A stretch of 64,000 nucleotides of DNA, from assembly GCF_009208105.1 (NCBI RefSeq), contig NZ_WFKL01000001.1:4836001-4900000 (forward strand), written 5' to 3'. The DNA comes from Rouxiella sp. S1S-2 (GTDB taxonomy: Bacteria; Pseudomonadota; Gammaproteobacteria; Enterobacterales; Enterobacteriaceae). Both the position numbers and the translations under genes were made by a program. Every line of letters begins with the position of its first letter. The first letter of the stretch is position 1. The notes below the pieces were generated by a model that worked only from the letters and a program-made list of their open reading frames with translations, was not told the origin of the DNA and made no database searches. Positions 1-64,000 of this stretch are shown in pieces.

Positions 1-186
1 TGCAAAGGTCAGGTTTAACTGTCGAGTGGTTCTATTAAGTAAGCGGATCCCCAGATTTTGCTCGAGCTGGCTCACCCTTTGACTGACGCTGGACTTCGGC
101 AAGCCCGCGCGCTTTGCCGCCGTAGTAAAGCTGCCCGTTTCGGCCACCAGCGCAAACAGCGCCATATCCTGCAATTGCTTAAACAC
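1..186 (-). CDS. LysR-family transcriptional regulator, N-terminal part (cut by window edge)
   Basis: The minus strand reads through to the window edge for 62 codons from a GTG at 186. The residues match the LysR winged helix-turn-helix: FALVAETGSFTTAAKRAGLP, then SVSQRVSQLE and a wing ending LLNRTTRQLNLT. The GTG is preferred because GAGGTGA lies 7 nt upstream; no better start is near. It is divergent from the oxidoreductase gene starting at 303, the usual layout for a LysR regulator controlling its neighbour, so it probably regulates that gene. The effector-binding domain is outside the window, so the ligand is unknown. Confidence 0.85.
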   Translation of the reverse strand, partial: MFKQLQDMALFALVAETGSFTTAAKRAGLPKSSVSQRVSQLEQNLGIRLLNRTTRQLNLTFA

Positions 187-302
187 GATTGTTCACCTCA
201 GCCGAACACTTTGTTAATTATTGTCCATCTTATCAGCTTGGCTCACTGGGACTACACTGGTGTTATTGAATTAAACCTATCCCCCTTTATTGGAGTGAAA
301 AG

Positions 303-1304
303 ATGAGCATCAAAGCAATTGCCGTTGACCCAAAGAATGTAAAACAGTTTATCGCCATCGAATTGCCGCAGCCTGACGTGGGTGAGAACGATCTGCTGGT
401 TGAGGTTAAAGCAGTTTCAATCAATCCGGTCGACACCAAAGTGCATCAGGGGGCGGTGAAAAACGGTCTGCAAGCCCCAAAAGTGTTGGGTTGGGATGCG
501 AGCGGCGTCGTAAAAACCGTCGGCAGCGGCGTTAGTGGGTTCAGCGTGGGTGACGAAGTGTGGTACGCCGGTGACATTACCAGGCCCGGCAGCAATGCGA
601 GTCAGCAGCTCATTGATTACCGTATCGTGGCGAAAAAGCCAAAGACCCTGAATTGGGCAGAAGCTGCTGCCATGCCGTTAACTGCCCTTACCGCCTGGGA
701 AGGTCTGTTTGAACACCTGAGGATTCAGGACGCTGGCGCTGATAAAACACTGTTAATCATCGGCGGGGCCGGTGGCGTAGGCTCGCTGGCAATCCCCTTT
801 GCCGCACAGCGCAGCAAGGTGAACGTTATCGCCACCGCATCACGTCCCGAATCTGCCCAGTGGTGCATTGAGCGCGGTGCGGCGCTGACCGTAAACTATA
901 AAGACCTGGTTGGCGAGCTTGAAAATCAGGGCATCAAACAGGTGGATTACATTTTCTGTCTCAATGATACCGACGGCCACTGGGACGCGATTGGCAAACT
1001 GATCGCGCCATTGGGGAAAATTTGTACCATCGTGGAAAATGCCAAACCGCTGGATCAAAACCAGCTGAAGTTAAAAAGCGCATCGCTACATTGGGAATTT
1101 ATGTTTACCCGCAGCATGTACACCACCGCAGACATTGCCGAGCAGGGTAACATTCTGACTCAGGTTGCGGAGCAGGTTGATGCCGGAAAAGTGAAGACTA
1201 CGCTAACAGAAACGCTTGCAGGGCTGACCCCTGAAAACATTCAGGCTGCGCACGACAGGGTGCTCGACGGACACATGCAGGGCAAGGTAGTGGTTACATT
1301 CTAA
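303..1304 (+). CDS. Zinc-type alcohol dehydrogenase-like / quinone-oxidoreductase family protein (MDR)
   Basis: The 333-residue protein has the medium-chain dehydrogenase/reductase fold: an N-terminal GroES-like domain (about residues 28-130, with SINPVDTKVHQG and LGWDASGVV) and a Rossmann domain with the NAD(P)H motif IIGGAGGVGSLAIPFA near 152-167. The catalytic-zinc Cys/His set of true alcohol dehydrogenases is not apparent, which fits the zinc-independent 'zinc-binding alcohol dehydrogenase family' (quinone-reductase-like) group. The ATG follows GGAGTGAAAAG. It is probably a cytoplasmic NADPH-dependent reductase of quinones or enones, but the substrate cannot be told from sequence. It is divergent from a LysR gene and followed by an intrinsic terminator, so it looks monocistronic. 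Confidence 0.85.
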   Translation: MSIKAIAVDPKNVKQFIAIELPQPDVGENDLLVEVKAVSINPVDTKVHQGAVKNGLQAPKVLGWDASGVVKTVGSGVSGFSVGDEVWYAGDITRPGSNASQQLIDYRIVAKKPKTLNWAEAAAMPLTALTAWEGLFEHLRIQDAGADKTLLIIGGAGGVGSLAIPFAAQRSKVNVIATASRPESAQWCIERGAALTVNYKDLVGELENQGIKQVDYIFCLNDTDGHWDAIGKLIAPLGKICTIVENAKPLDQNQLKLKSASLHWEFMFTRSMYTTADIAEQGNILTQVAEQVDAGKVKTTLTETLAGLTPENIQAAHDRVLDGHMQGKVVVTF

Positions 1305-1323
1305 CGTCGTGTTTGAATTCCTG

Positions 1324-1349
1324 GGGCTGCCTTCCGGTGGCCCTTTTTT
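1324..1349 (+). terminator. Intrinsic terminator of the MDR oxidoreductase gene
   Basis: GGGCTGCC and GGTGGCCC pair around a TTCC loop (two G-U pairs) and are followed by six T residues, 20 nt after the stop codon. Confidence 0.65.
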
Positions 1350-1502
1350 GATCTGTACCCACGGCTGCACTCGTGAGTTTTCTCACAAAATAAGGGCAAA
1401 TAAGGGATAAAAAATCCACATTCCTAACTGAGGTCACAGAGAAAAAGTTAATTCTAGGCAAAAATAAAGTTAACCGATAAGTGATAAAAGAGGGGACTGT
1501 TA

Positions 1503-2195
1503 ATGAATACAAAAAAAGTAGCGGTTATTCTCTCCGGCTGTGGCGTCTATGACGGTGCCGATGTTCACGAGGTGGTCCTTACTTTACTGGCGCTTGAGAC
1601 CGGCCAGGCTTCCTATCAATGCTTTGCACCGGATATTGCACACCACCACGTGATCAATCACATCACCGGGGAAATTTCTCATCAGGAAAGAAACGTGCTG
1701 TTTGAGTCTGCGAGAATAGTGCGCGGCGAGGTTAAAGCCATTACCGAGTGTCACTCACGCGATTTTGATGCTGTGATTGTGCTAGGCGGCGCCGGTGTGG
1801 CCATCAACCTGTCTGACTTTGCCTTTAAAGGCCCTGACGTTGATATCAATAGCCCCACCCTTGAGGTGCTAAACAGCTTCAAAAATGAGAATAAGCCAGC
1901 GGGCTATCTGTCTATTGCGCCCGTATTGTTGCCGCTGATTTATGGCGAAGGCGTGGAGTTGACCATTGGTAACGATGCGGACACTGTCGCTATTCTAGAA
2001 AGCATGGGGGCAGTACATCGGGGGGCGTCCTTTGACGAAACCGTCGTAGACATAAAAAATAATCTGGTAACTAGTCCGGCTTATATGGTGGCGACCAGTT
2101 TACTGGAAGCAAAAGCCGGAATTGATAAGCTGGTAAAAGAGGTGTTATCAATGAGCATTAGCCGCAGGTCCTATTTTCTGCACGCCGTTGGCTAA
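1503..2195 (+). CDS. ElbB-like glyoxalase / DJ-1-PfpI superfamily protein
   Basis: 230 residues. The N-terminus VAVILSGCGVYDGADVHEVV, then CFAPD, VINHITGE, RNVLFESARIVRGE and the C-terminal TSPAYM...GIDKLV place it with ElbB (isoprenoid-biosynthesis-associated glyoxalase III of the DJ-1/PfpI superfamily), about 217 residues in E. coli. The ATG at 1503 follows GAGGGGACTGTTA. Two things are odd. In the nucleophile-elbow motif, remembered as GFMCIAP in E. coli ElbB, this protein has GYLSIAP with Ser137 in place of Cys. The C-terminus carries about a dozen extra residues (SMSISRRSYFLHAVG). It may be a diverged paralogue rather than the housekeeping elbB, which normally sits near arcB. Catalytic activity is doubtful. 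Confidence 0.75.
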   Translation: MNTKKVAVILSGCGVYDGADVHEVVLTLLALETGQASYQCFAPDIAHHHVINHITGEISHQERNVLFESARIVRGEVKAITECHSRDFDAVIVLGGAGVAINLSDFAFKGPDVDINSPTLEVLNSFKNENKPAGYLSIAPVLLPLIYGEGVELTIGNDADTVAILESMGAVHRGASFDETVVDIKNNLVTSPAYMVATSLLEAKAGIDKLVKEVLSMSISRRSYFLHAVG

Positions 2196-2263
2196 ATAAA
2201 ATTATTAATTGACTATTAATGGCGGGCTGACAATAAATATTATTAGCCCGCTCAAAAAAACTG

Positions 2264-3793
2264 TTAACGTAAAGCAATCCATGCAACTGACCAGGCTGGA
2301 CCGCGGCCAGGTGAATAAGCAGCACTGTTTATACTACAGAATTTTGCAAAGGGCTTATTTTTACATTTATAAAGCTTGCCATTTTTCGCCGTCACTATTT
2401 GACCCGCCTCATAGTGATGCCCTTGCTGATAAATAGGGTATAACGGTTTATCCGTTTGATGACCTTGGATATTTAGGTCCACAGCGAGCAGCAAATTATT
2501 ACGATAATTTTTATCATGCCAACCTTGCGCAAGCAGATTGAAAGTTCCTTTATAATGACCTTCTGGTAAGGTTTTATTATCTTCCTCGGCGTACTTTAAT
2601 TCTAAAGGACTTGCCTTGCCACAGCCGGTAGCACTGTTCATTGGTGCATTAGCACAACCCACATTACGCCAGGCACGCAATGTTATCGACTGATTGTGGC
2701 CCGTTTTGATATTGGGTAAGGTGACGATTATTTCACTGTAACCTTTACCTAAATCCCAGTCTGGGACAGTCGGTCCAGTGGCATTAGATTGCTTAGGTAC
2801 GATGTAAGTTACCGAGCTGTCGGCCAAGTCTTTTGAGAGGTCGGGTAATATCAGCGTCTGTTTTTCATTTATCGTCGTCATTTGACTCAGGGTATTTACG
2901 TCAGGATAGATACTTTTAATCCAATCAACGTATTTGCTGACGCGAACGCCATAAGAAGCCTCTTCAACACCTGTTTTGGTAATCCCGATAATAGTCCAGA
3001 AGCCGTTATGCTGCTGCCACCAGGCTGAACCACTGTCGCCAGGCGCTAAACGAGCCCAGGCTTTTGAGACCTGCTCAGGGTGATAAGGCGCGCCCAATGC
3101 GTAGTCCTTCTCGAAAAGCTCATTAATATAACTCTGACCCCATGCACGCCTGGAGCCCTGCTGTGGCGAAAAATCGTCATTAGGATTATCACTAGGCCTT
3201 ACTGCTGCCTGGCCAACTCCCCAGTTACCGTAACCTACCAGCTCGACGGGCTTATCCATTTCCCGAGATCCATCATAAATCCACGGTTTATTAAGCGGCT
3301 TACCCTGTTCGTCCAGCATCGGCGCTTTTTTATTTAATACCAGTATCCCAATATCACCACTCACGCCTCCCATGCCTTCTGGGCGATGGGTACGATAAGG
3401 GCCGGTATAATAAACGCCATCTTTGGCTATCAAACGATCATGGCGGTCACGAAACTCCCCGTGGTAGGCTTTTGTGGCTTCACCAGGACTATTAAAATCC
3501 ATACAGTGGCCAGCGGCTAGAATATAGCTTTTTGTACCGTCTTTACTGTCGCCTAGCCACGTTGAGGTACAAGAATAAATTTTACCGACAGTATCAAAGC
3601 GAGCTGAATAACTCTCTTTACGCAAAGGTTCATAGGCGTGCTCCATTGTGTTATTTACATTGGAGAGATGGCCGCCATTATTTATAAAAGTAGGATTATT
3701 CATAACAAGCGCATAAGAATTAATGGAAATGACTGCTGCGCAAGCAACAGCCATTCCACGAAAAATGGCATTAATATTCAAAATTTTACCCAA
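2264..3793 (-). CDS. Secreted trypsin-like serine protease with C-terminal chitin-binding-type module
   Basis: 509 residues. The N-terminus has basic residues and a hydrophobic run (MAVACAAVISINSYA, about 14-28), consistent with a Sec signal peptide. A chymotrypsin-fold protease follows: His96 in AAGHC, Asp147 in SGDIGIL and Ser254 in APGDSGSAW form the expected triad, with Cys75/Cys97 placed to bridge the His loop. A linker region (about 290-450) leads to a C-terminal YEAGQIVTAKNGKLYKC...AWSVAW segment resembling CBM5/12 carbohydrate-binding modules. The start is uncertain: the longest frame begins with TTG at 3793 without a strong ribosome site, and an ATG at 3754 would shorten the signal. 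It is probably exported and attacks host or environmental protein, perhaps while bound to chitin. The substrate is unknown. Confidence 0.8.
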   Translation of the reverse strand: MGKILNINAIFRGMAVACAAVISINSYALVMNNPTFINNGGHLSNVNNTMEHAYEPLRKESYSARFDTVGKIYSCTSTWLGDSKDGTKSYILAAGHCMDFNSPGEATKAYHGEFRDRHDRLIAKDGVYYTGPYRTHRPEGMGGVSGDIGILVLNKKAPMLDEQGKPLNKPWIYDGSREMDKPVELVGYGNWGVGQAAVRPSDNPNDDFSPQQGSRRAWGQSYINELFEKDYALGAPYHPEQVSKAWARLAPGDSGSAWWQQHNGFWTIIGITKTGVEEASYGVRVSKYVDWIKSIYPDVNTLSQMTTINEKQTLILPDLSKDLADSSVTYIVPKQSNATGPTVPDWDLGKGYSEIIVTLPNIKTGHNQSITLRAWRNVGCANAPMNSATGCGKASPLELKYAEEDNKTLPEGHYKGTFNLLAQGWHDKNYRNNLLLAVDLNIQGHQTDKPLYPIYQQGHHYEAGQIVTAKNGKLYKCKNKPFAKFCSINSAAYSPGRGPAWSVAWIALR

Positions 3794-4014
3794 TAGTTTC
3801 AGCAGTGAAGAAAGTTTAATAAAAAATAAATAAGAAGATTATAAAATAAACACTTATTTCAATGCAGGCAGGGTAACATCGTTTAAAAATAAAAAATACA
3901 CAGGTTATAAAAAATAGAATTAATCCCCTGGCATAGAGAAAATTCTTAATAAAATTAAATAATATTTAATCCAAAGGAGTAATCGTTAATTTCATTACCC
4001 CTTCACTCCTGTTA

Positions 4015-5262
4015 TCAATGACCTATTATTGAATGCTTATTACCTAACATATTCTGTACCAGCTCGACACAGTCTAGAAAACGCTGATCGTAGTCGGATG
4101 CGGTCACGTGGGTAAAGGTGATATTGTTTTTATTCATCATTTCAATCAGCAGATTTTGGAATTCTGAGCGGTCGAGCGAACTGCCCAGGCTGCGTAAACC
4201 GTCGGCGACCCACGGCGTGTTGTTCTCCAGCAAAATCACTAAATCAAAGCGATATTCATCGACCAGTGCTTGTACAAACGGATGCTCGCGGCCCTCGTAT
4301 TTTTTGCAAAATGCCTGAGTGGTCAAAAAGTCTGTATCGATAAACGCCACTTTATTCGCGTATTTAACGGCGAAATCAATGTACTGTGCCTGACCCAAAG
4401 CAATTTTGTCGTAGTCGGAATACTGCAGCGCCATTTCATCGCCACCCAAGTGGGAGAACACATATTCACGTCCATACTCCCAGGCGCTGGTGGTGTTAAA
4501 TATGTTGGCAAGCTTGTTCACCAGCGTAGATTTTCCACTGGACTCTCCGCCCAGCACCACCACGGTACGCACAAAAAACGGCTTCACTTCAGTGGGAATA
4601 TAGTCCCAATAGCGGAAAGGATCGTGGCGGATTTGCGAACCGCTGATTTTCATAAACGATCGTTTGGGATCGATAAGCACCGTATCAATGCCGAGATGCT
4701 CGCGGTAGCGCGGTGCGTCGTTCTCTTCACTGGAATAAATGGTGTTGGGATGAATGCCTTTTTGCTGCATGAAGGCGGTGATCCCTTTACTCCACACGTC
4801 CCAGCCATGTGGGTAAGGCTCCATCCCTTCTTCATTGAAAGCATGAATATGAATGTTCTTTTGATACTTAAAAGTCTGCAACAGCCAGCGTAGACGATCG
4901 CTCAGCGTCGGTTGCTGAGACATCGAGCTATTTTCAAACAGCTCGCGATCGCGCGGTTCATCGTAACCAAGAATAATGTGCAGCTCGTCAACCTGACTGC
5001 AGGCGCGCTGAATTAAATAGATATGGCCGGTGTGCAGCGGATAAAACTTACCAAATACCACGCCAATCTTCTTTTCACGACGGGGAAATTCCAGGTCGAG
5101 AAAACGATGCAAGGCTTCAAGTTTTTGCGCGCTGGGGCTTTTAATCTTGTCATTTAACAGCTGACTGAGGTAACCCTTGGTCATGCCGCTAACTTCAGCC
5201 ACCTGCTGCAGCGTGCATCCCTGTTGCTTAATCGCGGCCTTTAGATAATCAAACTGCGGCAT
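4015..5262 (-). CDS. nadR: NadR: NAD-biosynthesis repressor / NMN adenylyltransferase / ribosylnicotinamide kinase
   Basis: 415 residues, near the usual 410. Domains in order: an N-terminal helix-turn-helix (about 1-60, TLQQVAEVSGMTKGYLSQLL), a nucleotidyltransferase domain with GKFYPLHTGHIYLIQRA (about 70-225), and a P-loop kinase domain with GGESSGKSTLVNKL (about 240-246). NadR represses nadA/pnuC/nadB-type genes when NAD is plentiful and also phosphorylates ribosylnicotinamide at the membrane. It lies 18 nt downstream of radA on the same strand, the conserved enterobacterial serB-radA-nadR order, and is probably cotranscribed. The ATG at 5262 follows a weak AAGGAGCC-like site. Confidence 0.97.
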   Translation of the reverse strand: MPQFDYLKAAIKQQGCTLQQVAEVSGMTKGYLSQLLNDKIKSPSAQKLEALHRFLDLEFPRREKKIGVVFGKFYPLHTGHIYLIQRACSQVDELHIILGYDEPRDRELFENSSMSQQPTLSDRLRWLLQTFKYQKNIHIHAFNEEGMEPYPHGWDVWSKGITAFMQQKGIHPNTIYSSEENDAPRYREHLGIDTVLIDPKRSFMKISGSQIRHDPFRYWDYIPTEVKPFFVRTVVVLGGESSGKSTLVNKLANIFNTTSAWEYGREYVFSHLGGDEMALQYSDYDKIALGQAQYIDFAVKYANKVAFIDTDFLTTQAFCKKYEGREHPFVQALVDEYRFDLVILLENNTPWVADGLRSLGSSLDRSEFQNLLIEMMNKNNITFTHVTASDYDQRFLDCVELVQNMLGNKHSIIGH

Positions 5263-5280
5263 AGTGGCTCCTTGTATTGA

Positions 5281-6663
5281 TTAGAGATCCTCGAGGATAG
5301 CCAATGCGTCTGCCAACTTTTTGACGCCATAGACCTTCATGCCTTCCGGCAGCTTTTTCGGCACATTGGCGTGCGGCACAATCGCGCGCTTAAAGCCGTG
5401 CTTGGCGGCTTCACCAATACGTTCCTGTCCGCTGGTCACCGGACGAATTTCACCGGCTAATCCCACCTCACCAAAGACGACCAGGTCTTGAGGCAGCGGG
5501 CGGTCGCGCAGACTCGACACCAGCGAAAGCAGAAGCGCGAGGTCAGCACCGGTTTCGGTGACTTTAACGCCGCCGACCACGTTAACAAATACGTCCTGAT
5601 CCGCCATTTGCAGACCGCCGTGACGGTGCAAAACGGCCAGCAGAATAGCCAGGCGGTTTTGCTCAAGGCCAACCGCCACGCGCCGAGGGTTGCCCATCAT
5701 AGAGTGATCCACTAATGCCTGAATCTCGACCAGCAAAGGCCGAGTTCCCTCCCACAGCACCATCACCGAGCTGCCCGAGGTGATTTCATCACCTCGACTC
5801 AGGAAGATGGCCGAAGGGTTGCTCACCTCACGCAGCCCCTGCTCGGTCATGGCAAACACGCCAAGCTCGTTGACTGCCCCAAAGCGGTTTTTATGGCTGC
5901 GCAGGGTGCGAAATCGTGAGTCGGCATCACCGTCGAGCAGAATCGAACAGTCGATGCAGTGCTCTAGCACTTTCGGACCGGCCAGTGACCCGTCTTTGGT
6001 CACGTGGCCGACCATCACGATCGCCACACCGCGCGTTTTGGCATAGCGAGTGAGATAGGCGGCGCTTTCACGCACCTGCGCCACGGTACCCGGTGAAGAC
6101 TGGATATCCGCCATGTGCATCACCTGAATGGAGTCGATCACCATCAGCTTTGGCTGTTCCTGATCGGCAATCAGGCAAATCTGCTCGATGCTGGTTTCAG
6201 AAAGCATGTTCATATTGGCGGTAGGCAGCCCGAGACGGTGCGCACGCATCGCCACCTGCTGCAACGACTCTTCGCCGGTGACGTAGAGCGTTTTCATATT
6301 TTCGCCGAGCTTACAGAGGATCTGCAGCAGCAGCGTACTTTTGCCCGCGCCGGGATTTCCGCCGATGAGAATGGCGCTGCCCGGTACGACACCGCCACCC
6401 AGTACGCGGTCAAACTCTTTAAACCCGGTGCTAAAGCGCGGTGTTTCATCCAGGCTGATATCAGAGAGCTTTTGCACCCGGCTAACGCCCGCATCGCCGG
6501 CATAACCGCTGAGGCGCTCATTGCGCGCGACCGTAGGTGAAGCAGACAAACGGACTTCGGTAATGGAGTTCCAGGCCTGACAGGCACTGCATTGCCCCTG
6601 CCAACGCGGATAATCTGCGCCGCATTCATTACACACAAATGCTCGTTTTGCTGCTTTTGCCAC
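5281..6663 (-). CDS. radA: RadA DNA-repair/recombination ATPase
   Basis: 460 residues, the family length. The N-terminal zinc finger CNECGADYPRWQGQCSAC spans about 11-28. The RecA-like core has Walker A GGNPGAGKST (near 101-110), the RadA-specific KNRFG motif, and a C-terminal Lon-protease-like domain (VGGVKVTETGADLALLLSLVSS). RadA is a branch-migrating helicase that helps process recombination intermediates. The gene sits between serB and nadR on the same strand (39-nt and 17-nt gaps), as in E. coli. Nothing unusual was seen. Confidence 0.98.
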   Translation of the reverse strand: MAKAAKRAFVCNECGADYPRWQGQCSACQAWNSITEVRLSASPTVARNERLSGYAGDAGVSRVQKLSDISLDETPRFSTGFKEFDRVLGGGVVPGSAILIGGNPGAGKSTLLLQILCKLGENMKTLYVTGEESLQQVAMRAHRLGLPTANMNMLSETSIEQICLIADQEQPKLMVIDSIQVMHMADIQSSPGTVAQVRESAAYLTRYAKTRGVAIVMVGHVTKDGSLAGPKVLEHCIDCSILLDGDADSRFRTLRSHKNRFGAVNELGVFAMTEQGLREVSNPSAIFLSRGDEITSGSSVMVLWEGTRPLLVEIQALVDHSMMGNPRRVAVGLEQNRLAILLAVLHRHGGLQMADQDVFVNVVGGVKVTETGADLALLLSLVSSLRDRPLPQDLVVFGEVGLAGEIRPVTSGQERIGEAAKHGFKRAIVPHANVPKKLPEGMKVYGVKKLADALAILEDL

Positions 6664-6702
6664 AACGTACCTCGTTTGGGGCGCTATCGCCCCTTGTTCA
6701 CA

Positions 6703-7668
6703 TTACGCGACACTGCCGCTCAGAATGCACAGCAGGCCAATCAGGTCAGCATGTCGAATGCAGACTTCGGCCTGTTCATACACTTTTGGCTTGGCGTGAA
6801 AGGCCACACCCAGCCCGGCGACCGACATCATTTTTAAATCGTTTGCACCGTCGCCAATGGCCACGGTTTGGGCCTGCGGGATGCCCAGTTTTTCGGCCAG
6901 CGTCAGCAAAGTATCGGCCTTGAACTGCGCGTCAACAATGGGACCGATGACCTGACCGGTGAGCTTACCGTCAAAAATTTCCAGCTCGTTTGCCGCGACA
7001 GCAACCAGGCCCAGCTCATCACGCAGGTAGTTGGCATAATAGGTAAAACCGCCCGAGGCGATAGCAACGTGCCAGCCCAACGCCTGCAAACGGGCTACCA
7101 TCTGCTTGAGACCCGGCATTAATGGTAATGTTTCACGCACTTGCAGCAGAATGTTGGCATCGGCATCTTTTAATGTGCCCACGCGCTGACGCAAACTGTC
7201 GGCGAAGTCTAGCTCTCCGCGCATGGCACGTTCAGTGACTTCCGCAACCTGCTCACCCACGCCGGCAAGTTTGGCAATTTCATCAATGCATTCAATCTCA
7301 ATTGCAGTAGAATCCATGTCCATCACCAGCAGGCCAGGCGTGCGCATGTGGGGCACTTTACGCAGCGGCGTGATGTCGAACTCAAACTGTTCGGCCAGCT
7401 CGAATACGTCTGGCGTCAGTGGACCGGCGAGGCGCACGACCTGATAGTCTTCGACCATCCAGGCGCTAACCACGACGAGTGCACGACCAAGGCGGCTCTG
7501 GAAACGACTGATACTGAGTTTATCGAGCTTTCTACTGTACAGGAGCCAACCCGTGTGCCCGGCCCGGTAATCGAGCGGCATCACTTCGTCACCGCTGAGT
7601 GAAAGTGGAAGTCCCGGCCATTGGTGGATCTCGGAAGGAAGATCGCAATAGGTCAGACGGTTTGGCAT
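6703..7668 (-). CDS. serB: SerB phosphoserine phosphatase
   Basis: 321 residues from the ATG at 7668, which has AGGAGA 6 nt upstream and gives MPNRLTYCDLP, matching the E. coli N-terminus and length (322). The open frame runs 22 codons further up but those residues are not family-like. An N-terminal ACT-like region is followed by the HAD phosphatase domain with DMDSTA (nucleophile Asp), SGGFTYYA and GDGANDLKM. It performs the last step of L-serine synthesis. The gene is divergent from smp with 127 bp between, as in E. coli, and heads the serB-radA-nadR cluster. Confidence 0.97.
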   Translation of the reverse strand: MPNRLTYCDLPSEIHQWPGLPLSLSGDEVMPLDYRAGHTGWLLYSRKLDKLSISRFQSRLGRALVVVSAWMVEDYQVVRLAGPLTPDVFELAEQFEFDITPLRKVPHMRTPGLLVMDMDSTAIEIECIDEIAKLAGVGEQVAEVTERAMRGELDFADSLRQRVGTLKDADANILLQVRETLPLMPGLKQMVARLQALGWHVAIASGGFTYYANYLRDELGLVAVAANELEIFDGKLTGQVIGPIVDAQFKADTLLTLAEKLGIPQAQTVAIGDGANDLKMMSVAGLGVAFHAKPKVYEQAEVCIRHADLIGLLCILSGSVA

Positions 7669-7795
7669 GATTTCTCCTGTAAGAGCAAATACTCTGTCGA
7701 AAAGCAGAGGGGCCGCGATAAAACGACGCATCAAGCTACCCTATCGCTAACGCTTCTGGCAACATTAAAGTCGTCGAATACCTTAAGGAAACAGA

Positions 7796-8620
7796 ATGGC
7801 AGAGGCCAAACTGAAACTTCGCAGACACCGCACGGTTATCGTGCTGATTTGCTTGGCTTTATTAGTTATATTGATGCAAGGTGCGTCCTATTTTAGCCTA
7901 GGGCACCAGTTAGCGCGATCTCAACAGGTCGAGCAATTGACACAAACGCTTGCTCGCCAGGTGGCATTTTCGCTCGCTCCGCTGATGGACAGCCAAAATG
8001 ATGGCGCCGATATCGCGCAGATTACCACTATTTTAAATCAACTCACCGACAATAGCCGCATTCTTGATGCCAGTGTCTACCAGTTGGACGGTTCGCTGAT
8101 TGCTCATTCCGGCGAAACCGTGCCGGTACGCGACAGGCTGGCGCTTGACGGTAAGCGCGCGGGCAGCTATTTCAACCACCAAATTGTACAACCGATAGGC
8201 GATAAAGACGGTCCAAGCGGATTTCTGCGCATGACGCTGGACACCCACGTGCTGGCGACCGAAGCCAAACAGGTTGATAACACCACTAACCTGCTGCGCT
8301 TGATGATGTTGTTGGCGCTGGCGGTAGGAATTATTCTGGCCCGTACCCTGCTGCAGGGCCGACGCAGCCGCTGGGAGCAGTCGCCGTTTCTGCTCACCGC
8401 CAGTACGCGCCTGAGAGAGCGTGATGAAGACGATGACCTGCCAGCACACAATAATGAGCCGCTGGTTATTGCCATCGCCGAAGAGCGGGTCGAAGACAAA
8501 CCGACGCTGACGGCAGAAGAAGAAGCCGAACTTGAAGCCGTGCAGGCCGCGCACCGCAATCTTCAGCGCAGCGAGGAGCCAACGGACGAAGAAGAAGATA
8601 AGAAAAAGAGTCGTGATTAG
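7796..8620 (+). CDS. smp: Smp/YtjB (AhpA) inner-membrane protein
   Basis: 274 residues, longer than the roughly 214 of E. coli YtjB. Domains: an N-terminal transmembrane helix (VIVLICLALLVILMQGASYF, about 15-34), a periplasmic region with ILDASVYQLDGSLIAHSGE and the DRLALDGKRAGSYFN signature, a second helix (LLRLMMLLALAVGIILA), then a cytoplasmic tail. The tail contains SPFLLTAS and a long highly acidic stretch (EEEAELEAVQ ... DEEEDKKKS), which accounts for the extra length. AAGGAAACAG precedes the ATG. The biochemical role is unknown; it was first described as a membrane protein divergent from serB, and it has that position here. Confidence 0.93.
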   Translation: MAEAKLKLRRHRTVIVLICLALLVILMQGASYFSLGHQLARSQQVEQLTQTLARQVAFSLAPLMDSQNDGADIAQITTILNQLTDNSRILDASVYQLDGSLIAHSGETVPVRDRLALDGKRAGSYFNHQIVQPIGDKDGPSGFLRMTLDTHVLATEAKQVDNTTNLLRLMMLLALAVGIILARTLLQGRRSRWEQSPFLLTASTRLRERDEDDDLPAHNNEPLVIAIAEERVEDKPTLTAEEEAELEAVQAAHRNLQRSEEPTDEEEDKKKSRD

Positions 8621-8670
8621 GCGAGGCGGTTTCTATTTTTGAATAGATAAAAATAACATTATCAATAAAA

Positions 8671-8697
8671 ACGGAGGCCACAAGGCCTCCGTTTTTT
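8671..8697. terminator. Intrinsic terminator shared by smp and deoD
   Basis: ACGGAGGCC and GGCCTCCGT form a perfect 9-bp stem around a 4-nt loop, with T5 on the plus side and A-rich sequence on the other side. It lies between convergent smp and deoD, so it probably works in both directions. Confidence 0.85.
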
Positions 8698-8718
8698 CAC
8701 AATAAAGCTAAATCGATC

Positions 8719-9438
8719 TTAAGCTTTATCGCCCAGCAGTACGGATTCCAGCGCTATCTCAATCATGTCATTGAAAGTCGTCTGGCGCTCGGCAGCGGTC
8801 GTTTGCTCGCCGGTGCGAATGTGGTCGGAAACGGTACAGATAGTCAGTGCTTTAGCACCAAATTCTGCCGCCACGCCGTAGATACCGGCAGCTTCCATTT
8901 CAACGCCCAAAATACCGTACTTTTCCATCACGTCGAACATCTGTGGGTCTGGGGTGTAGAACAGGTCAGCAGAGAAGATGTTACCGACGCGGGCTTTGAT
9001 ACCCTTAGCCGCCGCCGCATCTGCCGCGTTGCGCACCATGTCATAGTCGGCAATAGCCGCATAGTCGTGGTCTTTGAAGCGCATACGGTTAACTTTAGAA
9101 TCGGTGCAGGCACCCATACCAATCACCACGTCGCGCAGTTTTACGTCTTCACGTACCGCGCCGCATGAGCCTACGCGGATGATTTTTTTCACGCCGAACT
9201 CGGTAATAAGCTCTTTGGCATAGATTGAGCAAGAAGGAATGCCCATGCCGTGGCCCATAACGGAGATTTTGCGGCCTTTATAGGTGCCGGTGAAGCCGAG
9301 CATGCCGCGAACGTCGTTCACCTGCTTGATGTCTTCGAGGAAGGTTTCTGCAATATGTTTAGCGCGCAGCGGATCGCCAGGCATCAGGACTACGTCTGCG
9401 AAATCGCCCATTTCTGCATTAATGTGTGGCGTTGCCAT
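8719..9438 (-). CDS. deoD: DeoD purine-nucleoside phosphorylase
   Basis: 239 residues from the ATG at 9438 (AAGGAATG upstream), identical in length to the E. coli enzyme. The upstream in-frame ATG at 9447 lies immediately after the ribosome site and is unlikely. Family landmarks: [52 protein letters not shown] and TVSDHI. It cleaves purine (deoxy)nucleosides with phosphate, as a hexamer in the cytoplasm. It is the last gene of deoCABD and is followed by a terminator. Confidence 0.98.
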
Positions 9439-9495
9439 AGATAACATTCCTTTCTTGATGGTTTTAATTAATAGAATTTTCGCAAAAAATCAGCC

Positions 9496-10719
9496 TTAAA
9501 GCATGGATTTTCCGTATTCCATTGGCGACAGGTCAAAATAGCGGGCAACGGTTTGTCCGATATCGGCAAAGGTCTCGCGATGGCCCAGGAAGCCAGGCTT
9601 CACTTTAGGCCCGTAGATCAACACCGGAATATGCTCACGGGTGTGGTCAGTGCCGCGCCAGCTTGGGTCACAGCCGTGGTCGGCGGTGAAAATAATAATG
9701 TCGTCTTCTTTCACCAGCGCCAGCAGCTCAGGCATGCGTCGGTCGAACAGCTCAAGCGCGGCGGCATAACCCGGCACGTCGCGACGATGGCCATAAGAGG
9801 AGTCAAAATCAACGAAATTGGTGAAGACGATAGTCTTGTCGCCCGCCAGTTTCATTTCCTGAACGGTAGCATCGAACAGCGCGTCCAGACCGGTGGCTTT
9901 GATTTTTTTGGTGATCCCGACGTGCGCATAAATATCGGCAATTTTACCCACCGACACCACTTCACCGCCCTTCTCATCCACCAGCTTTTTCAGGATGGTT
10001 GGCGCAGGTGGCTCAACCGCCAGATCATGGCGGTTGCCGGTGCGTTCGAAGTGACCTTTTTTATCGCCGATAAACGGACGGGCGATAACGCGGCCAATGT
10101 TGTAACCGCCTTCGGTCAGCTCTTCGCGGGCAATTTCACACAGCGCATACAGGCGCTCAAGGCCAAAGGTTTCTTCATGGCAGGCAATCTGGAAAACGGA
10201 GTCAGCAGAGGTGTAGAAAATCGGCTTGCCGGTTTTCATGTGCTCTTCGCCCAGCGCGTCGAGCACCACGGTGCCCGATGAGTGACAGTTGCCCAAATAG
10301 CCCGGCAAATCTGCACGTTCAACCAGCTTATCAAGCAGCGCCTGCGGGAAACTGTTTGTCTCGTCGGAGAAGTAACCCCAATCAAACAGCACCGGAACAC
10401 CGGCAATTTCCCAATGGCCTGAAGGGGTGTCTTTACCCGATGAAAGTTCACTGGCAAAGGCGTAAGCGCCGGTGATTTCTGCATCAGCGTCCATTCCCGC
10501 GGGGAAACGTCCGGTTGAAGCCTCTGCCGCTTTCGCCAGACCCAGTCGGGTCAGGTTAGGCAAATGCAGTGGCCCTTTACGGCCAACGTCAGCCTCGCCG
10601 CGGGCACAGGCCTCAGCGATATGGCCCAGCGTATCTGAACCCACGTCACCAAAGCGTTCGGCATCTTCACTGGCGCCAATTCCAAATGAGTCCAACATCA
10701 TAATAAATGTACGTTTCAT
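9496..10719 (-). CDS. deoB: DeoB phosphopentomutase
   Basis: 407 residues from the ATG at 10719 (GGAGAG 6 nt upstream), the E. coli length; eleven extra codons upstream in frame are not family-like. The alkaline-phosphatase-superfamily motifs are present: MLDSFGIGA at the N-terminus, [13 protein letters not shown] with the activating Thr, [13 protein letters not shown], and TADHGCDP...TDHTREHIP for the two manganese ions. It interconverts (deoxy)ribose 1- and 5-phosphate, linking DeoA/DeoD products to DeoC. Confidence 0.98.
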
Positions 10720-10803
10720 TTTTGCTCTCCTGCGCATTACTACGCGTTGCAAGCGGCCGTTAAAGCACCGCTTTTGATGAATGAGTTAACCGGACCGATA
10801 AGG

Positions 10804-12141
10804 CTAGCTGATACGGCGATAAACCACCGGCAGATTCTCGGGTGCCTTATTGCTCAACACAATGGCCGATCTCACAGCGTCTGCGGCCTGCTGCCACGCT
10901 TCTTCACTGTTCGCGTGGATCATAGCCAGCGGATGCTGAGTATCAACCTGCTGACCAATACTGGCCATATGGGTTAACCCAACGCTGTAATCGATGGCGT
11001 CGCTGGCCCGGCGACGTCCGCCGCCCAAAGCCACTACGCTCATGCCCAGAGCACGGGTGTCCATCGACGTGACGATCCCGGCTCTTTCTGAATAGACCAT
11101 TTTGCTCAGGGTAGCCTGAGGCAGATAACGGTCGTAATGTTCGATAAAATCTGTCGGGCCGTTTTGCGCCGCGACCATTTTGCCAAATATCTCTGCGGCG
11201 CTGCCGTTATCGAGCACGTTTTGCAGTTTGCGGCGCGCTTCGGCGTCGTCCTGCGCCAGTCCGCCCGAAAGCAGCATCTCGACGCAGAGCGCCATGGTAA
11301 CCTCAAGCAGGCGCGGACTGCGATACTCGCCAGTCAGGAACCGCACGGCTTCGCGCACTTCCACTGCGTTTCCGGCGCTGGATGCCAGCACCTGATTCAT
11401 GTCGGTCAACAGCGCGGTCGTTTTACAACCTGCGCCATTGGCAACGTCAACGATCGCCTGTGCCAAGTCTTGCGACAGCTCATAGGTTGGCATAAAGGCA
11501 CCGGAGCCGACTTTAACATCCATCACCAGCGCGTCCAGACCCTCGGCCAGCTTCTTTGCCAGAATAGAGGCGGTGATCAGAGGAATAGAATCTACCGTCG
11601 CGGTGATGTCACGCGTCGCATAAAAACGTTTGTCCGCCGGTGCCAGTGAATTAGTCTGGCCAATAATCGCGACACCCACGTTCTGAATTATCTTTCTAAA
11701 ACGGTCATCGTCGGGAAAAATATCAAATCCCGGAATGCTCTCGAGCTTGTCGAGCGTGCCGCCAGTATGACCCAGTCCACGACCGGAGATCATCGGGACA
11801 AAACCTCCGCAAGCCGCAACCATCGGCCCCAGCATCAGCGAGGTCACATCACCTACGCCGCCGGTCGAGTGCTTGTCGACCATCGGACCATTGAGACTTA
11901 GATGCTTCCAGTTTAAAACAGTCCCTGAATCACGCATCGCCATGGTCAACGCAACGCGCTCATCCATATTCATGTCATTGAAATAGATGGTCATCGCCAG
12001 CGCAGCAATTTGACCTTCAGAGACTTTACTGTCGCGAACGCCGTTAATAAAGAAGCGAATTTCTTCTTCGCTCAGCGGTTGCCCATCGCGCTTTTTTCGA
12101 ATTATTTCTTGAGCCAGAAAGGTTTTTTGTACAGAAGCCAC
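10804..12141 (-). CDS. deoA: DeoA thymidine phosphorylase
   Basis: 445 residues. The GTG start at 12141 has GGGGTGAG 3-5 nt upstream and adds six residues to the E. coli start ([14 protein letters not shown]). The key motif [10 protein letters not shown] (phosphate loop), [17 protein letters not shown] and [10 protein letters not shown] are intact. It cleaves thymidine to thymine and deoxyribose 1-phosphate. It sits between deoC (87-bp gap) and deoB (84-bp gap) in the operon. Confidence 0.98.
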
Positions 12142-12228
12142 GTCTCACCCCAATTTGCAAACAGAGAGGAAATCACCACACAAACCGTTGAACCACAGGC
12201 GACGACCCGCGCCGCCCAAGGGGAGAAG

Positions 12229-13008
12229 TTAGTAGCCGCTGCCGGATTTTTGCCCCTGATGACCCAACGTGGTCAACAGGCTTGCCAACAGGCTGGATGC
12301 ACCAAAGCGGAAGTGGCGCGCATCGGCCCACTCACGGCCCAGAATATCGTCCGCTAGCGCCAGATACTGCGCGGCGTCTTCGGCTGTTTTCACACCACCC
12401 GCCGGTTTGAAGCCAACAGACTGGCCCACGTTCAGCTCGTTAATCACGCGCATCATCAGCTCGGCGCTGTGAAGGGTGGCGTTTTCCGGTACTTTACCGG
12501 TTGAGGTTTTAATAAAGTCAGCACCGGCGTTAATCGCGATTTCCGACGCTTTACGAATTAATGAATCCTGCTTCAGCTCACCGGTTTCGATGATAACTTT
12601 CAGCAAAATTTTAGCCTCATGACAGGCCTGCGCACACTGTTTGACCAGCTCAAAGCCCACTTGTTCATTACCGGCCATCAGCGCCCGATACGGAAACACG
12701 ACGTCAACTTCATCGGCACCGTAGGCGATGGCGGCGCGAGTTTCAGCCAGTGCAATCTCAATGTCATCGTTACCGTGCGGGAAGTTGGTCACCGTCGCGA
12801 TACGAATGTCTGGCGTACCCTGTTCGCGCAGTGTTTTACGCGCAATGGGAATGAAACGTGGATAAATGCACACGGCTGCGGTGTTGCCCGCCGGACTTTT
12901 GGCCTGATGACAAAGTGCGATCACTTTTGCGTCTGTATCGTCTTCATTCAGGGTGGTTAAATCCATCAGACTCAGCGCGCGCTGCGCTGCTGCGGTTAAA
13001 TCGGTCAT
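12229..13008 (-). CDS. deoC: DeoC deoxyribose-phosphate aldolase
   Basis: 259 residues from the ATG at 13008 (TTGGAGAGTGTT upstream), the E. coli length; five further in-frame codons lie above it. The class I aldolase active site is seen as [20 protein letters not shown] and the Schiff-base lysine in [10 protein letters not shown], with [10 protein letters not shown] near the C-terminus. It splits deoxyribose 5-phosphate to acetaldehyde and glyceraldehyde 3-phosphate. As the first gene of deoCABD it lies below the CRP-type sites and palindromes described separately. Confidence 0.98.
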
Positions 13009-13171
13009 AACACTCTCCAACAATTTTCAATCCTGAAACGCCTTCAGAACCGAGCATACAGTCGAGGACGTTTATGCGTCACTGCGCGATAAATCGTCCT
13101 GCACCTTGGCGAGCAGACGAACACAATCGCTACCTGTTTAGTACATTTGAACAGGTTTTCGTCACTTAGGA

Positions 13172-13239
13172 TGTGCAGTATTTCACACAAAATGAAAATC
13201 GATTGCAACGTTACTCTGAAAAATGAGAGGTGAATCACA
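13172..13239 (-). promoter_or_regulatory. deoP2-like control region: two CRP-type sites
   Basis: On the minus strand TGTGAAATACTGCACA (13172-13187) and TGTGATTCACCTCTCA (13224-13239) each match the CRP consensus TGTGA-N6-TCACA with one mismatch. Their centres are 52 bp apart. In E. coli deoP2 the two CRP sites lie about 53 bp apart, at roughly -40 and -93, with CytR bound between them. By analogy transcription of deoC would start near 13139. No clear -10 box stands out, as expected for a CRP-dependent promoter. The CytR role is inferred from the spacing only. Confidence 0.6.
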
Positions 13240-13343
13240 CTTAAGGGCTATAAGCTCAGACTTGGGCACTGAGTAAAAGTGTATACCTGAATCATGACAA
13301 ACGATGATTCAGACAACACTCTCCATGCCATAGATTCTACCCC

Positions 13344-13377
13344 AATCGTAAATGTTATTTAAATAACATTTACGATT
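13344..13377. promoter_or_regulatory. 34-bp perfect palindrome with DeoR-operator-like core (site 1)
   Basis: The sequence is a perfect inverted repeat of 17-bp arms. Its centre, TGTTATTTAAATAACA (13353-13368), shares the TGTTA/TAACA arms and 16-bp size of the E. coli DeoR operator TGTTAGAATTCTAACA. It lies upstream of deoC and beyond the CRP sites. The likely role is repression of a deoP1-like promoter by DeoR; a different regulator cannot be excluded. Confidence 0.5.
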
Positions 13378-13436
13378 AATTTCACACCTTGAGTATTGGA
13401 ATTGATTTATTAAAAGGGCAAAGACACTGAGATTAA

Positions 13437-13452
13437 TGTTATTTAAATAACA
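13437..13452. promoter_or_regulatory. DeoR-operator-like palindrome (site 2)
   Basis: TGTTATTTAAATAACA occurs again, identical to the core of site 1, with centres 84 bp apart (about eight helical turns). It lies only 11 bp beyond the yjjV stop codon. The exact duplication and helical phasing suggest cooperative or looped binding by one regulator, plausibly DeoR. Confidence 0.5.
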
Positions 13453-13463
13453 AATGGTGGCAT

Positions 13464-14246
13464 TTAGGCATGAGGAATATTGAAAACGCGTCGTGTATTT
13501 TCCAGAAGTGCCTGAGCAAGTTGCTCGGCAGGTTCAGAACGCAGTTCGCAGAGGACCTCAAAAACGCGAGCGGCGCGTTCAGGTCTGTTAGGTTGCCCCT
13601 GAAAACCCTGCAGCGGCATGTCAGGGGCATCGGTTTCCAACAGCAGTGAAGAAAGCGGGAGTTGGGCCATCACCTGACGGGTTTTCTGCGCACGTTCGTA
13701 GGTGATAGTACCGCCTACGCCAATAGCGAATCCGAGCCGCACGAAGGCCTGTGCCTGAGAAAGACTGCCAGCAAAACCGTGAACGACGCCTGTAGCAGGC
13801 AACGACGCCTTACGCAGCATAGCCGCAAGCGGATCGTGCGACCGGCGTGAATGCAGGATCATCGGCAGGTTATGTTGCCTGGCCAGTTTGAACTGTTCCC
13901 GAAGCAGCCGCTGCTGTTTATCAAACATCGGCGTCTCCATATATAAGTCCAGCCCCGTTTCTCCGATAGCGACCAGCTTCGGATGCCGCTGTGCCAGGCT
14001 CTCAGCAAGCTGGTCAAGACAGGCTTCGCTGTGGGTGGCAATGCAAATCGGATGCAGACCCAGGGCGGCAAAAATCGGCGGATGGGTCTCGGCAAGCTGT
14101 AAAACGTGATTAAACCGACCGGCCTCCACAGCGGGCAAAATGAGTTGATTAACCCCGGCCTCAGCCGCCAGACGCAGGCTCTCGGCTTCATGGCCCGTAA
14201 ACGGCGGAAAATCAAAATGGCAGTGGGTATCAATAAATGCACGCAT
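13464..14246 (-). CDS. yjjV: YjjV, TatD-family metal-dependent hydrolase/DNase
   Basis: 260 residues. The TIM-barrel metal ligands are visible: DTHCHFDF at the N-terminus, the Glu in GETGLD, ILHSRR, VVHGFAG, and LLLETDAPDMP near the C-terminus. It belongs to the TatD family of metal-dependent (3'-5') deoxyribonucleases/hydrolases. The ATG at 14246 overlaps the yjjU stop (TGATG), implying translational coupling; a GTG one codon upstream is equally possible. E. coli has yjjW and yjjI between this gene and deoC. They are absent here. Confidence 0.93.
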   Translation of the reverse strand: MRAFIDTHCHFDFPPFTGHEAESLRLAAEAGVNQLILPAVEAGRFNHVLQLAETHPPIFAALGLHPICIATHSEACLDQLAESLAQRHPKLVAIGETGLDLYMETPMFDKQQRLLREQFKLARQHNLPMILHSRRSHDPLAAMLRKASLPATGVVHGFAGSLSQAQAFVRLGFAIGVGGTITYERAQKTRQVMAQLPLSSLLLETDAPDMPLQGFQGQPNRPERAARVFEVLCELRSEPAEQLAQALLENTRRVFNIPHA

Positions 14247-15511
14247 CACAGCTTGTCTCCTTCACCCTCAATTTTCGGCAGCTCAAAGGCATTTGCCGCC
14301 GGGAGAAAGCCGCTGTCTCGACGAGAATCGGTCAGCGCTACCTGATCCGTTAATATTTTACTTGCGCCGATGCTTTCAACTGGCGCTCTCTCTGTCGACA
14401 CCTTTTCTACCGGTAAAATATCAACCGGCAGAGGCTCAAGCACGAGGGTTCCCGCTTCAATTAAATCAGCCTGATTTGCGGCGGCGCTAAGCGGAAGCTC
14501 AATTTCTGGAGAAATAACCGGCGGCACCACGGGTTTTGGCCTTCTGGTAACGCGCGGGGTAATAATCGGCAGTGGCCGATCGTTTTCACGCGGCAGCAAC
14601 CAATGAGAAACAATAGACAGAAAGTAACGCGCACAGCGACGCCCCAGGTGATAGTCCTGATTCAAAGCCGGTAAACGACTGCCGAGGGCGTGACTGGCGA
14701 GCGGCTTGGGCGGGAATATTTCGAAAATACGCAGGTCGCCCGGCGGATTTTCTATAAATTGCTGAATGCGGTAATAGCTTTTTTCATGATGCTGCACCAT
14801 GTGAACCAACTGTTGCAGGCTACTTTCACTAAGCCACTGTTCCATGCGCTTCATCCACTGCGGGGTATAAAACATCGCCGAGGGCACAGTGCGGATCACC
14901 ACGATAGTATCGGCTCCGCGTCGATAGGCTTCTTCCACCGGAATAGCATCGCTGATACCACCATCCTGATAGCTGACACCGTCGAGGTCGACGCCCATGC
15001 GGTAAAATCCGGGGATGGCGCTGGAGGCTTTGATAACCGGCAGCCAGCTCTCGCGAGTCGGGGCAAAGTAGCTGGGCGCGTAGTCATCGCTTCGGCAGGC
15101 ACACATCAAAAATTCCCGTCCGTCGATGAGCAGCTTTTCAGCACTCTCCATCGCCAACGGCATGTTTTTTGACGTTTCGTCGACCAACCAGTCGAGATCA
15201 ATGAGGTGTCCGCCGCGAACAAAACGCAGAGGATTAAAAAATTGCGGGCTTGTGGTGTAACGCGTGATAACCCGTCGGGCATATCCGGCTTGGCCACAGA
15301 CATAAGCAGAAAGATTTTGAGCACCGGCAGAAGTGCCGATCAGTAAATCGAAGGGATTGAAGCCTGCTCGTTGAAACTCGTCAAGCACGCCTGCTGTGAA
15401 GATACCCCGTTGGCCGCCGCCTTCGCACACTAATGCGATTTTGCCCGGCGTATAGGGTTTGTAAGCCAAGGGTTCAATGTTCCCCAGCGTGACCGGAATT
15501 CTGTATCCCAA
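14246..15511 (-). CDS. yjjU: YjjU, patatin-like phospholipase family protein
   Basis: About 421 residues from a TTG at 15511. This start is chosen because GGAGG lies 5 nt upstream and the product then begins GYRIPVTLGNIEPL, aligning with E. coli YjjU. An in-frame ATG at 15547 exists but its GGAGT abuts the codon. The patatin domain has the oxyanion loop CEGGGQRGIF, the nucleophile GTSAG (Ser) and the DGG of the catalytic dyad (SYQDGGISDAIPV). The C-terminus is about 60 residues longer than in E. coli, with a Pro-rich, low-complexity tail. It is probably a lipid acyl hydrolase; the substrate is unknown. Confidence 0.92.
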   Translation of the reverse strand: MGYRIPVTLGNIEPLAYKPYTPGKIALVCEGGGQRGIFTAGVLDEFQRAGFNPFDLLIGTSAGAQNLSAYVCGQAGYARRVITRYTTSPQFFNPLRFVRGGHLIDLDWLVDETSKNMPLAMESAEKLLIDGREFLMCACRSDDYAPSYFAPTRESWLPVIKASSAIPGFYRMGVDLDGVSYQDGGISDAIPVEEAYRRGADTIVVIRTVPSAMFYTPQWMKRMEQWLSESSLQQLVHMVQHHEKSYYRIQQFIENPPGDLRIFEIFPPKPLASHALGSRLPALNQDYHLGRRCARYFLSIVSHWLLPRENDRPLPIITPRVTRRPKPVVPPVISPEIELPLSAAANQADLIEAGTLVLEPLPVDILPVEKVSTERAPVESIGASKILTDQVALTDSRRDSGFLPAANAFELPKIEGEGDKL

Positions 15512-15776
15512 CGAAGCCTCCTCAACAAATGACTCTTTGATGAGCATACTCCGACTTTCACCGATCAGTAATATTCTTGCAAAATCCCGGAGATTAAATC
15601 GTTACTTCCTGTAAACCAGACGCCGCACCCTTTCGGTAATACGCGCATCGGATAACTCAAGGCTCTTCCTTTGCTTCCCTGCGCCTTAACAAATTATCCT
15701 TAATAATCTCCGGGATATATCAGATAAAAATCACTTTATCTTTTAGTCTTTGTGGTTGTCCAAATTCTACCGAGCG

Positions 15777-15938
15777 TCAGAGTCGTTTACGACCGGTAAA
15801 CAAGCTGACCAAGAACAGAATGATACCAACAACGAACACGACTTTTGCAGCCCAGGCCGCTGTACCTGCCAGTCCACCGAAACCCAACGCTGCCGCGATT
15901 AACGCGATGATAAGAAATATAATACCCCAACGAAACAT
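15777..15938 (-). CDS. ytjA: YtjA, DUF1328 small membrane protein
   Basis: A 53-residue frame, [20 protein letters not shown]...[13 protein letters not shown], preceded by AAGGAGAAGCTT. It has two hydrophobic helices with a GG-containing turn (GFGGLAGTA) and a basic C-terminal tail. The sequence and the position between osmY and yjjU are those of E. coli ytjA. The function is unknown; the family is often stress-induced. Confidence 0.92.
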
Positions 15939-16213
15939 AAGCTTCTCCTTACCCTATTTAAAATATTCGTACGTCACTCGGTTATGAAATGCGTCCTGAA
16001 TAACGGTTATTACTGTAGATAACAAATTAAGAAGTACAGTATTAAAGATAGCTTGAAAAAAAGAAAACGGACGGAAACTCAGTGATTTCTCACGTAAAAA
16101 AACCGTAAGTCAGCTTATTTTTCATTACTTGTGGTGCGTAAACTTCTTTGCATCAGTCGTGCGGTCAAAACTGGGTTGCCCACCCTGAAGATGGGCAACA
16201 CGTTCAGCAAATA

Positions 16214-16813
16214 TTAAGGCTGTACTTTAAGGTCGTTCTTAACGCTTTTCACACCGTCTACCGTTTTAGCAACGCTTTCAGCGCGATCGGACTGAGCAGC
16301 CGTTTTAACAGTACCTGATAGCTGAACAACGCCGTCGGTAGTTTCGACTTTCACCATGCGTGAAGGCACGATGTCATCGGCCAGCAGTTTGGCTTTTACC
16401 GACGTGGTGGTTGCAGTATCACCGGCATAACCTTTAACGGACTGGGACTTGCTGTCTTTGGTGTGTAGCTTATCACTGACGGATTTAACGCCTTCAACTT
16501 TGGTTGCCACCGCGACAGCCTGTTCCGCTTCGGCCTGAGAGCCGACGAAACCGCTCAATGTCACGACGCCATTGTCTGTTTTAACTGAGATATCAGTGCT
16601 TTTGATAGCTTTGTCGTCTACCAGTGCACTTTTAACTTTAGCTGTGGTGGCGCTGTCGCCCATGTAGCCATCAACTTTCTTCATGGAGCTATCGATTTTT
16701 GCACCCGCAGAATTCATTGTGCTTTCTGCAGTTGCCGCCAGTGCACTACCGCTCATCAGGGCAGTACCCAGAACAACGGCCATCATTGAGTATGCAAAAT
16801 TAGACTTTTTCAT
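16214..16813 (-). CDS. osmY: OsmY, periplasmic BON-domain stress protein
   Basis: 199 residues from the ATG at 16813 (AAGGAAG upstream), giving a signal peptide [26 protein letters not shown]. Eighteen extra codons open upstream are not family-like. Two BON domains follow: [23 protein letters not shown]...GVVTLSGFV (about 56-120) and [23 protein letters not shown]...VVQLSGTV (about 133-199). OsmY is a periplasmic protein/chaperone made under osmotic and stationary-phase stress. It lies next to prfC, as in E. coli. Confidence 0.96.
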
Positions 16814-17146
16814 CGATTTCTTCCTTAACAGTTTGGGAACCCGTAAATTTCGGGCTCTTTCCGTCACATGGTCGTGACGACTTAAAAACTTATTACTGTG
16901 TTCACGTCACTGTGAATTTAAAAAATTCAGCACAACTCTCTACTTGATTTCCTAAAGCCAGCGTTTCCAGCTGCCATTCGTTGTGCGTTCATTTAATATA
17001 GCCGACCATCAGCAAAACTGTAGTAAGAATGGCGAATTAACCTGTAATACAGATAAGTCCGAGCATTTCGCCTTATTTTGGCTCAAAAAACAGGCAAAAA
17101 TGCAAAAAGTAGTTTCCAAATGAAATTAATTATCAGGAAAAAATCA
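16814..17146 (-). promoter_or_regulatory. osmY upstream region
   Basis: A gene-free stretch upstream of osmY. On the minus strand GGCTATATTAAAT contains a -10-like CTATATT (16995-17001) that resembles the RpoS-type element CTATACT. It would give a leader of roughly 170-180 nt, and osmY is known to have a long leader and to depend on RpoS. No convincing -35 is seen. The assignment is tentative. Confidence 0.35.
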
Positions 17147-17174
17147 TAAAAAAAGACGGCACTCAGGCCGTCTT
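17147..17174 (-). terminator. Intrinsic terminator downstream of prfC
   Basis: On the minus strand AGACGGC and GCCGTCT pair around a 6-nt loop and are followed by seven T residues, about 40 nt after the prfC stop. Confidence 0.85.
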
Positions 17175-17214
17175 TAAGGGAGGAATCGCGATATGGATAA
17201 ACGTTATCAGCAGA

Positions 17215-18804
17215 TTAATGTTCGCGAGTTTTACGGAAATCCACTTCAGGATAACGGTCTTTCGTCAGGTTAAGGTTAACCATTGACGGTGCGATATAGG
17301 TCAGATTATCACCGCCATCCAGCGCCAGGTTAAGCTCGCACTTACGTTGGAAATCATCGAACTTCTTCACGTCAGAGCATTCAACCCAGCGGGCGGTTGA
17401 GACGTTAACCGATTCGTAAATCGCTTCGACGTTGTATTCGCTCTTCAGACGCGCAACGACGACTTCAAACTGCAGCACACCCACCGCTCCCACGATCAAG
17501 TCGTTATTAATCAGGGGACGGAACACCTGCACGGCACCTTCTTCGGAGAGCTGAACCAGCCCTTTAAGCAGCTGTTTCTGCTTGAGCGGGTCACGCAGAC
17601 GGATGCGGCGGAACAATTCAGGCGCAAAGTTCGGGATACCGGTGAACTTCATGTTTTCACCCTGAGTAAAGGTGTCACCAATCTGAATGGTACCGTGGTT
17701 ATGCAGCCCAATGATGTCACCCGGATAAGCTTCTTCAACGTGCGAACGATCGCCCGCCATGAAGGTAAGCGCATCAGAGATGACGACATCTTTGCCGGTA
17801 CGCACCTGACGTAGCTTCATACCTTTTTCATATTTACCTGAAACTACGCGCATAAAGGCAACGCGGTCGCGGTGTTTCGGGTCCATATTGGCCTGAATCT
17901 TAAACACGAAGCCGGTAAATTTCTCATCATCAGCTTTCACTTCACGCACGTCAGTTTTACGCGGCATCGGCGCAGGCGCCCACTCCACCAGCCCGTCGAG
18001 CATGTGGTCAACGCCAAAGTTACCTAATGCAGTACCGAAGAACACTGGGGTAAGATCGCCGCTGAGGAAGGCCTCGTGGTCAAACTCGTGTGAAGCACCC
18101 TGCACCAGCTCCAGCTCGCCGCGCAGCTGAATCGCCAGCTCTTCACCGATGGCCGTGTCGAGATCTGGGTTATTCAGACCTTTAACAATGCGCACTTCCT
18201 GAATGGTGTGGCCTTTACCGGTTTGATAAAGATAAGTTTCATCTTTATAGAGGTGATAAACCCCTTTAAACAGCTTGCCGCAGCCGATTGGCCAAGTGAT
18301 AGGTGAGCAGGCAATTTTCAGCTCGCGCTCAACTTCGTCCATCACTTCCATTGGGTCGCGAATGTCGCGGTCCAGCTTGTTCATGAAGGTAATGATCGGC
18401 GTATCGCGCAGACGTGTCACTTCCATCAGCTTACGGGTACGATCCTCGACGCCTTTTGCGGTGTCGATAACCATCAAACAGCAGTCGACGGCGGTCAAGG
18501 TACGATAAGTATCTTCAGAGAAGTCTTCGTGTCCCGGGGTATCCAGCAGGTTAACCAGCGCGTGGCGGTAAGGGAACTGCATCACGGAAGTCGTAATGGA
18601 GATACCACGTTGTTTTTCCATTTCCATCCAGTCGGACTTGGCGTGGTTGTTTGAGCCACGGCCCTTTACCGTACCGGCGGTCTGAATGGCCTGTCCGAAC
18701 AACAGCACTTTTTCAGTAATGGTGGTTTTACCCGCATCGGGGTGCGAGATAATGGCGAAGGTGCGACGTTTGGCGACTTCGAGGGCGTATTCACTAGGAG
18801 ACAT
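17215..18804 (-). CDS. prfC: Peptide chain release factor 3 (RF3)
   Basis: 529 residues from the ATG at 18804 (GTGGAAAAAC upstream), exactly the E. coli length; the frame extends 21 codons further without family similarity. The GTPase motifs SHPDAGKTT (G1), [13 protein letters not shown] (G2), DTPGHEDF (G3) and NKLDRD (G4) are intact, followed by EF-Tu-like domains II/III. RF3 uses GTP to recycle RF1/RF2 from the ribosome. Its partner context in E. coli is yjjG-prfC-osmY; yjjG is not here. Confidence 0.98.
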
Positions 18805-19233
18805 GTTTTTCCACGTTTCTGCGGTTGTCCGCCCTGCATCGGTATTGATTTTACGCCAGAACGGCATCAGGCAAAGCGGTAATAAAAGTTATAGCCGGCT
18901 ATTTTCTATGATTTGGCGGGGTTAGACAATCAATGCTTTTATATTCGCTTGCGGATGAGTGAAAATACGCGGAGCACAGAGCCGGTTCAGCGACCTGAGT
19001 TTGGGCTAAATTCACTCTAATTTCATTAAAGTGTGACTAATATCACATATAAATTTTGCATAACTTTACAGCTTGCATTAAAAATACCTGTCCCATCACA
19101 AAACTGGTCCGCTCCTTTCTGGATAATCGGGCCAATAAAAGTTGTACAGCATGACAAGGCGGCTTCAGCTGCCACAATCTGAACTCTTTTTTTGCGTGTT
19201 TTAACCTCTTATACATCACAAGGATGTATCTTA
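18805..19233. promoter_or_regulatory. Divergent intergenic region prfC/tsgA
   Basis: A 429-bp gene-free region that must hold both divergent promoters. Its middle (about 19020-19100) is AT-rich with several TTGCAT/TTTACA-like hexamers, but none is paired convincingly with a -10. No RNA gene or repeat was recognised. Confidence 0.4.
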
Positions 19234-20412
19234 ATGACTAAAAGTAATCGATTGCTTCTCACCTGGATCAGCTTTTTCTCTTACGGGCTGACGGGGGCAT
19301 TGGTAATTGTCACCGGCATGGTAATGGGCAATATCGCCGAGTATTTCGGTCTGCCTGTTTCTAGCATGAGTAACACCTTTACCTTCCTCAACGCAGGCAT
19401 TCTGATAGCCATCTTCCTTAATGCGTGGCTAATGGAAGTTATCCCGTTGAAACGCCAGCTTATTTTTGGGTTTGTACTGATGGTTCTGGCGGTTGCGGGT
19501 CTGATGATGAGCAAAAGCATCAGCGTATTCTCGCTGTGCATGTTCGTTCTCGGCGTAGTCAGCGGCATCACCATGTCGATTGGGACTTTCCTGATCACCC
19601 ACATCTATGAAGGCCGTCAGCGCGGTTCACGTCTGCTGTTTACCGATTCGTTCTTCAGCATGGCGGGAATGATCTTCCCCATCGTGGCGGGCATCCTGCT
19701 GGCACGCAGCATTGGCTGGTACTGGGTTTATGCTTGTATTGGTATCCTGTACGTGGCGATCTTTTTGCTGACCCTGATTGCCGAATTCCCAGTATTGGGC
19801 GCCAAAGGCAAAACCGACAATCAGCCGGTAGTGAAAGAAAAGTGGGGAATTGGCGTGCTGTTCCTGTCAATTGCAGCATTGTGCTACATCCTCGGCCAGC
19901 TGGGCTTCATTCAGTGGGTACCGGATTACGTCACCAAAACCTTTAATCTGGACATCAATCAGGCCGGCAAACTGGTCAGCGATTTCTGGTTGTCTTACAT
20001 GATTGGCATGTGGGTATTCAGCTTTGTGCTGCGCTTCTTCGACCTGCAGCGCATCGTGACACTGCTTACCGCGCTGGCTACCGTGGCGATGTACCTGTTT
20101 ATCTCTACCGATAATCCGGCGCATCTGACCTACGCTATCCTCGGGTTGGGCTTTGTCTCCAGCGCAATTTACACCACCATCATTACGCTCGGCTCACTGC
20201 AAACCAAGGTATCTTCGCCAAAACTGGTTAACTTTATCCTGACCTGCGGCACCGTTGGCACCATGCTGACCTTTGTTGTCACGAGCCCTATCGTAAGAGA
20301 CCACGGGACCCACGCGGCGTTGGCTACAGCTAACGTATTGTATTTCGTTGTATTTGTGATGTGTCTGGCGCTGGGTTTTGTGACCAAGCACAAAATGCAC
20401 GGCCACAAATAA
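19234..20412 (+). CDS. tsgA: TsgA, MFS transporter
   Basis: 392 residues from the ATG at 19234 (AAGGATG upstream), close to the 393 of E. coli TsgA; an upstream in-frame ATG adds 14 residues that do not fit. Twelve hydrophobic helices can be followed. [70 protein letters not shown] (split here across helices 4-5) and [12 protein letters not shown] are strongly TsgA-like. The substrate is unknown. In E. coli the gene is near nirB/cysG, so its place here between prfC and rimI is a rearrangement. A terminator follows. Confidence 0.92.
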
Positions 20413-20440
20413 GCGATTGAGTTTTTAAGAAGAAATGAGA

Positions 20441-20466
20441 AGCGGGCCGAGAGCCCGCTTTTTTTT
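20441..20466. terminator. Terminator between tsgA and rimI
   Basis: AGCGGGC and GCCCGCT pair around CGAGA and are followed by eight T residues on the plus strand. The rimI stop codon lies in the T-tract, so the hairpin probably serves both convergent genes. Confidence 0.85.
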
Positions 20467-20908
20467 AACCTATTGGCAACGCCATAATGATGGCATCTTC
20501 CCGTCCCGATGCCGCCGGATAATAATTTCGGCGAATAGAGACTTCGTTAAAACCAAGACTTTCATACAGTGAAATCGCCCCGCGATTGGAGGCCCGCACC
20601 TCAAGCCACAGGGTAAAGACGTTGCGCGTTTCCAGCTGGGCCAACACGTTCTCGAGCAGTAAACGCCCCAGTCCCTGACGCTGACAGGCAGGGTCAATGG
20701 CAATGTTAAACAGCGTGGCTTCGTCTAATACGGTCTGCACAATGGCAAAGCCGACCATGTTGCCCTGCTGCTCAAGTTTTAAGTTGAGGTAACGATCGCC
20801 CTGGTTGCTGGCAAAGGTTTTTTCACTCCAGGGAAAGGCGTGGCTGGCCTGTTCAATCTCAAAGGCGCGATTCAGGTCCGCCGGAGTCAGGATAGAAATG
20901 TTGTTCAT
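20465..20908 (-). CDS. rimI: RimI ribosomal-protein bS18 N-alanine acetyltransferase
   Basis: 147 residues from the ATG at 20908. The frame stays open for 78 codons more, but that part is antisense-like overlap with holD. GNAT-fold landmarks: IEQASHAFPWSEKTFASNQG, LDEATLFNIAIDPACQRQGLGRLLL (acetyl-CoA loop QRQGLGR), WLEVRASNRGAISLYESLGF and RRNYYP. It acetylates the N-terminus of S18. The start lies inside the holD coding region (50-nt overlap), so translation is probably coupled. Confidence 0.96.
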   Translation of the reverse strand: MNNISILTPADLNRAFEIEQASHAFPWSEKTFASNQGDRYLNLKLEQQGNMVGFAIVQTVLDEATLFNIAIDPACQRQGLGRLLLENVLAQLETRNVFTLWLEVRASNRGAISLYESLGFNEVSIRRNYYPAASGREDAIIMALPIG

Positions 20909-21290
20909 TTTCACAAATCTGCTGCCAGAGCGCGCGTTTTGCCCCAGCGTCTTGAGAGAGCTCGGCCAGCGCCGGGCTAAATAACTGTGCACCAGCCACC
21001 GGTAAGGGTTCGCTGATACCCAGTCGCCAGGTATTGCAGTGCGTGTCCTCAGGCAGCATCGCCACCTGTGCCGTTTGCAGGCTGTAAACCTGCGACGGGC
21101 TGAGGTTGAGGCTGCTGACCACGTCATTAACCAGTAAATCACCTTCCAGCGGCAGCACGTCCGCTACAATCAGCAATCGCGTTTGCTCGGGCAGACGGAC
21201 GGCCACCTCGCCCAGTAAAACCGTGGGACGACGCAGCGTCCACTGGGTAATGCCCAGTTGCTGTAATAGCCAGTCTCGTCTTGTTGCCAT
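20859..21290 (-). CDS. holD: HolD, DNA polymerase III psi subunit
   Basis: 143 residues from the ATG at 21290, giving MATRRDWLLQQLGITQWTLRRP, the psi N-terminus that binds chi; E. coli HolD is 137. LPEDTHCNTWRLG and ALWQQICENE are also family-like. Psi bridges the clamp loader to chi/SSB. The gene overlaps rimI and is divergent from rsmC, as in E. coli. Confidence 0.95.
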   Translation of the reverse strand: MATRRDWLLQQLGITQWTLRRPTVLLGEVAVRLPEQTRLLIVADVLPLEGDLLVNDVVSSLNLSPSQVYSLQTAQVAMLPEDTHCNTWRLGISEPLPVAGAQLFSPALAELSQDAGAKRALWQQICENEQHFYPDSGGPESRL

Positions 21291-21448
21291 GCTTGTTCCT
21301 GCCCGTTGGCGACTCGTATAGCGCGCTATGCTAGCAAACACATCGAACCTGCGCCAATAAACCTCGCACAGTCAAACAGCAACAAGCCTGCATCTTCGAG
21401 GATAAAGTGTATATAATGCGGGCCATATTCCTGAGGAGCCTTAATCTG

Positions 21449-22495
21449 ATGTCAGCATTAACCCCGGCCAGTGAAGTCATACTGCGCCACAGCGATGATT
21501 TTCTCGGCCGCCGCGTACTGTTCGCCGGCGATTTACAAGATGACCTGCCAGCCACTTTCGAGGCTGAAAGCGTGCGGGTTCATACCAATCAATATCACCA
21601 CTGGCAGATGCTCAGTGCCTCAATGAAAGAGGACGTGCAGTTTGGTCTGGTGGCAGATGCCGAGTTTGTCGCGTCTAGCGATCTGCTAATTTATTACTGG
21701 CCGAAGAGCAAACAGGAAGCCAAGTTCCAGCTCTTTAACCTGCTATCACTATTGCCTGTGGGTATTGACGTGTTTGTGGTCGGTGAAAACCGCAGTGGCG
21801 TTCGTAGTGCAGAAGAGATCTTGGGCGAACTGTGCCCGATTGGCAAAATTGACAGCGCCCGCCGCTGTGGCCTGTACCACGGCAGTCTTGAAAAGCAGCC
21901 CGAGTTTGACGCCGAAGACTGGTGGCAGACGTATATGGTTGAAGAAGTGACCATTAAAACCCTGCCGGGCGTGTTCAGCCGTGAAGGTTTAGACAGTGGT
22001 AGCCTGTTGTTAATCAACAGCTTTGAAGAACAGGTTAAAGGAAAAGTGCTGGATATTGCCAGCGGTTCAGGCGTGTTGGCCTCCGTGCTGGCAACCTATT
22101 CGCCGAAAATGAAAGTAACGCTCAGTGATGTGAGCGCGGCCGCGCTGGCTGCGAGTAAAGCGACCCTCGAAGCCAATGGTCTGCAGGGCGAAGTGATCGC
22201 CAGTAACGTCTATTCCGACATTAAAGGCCGCTTCGACATGATTATTTCGAATCCGCCGTTCCACGAAGGCCTGCAAACCAGCCTGCACGCCTCAGAACAG
22301 CTGATCCGCGGCGCAGTCAACCATCTGAATATCGGTGGCAAACTGCGCATCGTGGCAAACGCCTTCCTGCCTTATGCCGCGCTCCTTGACGCCACCTTTG
22401 GCAGCCACGAAGTGCTGGCCCAGAATGGCCGCTTCAAGGTGTACCAGGCAACGCGTGGCCGTCCGCCGCGCGATGATAAAAAGAAAAAGCGTTAA
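21449..22495 (+). CDS. rsmC: RsmC, 16S rRNA m2G1207 methyltransferase
   Basis: 348 residues from the ATG at 21449 (GAGGAG upstream), giving [18 protein letters not shown]. The N-terminal degenerate methyltransferase domain is followed by the catalytic one, with [17 protein letters not shown] (SAM loop), LSDVSAAAL and the NPPF motif in [10 protein letters not shown]. It methylates G1207 of 16S rRNA in the small subunit. A TATAAT at 21412-21417 is a plausible -10 for this gene. Confidence 0.97.
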
Positions 22496-22586
22496 TGGGT
22501 ATGAACTAATAGCTTAAAGATTTCAAGCGACAGAAAGACCGCGACTGAAGGCGGGTAACGCATCTGTAGTTTGAAAGATTTGGCTA

Positions 22587-23582
22587 TCAGGATTGGCTTA
22601 AAATGCGCATCATCTCCGGGGCATATCGATCTCCGGCGGCGGAACGCAGCGGGAAGACAGCCTCAATCGCCGCGATTTCGGCTTCATTCAGGATGACATC
22701 AAGCGCGGCGATGTTCTCTTCCAGATAAGTACGACGCTTTGTACCCGGTATTGGCACAATGTTATCCCCCTGTGCCAATACCCACGCCAACGCCAGTTGA
22801 GAAGGCTTCACACCCTTCCTGCTGGCGATTTCTACCACCTTGTCAGCCAGCTGCAAATTCTGCGCAAAATTCTCTCCCTGAAAACGCGGATTATTTTTAC
22901 GGAAATCATTTTCGGCAAAATCATTCGGCGAACGAATAGCGCCGGTTAAAAATCCGCGTCCTAACGGACTGTAAGGCACGAAGGCGATGCCCAAACGTGC
23001 ACAGGCGGGCAGTATGCTTTCCTCAACGTCGCGGCTCCACAGTGAATACTCCGTTTGCAATGCGCTAATGGGATGTACTTTGTGTGCTCGCTCCAGCGTT
23101 GCCGCCGAAATTTCACTCATACCGACATAGCGAATTTTACCTTCTCGGACCAAATCTGACAGTGCACCCACGCTTTCTTCAATCGGCACGGTAGGATCGG
23201 CGCGATGCTGATAATAAAGGTCGATGACATCGGTTTTTAAACGCTTAAGGCTGCCTTCAACCGATTGACGAATGTAATCGGGATGGCCGTTTGTCCCTCT
23301 GGCCTGTGGGTTGGCTGGGTCACGAACGATACCAAACTTGGTGGCCAAAAATACTTTATCGCGACGCCCCTGAAGTGCCCTGCCCAGCAGCTCTTCGTTG
23401 GTGTGCGGGCCATAAACGTCGGCGGTATCGAGCATAGTGATCCCCCATTCCAATGCACGGTCCAGCGTTGCCAGTGACTCTTTCTCGTCCATGTCCTGGG
23501 TGTAGAACTCGCTCATGCCCATGCAACCCAGCCCCAGAGCAGATACCATTGGGCCGTTTTTACCTAATTGACGCTGTTTCAT
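22587..23582 (-). CDS. Aldo/keto reductase
   Basis: 331 residues. It starts [27 protein letters not shown] and carries the AKR tetrad positions: Asp/Tyr in [18 protein letters not shown], Lys in VFLATKFG, and His in [13 protein letters not shown]-binding residues near the C-terminus are in [15 protein letters not shown]. It resembles the AKR13/YakC-type reductases. The substrate is unknown. AAGGAATAGAAA precedes the ATG. It is divergent from the LysR gene starting at 23698, which probably controls it. This pair lies between rsmC and the tRNA cluster, where E. coli has no such genes. Confidence 0.93.
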
Positions 23583-23697
23583 TTTCTATTCCTTCGCTTG
23601 CCGGTTGATGGAAAGAAGTTTGGTTGTTTATCAGATAAAGATAAATACGCCATTTCATGCAACACTATTCATAAATCGCAAACAATGGGACGATAAC

Positions 23698-24591
23698 GTG
23701 GATCAAATTCAGGCCATGCGAATTTTCATTCGCATTACCGAGTTAGGCAGTTTCAGTCGCGCGGCAGAAGACCTCGACCTGCCCAGAGCAACGGTCAGCA
23801 CGGCCTTGAAAAATCTTGAGCAGCGCCTCGGCGTACGACTGTTTTTGCGCACCACGCGGCAGGTAAAAATCACTGAAGAAGGTGAGCAATATTATCAACG
23901 CTGCCTGCAATTGCTAACGGGATTTGATGAGGCAGACAACCTGTTCGCCGACATTAAAAATCCGCCAGCGGGTCATGTTCGTATCGACATGCCGCACTCA
24001 ATGGCGCGAGAGATTGTGCTGCCTGCGCTGCCAGAATTTAGCGCCCGCTATCCGCAAATAAAGCTGACCCTCAGCGCCAACGACAACGCGGTCGATATGC
24101 TGCATCAGGGCGTTGACTGCGTCATTCGCGCATGGCCGGCAGAAAGTGAAAATTTGCAATCGCGCCCGATTGCCATGCTGGCGCAAACCACCTGCGCATC
24201 ACTCGGATATCTGGCAGAAAAGGGGACACCGCAAACGCTGGCCGATTTGAAACAGCATCAGGCCGTGGCCTACTTCTTTGCGCACCAGAGACCTGAGTCA
24301 CAGCTCGAATTTATAATTAACAAAAAGTCGCAGGCGATATTAATGGATAACGCCCTGACGGTCAGTGGGGCCGATGCCTATATTGCCGCGGCGAAAGCGG
24401 GCTATGGGCTGATTCAAACCTCACGCCGCGTGATTGAACAGGACTTGGCTCGAGGCACCTTGGTTGAGGTATTACCACATCTGCAGCCGCCGCCGATGCC
24501 ACTGTACATAATGTATCCACCAGGACGTTTTCTTGCACCACGGGTCAGGGTGCTTTTGGACTGGCTGGTTGAGCTGTTCGCACGTCTCTAG
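23698..24591 (+). CDS. LysR-family transcriptional regulator
   Basis: 297 residues from the GTG at 23698, giving the typical start MDQIQAMRIFIRITELGSFSRAAEDLDLP followed by SVSTALKNLEQRLG-like helix residues (RATVSTALKNLEQRLGVRL). An earlier in-frame ATG at 23605 adds 31 residues with no family similarity. The C-terminal LysR substrate-binding domain starts near residue 90 (GHVRIDMPHSMAREIVLPAL). It is divergent from the aldo/keto reductase with 115 bp between, the usual regulator/target arrangement. The inducer is unknown. Confidence 0.92.
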   Translation: MDQIQAMRIFIRITELGSFSRAAEDLDLPRATVSTALKNLEQRLGVRLFLRTTRQVKITEEGEQYYQRCLQLLTGFDEADNLFADIKNPPAGHVRIDMPHSMAREIVLPALPEFSARYPQIKLTLSANDNAVDMLHQGVDCVIRAWPAESENLQSRPIAMLAQTTCASLGYLAEKGTPQTLADLKQHQAVAYFFAHQRPESQLEFIINKKSQAILMDNALTVSGADAYIAAAKAGYGLIQTSRRVIEQDLARGTLVEVLPHLQPPPMPLYIMYPPGRFLAPRVRVLLDWLVELFARL

Positions 24592-24710
24592 CGCAGGCAC
24601 ATAAACGCTCATAAAACCAACGATAAGCGAGCGAGTGCGACGGTGAAAATGTGATTTAGCGTGAAACTGCTGTTTTTTACAACAATCGCCGCTTTTCCAG
24701 GAAATAACTA

Positions 24711-24738
24711 TTGACGCCTACGCTAAAATCTCTAGAAT
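24711..24738 (+). promoter_or_regulatory. Sigma-70 promoter of the tRNA-Leu operon
   Basis: TTGACG (24711-24716) and TAGAAT (24733-24738) are spaced by 16 nt, 56 bp before the first tRNA. A C/G-rich run (CGCCCCCG) follows the -10, like the discriminator of stringently controlled stable-RNA promoters. Confidence 0.75.
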
Positions 24739-24793
24739 TCGCCCCCGTGGTTGCTTAGTCGTATAGATGATTTTATACGCCAAGAATCGGTTT

Positions 24794-24880
24794 GCGAAGG
24801 TGGCGGAATTGGTAGACGCGCTAGCTTCAGGTGTTAGTGTTCTTACGGACGTGAGGGTTCAAGTCCCTCTCTTCGCACCA
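24794..24880 (+). tRNA. leuQ: tRNA-Leu (CAG), copy 1
   Basis: An 87-nt class II tRNA with encoded CCA. Acceptor GCGAAGG pairs with CTTCGC. The anticodon loop in GCTAGCTTCAGGTGTTAGT gives CAG. A long variable arm (TTCTTACGGAC) and the T-loop GGTTCAAGTCC are present. The sequence matches the E. coli leuQPV tRNA, and the position near rsmC is conserved. Symbol assigned by synteny only. Confidence 0.97.
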
Positions 24881-24920
24881 AACAATCACAGGCATTAAAA
24901 GTAATACAACGCAGAACGTT

Positions 24921-25007
24921 GCGAAGGTGGCGGAATTGGTAGACGCGCTAGCTTCAGGTGTTAGTGTTCTTACGGACGTGAGGGTTCAAGTCCCTCTCTT
25001 CGCACCA
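24921..25007 (+). tRNA. leuP: tRNA-Leu (CAG), copy 2
   Basis: Identical over all 87 nt to copy 1 and separated from it by 40 nt. It is probably cut from the same precursor. Symbol assigned by synteny only. Confidence 0.97.
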
Positions 25008-25066
25008 CTGTGATTGTATAACCTATGCCAGGCTGTAAAAGTACCGCAGTAAGAGAAATCATTTGT

Positions 25067-25153
25067 GCGAAGGTGGCGGAATTGGTAGACGCGCTAGCTT
25101 CAGGTGTTAGTGTTCTTACGGACGTGAGGGTTCAAGTCCCTCTCTTCGCACCA
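25067..25153 (+). tRNA. leuV: tRNA-Leu (CAG), copy 3
   Basis: Identical to copies 1 and 2, separated by 59 nt from copy 2. No strong intrinsic terminator was seen in the 190 bp that follow. Symbol assigned by synteny only. Confidence 0.97.
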
Positions 25154-25347
25154 GATGAATTTCAGCTTTAAATTCAAATACCTGCTTTAAAATCATATCG
25201 AAAAATCGTACTTCTAAACTTTATTTTCATAAAAAACACCGCATTAACGTCAAGTGCCAAGCCCACAACCTCTGTTGATTTCGTATTAAACTTGCCGGGT
25301 TCATTTCTCTCGATTCAGCGGTATGGTCTGAATTCACCGACATAGTC

Positions 25348-25635
25348 TTACTGCATTACATTAAAGTTCACCGCTATAGCAGCCAGTCCACCCGACAATG
25401 CCACAAACGATGGCAATAAAACGTAATGTCGCAGCTTGGTGTTGAGCAGCATGATAAGCGTTGCCAGCATCGCCAGGATAACCAGGTCTTTCAGCTGTTC
25501 CAGCGTCATGTTTGCCAATGCCAAAAGAGGCAACAGTGCGCAGGGTAACAAAACGCCCCACCCGCTCGACAAGCGCTTACCCAGACACCAACTGACTCCC
25601 CACAATCCACACGCCGTGACCATCGCTGCAATCAT
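25348..25635 (-). CDS. Small hydrophobic membrane protein, YjjZ/DUF1435-like
   Basis: 95 residues with about three to four hydrophobic helices (MIAAMVTACGLWGVSWCLG, WGVLLPCALLPLLALANM, LVILAMLATLIMLL, FVALSGGLAAIAVNF). GAGG lies 8 nt before the ATG. Its location next to the tRNA-Leu cluster and its size suggest the enterobacterial YjjZ/DUF1435 family, which is of unknown function. The family call is from memory and not certain. Confidence 0.6.
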   Translation of the reverse strand: MIAAMVTACGLWGVSWCLGKRLSSGWGVLLPCALLPLLALANMTLEQLKDLVILAMLATLIMLLNTKLRHYVLLPSFVALSGGLAAIAVNFNVMQ

Positions 25636-25715
25636 GATGCTGACCTCAGTTAACTGATAATGATAACCACTAGCATATAGCAGTTTTTCTCATTGCGCAT
25701 CAGTTTACTGATTTA

Positions 25716-25742
25716 CAAAAAGGCCCCGACATCCGGGGCCTG
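25716..25742 (-). terminator. Intrinsic terminator of the dihydroxyacetone kinase gene
   Basis: On the minus strand AGGCCCCG and CGGGGCCT pair around a 5-nt loop, followed by T5, about 20 nt beyond the stop codon. Confidence 0.85.
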
Positions 25743-25762
25743 GTTTTCAATCAACGACAGAA

Positions 25763-27427
25763 CTATTTATTTGATTCAAACAATGCAGCAAACACTTTCT
25801 CAATCGCAACGGCTCCTGGATCTTTTACCCCTTTCAGGCTATCGCTGTTGAGATAAGACGAACGACCGGCGTTGGCTTTTTGCATACTTGCGGTGTCATT
25901 GGCTCCCTTGGCCGCCGCTGCTGCCGCACCTTGATAATCCCCCTCTTTTTTGTCTAATGCTTCCAAGGCAGGTTGAAGGGCATCGATCAACGTACGATCG
26001 CCGAGATCCGCGCCACCGTAGTGTTTCATACGCGCCAGTCCAAACAGCAGCGACTGTGCCAAATTTCCTCCCTCACTGACTTTTTGACCGGCCGCCGTAA
26101 AGAATATCGACATCAATACGCCACTGGAGCCGCCCATAACCGTAGCAAGACGATTACCTACTTCACCAAACAATGCGGACAAATCGTCCTGAGGGAGTTT
26201 ATTACCCTCATTTAATTCCAGGATATCTTTTGCACCTGATGCAAAGGTTGATCCCGTATCTCCGTCGCCAACTTTAGCGTCGAGCTTGTTAAGCTCATTT
26301 TCCAGTGAAACCAGCGTCTCGGCGACGGTTTTAATGATTTCCCCCACCTGAGTATTTACCGAGGCTTTGACTTTCTCTTTTTGGGTGATCTTTTTCACTT
26401 TGATCAGCGGCAATTTTTCAAGCTTGACTAGCGGATGCCAGCCCGAAGCTTCAACATCTGCCAGGAGCGCCTCTTCAATATGTTTGTCGAGCACAATGGC
26501 AGAAAGAGAGAATCCCTTCATATCGAGCGCGCTAACCAATGCAGCCGGGCCAATCAGATAATCAATTGCGCCTTTCATTTCTGAATGAACCAACTCTTTG
26601 GTTATTTGATTCATCTCAAGCGGTGAGACCCCGCCAAGGTTATTGATCAGTACCGCCAGTCGGTCCTTTGTCTTCAGGCCTTTTTGCATTGCTTGAACCA
26701 ACGTCTCGACAACTTTATGAGTATTGTGGGTTTTAATGACAGAGACGCCCGGTTCACCGTGAATACCCAGACCTAGTTCAACGTAACCAGAATCAATGCG
26801 ATCGTTTTCCTGCTCTTCATCGTCGCCTCCCGGTAGGTTGCAGCCGCGCATGGCGACACCAATACTGGAGGTCGCCTCGATTGCCTGCTGAGCGATATGA
26901 GTGACCTCTTTAAGCGATTTTCCCTGCTCTGCTGCGTATCCGGCCACTTTATGCACCAGAACCGTACCGGCAATGCCGCGCGGCTGTTTATTATCGGGTA
27001 AGGCGATGTCGTCAGAGACCATGACCAAATCGACGTTGTAACCCAGATGTTTAGCTTTCTCGGCGGCTAAGCCAAAATTGAGACGGTCACCCGTGTAGTT
27101 TTTGACAATAAGCAGACAGCCTGCCTCCCCCGTTACGGCGACAATAGCGTTCAGCACGGCGTCAACGCTTGGCGAGGCGAATACGTCACCACACACGGCG
27201 GCGGTCAACATCCCTTTACCCACAAATCCGACGTGAGCGGGCTCATGCCCGGACCCACCGCCGGATATCAACGCAACCTTGCTTTTGTCCCAATCACTTC
27301 TTATCACCACGCGAATTGCTGTATCTACGTCAAGCATGGCGAGATTCTTATAAGGTGAGGTCAAAATCGCGCCTTCAATCACGTCGTTAATCAATGATTT
27401 GCGGTCGTTCATGAAAAAGTTGGACAT
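25763..27427 (-). CDS. dhaK: ATP-dependent dihydroxyacetone (glycerone) kinase, DhaK-DhaL single chain
   Basis: 554 residues from the ATG at 27427 (AAGGAG about 10 nt upstream), beginning MSNFFMNDRKSLINDVIEGA like the 552-residue Citrobacter freundii enzyme. An extra 39 in-frame codons above are not family-like. The K domain (about 1-330) has SGGGSGHEPAHVGFVG and the covalent substrate His in LGIHGEPG. The L domain (about 360-554) has the nucleotide/Mg site DAKVGDGDTGSTF and GGSSGVLMSIFF. It phosphorylates dihydroxyacetone with ATP, unlike the PTS-linked DhaKLM. It stands alone here, without glycerol dehydrogenase, and is divergent from an AraC/GlxA-type regulator at 27830. Confidence 0.95.
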   Translation of the reverse strand: MSNFFMNDRKSLINDVIEGAILTSPYKNLAMLDVDTAIRVVIRSDWDKSKVALISGGGSGHEPAHVGFVGKGMLTAAVCGDVFASPSVDAVLNAIVAVTGEAGCLLIVKNYTGDRLNFGLAAEKAKHLGYNVDLVMVSDDIALPDNKQPRGIAGTVLVHKVAGYAAEQGKSLKEVTHIAQQAIEATSSIGVAMRGCNLPGGDDEEQENDRIDSGYVELGLGIHGEPGVSVIKTHNTHKVVETLVQAMQKGLKTKDRLAVLINNLGGVSPLEMNQITKELVHSEMKGAIDYLIGPAALVSALDMKGFSLSAIVLDKHIEEALLADVEASGWHPLVKLEKLPLIKVKKITQKEKVKASVNTQVGEIIKTVAETLVSLENELNKLDAKVGDGDTGSTFASGAKDILELNEGNKLPQDDLSALFGEVGNRLATVMGGSSGVLMSIFFTAAGQKVSEGGNLAQSLLFGLARMKHYGGADLGDRTLIDALQPALEALDKKEGDYQGAAAAAAKGANDTASMQKANAGRSSYLNSDSLKGVKDPGAVAIEKVFAALFESNK

Positions 27428-27829
27428 ACCCGGTGAACTCCTTGTTGTTGTGATTAATTTTTGACTTGGATTGATGTTCAAACGAAATAAATACTCCTTC
27501 AAGCATAGTGAAGAATTTGGCAGTATATGCAACACAGACTTCACTTAACTTTGTGATATATATTCCAAAATACAGCTTTAACCACGCCTTGCTATATTTA
27601 ATATAATTAAACTATAAGGATTAATTAAACCAATATAAGCCAAACCACACAGATAAAATGTTTTCACTAACTATCAACATTGACGTAAACACTCATTTCA
27701 TTTTATTATTACTCAAATAAAAACATATAATAAGTCAATAAAATATTCGACGTTAATTAATTTTAAACATTCACAATGATGATACAAGTCACTAATCCCG
27801 GATGATTTGAGCTTAGCTGAGCGCAAAAA
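27428..27829. promoter_or_regulatory. AT-rich divergent intergenic region dhaK / GlxA-like regulator
   Basis: 402 bp of very AT-rich sequence with no coding potential seen. It must contain the dhaK promoter and probably binding sites of the divergent regulator. I could not single out an operator. Confidence 0.4.
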
Positions 27830-28786
27830 ATGAAAAAAATCGGCTGTTTTATTTGTAATGGATTTAACATGCTAACTCTCTCGCGGTTATCAACTGCTCT
27901 CGATTTAGCTAATTCTATTTATACGCGTAAAATGAGATATCAGTTGATCCTGCTTTCTGCCGAGGGTGGAACGGTTTACAGCGCATGTCGTCTTGCTGTT
28001 GAATCTCACATGGCCGCCAAGGAAATACTGCTTTCGCTTAGCAGCCTTTTTATACTCGAAAACCCCGGCGATAGTGCACTTTCATGGGACCTGCATTCGA
28101 CCTACTCCCCTCAAACTGAGTTAGAACACAAAGTAAGATACAAAGGAAAGCTTGAAATTAATCGACCTGGAGATTCATCTAAGCTAACCTTTTTTAAATA
28201 TTTGGAGCAGCAAAATGCCCCTTATTTGTTATCAACCTTCAGCCAATTGATTCCTAAAATAAATTTTAATAAAGAGTCAGCGCTGCTACTTAACGATCAT
28301 ATTTGGAGCGCCAGCGGCAACTGGGCCAGCATAGATTTAATGTTAACGATTATAGAGGAAGAGTCGGGTACATCAGCGGCGATGCAACTGATGAAAATTG
28401 TCGAAAGGTTGTTTAATAAATATGAAAATAACAGCCAACTTGCCGTATTGCAGAATTTTTCGTGTCATGGCAACAGTGAGAGAATCAATATTTCATTGCG
28501 TTATATTAGAGAGAATTTACGTAACGAGGTCACTATCAATAAGTTAGCTGAACTGGCTAACCTTAGCCCTCGGCAGTTTAGCCGACTATTTAAAGAGGAA
28601 ACCGGAACCTCTCCAGCAAAAGCCGTCGCACAAATTAGGGCGGAAGTTGCACGCCAGCATGTCATACAGGGGCGTCTGTCTCTGGATAAAATTTCCTGCC
28701 TATGTGGTTTCTCAGGAACGAAAAGCATGCGCCGTGCCTTTCTAAAATTCTACGGTGAATCCCCCTGTAATTTCCGCCAAAAATAG
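27830..28786 (+). CDS. GlxA-family AraC-type transcriptional regulator
   Basis: 318 residues. The N-terminal half follows the GlxA (DJ-1/PfpI-like) layout: IGCFICNGFNMLTLSRLSTAL, YQLILLSAEGGTVYSACRLAV, then IWSASGNWASIDLMLTIIEEE. The C-terminal AraC domain (about 222-318) has two helix-turn-helix motifs, VTINKLAELANLSPRQFSRLF and LDKISCLCGFSGTKSMRRAF. The start has only a weak ribosome site. It is AT-rich relative to neighbouring core genes. Divergent from dihydroxyacetone kinase, which is its most likely target. Confidence 0.85.
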   Translation: MKKIGCFICNGFNMLTLSRLSTALDLANSIYTRKMRYQLILLSAEGGTVYSACRLAVESHMAAKEILLSLSSLFILENPGDSALSWDLHSTYSPQTELEHKVRYKGKLEINRPGDSSKLTFFKYLEQQNAPYLLSTFSQLIPKINFNKESALLLNDHIWSASGNWASIDLMLTIIEEESGTSAAMQLMKIVERLFNKYENNSQLAVLQNFSCHGNSERINISLRYIRENLRNEVTINKLAELANLSPRQFSRLFKEETGTSPAKAVAQIRAEVARQHVIQGRLSLDKISCLCGFSGTKSMRRAFLKFYGESPCNFRQK

Positions 28787-28815
28787 CCCGGCTAATAGAC
28801 TATGACGCGAGCTCG

Positions 28816-29289
28816 TTAATGCTCTTTGCAGACTGCGACCCAATTGTTGTTAATCATAACCAGATACTCACCGTGTTTAATTTTCTGAAAGTGGAGGGTA
28901 AGTTGCTCTCCTTCCCCGCCAAAAAAGTTATCCGCATAGTGTATCTGGTCGGATGTTGAAATTTTTACGGATTTTACGTTCGCGGTGACTATCTGATCAC
29001 TCTTTTTAATATGATCGAGCAGAATGCTTCTGCTCAATTTTTTCATTCCATTTGCCGTGTTATAAACGCCAAAGGCCGTAATAATATTATTTTTTAACCA
29101 CAGCGTCACCGCACCGTTAAATTGAAAATTTTCATATTGGTCATTGATAAAATCCCCGTTGACAATCTCCATGCTGCAGGGGGCGTCCGGGATGGCTTTA
29201 TCGAAAAAAAACTTTACACTGAGGCAGTAGCCAGCATAGGTCAAAATTACAATGGAAATTAATATGCTGAAAAATGTTCGTAAGTACAC
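28816..29289 (-). CDS. FidL-like single-pass membrane protein
   Basis: 157 residues from a GTG at 29289 (AAGGA 9 nt upstream). One N-terminal transmembrane helix (FFSILISIVILTYAGYCLSV, about 6-25) is followed by a soluble, presumably periplasmic domain. It overlaps the upstream winged-helix membrane regulator gene by 31 nt. That pairing, size and topology match the fidL-marT type of operon (FidL beside MarT in Salmonella SPI-3). The function is unknown; it may modulate the regulator from the periplasmic side. Confidence 0.65.
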   Translation of the reverse strand: MYLRTFFSILISIVILTYAGYCLSVKFFFDKAIPDAPCSMEIVNGDFINDQYENFQFNGAVTLWLKNNIITAFGVYNTANGMKKLSRSILLDHIKKSDQIVTANVKSVKISTSDQIHYADNFFGGEGEQLTLHFQKIKHGEYLVMINNNWVAVCKEH

Positions 29290-30101
29290 GGCACGTTGTC
29301 CTTATAAATACTATTTTCGCAGTAGGCAATCCAAAACTTGGGGCCATTCGATGCGATATAAACGTTCGTGGTGACAGGCATGACCTTGTGCTCAATACGT
29401 TGCCACAGCAGTTCAGATATTTTAGCCGTCGGGCTAGTGTAGTAACTCACCCGATCGATTTTTTTAATTTTAGTGAAATACTCATCCCCGTGATATCCCA
29501 TTGAAAAAAACAAAACAAACAAAAAAGAAAACAAAAAGACTATGCCTGACACTGTGTGTGAAACTTTAATTAATTGAAATTCTCGTGAATGCTTTAACAA
29601 GCCAAATAATGAGCCTGAATCTGATTTTTTATGATGTTCTGTTTGGGAAAACGGCATAACAAGGCGCCTAACCTCTACGTGTTCAATTTCTTGCTGCCGT
29701 TGATTACCCGAGTCCATCGCCCTGTGCGCATTACCATCGCGTAAACTCAGATTAATATCACATAACTCGGACTTTTCGTTTTCTTTAGGATCCGACTCCC
29801 TCACAAACACAATCCCATATCTTGAAATAGTCTTTAAGCAAGAGGGAGGTAGCCCTGCGGCAACAAACTTTCTTCGCAGCATTTTTACCAATTGGTGATA
29901 GCTTGACTCGCTAACAATCACCCCCTGCTGATGCCAGATTTCTTCAATGAGAGTGTCCTTTTTACCACGCCCGTCTAATATTATTCCAAGCATCTTTTTC
30001 TCATTGGGCGTGAGATGTATTTCTCCAGCAGGGTACTCCAGGCACGAATATACCGAATTATAATAAATCCCTTCTCGCAAGGGCACTTTATTACTTCCCA
30101 T
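29259..30101 (-). CDS. MarT/CadC/ToxR-like membrane-bound transcriptional regulator
   Basis: 280 residues. The N-terminal winged-helix OmpR/PhoB-type domain spans about 20-105 (EIHLTPNEKKMLGIILDGRGKK, SESSYHQLVKMLRRKF, ISRYGIVFV). A polar linker leads to one transmembrane helix (GIVFLFSFLFVLFFSMGY, about 186-204) and a short periplasmic segment with two Cys residues. This is the CadC/ToxR/MarT architecture, where the DNA-binding domain acts while attached to the inner membrane. AAGGA precedes the ATG. It is translationally overlapped with the FidL-like gene. The signal and targets are unknown. Confidence 0.8.
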   Translation of the reverse strand: MGSNKVPLREGIYYNSVYSCLEYPAGEIHLTPNEKKMLGIILDGRGKKDTLIEEIWHQQGVIVSESSYHQLVKMLRRKFVAAGLPPSCLKTISRYGIVFVRESDPKENEKSELCDINLSLRDGNAHRAMDSGNQRQQEIEHVEVRRLVMPFSQTEHHKKSDSGSLFGLLKHSREFQLIKVSHTVSGIVFLFSFLFVLFFSMGYHGDEYFTKIKKIDRVSYYTSPTAKISELLWQRIEHKVMPVTTNVYIASNGPKFWIAYCENSIYKDNVPCTYEHFSAY

Positions 30102-30608
30102 AAAAATCCTTATCCAGTTTATCTACCAGAAGAGTGTGGTTTTCACCTAGATTAAGTTTTAAAAATTAAAGATACAACTAATTAACTCAAGTGATAAAAC
30201 CCTTCGAAACATAGCATACTCATCACTGGCTAACCATGAAAACTCATCACATACTCAGTTTTTTCTCATATAATAAATTTTATTGCAGTATATATTATCG
30301 ACATAAAACCGAAATAACTTCTTATGTTTTAAATAACCTCATGAGTAAAATCATAATAAAATAAATCAACTAATCATGGCTAGCTACGTAATTTATCACA
30401 TAAAAATACCTTGACTTTCAATCTAGTAAAAATCAAATACACTTCAAATTAAATTAACCATTTATCAGTACAATTAAGTTGCACTGAGTTATCAACGTAA
30501 AAAATACATTATGTCCTTCGGGTGAGAAAATTAACGAGATACCTCCCTGTTAACGGGAAGACAGAGACATTATCTGAAAAATTTGTGATAACTAAATGAA
30601 TAATCCTG
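30102..30608. other. AT-rich intergenic region, no gene seen
   Basis: About 500 bp of very AT-rich DNA upstream of the MarT-like gene and beyond the 3' end of ovoA. I see no open frame with a ribosome site, RNA gene or repeat. The MarT-like promoter must lie here. The composition suggests an H-NS-bound region, which is inference. Confidence 0.4.
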
Positions 30609-30643
30609 AAAAAGGCCAGCCTGATTCAAGCCACCAGGCTGGC
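30609..30643 (-). terminator. Intrinsic terminator of ovoA
   Basis: On the minus strand GCCAGCCTG and CAGGCTGGC form a perfect 9-bp stem around an 11-nt loop, followed by CTTTTTC, just beyond the ovoA stop. Confidence 0.8.
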
Positions 30644-30649
30644 ATCATG

Positions 30650-32791
30650 TTAACGCTTACGCCACACCGTTAATTGTGCAACCGTGTGTTGATGCTTTCT
30701 TGCTGTTTCACGAATAACAAACGGGATATCGAGTGGCGATTGAACTTCGTCAAAGTCAGCCGTCAACAGACGCTGCAGCGCCTGATAGCTGGTAAGAGCC
30801 TCGCCGTTTTCGCGCACTCCGCCAATCCAATTCTCTTTTGGGGTGAACTCTTCAAGCCAGGTATAAGGTGACGAAATCATCAGCACCCCACCTTTCGCAA
30901 CTCTGGTCGTGATGTCACGCAGAAAACGTTGAGGTTCACGCAGGCGATCGATTAAATTAGATGCCAGCACCAAATCATAAGTCTCCTGCTGAGGTTTAAG
31001 ATTACAAGCATCCCCCTGAACAAAACTTACCCGTGCGGCCTGCTCGGGCGTAATACCAATCGCCTGCAGGCTGGCCTGACAATACTCGACCAGCTCGCCC
31101 TCTTCAGGCATCAGGTAACGACGCTCTTCGCCCCTTACCAATGACAAAGCAACATCGATAAACCGGGCTGAGTAATCCATACCGGTAACCTTGTCGAAAG
31201 TGCGTGCCAATTCAAAACTCGCTCGCCCGGTTGCGCAGCCAATATCCAGAGCATTACCCCGTTTTTCGACCACCTGCTCTGCAATATCTACCAGCGCTCG
31301 CGCATAGTTATCCACGTTGAAATAATGGGGTCCATACTGGAAATCAAGATACTGCGACACTAGAAGGTCTGTCTCATAAGGATTCACGGTAAGCATTTCC
31401 TGATGCGTTGAAACAACATAGCGGAAGCCGGCATGCTGGAAAAAGTGACGTCGGAAAGCATAACGCGCTGACTTAAGCGCCTCATTACCGGTTGAGATCC
31501 AACTGCCGCCCTTAATAATGGCGTGCTTGCCGTCAAAGGTCGGCGTTGAGAAATCGTCGTAGAGTGGGTGGATCTTGAATCCTTCAAATCCGCTAATCGG
31601 CGTGGTGGTCCACTGCCAAACATTACCCACAATATCGTAAAAGTCACCCTGTGCGAATCGATCCACCGGGCAGCTCGACGCCCACCATTCTAGGTTCACG
31701 TTACCCGGCGCCTGCGCCCAGTTAGGCTGATCGTCTTCGACCTGTTCGCGCAGTACGTACCACTCAGCCTCAGTCGGCAACTGAATTGATTTACCCGTGT
31801 CATCGGCTTTCCAGCGACAAAAAGCAGACGCCTCCAACTGGTTAACCTCAGCGGGCCAATCCCACGGCATTGCCACCTCTTCCGTCATCAATCTCAGTTT
31901 AAGCCCGGCAGGCTTACTCACCGCGCCCACCCAAAATGTTGGCATCTCTGCGTTGGAAAACCTGAGCCAACCCTGACCTTCTTCATCCCACCATTGTGGA
32001 TTCTGATAACCACCGGCCTGAACAAACTCATAAAACTCAGCATTGCTGACGAGCATTTTGCTGGCCTTAAAGGCACTCACGCGGCACTCAAAACGACCAT
32101 ACTCATTGTCCCAGCCGTAAGTATCATCGGACTTACCTAAACTCACCGTACTTTCAGGCAAAGATACCAAGCTATTTTCCGGTGCGGCGGTACGATCATT
32201 ACGCGCACGCTGACAGGCTGGCCAGTGCGGCTGCGGCGTAAGCCACTCCACCGGTAACTGCCTCATCAATACGCTCGAGGTTTCAAGATGGATGCGCTCA
32301 TGCTCAATCCCCATCAAAATAACCCACGCAGGACTCTCCCAATCCAGCGGCAGCGTCAGCGGTATTTGCTTGATAAGATCAGTGACGCGCTGGCGAACCT
32401 TGCCGCGATAGTCACGTAATTCAGCTAAAGATGGCCAGGCGTAGTGGCTGGTATCCAAGTCGTCCCAGCTCATTTCATCTACGCCAATAGCTAGCATTGC
32501 TTCAATATCTGAGTCGACACGTTCTTCGATAAGACCTGCCGCCATCAGCTTATTAATATAAAAAGTCGCGGTATGGCCGAAGTAGAAAATCAGCGGATGA
32601 CGCAGTGAAATTGCTTTGGTGAAGTAAGCGCGCTCATCCGACAGGCAGTCGAACAGGCTCTCATAGAGATCCCAAGTCTGGTTAAAATAGTTAAGAATTT
32701 CATCACGTTTCTTTTCAACGTCATCACCGCTCAGCAGTAAGGTACGTGTCGGTTTCGCCAACCCCGAGCTGACCGTGTTGTTGCTCGCCAT
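30650..32791 (-). CDS. ovoA: OvoA, 5-histidylcysteine sulfoxide synthase / ovothiol N-methyltransferase
   Basis: 713 residues with three domains. The N-terminal DinB-like iron domain carries HERIHLETSS (His-X3-His-X-Glu, the iron ligands) near 180. An FGE-sulfatase-type domain (about 210-460) has YGWDNEYGRFECRV, LPTEAEWYVL, DIVGNVWQWTTTP and KGGSWISTG. The C-terminal SAM methyltransferase (about 480-713) has ALDIGCATGRASFELA and QGDACNL. This fused architecture is that of OvoA, which couples cysteine and histidine with oxygen at non-haem iron and then methylates the imidazole to make ovothiol A. It stands alone with its own terminator. Confidence 0.93.
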   Translation of the reverse strand: MASNNTVSSGLAKPTRTLLLSGDDVEKKRDEILNYFNQTWDLYESLFDCLSDERAYFTKAISLRHPLIFYFGHTATFYINKLMAAGLIEERVDSDIEAMLAIGVDEMSWDDLDTSHYAWPSLAELRDYRGKVRQRVTDLIKQIPLTLPLDWESPAWVILMGIEHERIHLETSSVLMRQLPVEWLTPQPHWPACQRARNDRTAAPENSLVSLPESTVSLGKSDDTYGWDNEYGRFECRVSAFKASKMLVSNAEFYEFVQAGGYQNPQWWDEEGQGWLRFSNAEMPTFWVGAVSKPAGLKLRLMTEEVAMPWDWPAEVNQLEASAFCRWKADDTGKSIQLPTEAEWYVLREQVEDDQPNWAQAPGNVNLEWWASSCPVDRFAQGDFYDIVGNVWQWTTTPISGFEGFKIHPLYDDFSTPTFDGKHAIIKGGSWISTGNEALKSARYAFRRHFFQHAGFRYVVSTHQEMLTVNPYETDLLVSQYLDFQYGPHYFNVDNYARALVDIAEQVVEKRGNALDIGCATGRASFELARTFDKVTGMDYSARFIDVALSLVRGEERRYLMPEEGELVEYCQASLQAIGITPEQAARVSFVQGDACNLKPQQETYDLVLASNLIDRLREPQRFLRDITTRVAKGGVLMISSPYTWLEEFTPKENWIGGVRENGEALTSYQALQRLLTADFDEVQSPLDIPFVIRETARKHQHTVAQLTVWRKR

Positions 32792-33336
32792 CGTTATTCT
32801 TTGCCTCTGTTTTTTTTACTCGAATAGAGATAAGTGTAGCAGGCTGAAAAATCAGTTATGCCTAAACCTTCTAACGTTATGTGCCTGAGAGCAGTAGTCA
32901 TTGGAAGTCTTTTTTTGCCATAGTGAGTAAAATCAACAGGCTGGGCAGGGATAAATTTTGTGAATGGAAATGTTTGGATACGAGATCAATTGTTGACTGC
33001 TTTTACATTCTATATCGAAATCCAGTTTGCCAAGCTTCAAAACGATAGGGCTACCTGAGTCCTTTGATGAGAACGCGATGACCCAGCAGGTATAGAGGTG
33101 TTGTTTGCGAATTCAACCTATGTGAGTGACTTAAGGTTTTGTTGAGTTCCGCTAAAAAATTCAATGCTAATTCAAGTAGCCCTATACATAATTAAATAAA
33201 CTTTTAAAAATTATATTTAAAAAACTTATTTGTAAAAATAACTATAAAAATAAAAATCATCAATTTCATACTGATAACACATACTGTTTATTTAGTTAAA
33301 TCTGTCGATATTGATTAATTCCAACGAAGGAATATT
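32792..33336. other. Intergenic region upstream of ovoA, no gene seen
   Basis: About 545 bp, becoming very AT-rich after 33170. It should hold the ovoA promoter on the minus strand. No convincing coding frame, RNA gene or repeat was recognised. Confidence 0.4.
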
Positions 33337-33411
33337 ATGACACAACAAGTCAGCCATCTAGTGTTATTTGTAGTGAGTGTGCTTTCATTTAAGTCCCTAG
33401 CGTGTCTATAA
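33337..33411 (+). CDS. Possible 24-residue hydrophobic small protein
   Basis: ATG at 33337 has GAAGGA 5-8 nt upstream and starts a 24-codon frame, MTQQVSHLVLFVVSVLSFKS then LACL and a stop. It looks like a truncated signal peptide. An imperfect hairpin (AAAAACG...CGTTTTT, about 33413-33447) follows. It could be a leader peptide, a real small membrane protein, or a decayed gene start. Only the ribosome site and hydrophobicity support it. Confidence 0.25.
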   Translation: MTQQVSHLVLFVVSVLSFKSLACL

Positions 33412-33720
33412 TGAAAAACGTCCCTTATGCCGTAAAAAACGTTTTTAATCAAAAGAAATAAAACTAATTATGACTAACAGCTTACAGAATAATATTAATA
33501 AAACATGCGCAAATAGTAAACTCGATTTAAATATTAGATAAAAATAGAGATATTGTAATTAGTACACCAATAATGAACATGGGGGATTAAAGCAACGCAA
33601 AAATTGGCTAGTAAGCTCCACGGCCTGGACAAAAGAGTGAGTGAACAATGTAAATATCAAATTAGACCGTTTTAAATTTATACTGAAACATAAAAAAAGT
33701 GTCAACTTCTAAATCCGTTC
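33412..33720. other. Intergenic region before the phosphoethanolamine transferase gene
   Basis: About 310 bp, AT-rich. It contains the AAAAACG/CGTTTTT inverted repeat near 33413-33447 and nothing else recognisable. The promoter of the downstream transferase is presumably here. Confidence 0.35.
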
Positions 33721-35382
33721 GTGTGGCTATGGATCAATCTAATGATTATTTTTGGAGGGAAAAGCCAGCTTATTTCCAGTAAACAGTTGATAAAGTTAAT
33801 GGATAAAATACTGCCTTCTTCCATACCAAGTTTCGCTTCAAATTTTAAATGCTTTATAATAATAGAAAATTTATACCTAATGTTATTCACATTGTTCCTG
33901 CATTTTTCACTGGGGTACCCATATAAGTTAATCTATGTCTTTTCAGCTTTATCGGGATTATTATTGCTAAGACATATAATGAAATTTTTGTACCGAAGTA
34001 TAGTCGTTATATTTACCCTGCTGGGTGCACTTTATGCGCCGGTCGGGATTAACTACGGCTACCCGGATGATAATGTCATCGGCTCCCTTATGTACACCAA
34101 CGCAAACGAAGCCTATGAGTTTTTAGGTAACATCCCGGAGACTACCTGGTTACTTTCCGCGTCGATCATCTTTTTCGGAATCGCGACTGTTGGGTCATCA
34201 TTTTACCAGCATAAAAACGCACCCAGAGAACGCGGCATTTACGCTTTTCTTCTGGTATTTTTCGCCGCCTCTACACTATGGTCCTCAATAAGACAGGGCC
34301 AACTGCTAAGCAGCGGATTACCTGAAATACGCTTTATTAATGATATCTATACATCTTACCTGGTGGTTCGTAATAACAACCAATATTTTGCCAGCATAAT
34401 GACCACCAGCAGCATCTGGAAGCCGGTCTCTTTGCTCGGGCAGCATAAGACTTATATTCTGGTTATAGGAGAAAGCGTACGTCGAGATTATCTTCACGCC
34501 TTCGACGGAAAATACCGCAACACACCTTGGCTTGATAATGTCCCAGCTACGTTGTTTACTCAGTATATCTCTGCTGGGCCGTCCACCGTGCTTTCCCTCA
34601 CAAACACTCTTGCGCGCAAACGAGGAAATGTGGCTGAACTAAATAACAATATAGTGGCATTGGCTTCCCAGGCTGGATTTGAAACATGGTGGTTGTCAAA
34701 CCAAGGAAGAAAAGGACATTTCGACTCACCCGTGGCATTGATTGGAGAAAGCGCCGATCACCGTTATTTCACTAAATCAGCGAGTTCGGACGACCGGACG
34801 TACTCCCCAGATGATCAACTCCTGCCCCAGCTCGATAGCGCACTCAAAGTGGGCCAAGGCAAAAAACTTATCGTAATGCATCTGATGGGATCACACCCTC
34901 AGGCTTGTGTGAGAACGCAAGGTCAGTATGATACTGATGTAGGTGCGAGAGAACTATCTTGTTATATCAAATCTATTGCGCTCACAGACCAACTTCTAAG
35001 AAAGATCCACCTCATGGCTGAGCGTGATGGTGGTGACTGGTCAATTATGTATTTTTCTGACCACGGGTTGTCATACATTAACAAAGATACTTCAGGTGCT
35101 TACCTGACTCACGGTGATAAAACTCGCGAGAATTATGAGGTTCCATTTTTTATCGTCGATAAGAATCAAAAAGAACGAGTCACTATCTCAATACAACGCA
35201 GTGGATTACGCTTTCTGGAAACATTTTCTCAGTGGCTGAAAATTACTGATCCAGAAATAATGCAAAGCTGTGACATATTTTCTGCCAAAGACTGCGGTCC
35301 TGACAATCAGGTTCTAAATTTCCAGGGTCAACCGGTGAACTACGATGAATTACCCTCAGTTAAATCTCATCAAACATTCTGA
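33721..35382 (+). CDS. Phosphoethanolamine transferase (EptA/CptA/sulfatase-like family)
   Basis: Up to 553 residues. The N-terminal half has about four to five membrane helices (CFIIIENLYLMLFTLFLHF, LIYVFSALSGLLLL, SIVVIFTLLGALYAPVG, WLLSASIIFFGIATVG, GIYAFLLVFFAAST). The C-terminal periplasmic alkaline-phosphatase-fold domain has VIGESVRRDYLHAFDG, the likely nucleophile Thr in GPSTVLSLTN, and the zinc-site motif FSDHGLS followed by THGD. Such enzymes move phosphoethanolamine from phosphatidylethanolamine to lipid A, LPS core or periplasmic glucans; the acceptor here is unknown. The start is uncertain: the GTG at 33721 lacks a ribosome site and ATG 33799 is an alternative. It is the last chromosomal gene before the island junction. 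Confidence 0.85.
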   Translation: MWLWINLMIIFGGKSQLISSKQLIKLMDKILPSSIPSFASNFKCFIIIENLYLMLFTLFLHFSLGYPYKLIYVFSALSGLLLLRHIMKFLYRSIVVIFTLLGALYAPVGINYGYPDDNVIGSLMYTNANEAYEFLGNIPETTWLLSASIIFFGIATVGSSFYQHKNAPRERGIYAFLLVFFAASTLWSSIRQGQLLSSGLPEIRFINDIYTSYLVVRNNNQYFASIMTTSSIWKPVSLLGQHKTYILVIGESVRRDYLHAFDGKYRNTPWLDNVPATLFTQYISAGPSTVLSLTNTLARKRGNVAELNNNIVALASQAGFETWWLSNQGRKGHFDSPVALIGESADHRYFTKSASSDDRTYSPDDQLLPQLDSALKVGQGKKLIVMHLMGSHPQACVRTQGQYDTDVGARELSCYIKSIALTDQLLRKIHLMAERDGGDWSIMYFSDHGLSYINKDTSGAYLTHGDKTRENYEVPFFIVDKNQKERVTISIQRSGLRFLETFSQWLKITDPEIMQSCDIFSAKDCGPDNQVLNFQGQPVNYDELPSVKSHQTF

Positions 35383-35458
35383 TAAATGAAAAGTTGGCGA
35401 CTGGTGAATGGGCCATCTTATTGATGGCAATCAGCTTAGCTGAACCTGAATTTTCTTC

Positions 35459-35483
35459 AAAAAAAAGCCACCCGCAGGTGACT
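35459..35483 (-). terminator. Terminator next to the tRNA 3'-end remnant (original leuX terminator?)
   Basis: On the minus strand AGTCACCT and GGGTGGCT pair (one G-U) and are followed by eight T residues. It lies directly downstream, in tRNA sense, of the degenerate leuX 3' copy. It is therefore probably the original terminator of the tRNA gene, displaced by the island. Confidence 0.6.
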
Positions 35484-35491
35484 TTAATTTT

Positions 35492-35515
35492 CATACTAAT
35501 GGTGCGAAGGCCGGA
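35492..35515. repeat. Far attachment site (attR): degenerate copy of tRNA-Leu 3' end
   Basis: CATACTAATGGTGCGAAGG followed by CCGGA matches 62719-62743 except for one missing C. It includes the last 17 or so nucleotides of the tRNA-Leu(CAA) gene with CCA plus 8 nt of flank. Direct orientation and position at the edge of the island genes fit the second attachment site. Confidence 0.75.
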
Positions 35516-35641
35516 CTCGCCAAATTAACTTAACAATCTGAATTTTATGAAAATAAAAATATCAATAACGACTTTATATACTCACTTGTATACTCAATAA
35601 TTTTTTGTTCACGAATAATTAGAGGTGTCAAAGCGAGAAGG

Positions 35642-36574
35642 TTAATTTATCCAATCGTTAATACTACGACGTCGTACGTTTTTTTTCGGCATGATGATGG
35701 GTTGCCCCCAACTAAATATCGATGCGGACAAACGTATCTTTTCCCCATGAAAAATACATTTATACAAGCCAATTATCGACTTATGTAACGGAGGCTCAAG
35801 GTCCGCATTAAGTGGGTAGCCTTCAGGGTAAGCTCGGCGTTCGAACCAGTTAGCAATGCGGGATAACAGAAACATAAAAATCGCAGCAGCACCCAAAGCA
35901 AATGGAGTCGAATACCAACGGGAAACAGTATCGAAATCGTTCATGAAAACACGTAAGCCATACTCTTTTATGATCAGCGCACCTCCGATAAAAAATCCCG
36001 GTAACATATTTAGTACAAAGATAAGGGCCATCAATGAAGCCAGACGCTCAGGAACACTGGCTTTTACCTCAGCTGCAGTGTGATCGATCGGATGGCTCTG
36101 CCCGATAATGCGTCCACTTAGCTCAACATTGACGTAGGGGTCGCCTGTAACAAATAGCGGGATTACCAAATACTCCTCGGAATTGAGGCAATCGAAGTGT
36201 ATTTGCAGTTGCTGATCGTTAAGCTGCTGGCAGGAACAGTGCACCTCGTCTTCAATCGCCATAATACGACTACCAACAATTTTTGCCTTATTACTAACCT
36301 TAACGATAAGAGGAGAGGTTGGAAGAAAATCATTTTCCACTACAGGAAGCGTTCCCCGGTTCCAGAGTAATAATCCAATGACATAAATGCCTTTTTCCCG
36401 AGAGCCATCCTCTGTTGCGATATGGAAGGGAATATCTTCGGGCAACTCCGCAACAATTGCACGACCAATGAGCCGGGCTTCCAACTGACGCTCCGGGCGT
36501 ATATTTTTCTTCCCCAGTGTAAGGATAAGCCGTAAAAGTGAACTGAGCGGGGAAACAATCTCACCAAAAGACAT
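35642..36574 (-). CDS. Uncharacterised two-helix membrane protein at the island edge
   Basis: 310 residues from the ATG at 36574 (GGAGG 8 nt upstream). Not recognised. The first 190 residues are soluble, with a possible beta-rich domain (about 40-175, two CxC/Cys positions in HCSCQQL). Two membrane helices follow (LASLMALIFVLNMLPGFFIGGALI and FALGAAAIFMFLLSRIANWF), with a basic C-terminus ending KKNVRRRSINDWIN. It is the last gene before attR and on the same strand as the backbone genes. Confidence 0.7.
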   Translation of the reverse strand: MSFGEIVSPLSSLLRLILTLGKKNIRPERQLEARLIGRAIVAELPEDIPFHIATEDGSREKGIYVIGLLLWNRGTLPVVENDFLPTSPLIVKVSNKAKIVGSRIMAIEDEVHCSCQQLNDQQLQIHFDCLNSEEYLVIPLFVTGDPYVNVELSGRIIGQSHPIDHTAAEVKASVPERLASLMALIFVLNMLPGFFIGGALIIKEYGLRVFMNDFDTVSRWYSTPFALGAAAIFMFLLSRIANWFERRAYPEGYPLNADLEPPLHKSIIGLYKCIFHGEKIRLSASIFSWGQPIIMPKKNVRRRSINDWIN

Positions 36575-36683
36575 TAAACCAACCTCCACTATTTAATCCC
36601 ACTCAGAGTAAATAATTCGCAAGCTGATAACAATAGAAAAGTCCAGAGAGGGCAGTCCTGCGAGGCTCTGGATGGAAAAATGA

Positions 36684-36848
36684 TCAGCTCGGTGCCTGCA
36701 GGAGTAACCAGTCCCTGACGTCGTGGCGGGAGGTAAATGGTACGCCGGGTTCGCGCGACTGTCGCTCCAGCAGGGTTATTGCCTTACGGATGGTGTGCTG
36801 TGCGGATGCCGGTAATTCGGCGGCAAACAGCGGTAACTGTGTTCCCAT
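36684..36848 (-). CDS. Short protein resembling the N-terminus of RadC/YeeS-like (JAB domain) proteins
   Basis: 54 residues from the ATG at 36848 (GAGGATCC upstream): helical, with AITLLERQSREPGVPFTSRH then DVRDWLLLQ. This is the helical N-terminal region seen before the JAB metalloprotease-like domain of YeeS-type proteins in CP4 islands. The sequence stops right there (APS, stop), and the metal-binding part is not found downstream. Either a truncated remnant or a stand-alone short version. It follows the antirestriction gene by 10 bp, the place radC usually has in such islands. Confidence 0.55.
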   Translation of the reverse strand: MGTQLPLFAAELPASAQHTIRKAITLLERQSREPGVPFTSRHDVRDWLLLQAPS

Positions 36849-36858
36849 AGCGGGATCC

Positions 36859-37323
36859 TCAGTCGATAATGTGCATGATAGCACTGCATTCCGCGTGGTT
36901 GAGTGCGTAATCCCGCAAACGGTAATAGTGCTCCGTCATAGCATCACACTCCGTACGACAGGCATGGTGGCTGTAAGCGATAAGACAGACGGCGATACCT
37001 GCAGCCTCTGGACTCATGTCGGCACCGTTGCCATTCATGCTGTTGAACAGATTCCATTTATCACCACTGCCGTCATCCGGTTCTGGGGCCATAAAGGCTC
37101 CACAGTTGCTCAGCGTATAAAACTGCCAGATACCGCCGCTGTAGTCTGCACAGAAGCGATCCATCCAGGCAAAGACTGTGGGTTCAAGGATTATCCATTG
37201 TGGGATGTTGCCAAAGTGCTGTGGCCAGAAGTTAATTCGCTGTTCGTCGGGTACCAGCGTGGCACTGAGGGTGAAGTGCGGTTCGTTAGCGGGAACAAAC
37301 TCGTACTGTGTCTGTGTTGTCAT
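36859..37323 (-). CDS. ArdB/YfjX-family antirestriction protein
   Basis: 154 residues: TTQTQYEFVPANEPHFTLSA, RINFWPQHFGNIPQWI, FCADYSGGIWQFYTLSN, GAFMAPE, MNGNGADMSPEAAGI and AYSHHACR are the hallmarks of the ArdB/KlcA/YfjX/YkfB family. ArdB proteins protect incoming DNA from type I restriction without resembling DNA. GGAG precedes the ATG. It sits in the backbone block, while the same element carries a type I restriction system of its own. Confidence 0.93.
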   Translation of the reverse strand: MTTQTQYEFVPANEPHFTLSATLVPDEQRINFWPQHFGNIPQWIILEPTVFAWMDRFCADYSGGIWQFYTLSNCGAFMAPEPDDGSGDKWNLFNSMNGNGADMSPEAAGIAVCLIAYSHHACRTECDAMTEHYYRLRDYALNHAECSAIMHIID

Positions 37324-37418
37324 AGGGTTTCTCCGTCAATAAAAAACGCCAGCGGCGATGGCTGGCGTATGGGATGGGGTAATCAGGGTATGAAATGTAT
37401 GCAGGTAAATGACTGCAG

Positions 37419-37658
37419 TCAGTCGGTGGATAATGCTCTGCAAATGCCATCCTGCCCGATATACCGGTTGAGGGCCGTACCGGCATCCGGTTCAAAGTTC
37501 CACGCCCGCCAGACCATCCGGCCTTCGGGGTCGCGAACCACCAGACGGAAGTGGCTGCCCTGGTCGTCTTCAATGGCAATGTTGTGATACCGGTGGGTAA
37601 CAGCTTCGGCCTGCTGGCGAGTGAATGAACCCGACGGCAGTAATTGAGATTCGGGCAT
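37419..37658 (-). CDS. DUF905 family protein (YkfF-like)
   Basis: 79 residues: [37 protein letters not shown] and [13 protein letters not shown] are typical of the DUF905 proteins found next to yfjX-type genes in CP4 islands. AAGGTACACCGG precedes the ATG. Function unknown. Confidence 0.85.
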
Positions 37659-37757
37659 CCGGTGTACCTTAAAAGCAAAATCCCCTGTCGCAAAAGCGAC
37701 AGGGGACTGAAAGAGAGGAAGGAAAAATAGGGTATGTTTCGTGTCGTAACGATAACA

Positions 37758-38687
37758 CTACTGCTTAGCTGCCTGTTTTGCTTTTTCCCAGGATGGTCGG
37801 TTTGGGCCAGTGAACTCTTTCACATCTGACCAGTACCCGATCGGATATTGTATTACCGTTTCGTTGCCAACGCCGATGTCAACAGACAGATATTGACCAC
37901 CTTTAATGGAGCCTTTGCGCACCCAAGCATTTGGACTACAGGTTCCGGTATCACGCTGTTGCCAGGATCTGGCATCCTTATCGATGATGTAAAAGTCACC
38001 TAATGCGCACCCACTGGCAGACTTGTGATTTAACACAGCGGCCACATGCTTGGTATTACCGACAATCACACAGCTATTCTGTTTACCGCCACACATGCCC
38101 CACAAGGTATCACCGTTTCCCCCAGTAAATCCCCAGATGGTATTTGGTGGCGGGGCATCGTTGGAAGTGGTAGTGGCTGCAGAAGATGGGGTGGGTGTTG
38201 ATGGTGTCTGTCCAGGTAAGGCTTCTCCTTTCACCATCGCTCTAACTATCAGCCTCTCACTCTCGAGGGGGTTATTGACCCAGGTGTATTTTTCACTGCT
38301 GCTGTAAAAACCAACAACCCTCTGGAGGTCAGGTTGGTACAGGAAGACCAGGTTGTGATTACCGCAGTTCCCTTCTTCGCACATAAAACCTTTCAGGTAG
38401 ATTTTTCCGTCAATTTTTACTGGTTCCATCGGACCTGCGGGACCATTCATCTCGTCGAGCGTAGTCGGTAAACCATTTTGTTTCATGGTCTCATCAAACG
38501 ACTTTTTGTACGCTGGGTCGGTTTTGTACAGGTCGAAAGGATATGGGCAGGTATTGTTTTCTGACTGACAGTTCTTGGCTTCTACTGCCGTTTTGACAAT
38601 TGCCTGGGCTACAGTCGGGGCCATCAGTGCGACAGACAATGCCAGCCAACTCCATTTCACACTTGCAGATAAATATTTTCTTTTCAT
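37758..38687 (-). CDS. Secreted two-domain protein with Ivy-like (lysozyme-inhibitor) N-terminal domain
   Basis: 309 residues with AAGGAG before the ATG. A Sec signal peptide ends about VAQA-29. Domain 1 (about 30-135) resembles Ivy, the periplasmic inhibitor of C-type lysozyme: PVKIDGKIYLKGFMCEEGNC then NLVFLYQPDLQRVVGFY. The short disulfide loop C103-EEGN-C108 stands where Ivy has its inhibitory CKPHDC loop. A Pro/Ser/Thr/Ala linker (about 158-182) leads to a second, Cys-containing domain (about 183-309; GMCGGKQNSC, SASGCALGDFY) that I do not recognise. It is probably periplasmic or surface-exposed. Lysozyme inhibition is inferred only from the domain match; the loop residues differ. Confidence 0.7.
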   Translation of the reverse strand: MKRKYLSASVKWSWLALSVALMAPTVAQAIVKTAVEAKNCQSENNTCPYPFDLYKTDPAYKKSFDETMKQNGLPTTLDEMNGPAGPMEPVKIDGKIYLKGFMCEEGNCGNHNLVFLYQPDLQRVVGFYSSSEKYTWVNNPLESERLIVRAMVKGEALPGQTPSTPTPSSAATTTSNDAPPPNTIWGFTGGNGDTLWGMCGGKQNSCVIVGNTKHVAAVLNHKSASGCALGDFYIIDKDARSWQQRDTGTCSPNAWVRKGSIKGGQYLSVDIGVGNETVIQYPIGYWSDVKEFTGPNRPSWEKAKQAAKQ

Positions 38688-38769
38688 TATAAGACTCCTT
38701 ATAAAGCCCCTGATGCGTCAGGGGCTGTGGGCGTATGCTGGCGTATGGCGCTCTGAAGTAGCACCGAAG

Positions 38770-38922
38770 CTAGTGGGGGGCGGAGACAGGTTGCCACTCC
38801 GTCATTCCCTGTCGCCAAACCAGAGTGGCGGCAGTCAGTTCACCGTGAACAGTCAGGCCGGTGATGTCGTCTTCGGTCACATTGTCGTGACGTACGCCAT
38901 TTATCTCGTAATGCCAGGTCAT
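38770..38922 (-). CDS. Small GYF_2 (DUF4339) domain protein
   Basis: 50 residues, MTWHYEINGVRHDNVTEDDI then ELTAATLVWRQGMTEWQPVSA. The pattern W-Y...G...G.L...TLVWR.GM..W.P is the GYF_2 fold. AAGGAAAAAC precedes the ATG. It lies between the WYL regulator and the Ivy-like gene, all on one strand with short gaps. Function unknown. Confidence 0.75.
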   Translation of the reverse strand: MTWHYEINGVRHDNVTEDDITGLTVHGELTAATLVWRQGMTEWQPVSAPH

Positions 38923-38959
38923 TGTTTTTCCTTGTTAACAGAGGTCATTAAACCAAAGC

Positions 38960-39655
38960 TCATCCCGATCCCCCGTTATCGGCAGCCTGTGACAAAACTT
39001 CACGGATACAGCGGAAGTGAGGAAGTGCCCGGATAAAGTCTGCCTGCGTGGTTAACTGGCTGAGACGTTTACGCGGGGTGAAGGGGGTGTTCAGGATTGT
39101 CACGGCATGAATGACTGCCAGGGGATGCACGGTGATATGCCCGTTAAGTTCGCCGGTGAGGTACCAGCAACCGTCGAGTGATATCAGGCGGTACGGGGCC
39201 AGTCCGTCACAACGTTCACCGTCAGCGAGCAGCAATACACGCTGGCTGCCGGTAATGGCGCTGACCAGCCGATAAAATACCAGCGGGCTGGTGGCCGTTA
39301 TCGGCTGTGGTGACTGCCACACCAGGCAGGGGGTTCCATCCGATGCCAGCAGTGCGCCCGCCAGACGGCGGTCCAGCCCCGGAAAGATACCGGCCAGCCC
39401 GGCCCGGTATGCAAAAGTCAGCACGTCCAGTTCACCCTGTGGGCCAGCACCGGCCCGCAGGCGATAGCATCCCTGATGACATTCGAGGTCCAGATACATC
39501 AGCCGTTCGCGAAAATCCCGGTACAGGGTACGGACCGACACATCAAACTCGGTCGCCAGTTTTTGCATCTCTAATGTTTCACCCGCCACAAGACGGCTGA
39601 TAATCAGCGACAGTCTGACCGCCAGCCTGTCGTAGCTGCGCTCTGTCAGTGGCAT
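38960..39655 (-). CDS. WYL-domain DeoR/YafY-like transcriptional regulator (YfjR-like)
   Basis: 231 residues. The N-terminal winged helix (about 1-65) has MQKLATEFDVSVRTLYRDFRERL. A WYL-type ligand domain follows (LAPYRLISLDGCWYLTGEL, about 150-185). It corresponds to YfjR of CP4-57. WYL regulators of this size often control element or defence genes in response to nucleic-acid ligands; that role is inference here. AGGAACC precedes the ATG. Confidence 0.88.
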   Translation of the reverse strand: MPLTERSYDRLAVRLSLIISRLVAGETLEMQKLATEFDVSVRTLYRDFRERLMYLDLECHQGCYRLRAGAGPQGELDVLTFAYRAGLAGIFPGLDRRLAGALLASDGTPCLVWQSPQPITATSPLVFYRLVSAITGSQRVLLLADGERCDGLAPYRLISLDGCWYLTGELNGHITVHPLAVIHAVTILNTPFTPRKRLSQLTTQADFIRALPHFRCIREVLSQAADNGGSG

Positions 39656-39881
39656 GGTGGTTCCTCCGTATTGTTAACTGACTGAAAGAAATAGGATTCT
39701 AAAGGAGGGCATTGACAGGATATGTCCACGGCGGGAACTATTTTGGGAAGTGCATAAAGCCCGTGATGATCAGGCCTGCGCGGATTTCTGATGACTTAAC
39801 CGGCAGGTTCTGCGCACCCGAAATGACAGGGTGTGTCATTTATTCACATTTTCATAACCATGCCGGGGGGGAAATGTGAAC

Positions 39882-40709
39882 TCACGCAGGCCGGAACCCG
39901 CTGAGCATGGCTTCCGCCATCACCCACAGTGCCCGGTTAAGCTTCACATCACCGTCAATGCCGCGCACCGCACGGGTATGCGTTCGTCCGCCTTTCGCAC
40001 TCCGTCCACTGAGCCCACCCTTAATCAGGTTCTCCTGAATACGCTGGTACGTGGTCCACAGGTCATTGCTTTCATCCTGCCAGCGACGAGAGGAAAGCAC
40101 CTGTGTCGGGGTAACCGGCTGGTGGTCCTCACCAAAGCGGTACGTCAGCGCGGCCTGCGCCAGAGCCTGTTGCGCAGGTGGTGGCAGCATCAGCGACTGC
40201 ATCGCATCACGCTTCTCTTCCACACGGTCAAAAATCCCCAGCACTTCATACGCCCCCTCAATCACCTGACTCACCACATCGCCTTTGTGCGGCACCCGAA
40301 CCTCACCAAACGATTCACCGCAGACGAGTCCGTTTGCACAAACCGCACGAAATAATCCCGGCAGCATCTGATACGAGCTGGTGCCGTCATGGGAGTTGAG
40401 CAGAATTATTTCCGGGACCTGTTTGCCGGTAATCTGCCCTTCCCGACGCAGACGTAACATATGCTTTGTGTGTTCGCGGCGACCAGGGTCACGCACCCGT
40501 GTCTGACAGGCAAAGAAGGGCTGAAAGCCTTCGCGCTGCAGGTTTTCAAGAACGGTAATTGTTGGTATCCAGGTATACCGTGCGCTGCGTGACGCATGCT
40601 TCTCCTCACTGAAGACACTGGGCACCACGCGAAACAGCTCCTCGCGGGTTAACGGACGGTCACGACGAATAAGGTTTGCTGCGCCAAAGCGCGAAGCCAG
40701 ACGGGTCAT
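39882..40709 (-). CDS. DUF932 family protein (YfjQ-like)
   Basis: 275 residues from the ATG at 40709 (GAGGAGTCTGCAT upstream). It starts MTRLASRFGAANLIRRDRPL and shows ARYTWIPTI, GFQPFFACQTRVRD, VPEIILLNSHDGTSSYQM, CANGLVCG and NDLWTTYQRIQENLIKGGLSGRSAKG split over family blocks. This is YfjQ/YafZ of CP4-type islands. Function unknown; it resembles plasmid and phage proteins of the same family. Confidence 0.93.
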   Translation of the reverse strand: MTRLASRFGAANLIRRDRPLTREELFRVVPSVFSEEKHASRSARYTWIPTITVLENLQREGFQPFFACQTRVRDPGRREHTKHMLRLRREGQITGKQVPEIILLNSHDGTSSYQMLPGLFRAVCANGLVCGESFGEVRVPHKGDVVSQVIEGAYEVLGIFDRVEEKRDAMQSLMLPPPAQQALAQAALTYRFGEDHQPVTPTQVLSSRRWQDESNDLWTTYQRIQENLIKGGLSGRSAKGGRTHTRAVRGIDGDVKLNRALWVMAEAMLSGFRPA

Positions 40710-40801
40710 ATGCAGACTCCTCATAACGGGAAAACAATAAAAGAAAGCCCCGTCGCACAGGCGACAGGGCTCAGGAAATAACGGGTTAAGTGACTAAAAA
40801 T

Positions 40802-41665
40802 TCAGAAGAATAAATTCCAGACGGTACGGGCGACCGATACCAAGGTATCGCGTACAGCCTGAATGATGGTCCGAACCGGAGCCGGTACCAGAGGCAGGGA
40901 ACTTATCGTATCCAGCACCGAGCCGATGGTTTCACCAAAATCATCACGGGCTTTTTTATTAACGGCATCGGTACGAAGCGGCGCACTGAGCTGTGCCGCC
41001 ACCGGGCTGCTGACCTCACGCGGCAGACAACGAATCATCCGTTCTGCCATCACCCGCAGTCCCCACTGCAGACGGACTGACACCGCACAAACCGGGTTTA
41101 CCGGCTGAAAGAGTTCATGTAACAGGCAGATTTTGCGGCTGATATTGCGTTTCTGCTCTGTGGATAATCGTTCCCCACTGCTGGTGGGCTCAGCCTTATC
41201 TGCCTGACTGATAACAAACAGCACCTTATGCCAGTAAGCTTCTCCAATTACCTGACGGTAAAAATGCTCATCCACCGCCAGCGCCCGGTCATCGGCCTTA
41301 ATAAGCCACAGCACCAGGTCCAGATGGGGGAGCTGTTGCCAGTACAGCGTGGCATATTCCGCATCACGACTTTCGCTTTCACCGACACCTGGTAAGTCCA
41401 CAATAGTCATAAAGCGCTCGCCAACCTGCAAACGAAAGCGCAGGGGTTCACGGGTACAGGCCACTACATCGCTGACCGGCGATACCTCTCCGGCAAACAG
41501 GGCATTGCACAAACTGCTCTTGCCCGCCCCGGTTTTACCCATGATGCCAATCACTGGCTCATAGTGAGTAAGCTGGTTTATCTGCTGCAGAATACGCTCT
41601 GATGCCCACTGCGGCAGGCCAGAAAGCGATTGCTGCAGGGGCTGCAGGCCTTCCTGATTTTTCAT
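40802..41665 (-). CDS. YfjP/YeeP-family GTPase
   Basis: 287 residues. GTPase motifs: GIMGKTGAGKSSLCNALF (G1, about 40-57), Thr in CTREP (G2), DLPGVGES (G3) and SQADKAEP (G4). This is the Era/EngA-like 50S-subunit-binding GTPase superfamily, represented by YfjP and YeeP in CP4 islands. AGGAGATTTC precedes the ATG. The C-terminus (VRTIIQAVRDTLVSVARTVWNLFF) is amphipathic. Its role in the element is unknown. Confidence 0.92.
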   Translation of the reverse strand: MKNQEGLQPLQQSLSGLPQWASERILQQINQLTHYEPVIGIMGKTGAGKSSLCNALFAGEVSPVSDVVACTREPLRFRLQVGERFMTIVDLPGVGESESRDAEYATLYWQQLPHLDLVLWLIKADDRALAVDEHFYRQVIGEAYWHKVLFVISQADKAEPTSSGERLSTEQKRNISRKICLLHELFQPVNPVCAVSVRLQWGLRVMAERMIRCLPREVSSPVAAQLSAPLRTDAVNKKARDDFGETIGSVLDTISSLPLVPAPVRTIIQAVRDTLVSVARTVWNLFF

Positions 41666-41789
41666 GAAATCTCCTGAGATAAAGAAAACAAAAAACTGCA
41701 GAACCGTTAGGTTATGCAGTTAATGAGGTATGTTCAGGGAGATGATATATATTTGAATTCTTTTTAAATAAACAAAAGCATTTTACTTT

Positions 41790-42923
41790 CTACAGATCAT
41801 TCCTGGCACACTCACTTTCAATAAGCAAGGCCATCATATCCAACTCAGAAATATCGTATTTCTCTGAAAGCTTCGTCAGTTTCTTTCTTATTTTTGCTGG
41901 GAGTTTTAGTTCTGCATTATTATTTACTGTCTTGCGACCCAGTTTCATCTTCCAGGCTTTTTCCAGTTCATCCATCAAAACAACCTTGTGCTTCCTCGGA
42001 GGGCAAACAGATAACTTTAACTCAAGGCGTTGCGGACTTATTTTTTTCTGACCTCTCGTTAATTCATCTAACTGCTCTTTAGTCCATCCCTGCCATAAAT
42101 CGAAGGTTGCGCAGATAAAATGCCAGCGCTGAAAATTATTGAGTGGATTAACTGGAGGGGAAACGCCCTTATCCTTCATGGTATTCCAGACCCAAATGCA
42201 CTGTTGTTCATTTTTAATATCCATCCATGAAAAAGCCTGTTGAAAATCCTCTTGGGCTCTTACCCATGCCTCATTGGTTTCTTTTATAAAACTCAGAACA
42301 TTATTTATATCTAAGAAAGATAAAGTCTTTATTATATAAGCGGGAATATCTTCTATTCCTGTAAAATCCTTGACAAAATATGGGAAGGAAACTCCATTGG
42401 CAGGTTTGTTATTCAACTTATAAGTATTAAGCTTATTGATGATTTTATCTATGTCTTCTTTTGGATTTTCTTGAATGACGGATACTGTATTCATCAAACT
42501 GTTCTTTTCTAATTTTTCTTGTACCTTCAGCATTTCTTGTACATCTAATTCAGATTTGTTCTGATGAGGATTAAAAGCGAATGTTGGTGCGATTCCACCG
42601 ATCGTAGCCCTTACTTCTGGTTGCTGCTCAGGTGTTTTATCAATAGCGATTCTAAATGATTTGGTTCCGAGAGCTTCTGCTGATAATGGATTATCATATT
42701 TTTCAGTTTTCGGCACAACGCAGCCACCTCTGGATTTTTGGAAATTAATCCCCAGGTAAAAAAAGAAAAAAAATGCAGCTCTTGGTTCTTTATTCAACCA
42801 TTTTAGTTTGTTTTTTATCCAAGCCTTATTTTCTGCCTGTTCCTTACTGAACCTGATTTTTTCTTTTTCGGAACGCTCTATCTCCCATGCCCGACTTTTC
42901 TCAACATCCGTTTTTTCGTTCAT
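41790..42923 (-). CDS. Uncharacterised island protein with RHH-like C-terminus
   Basis: 377 residues from the ATG at 42923. Not recognised. The N-terminus is highly charged and probably helical (EKSRAWEIERSEKEKIRFSK). The middle has no familiar motif. The last 40 residues (ELKLPAKIRKKLTKLSEK then SELDMMALLIESE) have the spacing of a ribbon-helix-helix DNA-binding unit. The gene is markedly AT-rich and lacks the composition of the YfjP/YfjQ genes next to it, so it is likely a later cargo gene placed at the hinge between the left block and the divergent alpA operon. Confidence 0.7.
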   Translation of the reverse strand: MNEKTDVEKSRAWEIERSEKEKIRFSKEQAENKAWIKNKLKWLNKEPRAAFFFFFYLGINFQKSRGGCVVPKTEKYDNPLSAEALGTKSFRIAIDKTPEQQPEVRATIGGIAPTFAFNPHQNKSELDVQEMLKVQEKLEKNSLMNTVSVIQENPKEDIDKIINKLNTYKLNNKPANGVSFPYFVKDFTGIEDIPAYIIKTLSFLDINNVLSFIKETNEAWVRAQEDFQQAFSWMDIKNEQQCIWVWNTMKDKGVSPPVNPLNNFQRWHFICATFDLWQGWTKEQLDELTRGQKKISPQRLELKLSVCPPRKHKVVLMDELEKAWKMKLGRKTVNNNAELKLPAKIRKKLTKLSEKYDISELDMMALLIESECARNDL

Positions 42924-43131
42924 TTTGTCACCACCCACAGAAATTCATTAACTTCATCTTACATAGTAAAAACGTAAAATAGCAATAGCGATAACGATGA
43001 ATAAAACAAAAAAAATCATATATTTTTCATAGTTTTGGTGTAGTGAAAACGTATTAACAAAACATGGTTGAAAATTTAAATATCAATAACTTACAGAAAA
43101 AACACCTTTGATTTACTAGGTAATGGCTTGA

Positions 43132-43269
43132 CTACGAAGAGCATACCTCAATCCGCAGTTTAAACATCAGGAAGAAGTCCTCGTGTCGAGCAGGCTGAGC
43201 ACGTTCAATATGGGTATAAGGGGCATACTTAATCAGCAAGGCAGGAAGCGCTTCGGAGTTGGGCAACAA
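43132..43269 (-). pseudogene. Possible remnant of a protein-coding gene
   Basis: A minus-strand frame bounded by stops reads LPNSEALPALLIKYAPYTHI, then ERAQPARHEDFFLMFKLR and a stop at 43132. The composition is protein-like and G+C higher than the flanks. There is no ATG or ribosome site and the frame is only about 45 codons. I do not recognise the parent gene. Could be chance. Confidence 0.25.
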
Positions 43270-43337
43270 TTATCTCTAATTTTTTACAGCTCCACCGGTA
43301 TCTATGCCGGAGCGGGCAGCAGTGATTCATAATTCGA

Positions 43338-43363
43338 CTCCGGTATCCATTTAGCTACCGGAG
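43338..43363 (+). promoter_or_regulatory. Hairpin sequestering the alpA ribosome-binding site
   Basis: CTCCGGTA (43338-43345) pairs perfectly with TACCGGAG (43356-43363). The right arm overlaps the Shine-Dalgarno GGAGGG (43360-43365), 7 nt before the alpA ATG. A second copy of CCGGTATC with a CCGGAG arm lies 40 nt upstream (43294-43312) and could form alternative pairs. This suggests translational or RNA-based control of AlpA. Confidence 0.55.
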
Positions 43364-43372
43364 GGTCTAATC

Positions 43373-43585
43373 ATGACCATTAAAACTTCCCTACTCGAAG
43401 ACCAGTTCATCGATATGGCTTTCATCACGCAACTCACCCAACTTACTGACAAGTGGTTTTACAAACTGATTAAAGACGGTAGGTTTCCAAAACCTACCAA
43501 ATTTGGACGCAGTTCCCGCTGGCGGAAAAGTGAAGTGGAAGCCTGGTTGCAGTCCCGTATCGAAGAATCCCACAAACAGCAGTAA
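43373..43585 (+). CDS. alpA: AlpA-family excisionase/transcriptional regulator
   Basis: 70 residues: FITQLTQLTDKWFYKLIKDGRFPKPTKFGRSSRWRKSEVEAWL (split over the helix-turn-helix and the wing) is the AlpA/MerR-like winged-helix pattern. In CP4-57, AlpA activates integrase expression and so excision. GGAGGG precedes the ATG within a hairpin. It heads a plus-strand operon leading to the YfjJ-like gene, as in P4-type elements. Confidence 0.92.
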   Translation: MTIKTSLLEDQFIDMAFITQLTQLTDKWFYKLIKDGRFPKPTKFGRSSRWRKSEVEAWLQSRIEESHKQQ

Positions 43586-43688
43586 GCCTTACTTCACCAA
43601 ATAACATTCATCCAGGCCGTGCTTGCACTATCCGCTCTCTGCGGAGGATTACGGCTGCCTGAGATTTAATAATCAAGGAAAATTACCC

Positions 43689-44222
43689 ATGAAAAACATC
43701 CAATTGCTTAACCATTACCAAACCTGGCTCAATGATTTTACTCGAATCAATTTGTTCCATGGTTTGTGCCAGCAGGAAATAGAGCACTGGCACAAGCTGG
43801 CGATTACATCGTGCATATCTTCGGGCGATATGACATCGGTCATTGTCGTCCCACAGTGTCTGCTGCAGGTCACTCAAACATCCCAGGAGGAAGAGTGTGC
43901 CGTTATTCCCCGACTAAACAAACGTACTGACTATTCTCTGTTGCCTGGGGTGTTGCTCAGTGAATGTTACCGTCTTGGGAAAAGCAGACTGGCGGAACAA
44001 TTACAAATGTTATTCCGGCTGCATACGCAACCGGGCTTTCGACAAACGCTGACACTACTCTGCTGGTGTGAACTGGTTGCAGGCCGGGATTTGGATGAAT
44101 GGTATTCGCTGCATTTACCGCTTCCTGACACGCTGAAGCAATGGATATCAGAAAAACAAAAATCATACCGAGGACTGAAAACGCTAACTGAAAATTATAT
44201 TCGTGCCACCAGTCCAATGTGA
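43689..44222 (+). CDS. Uncharacterised protein of the alpA operon
   Basis: 177 residues from the ATG at 43689 (AAGGAAAATTACCC upstream). An upstream in-frame ATG at 43623 lies within hairpin-forming sequence and is less likely. Mostly helical with a Leu-rich middle (LLPGVLLSECYRLGKSRLAEQLQML) and several Cys/Trp residues. Similar genes sit between alpA and zinc-ribbon/Gp2 genes in P4-like islands, but I know no function. Confidence 0.75.
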   Translation: MKNIQLLNHYQTWLNDFTRINLFHGLCQQEIEHWHKLAITSCISSGDMTSVIVVPQCLLQVTQTSQEEECAVIPRLNKRTDYSLLPGVLLSECYRLGKSRLAEQLQMLFRLHTQPGFRQTLTLLCWCELVAGRDLDEWYSLHLPLPDTLKQWISEKQKSYRGLKTLTENYIRATSPM

Positions 44223-44232
44223 GGGCTGGTGA

Positions 44233-44613
44233 ATGCGAATACTGAAATGTTATATTGCACAGCGAGGCACCGGAGAAATTGTGCCCGTCCGCCAAGTGAA
44301 TATAGCCGAAAGTGAAGACTGGCGCTGCCACCACTGTCAGTGCCCATTGATATTCCACCTTCCCACCAGAACGTCGCCGCCCTGGTTCGAACATGACATA
44401 CTTCAGGGACTGCCGGAAGCACTGCTGCAGTGCCCTTATCTGACACCCGTCAATAGCAAGCCTTCAGCAGTGGCGAAGCTACAGCGCCTTCTGGCACAAC
44501 TCCCGCCGGTCATTACGACTACCCGGTGGCAATGCACCATGTGCGGTTTGACGTATGGAGGCAGGAAAAAGTGCCCTCAGTGTGGAACAGGAATATACAG
44601 TCGAGAGGGATAA
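44233..44613 (+). CDS. Putative zinc-ribbon protein
   Basis: 126 residues with two Cys clusters: an N-terminal WRCHHCQCPLIFH (about 31-43) and a C-terminal zinc ribbon CTMCGLTYGGRKKCPQCG (about 101-118). It starts 10 bp after the previous gene, in the alpA operon. It probably binds zinc and perhaps nucleic acid; the role is unknown. Confidence 0.78.
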   Translation: MRILKCYIAQRGTGEIVPVRQVNIAESEDWRCHHCQCPLIFHLPTRTSPPWFEHDILQGLPEALLQCPYLTPVNSKPSAVAKLQRLLAQLPPVITTTRWQCTMCGLTYGGRKKCPQCGTGIYSREG

Positions 44614-44939
44614 AAAGGGTTTTAGGACCTGACTTGTCGTCCGTATTATTTCCCCTCGCAAAGGTTCGAACCGGGGAAATATTAATTTCGGTTAATTAAT
44701 ATAATTAAGACTCACTCCCTGCTCGTAATCAAGTAAGCAACTACTGTCCGCAGCCAGTTCCATCTGCTGCCTGTAATCCATCTACAGTCGGTTGTTTTTC
44801 CCTGTTATGGATTTATCTTCGGCATTTCAATGCTGTGTTACGCAAACAGAAATACCGCGATGCCCGCTTCAGGGCATCGACACTATCCCACATATTAATT
44901 CAAAACTGATCCTGCTATCGGCGATCAGGAGATAACGCT
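44614..44939 (+). promoter_or_regulatory. Non-coding leader before the YfjJ-like gene
   Basis: About 325 bp with no coding frame supported. It contains a perfect hairpin CGATGCCC-GCTTCA-GGGCATCG (44858-44879) without a T-tract, 60 nt before the next ATG. That suggests a structured leader rather than a terminator. Confidence 0.45.
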
Positions 44940-45515
44940 ATGAAAAAACGCAACTGGACACCGGACTGGTTTTTGAAATCTGTCCTTGATATGCATATTA
45001 ACGCGATGGTTAATCGCTATTCCTGTCTGAGGGTAATACGGCAGGATCTTTTCTATCAAAAAAATACCTTTAAATATCACCATCCGGATCATCAGCAGAT
45101 GGAGTCTGATGTCCGGCATCTGATGGACGAAATGATGAGTATGCCCGTAGTGGTGGGTTATTTTTGGGTAATTGAATGGACCGAGGATCACCTGTTCCAT
45201 GCGCATGTGGCTTTCTGGCTGGATGGTAATAAGACTCAGAAGCCCTTTTTCTGGATGGAGAAGGCCGGGGCATGCTGGCGTGAAATCACGGAAAATGACG
45301 GCTGTTACTATCGTTGTGAGCATAAGCCGAACTATGAGGCGGATATCAATATACCGGTCCGTTACAGCGATTCGGGAAGCATTTCTAACATGCGCGACGT
45401 ACTGGAATACATGACCAAGATTGAACAGAAAAACGCGCTACTAATGTACGGATGCAACGAAGTACCCGAGCGTCCATTGACAGGACGCCCCCGGAGTAAC
45501 AGTACCTTAATCTGA
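44940..45515 (+). CDS. YfjJ-like / inovirus Gp2-family protein
   Basis: 191 residues: FLKSVLDMHINAMVNRYSCL, VIRQDLFYQ, VVGYFWVIEWTEDHLFHAHVAFW (the HxH-containing block typical of rolling-circle-type proteins), ACWREITENDGCYYRCEH and NMRDVLEYMTKIEQK. This is the inovirus Gp2/YagK/YfjJ family, related to replication initiators. Most family members on islands are of unknown function. GGAGATAACGCT precedes the ATG. Last gene of the alpA operon. Confidence 0.88.
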   Translation: MKKRNWTPDWFLKSVLDMHINAMVNRYSCLRVIRQDLFYQKNTFKYHHPDHQQMESDVRHLMDEMMSMPVVVGYFWVIEWTEDHLFHAHVAFWLDGNKTQKPFFWMEKAGACWREITENDGCYYRCEHKPNYEADINIPVRYSDSGSISNMRDVLEYMTKIEQKNALLMYGCNEVPERPLTGRPRSNSTLI

Positions 45516-45849
45516 TCGTTGTTCAGGCCGCATCACATTGTGCGGCAATCACAATGATGTATACCCAGTAATGCCGTCTGCTTGGTCTTATGGGACGGCT
45601 TACCCTGCTTACAGGGTTTTAGTCGATGGTCAATTTCTGTTCGTAGTAACAACCAACCATCTAAGCCTAGAGCACTAGAACATCCTCTAAACCTGAACTG
45701 ACCATGTATTTTGGATACAGCTCTCAAAAAAACAAGAAAATCACTGGTAAGATCATGTTTCGGTGAGGTTTTTATCTTGATATTTGAAGTTTACAAAATT
45801 TCACTTTGTTGGAGATAATGTTAGATCGCTCATAAATAGGGACTTTAGC
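45516..45849 (+). promoter_or_regulatory. Intergenic region at the backbone/defence-cargo boundary
   Basis: About 335 bp. GCCGCA/TGCGGC (about 45529-45545) and ACCCTG-CTTA-CAGGGT followed by TTTT (45602-45620) are inverted repeats; the second is a plausible weak terminator for the alpA operon. The rest should carry the promoter of the OLD-nuclease gene. No gene was recognised. Confidence 0.4.
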
Positions 45850-47412
45850 ATGCCTGTAATTACTCGGTTGATACTGCAAAATTTTAAAAAGTTTCCGCGC
45901 CTGGACCTGTTTTTCAATGCTGATCGAAACATATTCATCGGTGATAATGAATCGGGTAAAAGTAGCATCTTACTGGCTCTTGATTTGGTTTTGAGTGACA
46001 GTAGACATCGTGTTGAAACTCTAAGCGTTGAATCCCTTATTTCACAATCTGCGGTGGAGAATTTTCTGGCGGGTGAACGACGGGCAGATCTGCTACCAGT
46101 ACTTATCGCTGACGTCTTTCTTCATCAAGGTAACAATCCTGATCTCAATGGCCGACAGAATCTAGCTGGCATAGATGCCGATGGCCTCAGAATGCGAATT
46201 GCACCGATGCTTGACGAATATAGCGAGGACATTCGACAAGTTTTGCAGCAGGATCCGACAAATTTCCCTTTCGAATACTATGCGGTTAAATTCACAACTT
46301 TTTCTGGAAGCCATTTTGCGAGCTTCAGGCGCTACCTGCGGCATCTGCTTCTTGAAAACGCACGCATCGATAGTGATCATGCCGCATTAGACTATACTCG
46401 CACAGTTTATGGTGTGAATGTGCCTGTCGCGGAACGGTACCGCCTTGAGAACAGTTATCGTCAACAAAAAAATCTCTTCTGTAATCAGCAATTGTCCGCT
46501 GTTAACAGCACGCTGGAAGATTATCAGTTTGGTATCCGTTCGGGAGCTAAATCTGGACTCGAAGCTAACCTGGATATTACTGAAGGTGGGATCTCTATCC
46601 GTAATAGGGGTAAAGGCCGGCAATGCTTTATCAAAACGGAGTTTGCCCTACGAAGGCATCAGCAACAGGGTGAGCTTCATTCATTATTGCTTGAGGAGCC
46701 GGAAAACCATCTTAGTCACGTGAGTATGAAAAAGCTGGTTAATCAGCTTGCCGCAGAGCAACAGAAACAACTTTTCATCGCAACACATAGCAGCCATATT
46801 TCATCCCGTCTTGATCTGCGTAAAGCAATCCTCTTTGGGGAATCCCGACCCGTTTTATTAAATGAGCTTTCAGATGAAACGGCAGCTTTCTTTATGAAGG
46901 CACCAGATAATAATGTTCTTGAATTTGCTCTGGCGAGACGAGTATTACTGGTAGAAGGTGATGCCGAATATATCCTAATCGAGTCTTTTTACCGTCAGCT
47001 CTTCAATACCGCCCCTGAAGATGATGGTGTTCATATTATCGCTATTGGCGGTACTAGTTTCCGCCGTTATCTTGAATTGGCACTTTTACTGGGGAATCGA
47101 GTAGCTGCTTTACGAGACAACGATAGCAACTACCAACAGAATTGCTCCGAACGTTATGCTGATATTATCTGCGATCACATCAATGTTTTCGCCGATCACA
47201 ACGATGAGCGATCAACGTTTGAAATCTGTCTGTATCAGGACAATATGGCGTTATGTGAGCTGCTGTTTGGAGAAGGCCGACGAACATTGACAGTGCAAGA
47301 CTATATGCTGGCCAATAAGGCAGAAGCTGCATTTAAGCTGTTACAACATGATGGAGAAGAACTCTGTGTTCCTGACTACATTCAGGAGGCTCTGGCATGG
47401 CTAAGAGGGTGA
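45850..47412 (+). CDS. OLD-family ATPase/TOPRIM endonuclease (GajA-like)
   Basis: 520 residues from the ATG at 45850. The N-terminal ABC-type ATPase begins ITRLILQNFKKFPRLDL with Walker A GDNESGKSS (31-39). Walker B is LLLEEPENHLS and the H-loop THSSHISSRL. The C-terminal TOPRIM domain has VLLVEGDAEYILIESF (metal Glu) and LRDNDSN (Asp pair). This is the OLD architecture of GajA. It overlaps the next gene, a UvrD-like helicase, by 16 nt, which is the Gabija arrangement. GajA nicks phage DNA and is held in check by nucleotides, with GajB as partner. The island context supports defence. Confidence 0.87.
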   Translation: MPVITRLILQNFKKFPRLDLFFNADRNIFIGDNESGKSSILLALDLVLSDSRHRVETLSVESLISQSAVENFLAGERRADLLPVLIADVFLHQGNNPDLNGRQNLAGIDADGLRMRIAPMLDEYSEDIRQVLQQDPTNFPFEYYAVKFTTFSGSHFASFRRYLRHLLLENARIDSDHAALDYTRTVYGVNVPVAERYRLENSYRQQKNLFCNQQLSAVNSTLEDYQFGIRSGAKSGLEANLDITEGGISIRNRGKGRQCFIKTEFALRRHQQQGELHSLLLEEPENHLSHVSMKKLVNQLAAEQQKQLFIATHSSHISSRLDLRKAILFGESRPVLLNELSDETAAFFMKAPDNNVLEFALARRVLLVEGDAEYILIESFYRQLFNTAPEDDGVHIIAIGGTSFRRYLELALLLGNRVAALRDNDSNYQQNCSERYADIICDHINVFADHNDERSTFEICLYQDNMALCELLFGEGRRTLTVQDYMLANKAEAAFKLLQHDGEELCVPDYIQEALAWLRG

Positions 47413-48419
47413 TTTTTGCCGTTGCTGGCTCAGGTAAAACCACACTACTGATAGACAGACTCACGGTAAACAGTCGTACACTTATTCTGACGCACACCAT
47501 CAATAACGAGACACATCTGCGATCCAAGATCATAAGTTTGTTTGGGTTTATGCCTGAAGGAATTCGTGTAATGACTTGGTTTGAATTTCTTCACGGTTTC
47601 TGTTTTCGCCCTTTTCTCCAGGAACATTTGGCTTCTCGAGGCTTGAGTTTTTCCCAACCGCCACAGAGGATCCCACGAACTAATCGACTGCATTATCAGG
47701 ACAATCGTGGCCGCATATATCATCGGCGGCTTGCACAATTATTAATGGCTAGAGGTATGTTGCCGGATATATGCAATCGTCTTGAGCGATACTACGACGA
47801 ACTATTAGTCGATGAAGTACAGGATTTTGCTGGAAATGATTTTAATTTTTTATTAGCGCTTTGCGAGGCAGAAATGTCGGTCCTTTTTGCCGGGGATTTC
47901 TACCAGCATACCTTTGATACAAGCAGGGATGGCAATGTTAATTCCACGCTTCATGACGATATTAACCGATATGAAGCCCGCTTCACTGCTGCTGGAGTGA
48001 TGGTGGATCGTGATACACTCAGTAGAACGTGGCGTTGCTCAAGCACAGTATGTGAATTCATTACTGAGAGGCTTAATATACGCATTGATGCACATGACTT
48101 ACGTGAAACATCAATTGATATAGTAACCGAGACTGAGCATGTAGCCGCCTTACATGCAGACGATTCTGTCATTAAGCTTTTCTATAGTGAACACCATCGT
48201 TATGGTTGTTACTCTCTAAATTGGGGAGCCAGTAAAGGACTGGATCATTTTCAGGACGTATGCATTGTGATGGGTGCTACGCACTGGCGTCTTCTAAATA
48301 GATCGAATCTACAAACACTTCCACCTTCGTCACGCAATAAGCTTTATGTAGCTTGCTCCCGAGCTCGGGGAAACATTTATTTCGTTTCTGAAGCGAACTT
48401 CAGAAATTACAAAAGATGA
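47397..48419 (+). CDS. Compact UvrD-like SF1 helicase (GajB-like)
   Basis: 340 residues, shorter than the roughly 490 of the best-known GajB. The SF1 motifs are present: FAVAGSGKTTLL (Walker A, about 7-18), LLVDEVQDFAG (Walker B), VLFAGDFYQHTF (motif III), TLSRTWRCS (motif IV) and KLYVACSRARGNIYFVS (motif VI). GAGG in the GajA-like gene precedes the ATG. Coupled to the OLD nuclease gene, it should sense DNA ends or ssDNA made during phage attack, as proposed for GajB. The missing residues lie in the accessory domains, so helicase activity may be reduced to ATPase sensing. Confidence 0.83.
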   Translation: MAKRVIFAVAGSGKTTLLIDRLTVNSRTLILTHTINNETHLRSKIISLFGFMPEGIRVMTWFEFLHGFCFRPFLQEHLASRGLSFSQPPQRIPRTNRLHYQDNRGRIYHRRLAQLLMARGMLPDICNRLERYYDELLVDEVQDFAGNDFNFLLALCEAEMSVLFAGDFYQHTFDTSRDGNVNSTLHDDINRYEARFTAAGVMVDRDTLSRTWRCSSTVCEFITERLNIRIDAHDLRETSIDIVTETEHVAALHADDSVIKLFYSEHHRYGCYSLNWGASKGLDHFQDVCIVMGATHWRLLNRSNLQTLPPSSRNKLYVACSRARGNIYFVSEANFRNYKR

Positions 48420-48564
48420 AAAAACCATGGTAGCTAAGTGGCAGAAATTGTTCTGCCAAATAAGGACCAGGACACTAGCTGCCACAAACTTCGTTTCAAG
48501 TCATTACCTGAAACACAAATCTGTGTAAAATCAGAGCTAACCCAATTTCGTGGAGTGCCCTGCT

Positions 48565-51006
48565 ATGGCTGGCGTGAACAAAACGCACCTGACTGAAACG
48601 GATATCATCAGCAAATTTATCCTGCCTGCGGTTAAGGATGCTGGTTGGGATGATTTGGCGCAGATTCGCCAGGAAGTGAAACTGCGAGATGGTAAGATTG
48701 TGGTTCGCGGAAAGCTGGCCTCACGTATCAAAGTTAAGTCTGCCGATATCGTGCTGTATCACAAGCCTAACTTGCCATTGGCAGTTATCGAAGCCAAGGC
48801 TAACAAGCACGCCATCAGTAAAGGGATGCAGCAGGGGATGGACTACGCTAGCCTGCTCGATGTTCCCTTTGTATTTGCCTCCAACGGTGATGGGTTTATC
48901 TTCCACGATAAAACCAATCCACAGCAGCTCGAATCCGAAATTGCCCTAAGCGACTTCCCAACACCTGAACAGCTCTGGCAAAAATACTGTGTCTGGAAAG
49001 GGTTCACTCAGGAGCAGCTGCCCGTTATCAGTCAGGACTATTTTGACGACGGTAGCGGGAAAGCTCCCCGTTACTATCAGATGCAGGCGATTAACCGAAC
49101 GGTGGATGCCGTATCGGCAGGTAAGAACCGTATTCTGCTGGTCATGGCCACGGGTACGGGCAAAACGTATACCGCATTCCAGATAATCTGGCGGCTGTGG
49201 AAAGCCAAAAACAAAAAACGCATCCTCTTCCTCGCGGACCGCAATATTCTGGTCGATCAAACTAAAAATAACGATTTTCAACCTTTCGGTACGGCGATGA
49301 CTAAAGTCACCGGGCGTACCATCGATCCGGCCTATGAGGTGCATCTGGCGTTGTACCAGGCGATTACCGGACCGGAAGAGCATCAAAAAGCGTATAAGCA
49401 GGTGGCCCCGGATTTCTTTGACCTGATTGTGATTGACGAATGCCACCGCGGCAGCGCGTCTGAAGATTCTGCCTGGCGAGAGATTCTGGAGTATTTCGGT
49501 AGCGCCACTCAGGTCGGTCTGACGGCAACGCCAAAAGAAACGGAAGACGTCTCCAATATCGATTACTTCGGTGAGCCGGTTTACACCTATTCGCTGAAAG
49601 AGGGTATTGAAGACGGTTTCCTCGCCCCTTACAAAGTCGTGCGCGTTGATATTGACGTTGACGTCCAGGGCTGGCGGCCCGTCAAAGGTCAACTGGATAA
49701 ATACGGCGAAGAGATTGAAGACCGTATCTACAATCTGAAAGATTTTGATCGCACGCTGGTGATTGATGAGCGCACCATGCTGGTGGCGCAGACCATCACC
49801 GATTACCTGAAACGTACCAACCCGATGGATAAAACCATCGTTTTCTGCAACGACATCGATCACGCCGATCGAATGCGCCATGCGCTGGTGGTGCTCAACC
49901 CCGAGCAGGTGTTGAAGAACGAAAAGTACGTGATGAAAATCACCGGCGACGATGATATCGGCAAGGCGCAACTGGATAACTTTATCAATCCTAAAAAAGC
50001 CTACCCGGTTATCGCGACAACGTCAGAGTTGATGACCACCGGCGTTGATGCGCAGACCTGTAAGCTGGTGGTATTGGATCAAAACATTCAGTCGATGACC
50101 AAGTTTAAACAGATCATTGGGCGCGGCACGCGCATCAACGAAAAACACGGCAAGCTGTGGTTCACTATTCTCGATTTCAAAAAAGCGACCGAGCTGTTTG
50201 CCGACCCACGCTTTGATGGCCTGCCAGAAAAAGTGCTGGTGGTAAACCCCGGTGATATTTCTGACAAAGATTCAGACTTCAATGAACAACTGGATGCGGA
50301 AAATAACGCGGATGACGGCGATAATGATGCCAGTGAAGCGCGAGAAGACGTCTCTGACTATCAGGTTAATCGTGACAAGCAAGCGGGCAACGGTGAGTTC
50401 CATGACGATGATGAAAACAAAGTCCGCAAATTCTATGTGAATGGCGTGGATGTAAAAGTGCTGGCTAAGCGCGTTCAGTATTACGATTCTGATGGCAAAC
50501 TGGTGACTGAATCCTTCCAGGATTACACCCGTAAAACGATGCTCAAAGACAGCGAATACGCCTCACTGGATAGCTTCGTGCGCAAATGGCAGGATGCACC
50601 ACGCAAACAGGTCATCATCGAAGAGCTGGAACAACTGGGGATTCTGTGGGACGTGCTGGCCGAAGAGGTGGGTAAAGATCTCGACCCGTTTGATTTGCTC
50701 TGTCATGTGGTGTACGGTCAGCCGCCGTTAACCCGTCAGGAACGCGTGGCCAATGTGCGTAAGCGCAATTACTTCACTAAATACGCCGAGCCAGCACAGC
50801 AGGTGCTTAACACGTTGTTGGATAAATACGCCGATGAAGGTGTTCAGGAAATTGAGGATGTTCAGGTACTTAAACTGAAGCCGTTCGATACGCTGGGACG
50901 TCCGATCGAAATCATCAAAACACGCTTTGGTGACAAAAAGGCGTATGAGCAAGCCGTCAATGAACTGGAAAACGAAATCTACCAGTTACCGCCACGCTCA
51001 GCCTGA
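48565..51006 (+). CDS. hsdR: Type I restriction endonuclease subunit R (HsdR)
   Basis: 813 residues from the ATG at 48565 (GGAG 10 nt upstream); a GTG at 48550 is in frame. The PDDEXK nuclease motif lies in [10 protein letters not shown]...[11 protein letters not shown] (about 60-85). The DEAD-box translocase has [29 protein letters not shown] and a C-terminal half with QIIGRGTRI. Length and order R-M-S match the type IB (EcoAI/EcoEI-like) group. It cleaves unmethylated DNA far from the site after translocation. A terminator-like stem separates it from hsdM. Confidence 0.96.
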
Positions 51007-51022
51007 CAACCTATAAATATAT

Positions 51023-51061
51023 TGCCACTGGCCGCGTCTGCGACCGGTGGCATCCTTTTTT
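51023..51061 (+). terminator. Intrinsic-terminator-like stem between hsdR and hsdM
   Basis: TGCCACTGG and CCGGTGGCA pair (one G-U) around a 12-nt loop and are followed by TCCTTTTTT. The T-tract ends 17 nt before the hsdM ATG, leaving no room for a promoter after it. It may be a partial terminator or attenuator tuning R to M+S expression. Confidence 0.65.
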
Positions 51062-51078
51062 AAGTATGGAAAGAAAAC

Positions 51079-52551
51079 ATGTCAATTAGCTCAGTCATTA
51101 AATCCCTGCAGGACATCATGCGTAAAGACGCCGGTGTGGACGGCGATGCCCAGCGTCTGGGGCAGCTTTCATGGCTGCTGTTCCTGAAGATTTTTGATAC
51201 CCAGGAAGAAGAGCTGGAACTGGAGCAGGACGACTATCAGTTGCCGATTCCGCAGCGTTATTTATGGCGTAGCTGGGCGGCAAACAGCGAAGGCATCACC
51301 GGTGATGCGTTATTGGAGTTTGTGAACGACGACCTGTTCCCGACCCTGAAAAACCTCACCGCGCCGATCGATAAGAACCCGCGTGGCTTTGTGGTTAAAC
51401 AGGCGTTTAGTGATGCCTACAACTACATGAAGAACGGTACGCTGCTGCGCCAGGTGATCAACAAGCTCAATGAAATCGACTTCAGCAGCAGCCAGGAACG
51501 TCATCTGTTTGGCGATATCTACGAGCAGATCCTGCGCGACCTGCAAAGCGCCGGGAACGCGGGTGAGTTCTATACTCCGCGTGCGGTTACACGCTTTATG
51601 GTCAACCGCATCGATCCGAAGCTGGGCGAGTCGATTATGGACCCGGCGTGCGGTACTGGCGGCTTCCTTGCCTGTGCGTTTGACCATGTGAAAGACATTT
51701 ACGTCAAAACCACGGAAGACCACAAAACCCTGCAACAGCAGATTTATGGCGTAGAGAAAAAACAGCTTCCCCATCTGTTATGTACCACCAATATGCTGCT
51801 GCACGGTATTGAAGTACCGGTGCAAATTCGCCATGACAACACCCTCAACAAGCCGCTTTCCTCGTGGGATGAGCAGGTTGATGTGATTGTTACCAACCCA
51901 CCGTTTGGCGGCACCGAAGAAGACGGCATTGAGAAAAACTTCCCGGCAGAGATGCAGACCCGTGAAACCGCCGATCTGTTCCTGCAACTGATTATCGAAG
52001 TGCTGGCAGACAAAGGCCGCGCGGCGGTGGTGCTACCGGACGGTACGCTGTTTGGTGAAGGCGTAAAAACTAAAATCAAAAAACTGCTCACCGAAGAGTG
52101 CAACCTGCACACCATCGTGCGGTTGCCGAACGGCGTGTTTAACCCGTACACCGGTATCAAAACCAATATTCTGTTCTTCACCAAAGGTCAGCCAACCAAA
52201 GAGGTGTGGTTCTACGAGCACCCGTACCCGGACGGCGTAAAGAACTACAGTAAAACCAAGCCGATGAAGTTTGAAGAGTTCCAGGTGGAAATCGACTGGT
52301 GGGGTAACGAAGCCGATGGTTTTGCCAGCCGCGAAGAGAATAATCAGGCGTGGAAAGTCAGCATCGACAACATCATCGCTCGCAACTTCAACCTTGATAT
52401 CAAGAACCCGTATCAGGGCGAAACCATCAACCACGATCCGGATGAGCTGCTGGCGCAGTACCAGATGCAGCAGGCGGAAATCAGCGAGCTGCGTAACCAG
52501 TTGCGCGATATTCTTGGTGCAGCTCTGGCGGGCAGCAAGGAGGCAAACTGA
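51079..52551 (+). CDS. hsdM: Type I modification methyltransferase subunit M (HsdM)
   Basis: 490 residues, the type IB size (EcoAI HsdM is about 489). An N-terminal helical domain is followed by GEFYTPRAVTRFM, the SAM motif DPACGTGGFL and the N6-adenine catalytic motif NPPF in VTNPPFGGTEED. TGGAAAG precedes the ATG. The stop codon overlaps the hsdS start (TGATG). With HsdS it methylates adenines and, with HsdR added, restricts. Confidence 0.97.
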   Translation: MSISSVIKSLQDIMRKDAGVDGDAQRLGQLSWLLFLKIFDTQEEELELEQDDYQLPIPQRYLWRSWAANSEGITGDALLEFVNDDLFPTLKNLTAPIDKNPRGFVVKQAFSDAYNYMKNGTLLRQVINKLNEIDFSSSQERHLFGDIYEQILRDLQSAGNAGEFYTPRAVTRFMVNRIDPKLGESIMDPACGTGGFLACAFDHVKDIYVKTTEDHKTLQQQIYGVEKKQLPHLLCTTNMLLHGIEVPVQIRHDNTLNKPLSSWDEQVDVIVTNPPFGGTEEDGIEKNFPAEMQTRETADLFLQLIIEVLADKGRAAVVLPDGTLFGEGVKTKIKKLLTEECNLHTIVRLPNGVFNPYTGIKTNILFFTKGQPTKEVWFYEHPYPDGVKNYSKTKPMKFEEFQVEIDWWGNEADGFASREENNQAWKVSIDNIIARNFNLDIKNPYQGETINHDPDELLAQYQMQQAEISELRNQLRDILGAALAGSKEAN

Positions 52552-54311
52552 TGACCGTTGAGAAACTGATCACCGACCATATCGATATCTGGTCCTCTGC
52601 GCTGCAAACCCGCTCCACGGCCGGGCGCGGCAGTAACGGTAAAATCGACCTCTATGGCATTAAGAAACTTCGCGAGCTGATTCTGGAGCTGGCGGTGCGC
52701 GGCAAACTGGTGCCGCAGGACCCGAATGATGAACCAGCGTCTGAACTGTTAAAGCGTATTGCCGCAGAAAAAGCGGAGCTGGTGAAGCAGGGTAAAATTA
52801 AAAAGCAAAAGCCTCTGCCGGAAATTAGCGAGGATGAGAAGCCGTTTAAGTTGCCGAAGGGGTGGGAGTGGGTGAGGCTCATCGATATTATGGCTGATAT
52901 TCATTATGGATACACAGCTTCTGCGGATGAAACTAAAGAAGTAAAGTTACTGAGAATAACAGACATTCAAGATGATAAAGTTAATTGGGAAACGGTTCCC
53001 GGTTGCGACATCAGTGAAAAAATGGTTGAGCAATATAAGCTAAATAATAATGATATTGTTATTGCTCGTACAGGTGGGACTGTAGGAAAGTCATATTTGG
53101 TTGAGAATATGAATGTTCATTCAGTTTTTGCATCCTATTTAATAAGATTGAAATATCTTGGTCCTATGCAGGCTGGGTTTACAAAAGTATTTTTAGGCAG
53201 TCAGCTATATTGGAAGCAACTTTACGATGGAACGTCCGGTACGGGGCAGCCAAATGTAAATGGTAATACTTTGAAGGCAATAATATTACCTATAGCACCA
53301 ATTAATGAACAGCATAAAGTGATATCCAAAGTTGTTGAACTTATGTGCCTCTGCGACCAACTGGAGCAGCAATCCCTTTCCAGTCTGGACGCTCATCAGC
53401 AACTGGTGGAAACCCTGCTGGCGACGCTGACCGACAGCCAAAATGCCGAACAATTTGCTGAAAATTGGACGAGGATTAGTCAGCATTTCGAAACATTATT
53501 TACCACCGAAGCGAGTATCGATGCACTTAAACAAACCATTCTGCAACTGGCGGTGATGGGGAAACTGGTGCCGCAGGATCCAAACGACGAACCTGCGTCT
53601 GAGTTGCTTAAACGTATTGAGCTGGAAAAAGCACAACTGATGAAAGACGGTAAAATTAAAAAACAAAAAACGTTGCCGCTAGTGAGTGATGAAGAAAAAC
53701 CATTTGAATTACCTATGGGATGGGAGTGTATTCGACTTGGGGATTTAACCAGCAAAATGGGTTCTGGTAGTACACCTCGGGGCGGGCAAAGTGCATATGT
53801 TACCTCGGGGATCCCATTCCTTCGCTCCCAAAACGTGTGGAATGATGGTCTGCGTTTAGATGATGTAGTGTATATTGATGAAAATACACATTCAAAAATG
53901 GATGGAACAAAAGTTTTCCCTGGTGATGTGCTATTAAATATTACGGGAGCTTCTTTAGGCCGCACCCTAATATTTCCTGAAAATATCAAAGAAGCAAACG
54001 TTAGCCAGCATGTGACAATTGTTCGCTTATTGCTAAGGGAGTTGGCACCATTTGTCCATTTGGCTATTAGATCCCCTATTGTTCAGAACTTGATATGGGG
54101 CAGGCAAGTTGGGATGGCAATTGAAGGCCTTAGTAAAAAAACATTGGAGTTATTTGAATTTCCAATTCCTCCGTTATCAGAACAACATCGTATTGTTGCC
54201 AAAGCCAATGGGCTATTTATTATCTGCGAACAACTCAAATCCCGCCTGCAATCCGTCCAGCAAACCCAGCTCTATCTAGCGGATGCACTTACCGACGCAG
54301 CATTAAACTAA
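52551..54311 (+). CDS. hsdS: Type I specificity subunit S (HsdS)
   Basis: 586 residues, type IB size. Two target-recognition domains lie at about 105-265 and 390-555, each entered through a long conserved repeat. The segment GKLVPQDPNDEPASELLKR occurs twice (from residue 51 and again from about 335), followed both times by GKIKKQK..LP and a KPF.LP.GWE.. entry motif. Coiled-coil spacers such as LCDQLEQQSLSSLDAHQQLVE close each half. The TRD-coding parts are visibly more AT-rich than the repeats, the usual sign of domain exchange. The recognised sequence cannot be predicted by reading. Confidence 0.95.
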   Translation: MTVEKLITDHIDIWSSALQTRSTAGRGSNGKIDLYGIKKLRELILELAVRGKLVPQDPNDEPASELLKRIAAEKAELVKQGKIKKQKPLPEISEDEKPFKLPKGWEWVRLIDIMADIHYGYTASADETKEVKLLRITDIQDDKVNWETVPGCDISEKMVEQYKLNNNDIVIARTGGTVGKSYLVENMNVHSVFASYLIRLKYLGPMQAGFTKVFLGSQLYWKQLYDGTSGTGQPNVNGNTLKAIILPIAPINEQHKVISKVVELMCLCDQLEQQSLSSLDAHQQLVETLLATLTDSQNAEQFAENWTRISQHFETLFTTEASIDALKQTILQLAVMGKLVPQDPNDEPASELLKRIELEKAQLMKDGKIKKQKTLPLVSDEEKPFELPMGWECIRLGDLTSKMGSGSTPRGGQSAYVTSGIPFLRSQNVWNDGLRLDDVVYIDENTHSKMDGTKVFPGDVLLNITGASLGRTLIFPENIKEANVSQHVTIVRLLLRELAPFVHLAIRSPIVQNLIWGRQVGMAIEGLSKKTLELFEFPIPPLSEQHRIVAKANGLFIICEQLKSRLQSVQQTQLYLADALTDAALN

Positions 54312-54321
54312 GGAACAGACG

Positions 54322-55419
54322 ATGCCGGTTCATCATGCAATCTGGCGGATAGGGGAGAATCCCCAGCCGCTAACCAGCAGCAAACTTGCCAGCGAGCAAC
54401 TGTTGGAGAAGATGATTTTAAATGATCCCACTATTCTCTCCGACCAGTGGATGATTATCGGTCATCAGGAAAATACGCTCGATAAAGGGCGTATCGACCT
54501 GCTGGCGATTGCGCCGGATGCTTCGCTGATCCTGATTGAACTTAAGCGCGACCGCACGCCGCGTGAGGTGGTGGCTCAGGCGCTGGATTACGCCTCTTGG
54601 GTGGACGACTTATCCACCGAGCGTCTGTCGCAGATTTACGAGAAATTCTCCGGTGGTGGCAATTTGGGTGAGGCGTTTAAACAACGCTTCAATACTGAAC
54701 TGGAAGAAGAGTCGCTCAATCAGTCGCATCAAATCATTATCGTGGCAGCTGAGCTGGATCCCTCCACCGAGCGTATTGTCGACTATCTGAGCAAGAACGG
54801 CATCTCGATTAACGTTCTGTTCTTCAAGGTGTTCCAGCACGGTGACGAACAGTTCTTAAGCCGCACCTGGCTTATCGACCCAAGCGAAACGCAAACCAAT
54901 GCCGCACAGGCCACCGCTACAAGTGCCAATGCGAAGGAACCCTGGAACGGAGAGTTTTACGTCTCGTTTGGTGATCCGCAAAGTCGAGTCTGGGAAGAGG
55001 CACGTCGCTACGGGTTTATCAGCGCGGGTGGCGGAAGCTGGTACAGCCAGACGTTAAAACAGCTTCAGCCTGGCAACCGTGTATGGGTAAGAATCCCGAC
55101 AACGGGTTACGTCGGCGTCGGCATTGTTCAGAGCGCCGTTGAGCCTGCCAGTAGCTTCACCATCAACACTGACGACGGCGAAAAGCGGGCGATGGATCTG
55201 CTTAAGTACAGCGATCTCTATCACCGGAATGCGGATGACCCCGACAAGTCCGAGTATTTTGTCCCCGTTAAGTGGCTGGAAACCCGCAGTGAACATGAGG
55301 CGGTGAACGAGGTCGGATTCTTCGGTAATCAAAATACGGTCTGCAAACCTACAACTCCAAAATGGCGACACACTATTGAAAAATTAAAGCGATATTTCGG
55401 AAATTGGAATATAAATTAG
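54322..55419 (+). CDS. PDDEXK (DUF91/NucS-like) nuclease-domain protein linked to the RM operon
   Basis: 365 residues, starting 10 bp after hsdS with AAGGAACAGACG upstream. The nuclease core (about 35-80) shows GRIDLLAIAPDASLILIELKRD, the D-X(n)-E-X-K pattern of the PDDEXK fold, with the NucS-like QALDYASWV that follows. The C-terminal part (about 215-365) is a separate domain with WNGEFYVSFGD and several aromatic residues. It is probably cotranscribed with hsdMS. It may assist or complement restriction; its own activity is not established. Confidence 0.83.
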   Translation: MPVHHAIWRIGENPQPLTSSKLASEQLLEKMILNDPTILSDQWMIIGHQENTLDKGRIDLLAIAPDASLILIELKRDRTPREVVAQALDYASWVDDLSTERLSQIYEKFSGGGNLGEAFKQRFNTELEEESLNQSHQIIIVAAELDPSTERIVDYLSKNGISINVLFFKVFQHGDEQFLSRTWLIDPSETQTNAAQATATSANAKEPWNGEFYVSFGDPQSRVWEEARRYGFISAGGGSWYSQTLKQLQPGNRVWVRIPTTGYVGVGIVQSAVEPASSFTINTDDGEKRAMDLLKYSDLYHRNADDPDKSEYFVPVKWLETRSEHEAVNEVGFFGNQNTVCKPTTPKWRHTIEKLKRYFGNWNIN

Positions 55420-55459
55420 CAAATTGAATTAAATAATATCATTAACGATGAGGGTTGGT

Positions 55460-56275
55460 ATGGTTATACCAGAAGATGGACTCTTAGAGGTAGCTTGGTA
55501 CTTTTCAAAGTTTGGCAAAAAAAATCCTCCATCTTTACTTGGGGTCGAAAAATGGAAAGATGCTGCCTCTCTTTTTTATCCTCGATTTGGTGAAGGTAAG
55601 ACTTCAGAAGAGTTTTATAATAGTCTTAAAAATCATCGAGATCGTTTTGATTCATGGCTCAGTTCTACTCGAACAGGATGGCGGAATAAAGATGGAACCC
55701 CACGAAACTTGCCAGTGGCTTCAAAAATAGTCATGCAACGAATGAACATGTTGCCGAACTCAATTATTGAAAAATTGATTATATCTTATTTATCGATAAA
55801 TCCTTTCGAGAAAGTCCAGCAAGATTTAGCACCGATACTTCAAGATACAAGCATTGATGATACAACTAGAGAACAGTTAATTTCAGCCAGACTTGGCCAA
55901 GGTCTTTTCAGGAAAGAATGTCTTAAACGTTATCCTGCATGTCCGCTAACTGATATAACATTTGAACCATTACTGAGAGCAAGCCACATAAAACCTTGGT
56001 CTGCATGCCACAACGGCACTGAACGACTCGACCCATTTAATGGAATTATATTAGCTGCACATGTTGACGTGCTATTTGATCAAGGATGGATATCTTTTTC
56101 CAACAATGGCCAGGTTTTATTAAGTAATGATATTGATAGAGCCTTAATTAAAAAGCTGCAACTACCAGAAAAGATTAAATCGTTCCATATCAAATCAATT
56201 GAGTATCTGAAATGGCATCGCGAGAAAATTCTGAGAAAAAAAGAAACATCCCAGAAGAAAGATAAATTTAAGTGA
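55460..56275 (+). CDS. HNH endonuclease-domain protein
   Basis: 271 residues from the ATG at 55460 (GAGGG 5 nt upstream); another ATG at 55448 lacks a ribosome site. The C-terminal HNH_2-type module has CPLTDI, LLRASHIKPWSAC, RLDPFNGIILAAHVDVLFD and QGWISF, the pattern of HNH nucleases found beside restriction systems. The first 150 residues are a separate helical domain that I do not recognise. The gene is more AT-rich than hsdRMS, so it may have joined the operon later. Confidence 0.85.
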   Translation: MVIPEDGLLEVAWYFSKFGKKNPPSLLGVEKWKDAASLFYPRFGEGKTSEEFYNSLKNHRDRFDSWLSSTRTGWRNKDGTPRNLPVASKIVMQRMNMLPNSIIEKLIISYLSINPFEKVQQDLAPILQDTSIDDTTREQLISARLGQGLFRKECLKRYPACPLTDITFEPLLRASHIKPWSACHNGTERLDPFNGIILAAHVDVLFDQGWISFSNNGQVLLSNDIDRALIKKLQLPEKIKSFHIKSIEYLKWHREKILRKKETSQKKDKFK

Positions 56276-56480
56276 ACAAAGAATAAAAAATTAACAACAT
56301 GTTACTAACACTATCGTTATGGTCATTTATATAGACCATTACGACGTAACCACAATCAATTTAATCGCCTAACCCACTCCGGCTCATCGAGACCAACTCT
56401 TGAAAGACTTGAACTATATTCCTCAGCTCGCAAAGAATCGTAAACCAGCATGCCAATGAGATAACTCTGAGGAAGCGATA

Positions 56481-56995
56481 ATGAGTTGGTTAGCCGAAGA
56501 AGAACGTCTATTTAGGACTTATGAGAGATGTTTTGTTCGTAATCGATTGCTTCAAGGATTTGGAGCTAACGGTGACAACATTGGTGAATTTGTTAATTTC
56601 TCATGAAGTGTTCAGAATCGAAGAAAATCAGGAGTTGGTTTTGCCTTTGAAAACCATTTAGGCCATTTATTCAAACTACATGATTTAAAGTTTGAAAAAA
56701 GCTCATCAAAAAATACAACAGAAAAAAAATTGAAACCTGACGTCTTTTCCCCCTCATTTGAGGCATGCCATGATCAAAATTTTGATTCAGAAAATTGTTC
56801 TTACCCGGTGCAAAAATAACATGTAAGGATCGTTGGCGACAAGTATTAGCAGAAGGAGACCGCATTACAACCAAACACTTGATCACTATTCAGCCTTGTA
56901 TAAACAAGACGCAACTTACAGAGATGAAAAATAAATCGATCCAGCCAATTGTACCAGAGCCTGTCTGGGCAACATATCCTATTGAATATCATTAA
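56481..56995 (+). pseudogene. Broken EcoRII-C-type restriction endonuclease gene
   Basis: ATG 56481 (GAGGAAGCGATA upstream) opens MSWLAEEERLFRTYER and runs 41 codons to an in-frame TGA (56604-56606). Past the stop the same frame continues SVQNRRKSGVGFAFENHLGH, then LKPDVFSPSFEACHDQNFD: the conserved RRKS.G..FENH...PD.. nuclease block of EcoRII-C endonucleases. A one-base shift near 56795 then restores LPGAKITCKDRWRQVLAEGD and KHLITIQ to a stop at 56995. So at least one nonsense mutation and one frameshift disable it. No matching cytosine methyltransferase gene is in the window, consistent with loss of the nuclease. Confidence 0.82.
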
Positions 56996-57091
56996 GAACT
57001 ACTAAGCCTAAAGGAGTTCATACAGCTACTTAAAAAAACATGGTTGAGTAAGGGGGAAGAGCCCCCCAAACGAGTGGTTAGTTTTTTTCAG

Positions 57092-58507
57092 TTATTTTCC
57101 TTTTGTTGAATTTTTATTTCTAAAATCCCCAGAAGATGATTTTAATTTTTTACTGCTAGAAGGTACTCTATTTTTATCTTCTATAATATTAAAAACCTGT
57201 TCCTGTAATTTATTGGATAAATTAAGAAAGTGAAAAACGGCATCTTCAAGAGCTCTCTCTCGTAAGCTGATATCGTTCCTCTTACTATATTCTTGCTCAG
57301 ATACCCCCCCCCCTAAACGTATATGTAACGTGGCCCCAGGGACAACTTCTACAGATAAAGTCCGAGGTAACATTTTAGGTAGATCATTTAATAGTTCGGA
57401 GTCGTTAGACACATCTAATAACCAAGAAAATTCTAACCACGATACATCAGCAGGTGATACATCACTTATAATCAAGGAAGGCATAATCAATCTTTCAGCC
57501 CCTTTAACTACTCTTAACCATGAAAAATCCCATGCTTTACTTCCTACTAACGCAGCTATTATGCCAAACCATAAAAAAACAATAGGAAAACTCTTCCCAA
57601 TTTTATTTAATAGGAAAAGGTGTGAAGTACTTCTGCCTACTAAAAATGCCGCTGCAGCAATTAAAGGACTCACATCATTGGCTACATCCTCTGATGTTAT
57701 ATTAGACAAATGATTTGAAATATTATTAAATGCAATAACTCGCTCCTCAATAGAATCACTTCTCATCAAGGTTAAAAGTTTTTTAATTTCATATACAACA
57801 AAAGAATCTTTATTAGAATCAATGTTATTATTGATGATTTCATTCGCGAATTTAAATACCGATTCGTAAACATCACTTTCATAAAAACTTATTGCCTTGA
57901 AGCTCCTCAAAAAATACAAAGCTCTATCTAATTGTTCAACTGAAACCGAGCGTTTCAGGAAACGATTATCTCTCGCTATTGCGCTTAGTCTTTTTTGGCA
58001 TACAGTTAATAACTCATCACTTCCATGATTAAAAATAACCCTAGCCATTGGTAGAGTATAACAACTTGACAACCTAGATAATGCCATATTTTTTAGTTCT
58101 ATATTACTATCAGAGATAGCCAACGCTTCTCCTACTGCTAAGCAAGCTAATTCTTCACTATTAATTTCTTCAGAGAGCAAATATTCCCCACGGGAGATTA
58201 TTTGTTTATAATCACTATAAAGCATAACTCTTGCATATTGGCTTAAAGGAAATAATTCCTCAGCGTATACTCTAAGCCAAGATAAAATATCCTTGAAATA
58301 AGCATCATCTATTACCAGCATGCATATCTTATGTTTTGAATCAATAGATTGTGATTCGACTGCTCCGACTAACACCTTTCCAGAATGCACATCAAAATCT
58401 GATATTTTATTTTTCCAAAAAAACATATCCAACTGCTTAATATTAAATATCACATCAAACAGTTCCTCTTTACTAACAGAAATCCAATTAATTTTTTTAT
58501 CTTTCAT
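57092..58507 (-). CDS. Uncharacterised protein, third gene of a kinase-helicase operon
   Basis: 471 residues; AAGGTGAC lies upstream of the ATG and 8 bp separate it from the helicase gene. Not recognised. The N-terminal 100 residues look alpha/beta (ISVSKEELFDVIFNIKQLDMFFW, ICMLVIDDAYFKDILSWL). A helical middle part follows. The segment FPIVFLWFGIIAALVGSKAWDFSW (about 306-329), preceded by VSPLIAAAAFLVG, is hydrophobic enough for one membrane helix but could be buried. The tail is polar and basic (KKLKSSSGDFRNKN). It is AT-rich like the two genes before it. As the only non-enzymatic member it might be the effector or the sensor of the set; that is a guess. Confidence 0.75.
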   Translation of the reverse strand: MKDKKINWISVSKEELFDVIFNIKQLDMFFWKNKISDFDVHSGKVLVGAVESQSIDSKHKICMLVIDDAYFKDILSWLRVYAEELFPLSQYARVMLYSDYKQIISRGEYLLSEEINSEELACLAVGEALAISDSNIELKNMALSRLSSCYTLPMARVIFNHGSDELLTVCQKRLSAIARDNRFLKRSVSVEQLDRALYFLRSFKAISFYESDVYESVFKFANEIINNNIDSNKDSFVVYEIKKLLTLMRSDSIEERVIAFNNISNHLSNITSEDVANDVSPLIAAAAFLVGRSTSHLFLLNKIGKSFPIVFLWFGIIAALVGSKAWDFSWLRVVKGAERLIMPSLIISDVSPADVSWLEFSWLLDVSNDSELLNDLPKMLPRTLSVEVVPGATLHIRLGGGVSEQEYSKRNDISLRERALEDAVFHFLNLSNKLQEQVFNIIEDKNRVPSSSKKLKSSSGDFRNKNSTKGK

Positions 58508-58515
58508 AAGTCACC

Positions 58516-59664
58516 TTAAAACAGATCATCGATAGTAAAGGCTTGTGGTTCAGAAAATGCATTTTCAAATTTTCTATTTGTATGCTCGGTTCTATATACA
58601 TTTAATGATGTTTTTGCACGCGTTATTGCCGTATATCCAATCCGGCTGCGATTTAATGGATGACTTGCCAAATCTTCGGCATTAAAAATATGTACAGCTC
58701 TAAATTCAGTTCCTTTTGCTGCATGAATAGTCATAACGTGAATTCGTTTTTCAGAAGTAAAACTAGCTTCTTCATCAACACCATGGAAAACTACTAGCTC
58801 ATCTAAATCAGAAGCTTTGAAGCGCTCTTTTAAATCAACTAAGGTTTCCCTCTTACCACAAAAAATACCTATATTATCATCTTTAAAGGCATCTAATTGA
58901 ATTTTTATGGATTCAATCATTTTATCAAATTGTAGTTTTTTACTGGCGCAGACGTGCAAATTAGCACTAGATTCACCTTGTGTTCTGATATTATAATTAG
59001 ATGTTGCCTCAAGGCTTTCTGTTGGATTATCTAATGGACATAATCTATCTGCCGCACGAGCTATTTTTTGCCCTATGCGAAAGTGACGATTTAATCTATG
59101 CGGGGTTAATTTCAATTTATCAATGACTTCCAATCCATTTCTTCTGTATATGCCTTGATTGTCGTCCCCGCATATACAGATATTATCACTAAGACACAGT
59201 AATGCTTCTAATTCACCTGACGTTAAATCTTGTGCTTCATCAACAAAAATAGCGCTATAAATTCTCTTACCGGGTAGTTTATTATTTGCTTCAATCAACA
59301 TTTCAAGAATTTGAGTTCTTCCCTCATCATCAAAATCAGTGCCTTTCGGTATAGCTCGTTCTCCTAAGTGCTCCAAAATATGAGAACAAGCCCAAGAATG
59401 AAAAGTTTTAATTTGATCTGCATTTATCAATCCTAATGAATTAATACCACTCTTAATAAAATCTGATAGCGCTCTTGTATAGGTTAAAATGAGTATATTC
59501 CGCTCGCCTATCCCTGCTGTATACTGAGCCCTAAGTAGCAATAAATTAGTCTTACCTGAACCCGGTGGTCCTATAAGGGCATATCTTCCTTTAGCAGGGA
59601 GTGTAATAAAATTTTGTTGATCCTCATCTAATTCATCTCGAGAACGCCACCAGCTACTCTTCAT
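58516..59664 (-). CDS. UvrD-like SF1 helicase of a kinase-helicase operon
   Basis: 382 residues, overlapping the kinase gene by 11 nt. SF1A motifs are complete: a Q-motif-like LDEDQQNFI, Walker A GPPGSGKTN (32-40), LTYTRAL (Ia), Walker B VDEAQDL (141-147), GDDNQGIYRRNG (III), LNRHFRIGQKIA (IV), MTIHAAKGTEF (V) and AITRAKTSLNVYRTE (VI). It is compact, without the full 1B/2B inserts of UvrD. Compact helicases of this type pair with nucleases in several defence systems; here the partners are a kinase and an unknown protein. Ribosome site GAGGCGGG lies in the kinase gene. Confidence 0.9.
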   Translation of the reverse strand: MKSSWWRSRDELDEDQQNFITLPAKGRYALIGPPGSGKTNLLLLRAQYTAGIGERNILILTYTRALSDFIKSGINSLGLINADQIKTFHSWACSHILEHLGERAIPKGTDFDDEGRTQILEMLIEANNKLPGKRIYSAIFVDEAQDLTSGELEALLCLSDNICICGDDNQGIYRRNGLEVIDKLKLTPHRLNRHFRIGQKIARAADRLCPLDNPTESLEATSNYNIRTQGESSANLHVCASKKLQFDKMIESIKIQLDAFKDDNIGIFCGKRETLVDLKERFKASDLDELVVFHGVDEEASFTSEKRIHVMTIHAAKGTEFRAVHIFNAEDLASHPLNRSRIGYTAITRAKTSLNVYRTEHTNRKFENAFSEPQAFTIDDLF

Positions 59665-61072
59665 TATTACCCGCCTCTTTATGCAAGTCTATATCAGTTA
59701 ATATTTCCGCATTCCCATATTCATTCTCAACTAAGTCTAAACCAACCATCACATAATCAACGATGTCATTGGACAATATTTTTATCACACTGTCGACATC
59801 GGTATTTAAAATGGTTTCCAAGCATGGTTTCATCTTTATCCCTTCGAAGTACCTTTCTTTTTGGAATGGCTCTATTCTGGCCCCAATGGAGATGGTTGCT
59901 CTATTGCTGTATAAGCCTTCTCCCCAGACAAAATGGATAGAACAAGCTATTGCATACTTATTTTCATAGGAGAAAAAATAATTTATTTGATGACTATCCC
60001 CAGTTGTAGGCATTACTACTGGGAGTTGTTTTCCACAAACATCTATTAATTCTATTCTTATTTTCTCACTTATTCCACGGATGTAATTATTTCTTTCAAA
60101 AACTATTTTTGTATAATCATTATTTTGCGTGATGTTTGTTTTTTGTGATAATCTATTCCTTAAGGATATAAGAGGGTCAGTTGCGTTATTAAAATAGAAA
60201 TCCTCCCATTTAACAAGAGAAGTTCTTATATCAATATCCTTACTTAAACACCTAAGTGCTAATGCTTTTTCCCTAGCCAACCTATTTACATTAACATCAA
60301 TAAAAGAAGGTGTTTTAGTTAACACTGCTCTTGCTACTAACCATCTATTTTTAACCAACATCTCTTCATTAAATATTGGTTCCTTGTTTATTAAATCATG
60401 CAGAACGGCACCAACCTGATAAATATTAAGACCTCGCCAAAGTTTTTCTGTCGGCTCATCCAATCTGAAAAGATATTCAGGTGAACTATATTGTGCGGTC
60501 GCTAAAAATGGTCGCGTACGTCCATTATCGGTAATACCATCTTCATTTTTATTATCGAATTCCCTGATGACACCAAGGTCAAGAAGCTTTAATTTTTTAA
60601 AATCATCTGAAACATGTATATTTTCTGGTTTGATATCACGATGAACAATATTAAGTGACTCTAGATATCTCACGGCATCGACTAATTGCTTGATTAAAAA
60701 TCTCACAGCGTCATCTGGCACCTTATCTAAAACTTTAGCCAATTGAGGCCATGAAAGAAACTCCATCTCAATAATAGCGGTTCCTTCAGCTTCGGCAGCG
60801 TAGTAAGTTTGAATAAGATGTTCACAATGATGATCGATAAGTTTTTGTTGTGTTAATAATCGCCTTTTCTCTGCTAAATTATCATTTCCAACAAAAAATT
60901 TTGGATCAAAAATCTTAATAGCTCTTATGTCACCATTTCGGTTAACTTTGAAAACAGCAGCAGAACCACCTGCATCAATAAAATCAACTGAATTATATCC
61001 ACCAGTTACATCCAGATAATTTTTTAATCGCTCGGTAACGTCACGAATTACATTATCATCCAATGCTGGCAT
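59654..61072 (-). CDS. Ser/Thr protein kinase, first gene of a kinase-helicase operon
   Basis: 472 residues; AAGGAGAAAAA precedes the ATG. The kinase domain (about 20-285) has a glycine loop DAGGSAAVFKV (33-43), the ATP Lys53 in AIKIFD, HRDIKPEN (144-151) with catalytic Asp146, DLG (165-167) in place of DFG, and an SPE (197-199) for APE. So it is likely active and of the eukaryote-like PKN family. The C-terminal part (about 300-472) is a separate domain unknown to me, possibly beta-rich, with no membrane helix. First of three tightly packed AT-rich genes next to the integrase. Kinases in defence islands usually switch on an effector on infection, which is the inference here. Confidence 0.9.
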   Translation of the reverse strand: MPALDDNVIRDVTERLKNYLDVTGGYNSVDFIDAGGSAAVFKVNRNGDIRAIKIFDPKFFVGNDNLAEKRRLLTQQKLIDHHCEHLIQTYYAAEAEGTAIIEMEFLSWPQLAKVLDKVPDDAVRFLIKQLVDAVRYLESLNIVHRDIKPENIHVSDDFKKLKLLDLGVIREFDNKNEDGITDNGRTRPFLATAQYSSPEYLFRLDEPTEKLWRGLNIYQVGAVLHDLINKEPIFNEEMLVKNRWLVARAVLTKTPSFIDVNVNRLAREKALALRCLSKDIDIRTSLVKWEDFYFNNATDPLISLRNRLSQKTNITQNNDYTKIVFERNNYIRGISEKIRIELIDVCGKQLPVVMPTTGDSHQINYFFSYENKYAIACSIHFVWGEGLYSNRATISIGARIEPFQKERYFEGIKMKPCLETILNTDVDSVIKILSNDIVDYVMVGLDLVENEYGNAEILTDIDLHKEAGNNEE

Positions 61073-61273
61073 TTTTTCTCCTTGGGGTTAATCAATGCTA
61101 TCGTATGCAACTTTTGTGGTTAAGTACTACACAATATGTTGAAAGGCATTCTATATCTATAAGTGAATAGTCATATCAAAACAAAAAAATTAAGGCAAGC
61201 CATCTCTTTCACAGACAGACAAACCTTAATTTAAAGCATGAAAAACAATGAGTTAAAATACGCCGCGTCAAAA

Positions 61274-62527
61274 TCATCTTGATCTAGCAAAATCAAACGG
61301 GCTAATCCCCTTCTCCCGATTAATATCAAGATAATCCGCCCACCATTGCAACATCAATCGTCTCTCATCCAAATGTTCCGCCTTATGAATGTAAGCTGCT
61401 CGCACTGAGTTGCGTTCCATATGGCTCATCTGCCGTTCAACTGCATCCCTCGACCACAACCCAGATTCAATCAACGAGCTACATGCCATAGTCCTGAAGC
61501 CATGCCCGCAAACCTCCACCTTAGTGTCATACCCCATAACACGCAGCGCCTTGTTCACCGTGTTTTCACTCATCGGTTTACGAGGGTTATGATCGCCAAC
61601 GAAAACAAAATCACGCTCGCCACTAAGCTTGTGAACCTGTTTCAGGATTTCTAATGCCTGGCGAGACAGCGGTACTAAATGAGGCGTACGCATTTTCGAG
61701 CCACGCTGTGAATGCTTCACTCCTTCAATAGCTTCTCGTTCTGCCGGTATTGTCCACATTGCCGTTTCAAAATCGATCTCGGACCAACGCGCAAAGCGCA
61801 ATTCACTAGAACGAATAAAGATTAATAACGTGAGCTCAACAGCCAGACGGGTCATTTGGCGTCCCGTGTAACCGTCGATTCGACGAAGTAATTCAGGTAA
61901 GCGTTTCAAATCAAGCGCTGGACGGTGGACACGGTTACTGGAAGCGACAGCACCAGCCATTTCTTGAGCTGGGTTGTAATCAATCAAACCACTTTGCACT
62001 GCATAACGCATAATCGCATTAGTACGCTGCTGAAGACGTGAAGCAACTTCAAGTCGCCCTGTAGCCTCAACTACTTTAATAGGTACAAGGAGATCGCGTG
62101 TGCTGAAACTATCAATACTCCGCTTCCCAATTGCAGGGAACAGATTGTCTTCCAGGCTCTTCAGCACCCTCCGACTGTGTTCCTCTGACCATTTATTGTT
62201 AGTTGCATGCCACTCCCTGGCAACTGACTCAAAGGTAATGACCTCTTTCGCCTTCTCCTCCTTTACAGCACGCTTATGCTCGCGAGGATCGATACCAGCA
62301 GCAACCAGCTTTCTGGACTCGTCCCTCTTCTGCCTCGCATCGGCTAACGAAGTTTCAGGGTAAACCCCAAACGCCATCAGGTGCTGATTACCACCAAAGC
62401 GAAAACGGAACCGCCAGTATTTTGAGCCGTTGGGATGAATAAGCAAAAACATGCCATCCCCATCGACAAGGGTGTACTCCTTTTCCTGCGGTTTTGCAGA
62501 ACGCACTTTGATATCTGTCAGAGCCAT
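61274..62527 (-). CDS. P4-type tyrosine integrase
   Basis: 417 residues, AAGGAGAACTTTT before the ATG. The N-terminal DUF4102 arm-binding domain is MALTDIKVRSAKPQEKEYTL then LLIHPNGSKYWRFRFRF. The catalytic domain has Arg in FIRSSELRFARW, His/Arg in GHGFRTMACSSL, His in QMSHMERN and the Tyr in AAYIHKAEHLDERR. It lies 199 bp from the 3' end of tRNA-Leu(CAA) and reads away from it, the standard layout for P4/intB-like integrases at leuX. No recombination-directionality gene other than alpA is seen. Confidence 0.96.
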   Translation of the reverse strand: MALTDIKVRSAKPQEKEYTLVDGDGMFLLIHPNGSKYWRFRFRFGGNQHLMAFGVYPETSLADARQKRDESRKLVAAGIDPREHKRAVKEEKAKEVITFESVAREWHATNNKWSEEHSRRVLKSLEDNLFPAIGKRSIDSFSTRDLLVPIKVVEATGRLEVASRLQQRTNAIMRYAVQSGLIDYNPAQEMAGAVASSNRVHRPALDLKRLPELLRRIDGYTGRQMTRLAVELTLLIFIRSSELRFARWSEIDFETAMWTIPAEREAIEGVKHSQRGSKMRTPHLVPLSRQALEILKQVHKLSGERDFVFVGDHNPRKPMSENTVNKALRVMGYDTKVEVCGHGFRTMACSSLIESGLWSRDAVERQMSHMERNSVRAAYIHKAEHLDERRLMLQWWADYLDINREKGISPFDFARSR

Positions 62528-62689
62528 AAAAGTTCTCCTTCCATGTGCTGCCGTGAGTATATAAGCATTATCGAACCAGCATATATACTCGGTTCTATAC
62601 TCACAAGCATGTTGATGTGGGGTAACTCAGATTGACGTCGGTTGACTGAAAAGGGGGGGAAAGCCTTGCGGGGACTGGATTTTAGACAT

Positions 62690-62713
62690 AAAAAAAGACC
62701 TCAGTTGAGGTCT
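62690..62713 (-). terminator. Terminator downstream of tRNA-Leu(CAA), carried by the island
   Basis: On the minus strand AGACCTCA and TGAGGTCT form a perfect 8-bp stem with a 2-nt loop (a 7-bp stem with 4-nt loop is the practical form) followed by seven T residues, 14 nt beyond the tRNA CCA. Confidence 0.8.
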
Positions 62714-62718
62714 ATTTA

Positions 62719-62743
62719 CATACTAATGGTGCCGAAGGCCGGA
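62719..62743. repeat. Near attachment site (attL) at the tRNA-Leu 3' end
   Basis: CATACTAATGGTGCCGAAGG followed by CCGGA, matching 35492-35515 with one extra C. It spans the last 17 nt of the tRNA gene and 8 nt beyond. Strand exchange within tRNA 3' ends is the norm for P4-type integrases. Confidence 0.75.
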
Positions 62744-62811
62744 ATCGAACCGGCACGCCTTGCGGCGGTTGATTTTGAATCAACTGCGTCTACCGATTTC
62801 GCCACTTCGGC
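62727..62811 (-). tRNA. leuX: tRNA-Leu (CAA)
   Basis: An 85-nt class II tRNA on the minus strand, with acceptor GCCGAAG/CTTCGGC, anticodon stem-loop GTTGATTCAAAATCAAC giving CAA, a long variable arm, GGTTCGATTCC T-loop and encoded CCA. It corresponds to E. coli leuX, a well-known island integration site. The island reconstitutes its 3' end. Confidence 0.96.
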
Positions 62812-62841
62812 ACTGCTAAGTAGTATACGGAAAACGGGTGC

Positions 62842-62869
62842 ATTATACCTCTCCCGGCCACCCACGCAA
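62842..62869 (-). promoter_or_regulatory. Sigma-70 promoter of tRNA-Leu(CAA)
   Basis: On the minus strand TTGCGT (62864-62869) and a perfect TATAAT (62842-62847) are spaced by 16 nt, about 30 nt upstream of the tRNA 5' end. A GC-rich GCACCCG follows the -10. Confidence 0.7.
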
Positions 62870-62986
62870 TACTTATCCCTGCATTCTGATGCTAAGTGCT
62901 GAAAAAATCGGCACAAATCGACTGTGTGATTGATATTTCGACAAAATAGCGGCCTTTAACGGGAGATAATGCACTATGAAGAGGGT

Positions 62987-63016
62987 AAAAAAGCCAGTGC
63001 ATTGCTGCACTGGCTT
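62987..63016 (-). terminator. Intrinsic terminator of the porin gene
   Basis: On the minus strand AGCCAGTGCA and TGCACTGGCT form a perfect 10-bp stem around a 4-nt loop, followed by T6. Confidence 0.9.
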
Positions 63017-63052
63017 GCGTCTTTTACTTAGCCTAAACGCCTGCGGTGGCGA

Positions 63053-64000
63053 TTAGAAATCGTAGAAAACGGTCACCCAGGTAGAGTCAGATTCATTCGG
63101 CGCATTGGCCAGAGTGCGTTCTACGTAAACAGACAAACCGTGGCCGATAGTGACAGCAGAACCCAAATAAACGTGGTTTGCTTCGTAATTCTCGTTACCT
63201 TTAAGTTTCAGGGAATCTGCCGCAACGTAAGGTTGAATAGATTTCAGGAAAGGCTTATCGATATTAAAGGTATAACCGGCAAATCCTTCTACGCCGTAGC
63301 CAGCGCCCGCGAAGAAGTTGTCCTGATTAATAGCATCATGATGGCTTGGCACGAAATTATCATAGTAGCTGCCAGTGGTAACCAAATACCAGTTGCCCGG
63401 CTGCCAGGTCAACGCGGTACCGGAAAGCTGTTGGTGATATTGCTTTTGATTATTGTCGCTGTCTTTTATGTACGCATTCGTAACGCTGTATGCGGTACTC
63501 CAGGTCAGCTCTTTGGTAATCGCATAATCAATACCTAAGCCACCACCGCCTGAACGACGATAGTGCAGTTCGTCGGTCACCGCTGTTTCGGTTTCCGGCA
63601 ACAAATAGTTGGCTGTTAATTTAACCGGACCAAAGGTATTTTCGTATTTAATGCTGTTTTTAGGACGGTTACTGCCGTCGTAATCACCGGAAACGCCTAC
63701 GCCTTCGCCTGCTGCGTGGGCATCGTTGTCCCACATGTCGCTTTTAATTCCGACAACGGAATAATAAAGGCCGAACTGTTGTCCGTAGGTCAATTTACCG
63801 TAACGGTCGTCCTGCACGCCATAATAAAGCTGACGTTTTTTGTCACGGTTAGTGCCTTGGTCGTAGCCAGATTTAATATCGAGCAGGTGATACATGTTCA
63901 CACCCAGCTCGTAGTAACCCACTACGGAGGTATGGTCACTCAGCGCATAGTTGCCGCTGAAGCGAAAACGGGTGCCGCCGTCGTGGCCACTGGAATCACC
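63053..64000 (-). CDS. Outer-membrane general porin, C-terminal part (5' end beyond window)
   Basis: At least 315 codons, open to the window edge; the visible upstream part reads GDSSGHDGGTRFRFSGNYAL. Alternating beta-strand pattern, with RQLYYGVQDDRYGKLTYGQQ (typical of enterobacterial trimeric porins), SIKYENTFGPVKLTANYLLPE, GLGIDYAITKELTWSTAYSV and YGVEGFAGYTFN. The chain ends WVTVFYDF, with the terminal Phe required for outer-membrane assembly. Probably a 16-stranded OmpC/OmpF-superfamily porin, though not close enough to either for a symbol. It lies upstream of leuX on the same strand and has its own terminator. Confidence 0.88.
   Translation of the reverse strand, partial: GDSSGHDGGTRFRFSGNYALSDHTSVVGYYELGVNMYHLLDIKSGYDQGTNRDKKRQLYYGVQDDRYGKLTYGQQFGLYYSVVGIKSDMWDNDAHAAGEGVGVSGDYDGSNRPKNSIKYENTFGPVKLTANYLLPETETAVTDELHYRRSGGGGLGIDYAITKELTWSTAYSVTNAYIKDSDNNQKQYHQQLSGTALTWQPGNWYLVTTGSYYDNFVPSHHDAINQDNFFAGAGYGVEGFAGYTFNIDKPFLKSIQPYVAADSLKLKGNENYEANHVYLGSAVTIGHGLSVYVERTLANAPNESDSTWVTVFYDF

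What the first reader, a model, noticed from the sequence alone, without database searches (positions are those of the whole stretch)
57092..61072. Kinase / SF1 helicase / unknown-protein operon: candidate undescribed defence system
Seen: three AT-rich minus-strand genes with an 11-nt overlap and an 8-nt gap encode, in order, a complete Ser/Thr kinase with an extra C-terminal domain, a compact helicase with all SF1A motifs, and a 471-residue protein I cannot place. They lie between an RM locus and the integrase of a leuX island. Known: kinases occur in BREX (PglW), Stk2 and Mokosh, and UvrD-like helicases in Gabija; I do not recall a described system with this kinase plus UvrD pair and third gene. 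Inference: the kinase senses infection and acts through the helicase or the orphan protein.
Basis: partly seen in the sequence, partly recalled or inferred. Interest (0 to 1): 0.85.

Follow-up and report, generated by a model that had tools for sequence, protein, structure and literature searches.

The report
Kinase-helicase-orphan protein candidate defence operon
Three neighbouring bacterial genes (a protein kinase, a small DNA helicase and a protein of unknown type) form a conserved, travelling unit that sits where related islands carry known virus-defence genes, so it is probably a bacterial immune system that has not been described yet.

Summary
Observation confirmed to the base: kinase 59654-61072, compact SF1A/UvrD-like helicase 58516-59664, 471-aa orphan g3 57092-58507, all minus strand. 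g3 matches nothing in Pfam, NCBIfam, PADLOC or PHROGs and nothing convincing in PDB sequences, yet has at least 184 homologues. Of 25 g3 loci fetched, 22 show kinase-helicase-g3 in this order; 3 are cut by contig ends. A remote second clade (3 plasmid loci, two near-identical) keeps all three genes (g3 profiles align at 98.4%, 366 columns). The operon fills an exchangeable slot (about 56425-61282) of a leuX island; in an E. coli sister island that slot holds RT_UG5-nitrilase and beta/cll-like genes. Neighbours elsewhere include Hachiman, Gabija, Qat, Pycsar and DRT genes. No library or paper I could search names this trio. Best reading: an undescribed three-gene anti-phage or anti-plasmid system, with helicase as DNA sensor/motor, kinase as switch, g3 as DNA/replisome partner or effector. 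Defence is likely; the mechanism is inferred and unassayed. Most g3 outside the window's own branch of clade 1 carry a clamp-binding-like tail peptide; the window's copy lacks it.

The parts
59654..61072 (-). Ser/Thr protein kinase (472 aa): kinase domain about residues 25-292 plus a C-terminal domain (about 300-472) without known relatives
   Evidence: PF00069 93.7 bits; catalytic residues invariant in 20 of 20; C-terminal domain without PDB sequence match
58516..59664 (-). Compact SF1A/UvrD-like helicase (382 aa)
   Evidence: PF00580, PF13538; motifs invariant in 20 of 20; PDB relatives include PcrA, UvrD and Rep
57092..58507 (-). g3, orphan family protein (471 aa) with a basic, probably disordered C-terminal tail
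   Evidence: 184 homologues; no family match; 20 invariant residues in 121 sequences; tail net charge +6 in the last 30 aa. Disorder is inferred from composition
61073..61273 (.). Intergenic region upstream of the kinase; must hold the operon promoter if the three genes are co-transcribed. No sigma-70-like site on the minus strand was found here
56425..61282 (.). Exchangeable cargo slot of the leuX island; this operon is its main content here
61274..62527 (-). Tyrosine integrase of the island
   Evidence: E. coli homologue annotated as tyrosine-type recombinase/integrase next to tRNA-Leu
62727..62811 (-). tRNA-Leu(caa), leuX attachment gene
48550..56275 (+). Shared island scaffold: EcoAI-type type I RM (hsdR, hsdM, hsdS), PDC-S11 nuclease-like gene, HNH gene

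Best explanation
The operon is an undescribed three-gene defence system against phages or other mobile DNA. SHOWN: the kinase-helicase-g3 order is conserved in two diverged clades, almost wholly in Pseudomonadota; the enzymes keep their catalytic residues; the unit is transferred horizontally; it sits in an exchangeable cargo slot that holds defence genes in a sister island, and its neighbours elsewhere are enriched in defence genes. INFERRED: the helicase loads on and moves along exposed DNA made during foreign replication or recombination and is the sensor/motor. g3, which has a basic tail and in most clade-1 homologues a clamp-binding-like peptide, holds the complex at replicating DNA and is effector or adaptor. 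The kinase is the switch: once the DNA-bound complex forms, it phosphorylates g3, the helicase or a host target and turns a resting complex into one that blocks replication or stops the cell.
Against: No phage assay was found or run. No effector motif was recognised in g3, so the effector is unknown; g3 was not modelled. The clamp-like tail peptide is absent from the window's own g3 and from all 10 rows of its branch, and its second position is rarely aliphatic as the quoted consensus asks (9 of 106 rows with Q first). The system is rare: apart from the window's own genome, 0 of 397 phylum genomes had g3 and 0 of 294 family genomes the helicase. Of ten large neighbours scanned singly only 2 matched PADLOC at 1e-25, and the controls too held defence-type genes.
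Confidence: 0.6

Rival explanations
1. Same defence role, other wiring: helicase plus g3 form the DNA sensor and the kinase is the effector, shutting the cell down by phosphorylating host proteins (abortive infection). (The odds of this list overlap and do not sum to 1.)
For: The kinase is complete by sequence and no effector motif was found in g3 or in the Pfam scan of 46 clade-2 g3. Kinases matching PD-T4-6 models are filed as defence genes in PADLOC.
Against: g3 is the fastest-evolving of the three (26-80% identity against 45-91% for the helicase and 39-87% for the kinase), which suits the part that meets phage factors or varies its target; nothing identifies a host substrate.
Confidence: 0.3
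2. Not defence: a DNA-repair or replication-stress module, or an addiction module that keeps the island in place, in which a kinase regulates a helicase.
For: UvrD-like helicases act in repair (recalled), and the g3 tail peptide resembles clamp-binding motifs such as that of RecB. A DNA-damage-activated kinase, CapK, regulates immune operons (passages of PMC13373217), so damage sensing and defence are not exclusive.
Against: Rare, patchy, transferred between genera and placed among defence cargo, unlike housekeeping repair.
Confidence: 0.15
3. A variant of Gabija or another named helicase system whose nuclease has diverged beyond recognition.
For: The helicase matches GajB models (best 72.6 bits) and a Gabija pair lies in the same island.
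Against: g3 matches no GajA/OLD/TOPRIM model; the island's other helicase, the GajB-like one, scores 163.7 bits against a GajB model to which this one scores 45.2; Gabija has no kinase (recalled).
Confidence: 0.03
4. Clamp-guided replisome surveillance: in most of clade 1, g3 docks on the beta sliding clamp by its tail peptide and the kinase/helicase then acts on forks with abnormal clamp traffic. (A refinement of the best explanation.)
For: Q..[LFM].[LF] in 93 of 121 tails (93 of 111 outside the window's branch) against a shuffle mean of 2.1 and maximum of 7; five control patterns give 0-6. With the last 62 residues searched, 91 of 96 matches start in one alignment column. Consensus Q-phi-x-[L/M]-x-[F/L] quoted in PMC13254535 (passages).
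Against: Position 2 is Q, K or R in 100 of 121 rows, not aliphatic. Clade 2 shows 7 of 46, within the shuffle range (mean 2.1, max 9). The window's own branch (10 rows) lacks the peptide. The rows are related, so they are not independent events.
Confidence: 0.2

Closest known systems
Gabija (GajA/GajB)
   Same: UvrD-like helicase in a small defence operon; GajB senses DNA termini (passages of PMC10952713)
   Different: No GajA/OLD nuclease; has a kinase and g3; in a weakly supported tree both kinase-linked helicase clades fall together, apart from the island's GajB
Mokosh
   Same: A protein-kinase region (the MkoA model matches the kinase domain, E 6e-10) beside an SF1 helicase (recalled) in one defence system
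   Different: Mokosh has PLD and, in type I, NERD domains (passages); neither is found here, and here the genes are separate with a new third family
PD-T4-6 / Stk2-type kinases
   Same: Kinase domain; best PADLOC match PD-T4-6, 84 bits, residues 23-283 only
   Different: Those are stand-alone kinases (recalled); here the kinase has another C-terminal domain and two fixed partners
BREX type 2 (PglW)
   Same: Kinase in a defence operon that also has a helicase (passages of PMC12839542)
   Different: No PglX or PglZ among the three proteins; PglW kinase model far below its cut-off (26.1 of 990 bits)
Hachiman (HamA/HamB)
   Same: Logic of a sensor helicase releasing an effector (start of abstracts); genes annotated DUF1837 and DEAD/DEAH helicase lie beside the clade-2 operon in R. 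leguminosarum
   Different: DEAD-box helicase and DUF1837 nuclease; no kinase

Membership tests
Gabija | GajA OLD-family ATPase/TOPRIM nuclease next to the helicase | tested here: not met
   g3 has no PADLOC or Pfam match; no AAA_15 or OLD-TOPRIM in the kinase
Gabija | UvrD-like helicase GajB | tested here: inconclusive
   matches GajB models at up to 72.6 bits but C3a187 better (78.5)
Mokosh | PLD-like nuclease (and NERD in type I) | tested here: not met
   no PLD or NERD Pfam match in the three proteins
Mokosh | kinase plus SF1 helicase | tested here: met
   both present, as separate genes; that this defines Mokosh type I is partly recalled
BREX/Pgl | PglZ and PglX with PglW | tested here: not met
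   none among the three proteins; PglW model 26.1 of 990 bits
Helicase+DUF2290 | DUF2290 partner | tested here: not met
   no Pfam match in g3
PD-T4-6 / Stk2 | single kinase gene with its own full-length profile | tested here: not met
   in the listed best 25 of 34 PADLOC matches none reaches beyond residue 284; fixed partners in 22 of 25 loci, the rest cut
New three-gene system (this one) | kinase, compact helicase and g3 co-occur in fixed order | tested here: met
   22 of 25 clade-1 loci, 3 cut; clade 2 3 of 3, two near-identical
New three-gene system (this one) | location in defence islands or cargo slots | tested here: met
New three-gene system (this one) | protects against phage or plasmid | not testable with these tools
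   needs an assay

The most novel reading that the evidence does not exclude
The trio is a kinase-gated surveillance machine of the replication fork: g3 is the founding member of a new protein family that reads the sliding clamp or replisome through a tail peptide (lost or replaced in the window's own branch), the compact helicase probes the exposed DNA, and kinase signalling converts abnormal fork traffic into an immune response.
Probability: 0.15. Interest if true: 0.82.

Novelty: new variant of a known kind. Interest (0 to 1): 0.6.

Why it matters
It adds a compact, conserved and testable three-gene candidate immune system with a wholly uncharacterised protein family (184 clade-1 and 60 clade-2 homologues found). 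It would show protein phosphorylation coupled to an SF1A DNA helicase in bacterial immunity, and the tail peptide of the clade-1 relatives makes a concrete, cheap test of whether the system reads the replication machinery.

Tried and rejected
Structure prediction of g3 (A4) and kinase (A3) was never accepted, so no fold search was run. PDB sequence searches with g3 profiles gave only chance-level matches (best E 0.058, Nup93; 0.34). Pfam scan of 46 clade-2 g3: IMPDH in 5 of 46 (best E 4.4e-4) and three single matches; judged chance. One entry (P0284) is named HDOD domain-containing by UniRef; no HDOD match appeared in that scan. Kinase C-terminal domain: best PDB match E 1.5; similarity to clade 2 beyond the kinase domain was not shown. 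Plasmid and phage scans for clade-1 g3, phage scan for the helicase and E. coli DNA scans for the operon: no match. Viral-contig scan for clade 2: none. Burkholderiales scan with the clade-2 profile: 0 of 280, with no known positive among them, so it shows nothing. leuX 3' end repeat (attR): not found. Hsp70-helicase loci (L032, L080) were considered as a third clade and rejected: L032's third gene is not homologous to g3 (0.3%; 0.1%), and no g3 was found in L080. The N-terminal QLDMF of the window's g3 (residues 25-29) fits a clamp-binding consensus, but among the 16 rows shown it occurs only in P0003-P0006, which are 93-100% identical to the window's g3: treated as probable chance. Literature: 10 searches answered, 8 on the system or its parts, one on the Hsp70 pair, one on clamp motifs. 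Judged from titles, starts of abstracts and passages of 7 opened papers (PMC13092281, PMC12839542, PMC13254535, PMC8649781, PMC13373217, PMC10952713, PMC11090510; passages only), none describes a kinase + UvrD-like helicase + orphan trio.
Full report
WHAT IS THERE. GC is 34.1% against 47.2% for the window. The kinase domain is clear (PF00069, 93.7 bits), and so is the helicase (PF00580, PF13538). g3 has no match in Pfam, NCBIfam, PADLOC or PHROGs. The kinase's last ~170 residues and g3 have no convincing PDB sequence relative.

THE FAMILY IS REAL. g3 has 184 homologues at E <= 1e-3 (120 listed; only the 7996 candidates sharing most words were scored, so this is a lower bound), from 98% to about 30% identical. 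Close ones come from records named Klebsiella oxytoca (98%), Providencia (94%) and Citrobacter portucalensis (85%), so the gene has moved between genera recently. In 121 aligned sequences 20 columns are invariant. In 20 aligned kinases and 20 helicases all the catalytic residues I checked are invariant, so both enzymes look to be kept active.

THE THREE GENES ARE ONE UNIT. A g3 profile found 22 loci in genome contigs and 3 in viral contigs. tblastn of the three proteins shows kinase-helicase-g3 in this order in 22 of 25. The remaining 3 are cut by a contig end inside the helicase (L025) or g3 (L021, L022). There is no counter-example. L021 and L023 come from one MAG and may be two halves of one locus. 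One locus (L005) is a 6.4-kb contig of a MAG labelled Bacillota; the named carriers are otherwise Pseudomonadota. A viral contig found by the helicase (L033) has the kinase upstream, in two pieces by tblastn, and ends 17 bases after the helicase match. The reverse test used the helicase profile in three orders (399, 293 and 299 genomes). It also found one distant match (E 3e-27), which lies next to an Hsp70 gene without g3 (L080). Distance matrices of the three proteins over 19 loci (window included) correlate at 0.84, 0.79 and 0.86, with 0 of 2000 permutations reaching these.

A SECOND, REMOTE CLADE. The helicase finds three plasmid loci at 28-31% identity beside a kinase: Cupriavidus pMTS3 and two near-identical R. 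leguminosarum plasmid loci. Each has a third ORF of about 460 aa; in Cupriavidus it is annotated only as a shorter ORF. Its own family has 60 homologues at E <= 1e-5, and the two g3 profiles align at 98.4% probability over 366 columns; single clade-2 sequences against the clade-1 profile score lower (85% and 7%). The system therefore has at least two diverged forms. The kinase domains align strongly, but similarity of the kinase C-terminal domains between clades was not shown.

NEIGHBOURS ELSEWHERE. From 21 loci I took 120 flanking ORFs of 200-900 aa (28 of the 148 first collected were dropped for length above 900 aa or distance beyond 4.8 kb). They match 38 PADLOC models at 1e-70; the 25 listed include HamA/HamB, GajA/GajB, PycC/PycTIR, QatA/QatC, RT_UG17 and C3a187. 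120 control ORFs, sampled from those of up to 900 aa among 176 in 16 stretches of eight carrier genomes, match 6 (PDC-S06, TRIP13, an oligonucleotide cyclase, ZorE2). At 1e-25 the counts are 107 and 15. Models overlap, so these are not gene counts. Nine of the 16 control stretches lie on contigs that also carry the system, more than 15 kb away, and the controls hold some defence-type genes, so the contrast is if anything understated. Of ten large neighbours scanned singly, 2 had a match at 1e-25 (C3a187, QatA): many neighbours are not known defence genes. A Pfam scan of the same 120 ORFs also shows ordinary genes such as gyrB, dnaN and dnaA.

RARITY. g3: 1 of 398 phylum genomes, the window's own, and 1 of 20 relatives, again its own. 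Helicase at E <= 1e-30: 1 of 295 family genomes, its own. The operon is not found in the held E. coli genomes at DNA level, nor clade-1 g3 in the plasmid and phage collections by tblastn; records near the window's own genome may be left out there. This is a patchy accessory distribution.

HOW IT MAY WORK. The helicase is a minimal SF1A motor; its PDB relatives include PcrA, UvrD and Rep. Helicases are the sensors in Hachiman (start of abstract) and Gabija (passages). The kinase is complete. g3 ends in a basic tail (median net charge +4 in the last 30 residues of 121 rows, +6 in the window's copy). In 93 of 121 clade-1 sequences the tail holds Q..[LFM].[LF] (composition shuffles: mean 2.1, maximum 7). 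With the last 62 residues searched, 94 rows give 96 matches, of which 91 start in one alignment column, at a median of 28 residues from the end. The sequences are related, so these are not independent events, but the peptide is kept while the rest of the tail drifts. It resembles the beta-clamp-binding consensus Q-phi-x-[L/M]-x-[F/L] quoted in PMC13254535 (passages). Against this: position 2 is Q, K or R in 100 of 121 rows (aliphatic in 9 of the 106 with Q first); position 4 is F in 30 of 121; clade 2 is at shuffle level (7 of 46); and the window's own branch (10 rows, P0003-P0012; the named ones are Enterobacterales) lacks it. I therefore treat clamp docking as a rival reading with modest weight, not as the mechanism. 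My preferred model is helicase as DNA sensor/motor, g3 as DNA- or replisome-bound partner/effector and kinase as switch; every functional step is inference. The odds given for the rivals overlap, as two of them are other wirings of the same defence role.

KNOWN OR NEW. Gabija, Mokosh, BREX/Pgl, Helicase+DUF2290 and stand-alone kinases each fail a tested defining feature (membership table). Ten literature searches found no such trio (list in Tried and rejected); DefensePredictor (PMC13092281, passages) has no occurrence of 'helicase' or 'UvrD' in its main text. Supplements and preprint servers were not searchable, so prior mention there is possible. I rate it a new variant of a known kind: a new multi-gene defence candidate made of familiar enzyme types plus one new protein family.

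LIMITS. No structure could be predicted. E-values of hhalign pairwise runs are not database E-values. In the helicase tree both kinase-linked clades fall together, apart from the Hsp70-linked, GajB and C3a187 helicases, only with weak support (84/66) and long branches.

Noticed in passing
A second possible helicase-based system with a chaperone in the place of the kinase; L032's third gene is not related to g3 and no g3 was found in L080.
   Followed up: partly
45784-48419 +: A Gabija-like pair with a 542-aa GajA (325 bits) and a very small GajB (340 aa, 164 bits) lies just left of the RM operon, outside the stretch shared with E. coli NN5.
   Followed up: partly
54322-56275 +: PDC-S11 nuclease-like gene (554 bits) and an HNH gene follow hsdS and belong to the scaffold shared with E. 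coli NN5.
   Followed up: partly
L083 10682-19701 and L084 12797-19441: In sister leuX islands of E. coli the slot of this operon holds RT_UG5-nitrilase, capP-like, beta and cll-like genes, or a cluster of a 991-aa ATP-binding protein, response regulator, hypothetical gene and cytosine methyltransferase. The latter cluster may be another undescribed system.
   Followed up: no
58516-58560 - (helicase C-terminus): Most of the 20 aligned helicases end in a hydrophobic-x-x-L-[FL] tail (such as IDDLF), and the Hsp70-linked helicase of L032 also ends in IDDLF: a possible docking peptide.
   Followed up: no
L029 9149-10522 +: The Cupriavidus third gene is annotated only as 9794-10522; the full ORF starts with TTG and overlaps the end of the helicase gene.
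   Followed up: yes
57092-58507 -, residues 25-29 of g3: The window's g3 has QLDMF near its N-terminus, a good clamp-binding consensus match, seen in only 4 of the 16 rows shown (all 93% or more identical to it); probably chance.
   Followed up: partly
30650-32791 -: A 713-aa ORF left of the island that by eye resembles an OvoA/EgtB-type sulfoxide synthase fused to a methyltransferase (recalled, not searched).
   Followed up: no
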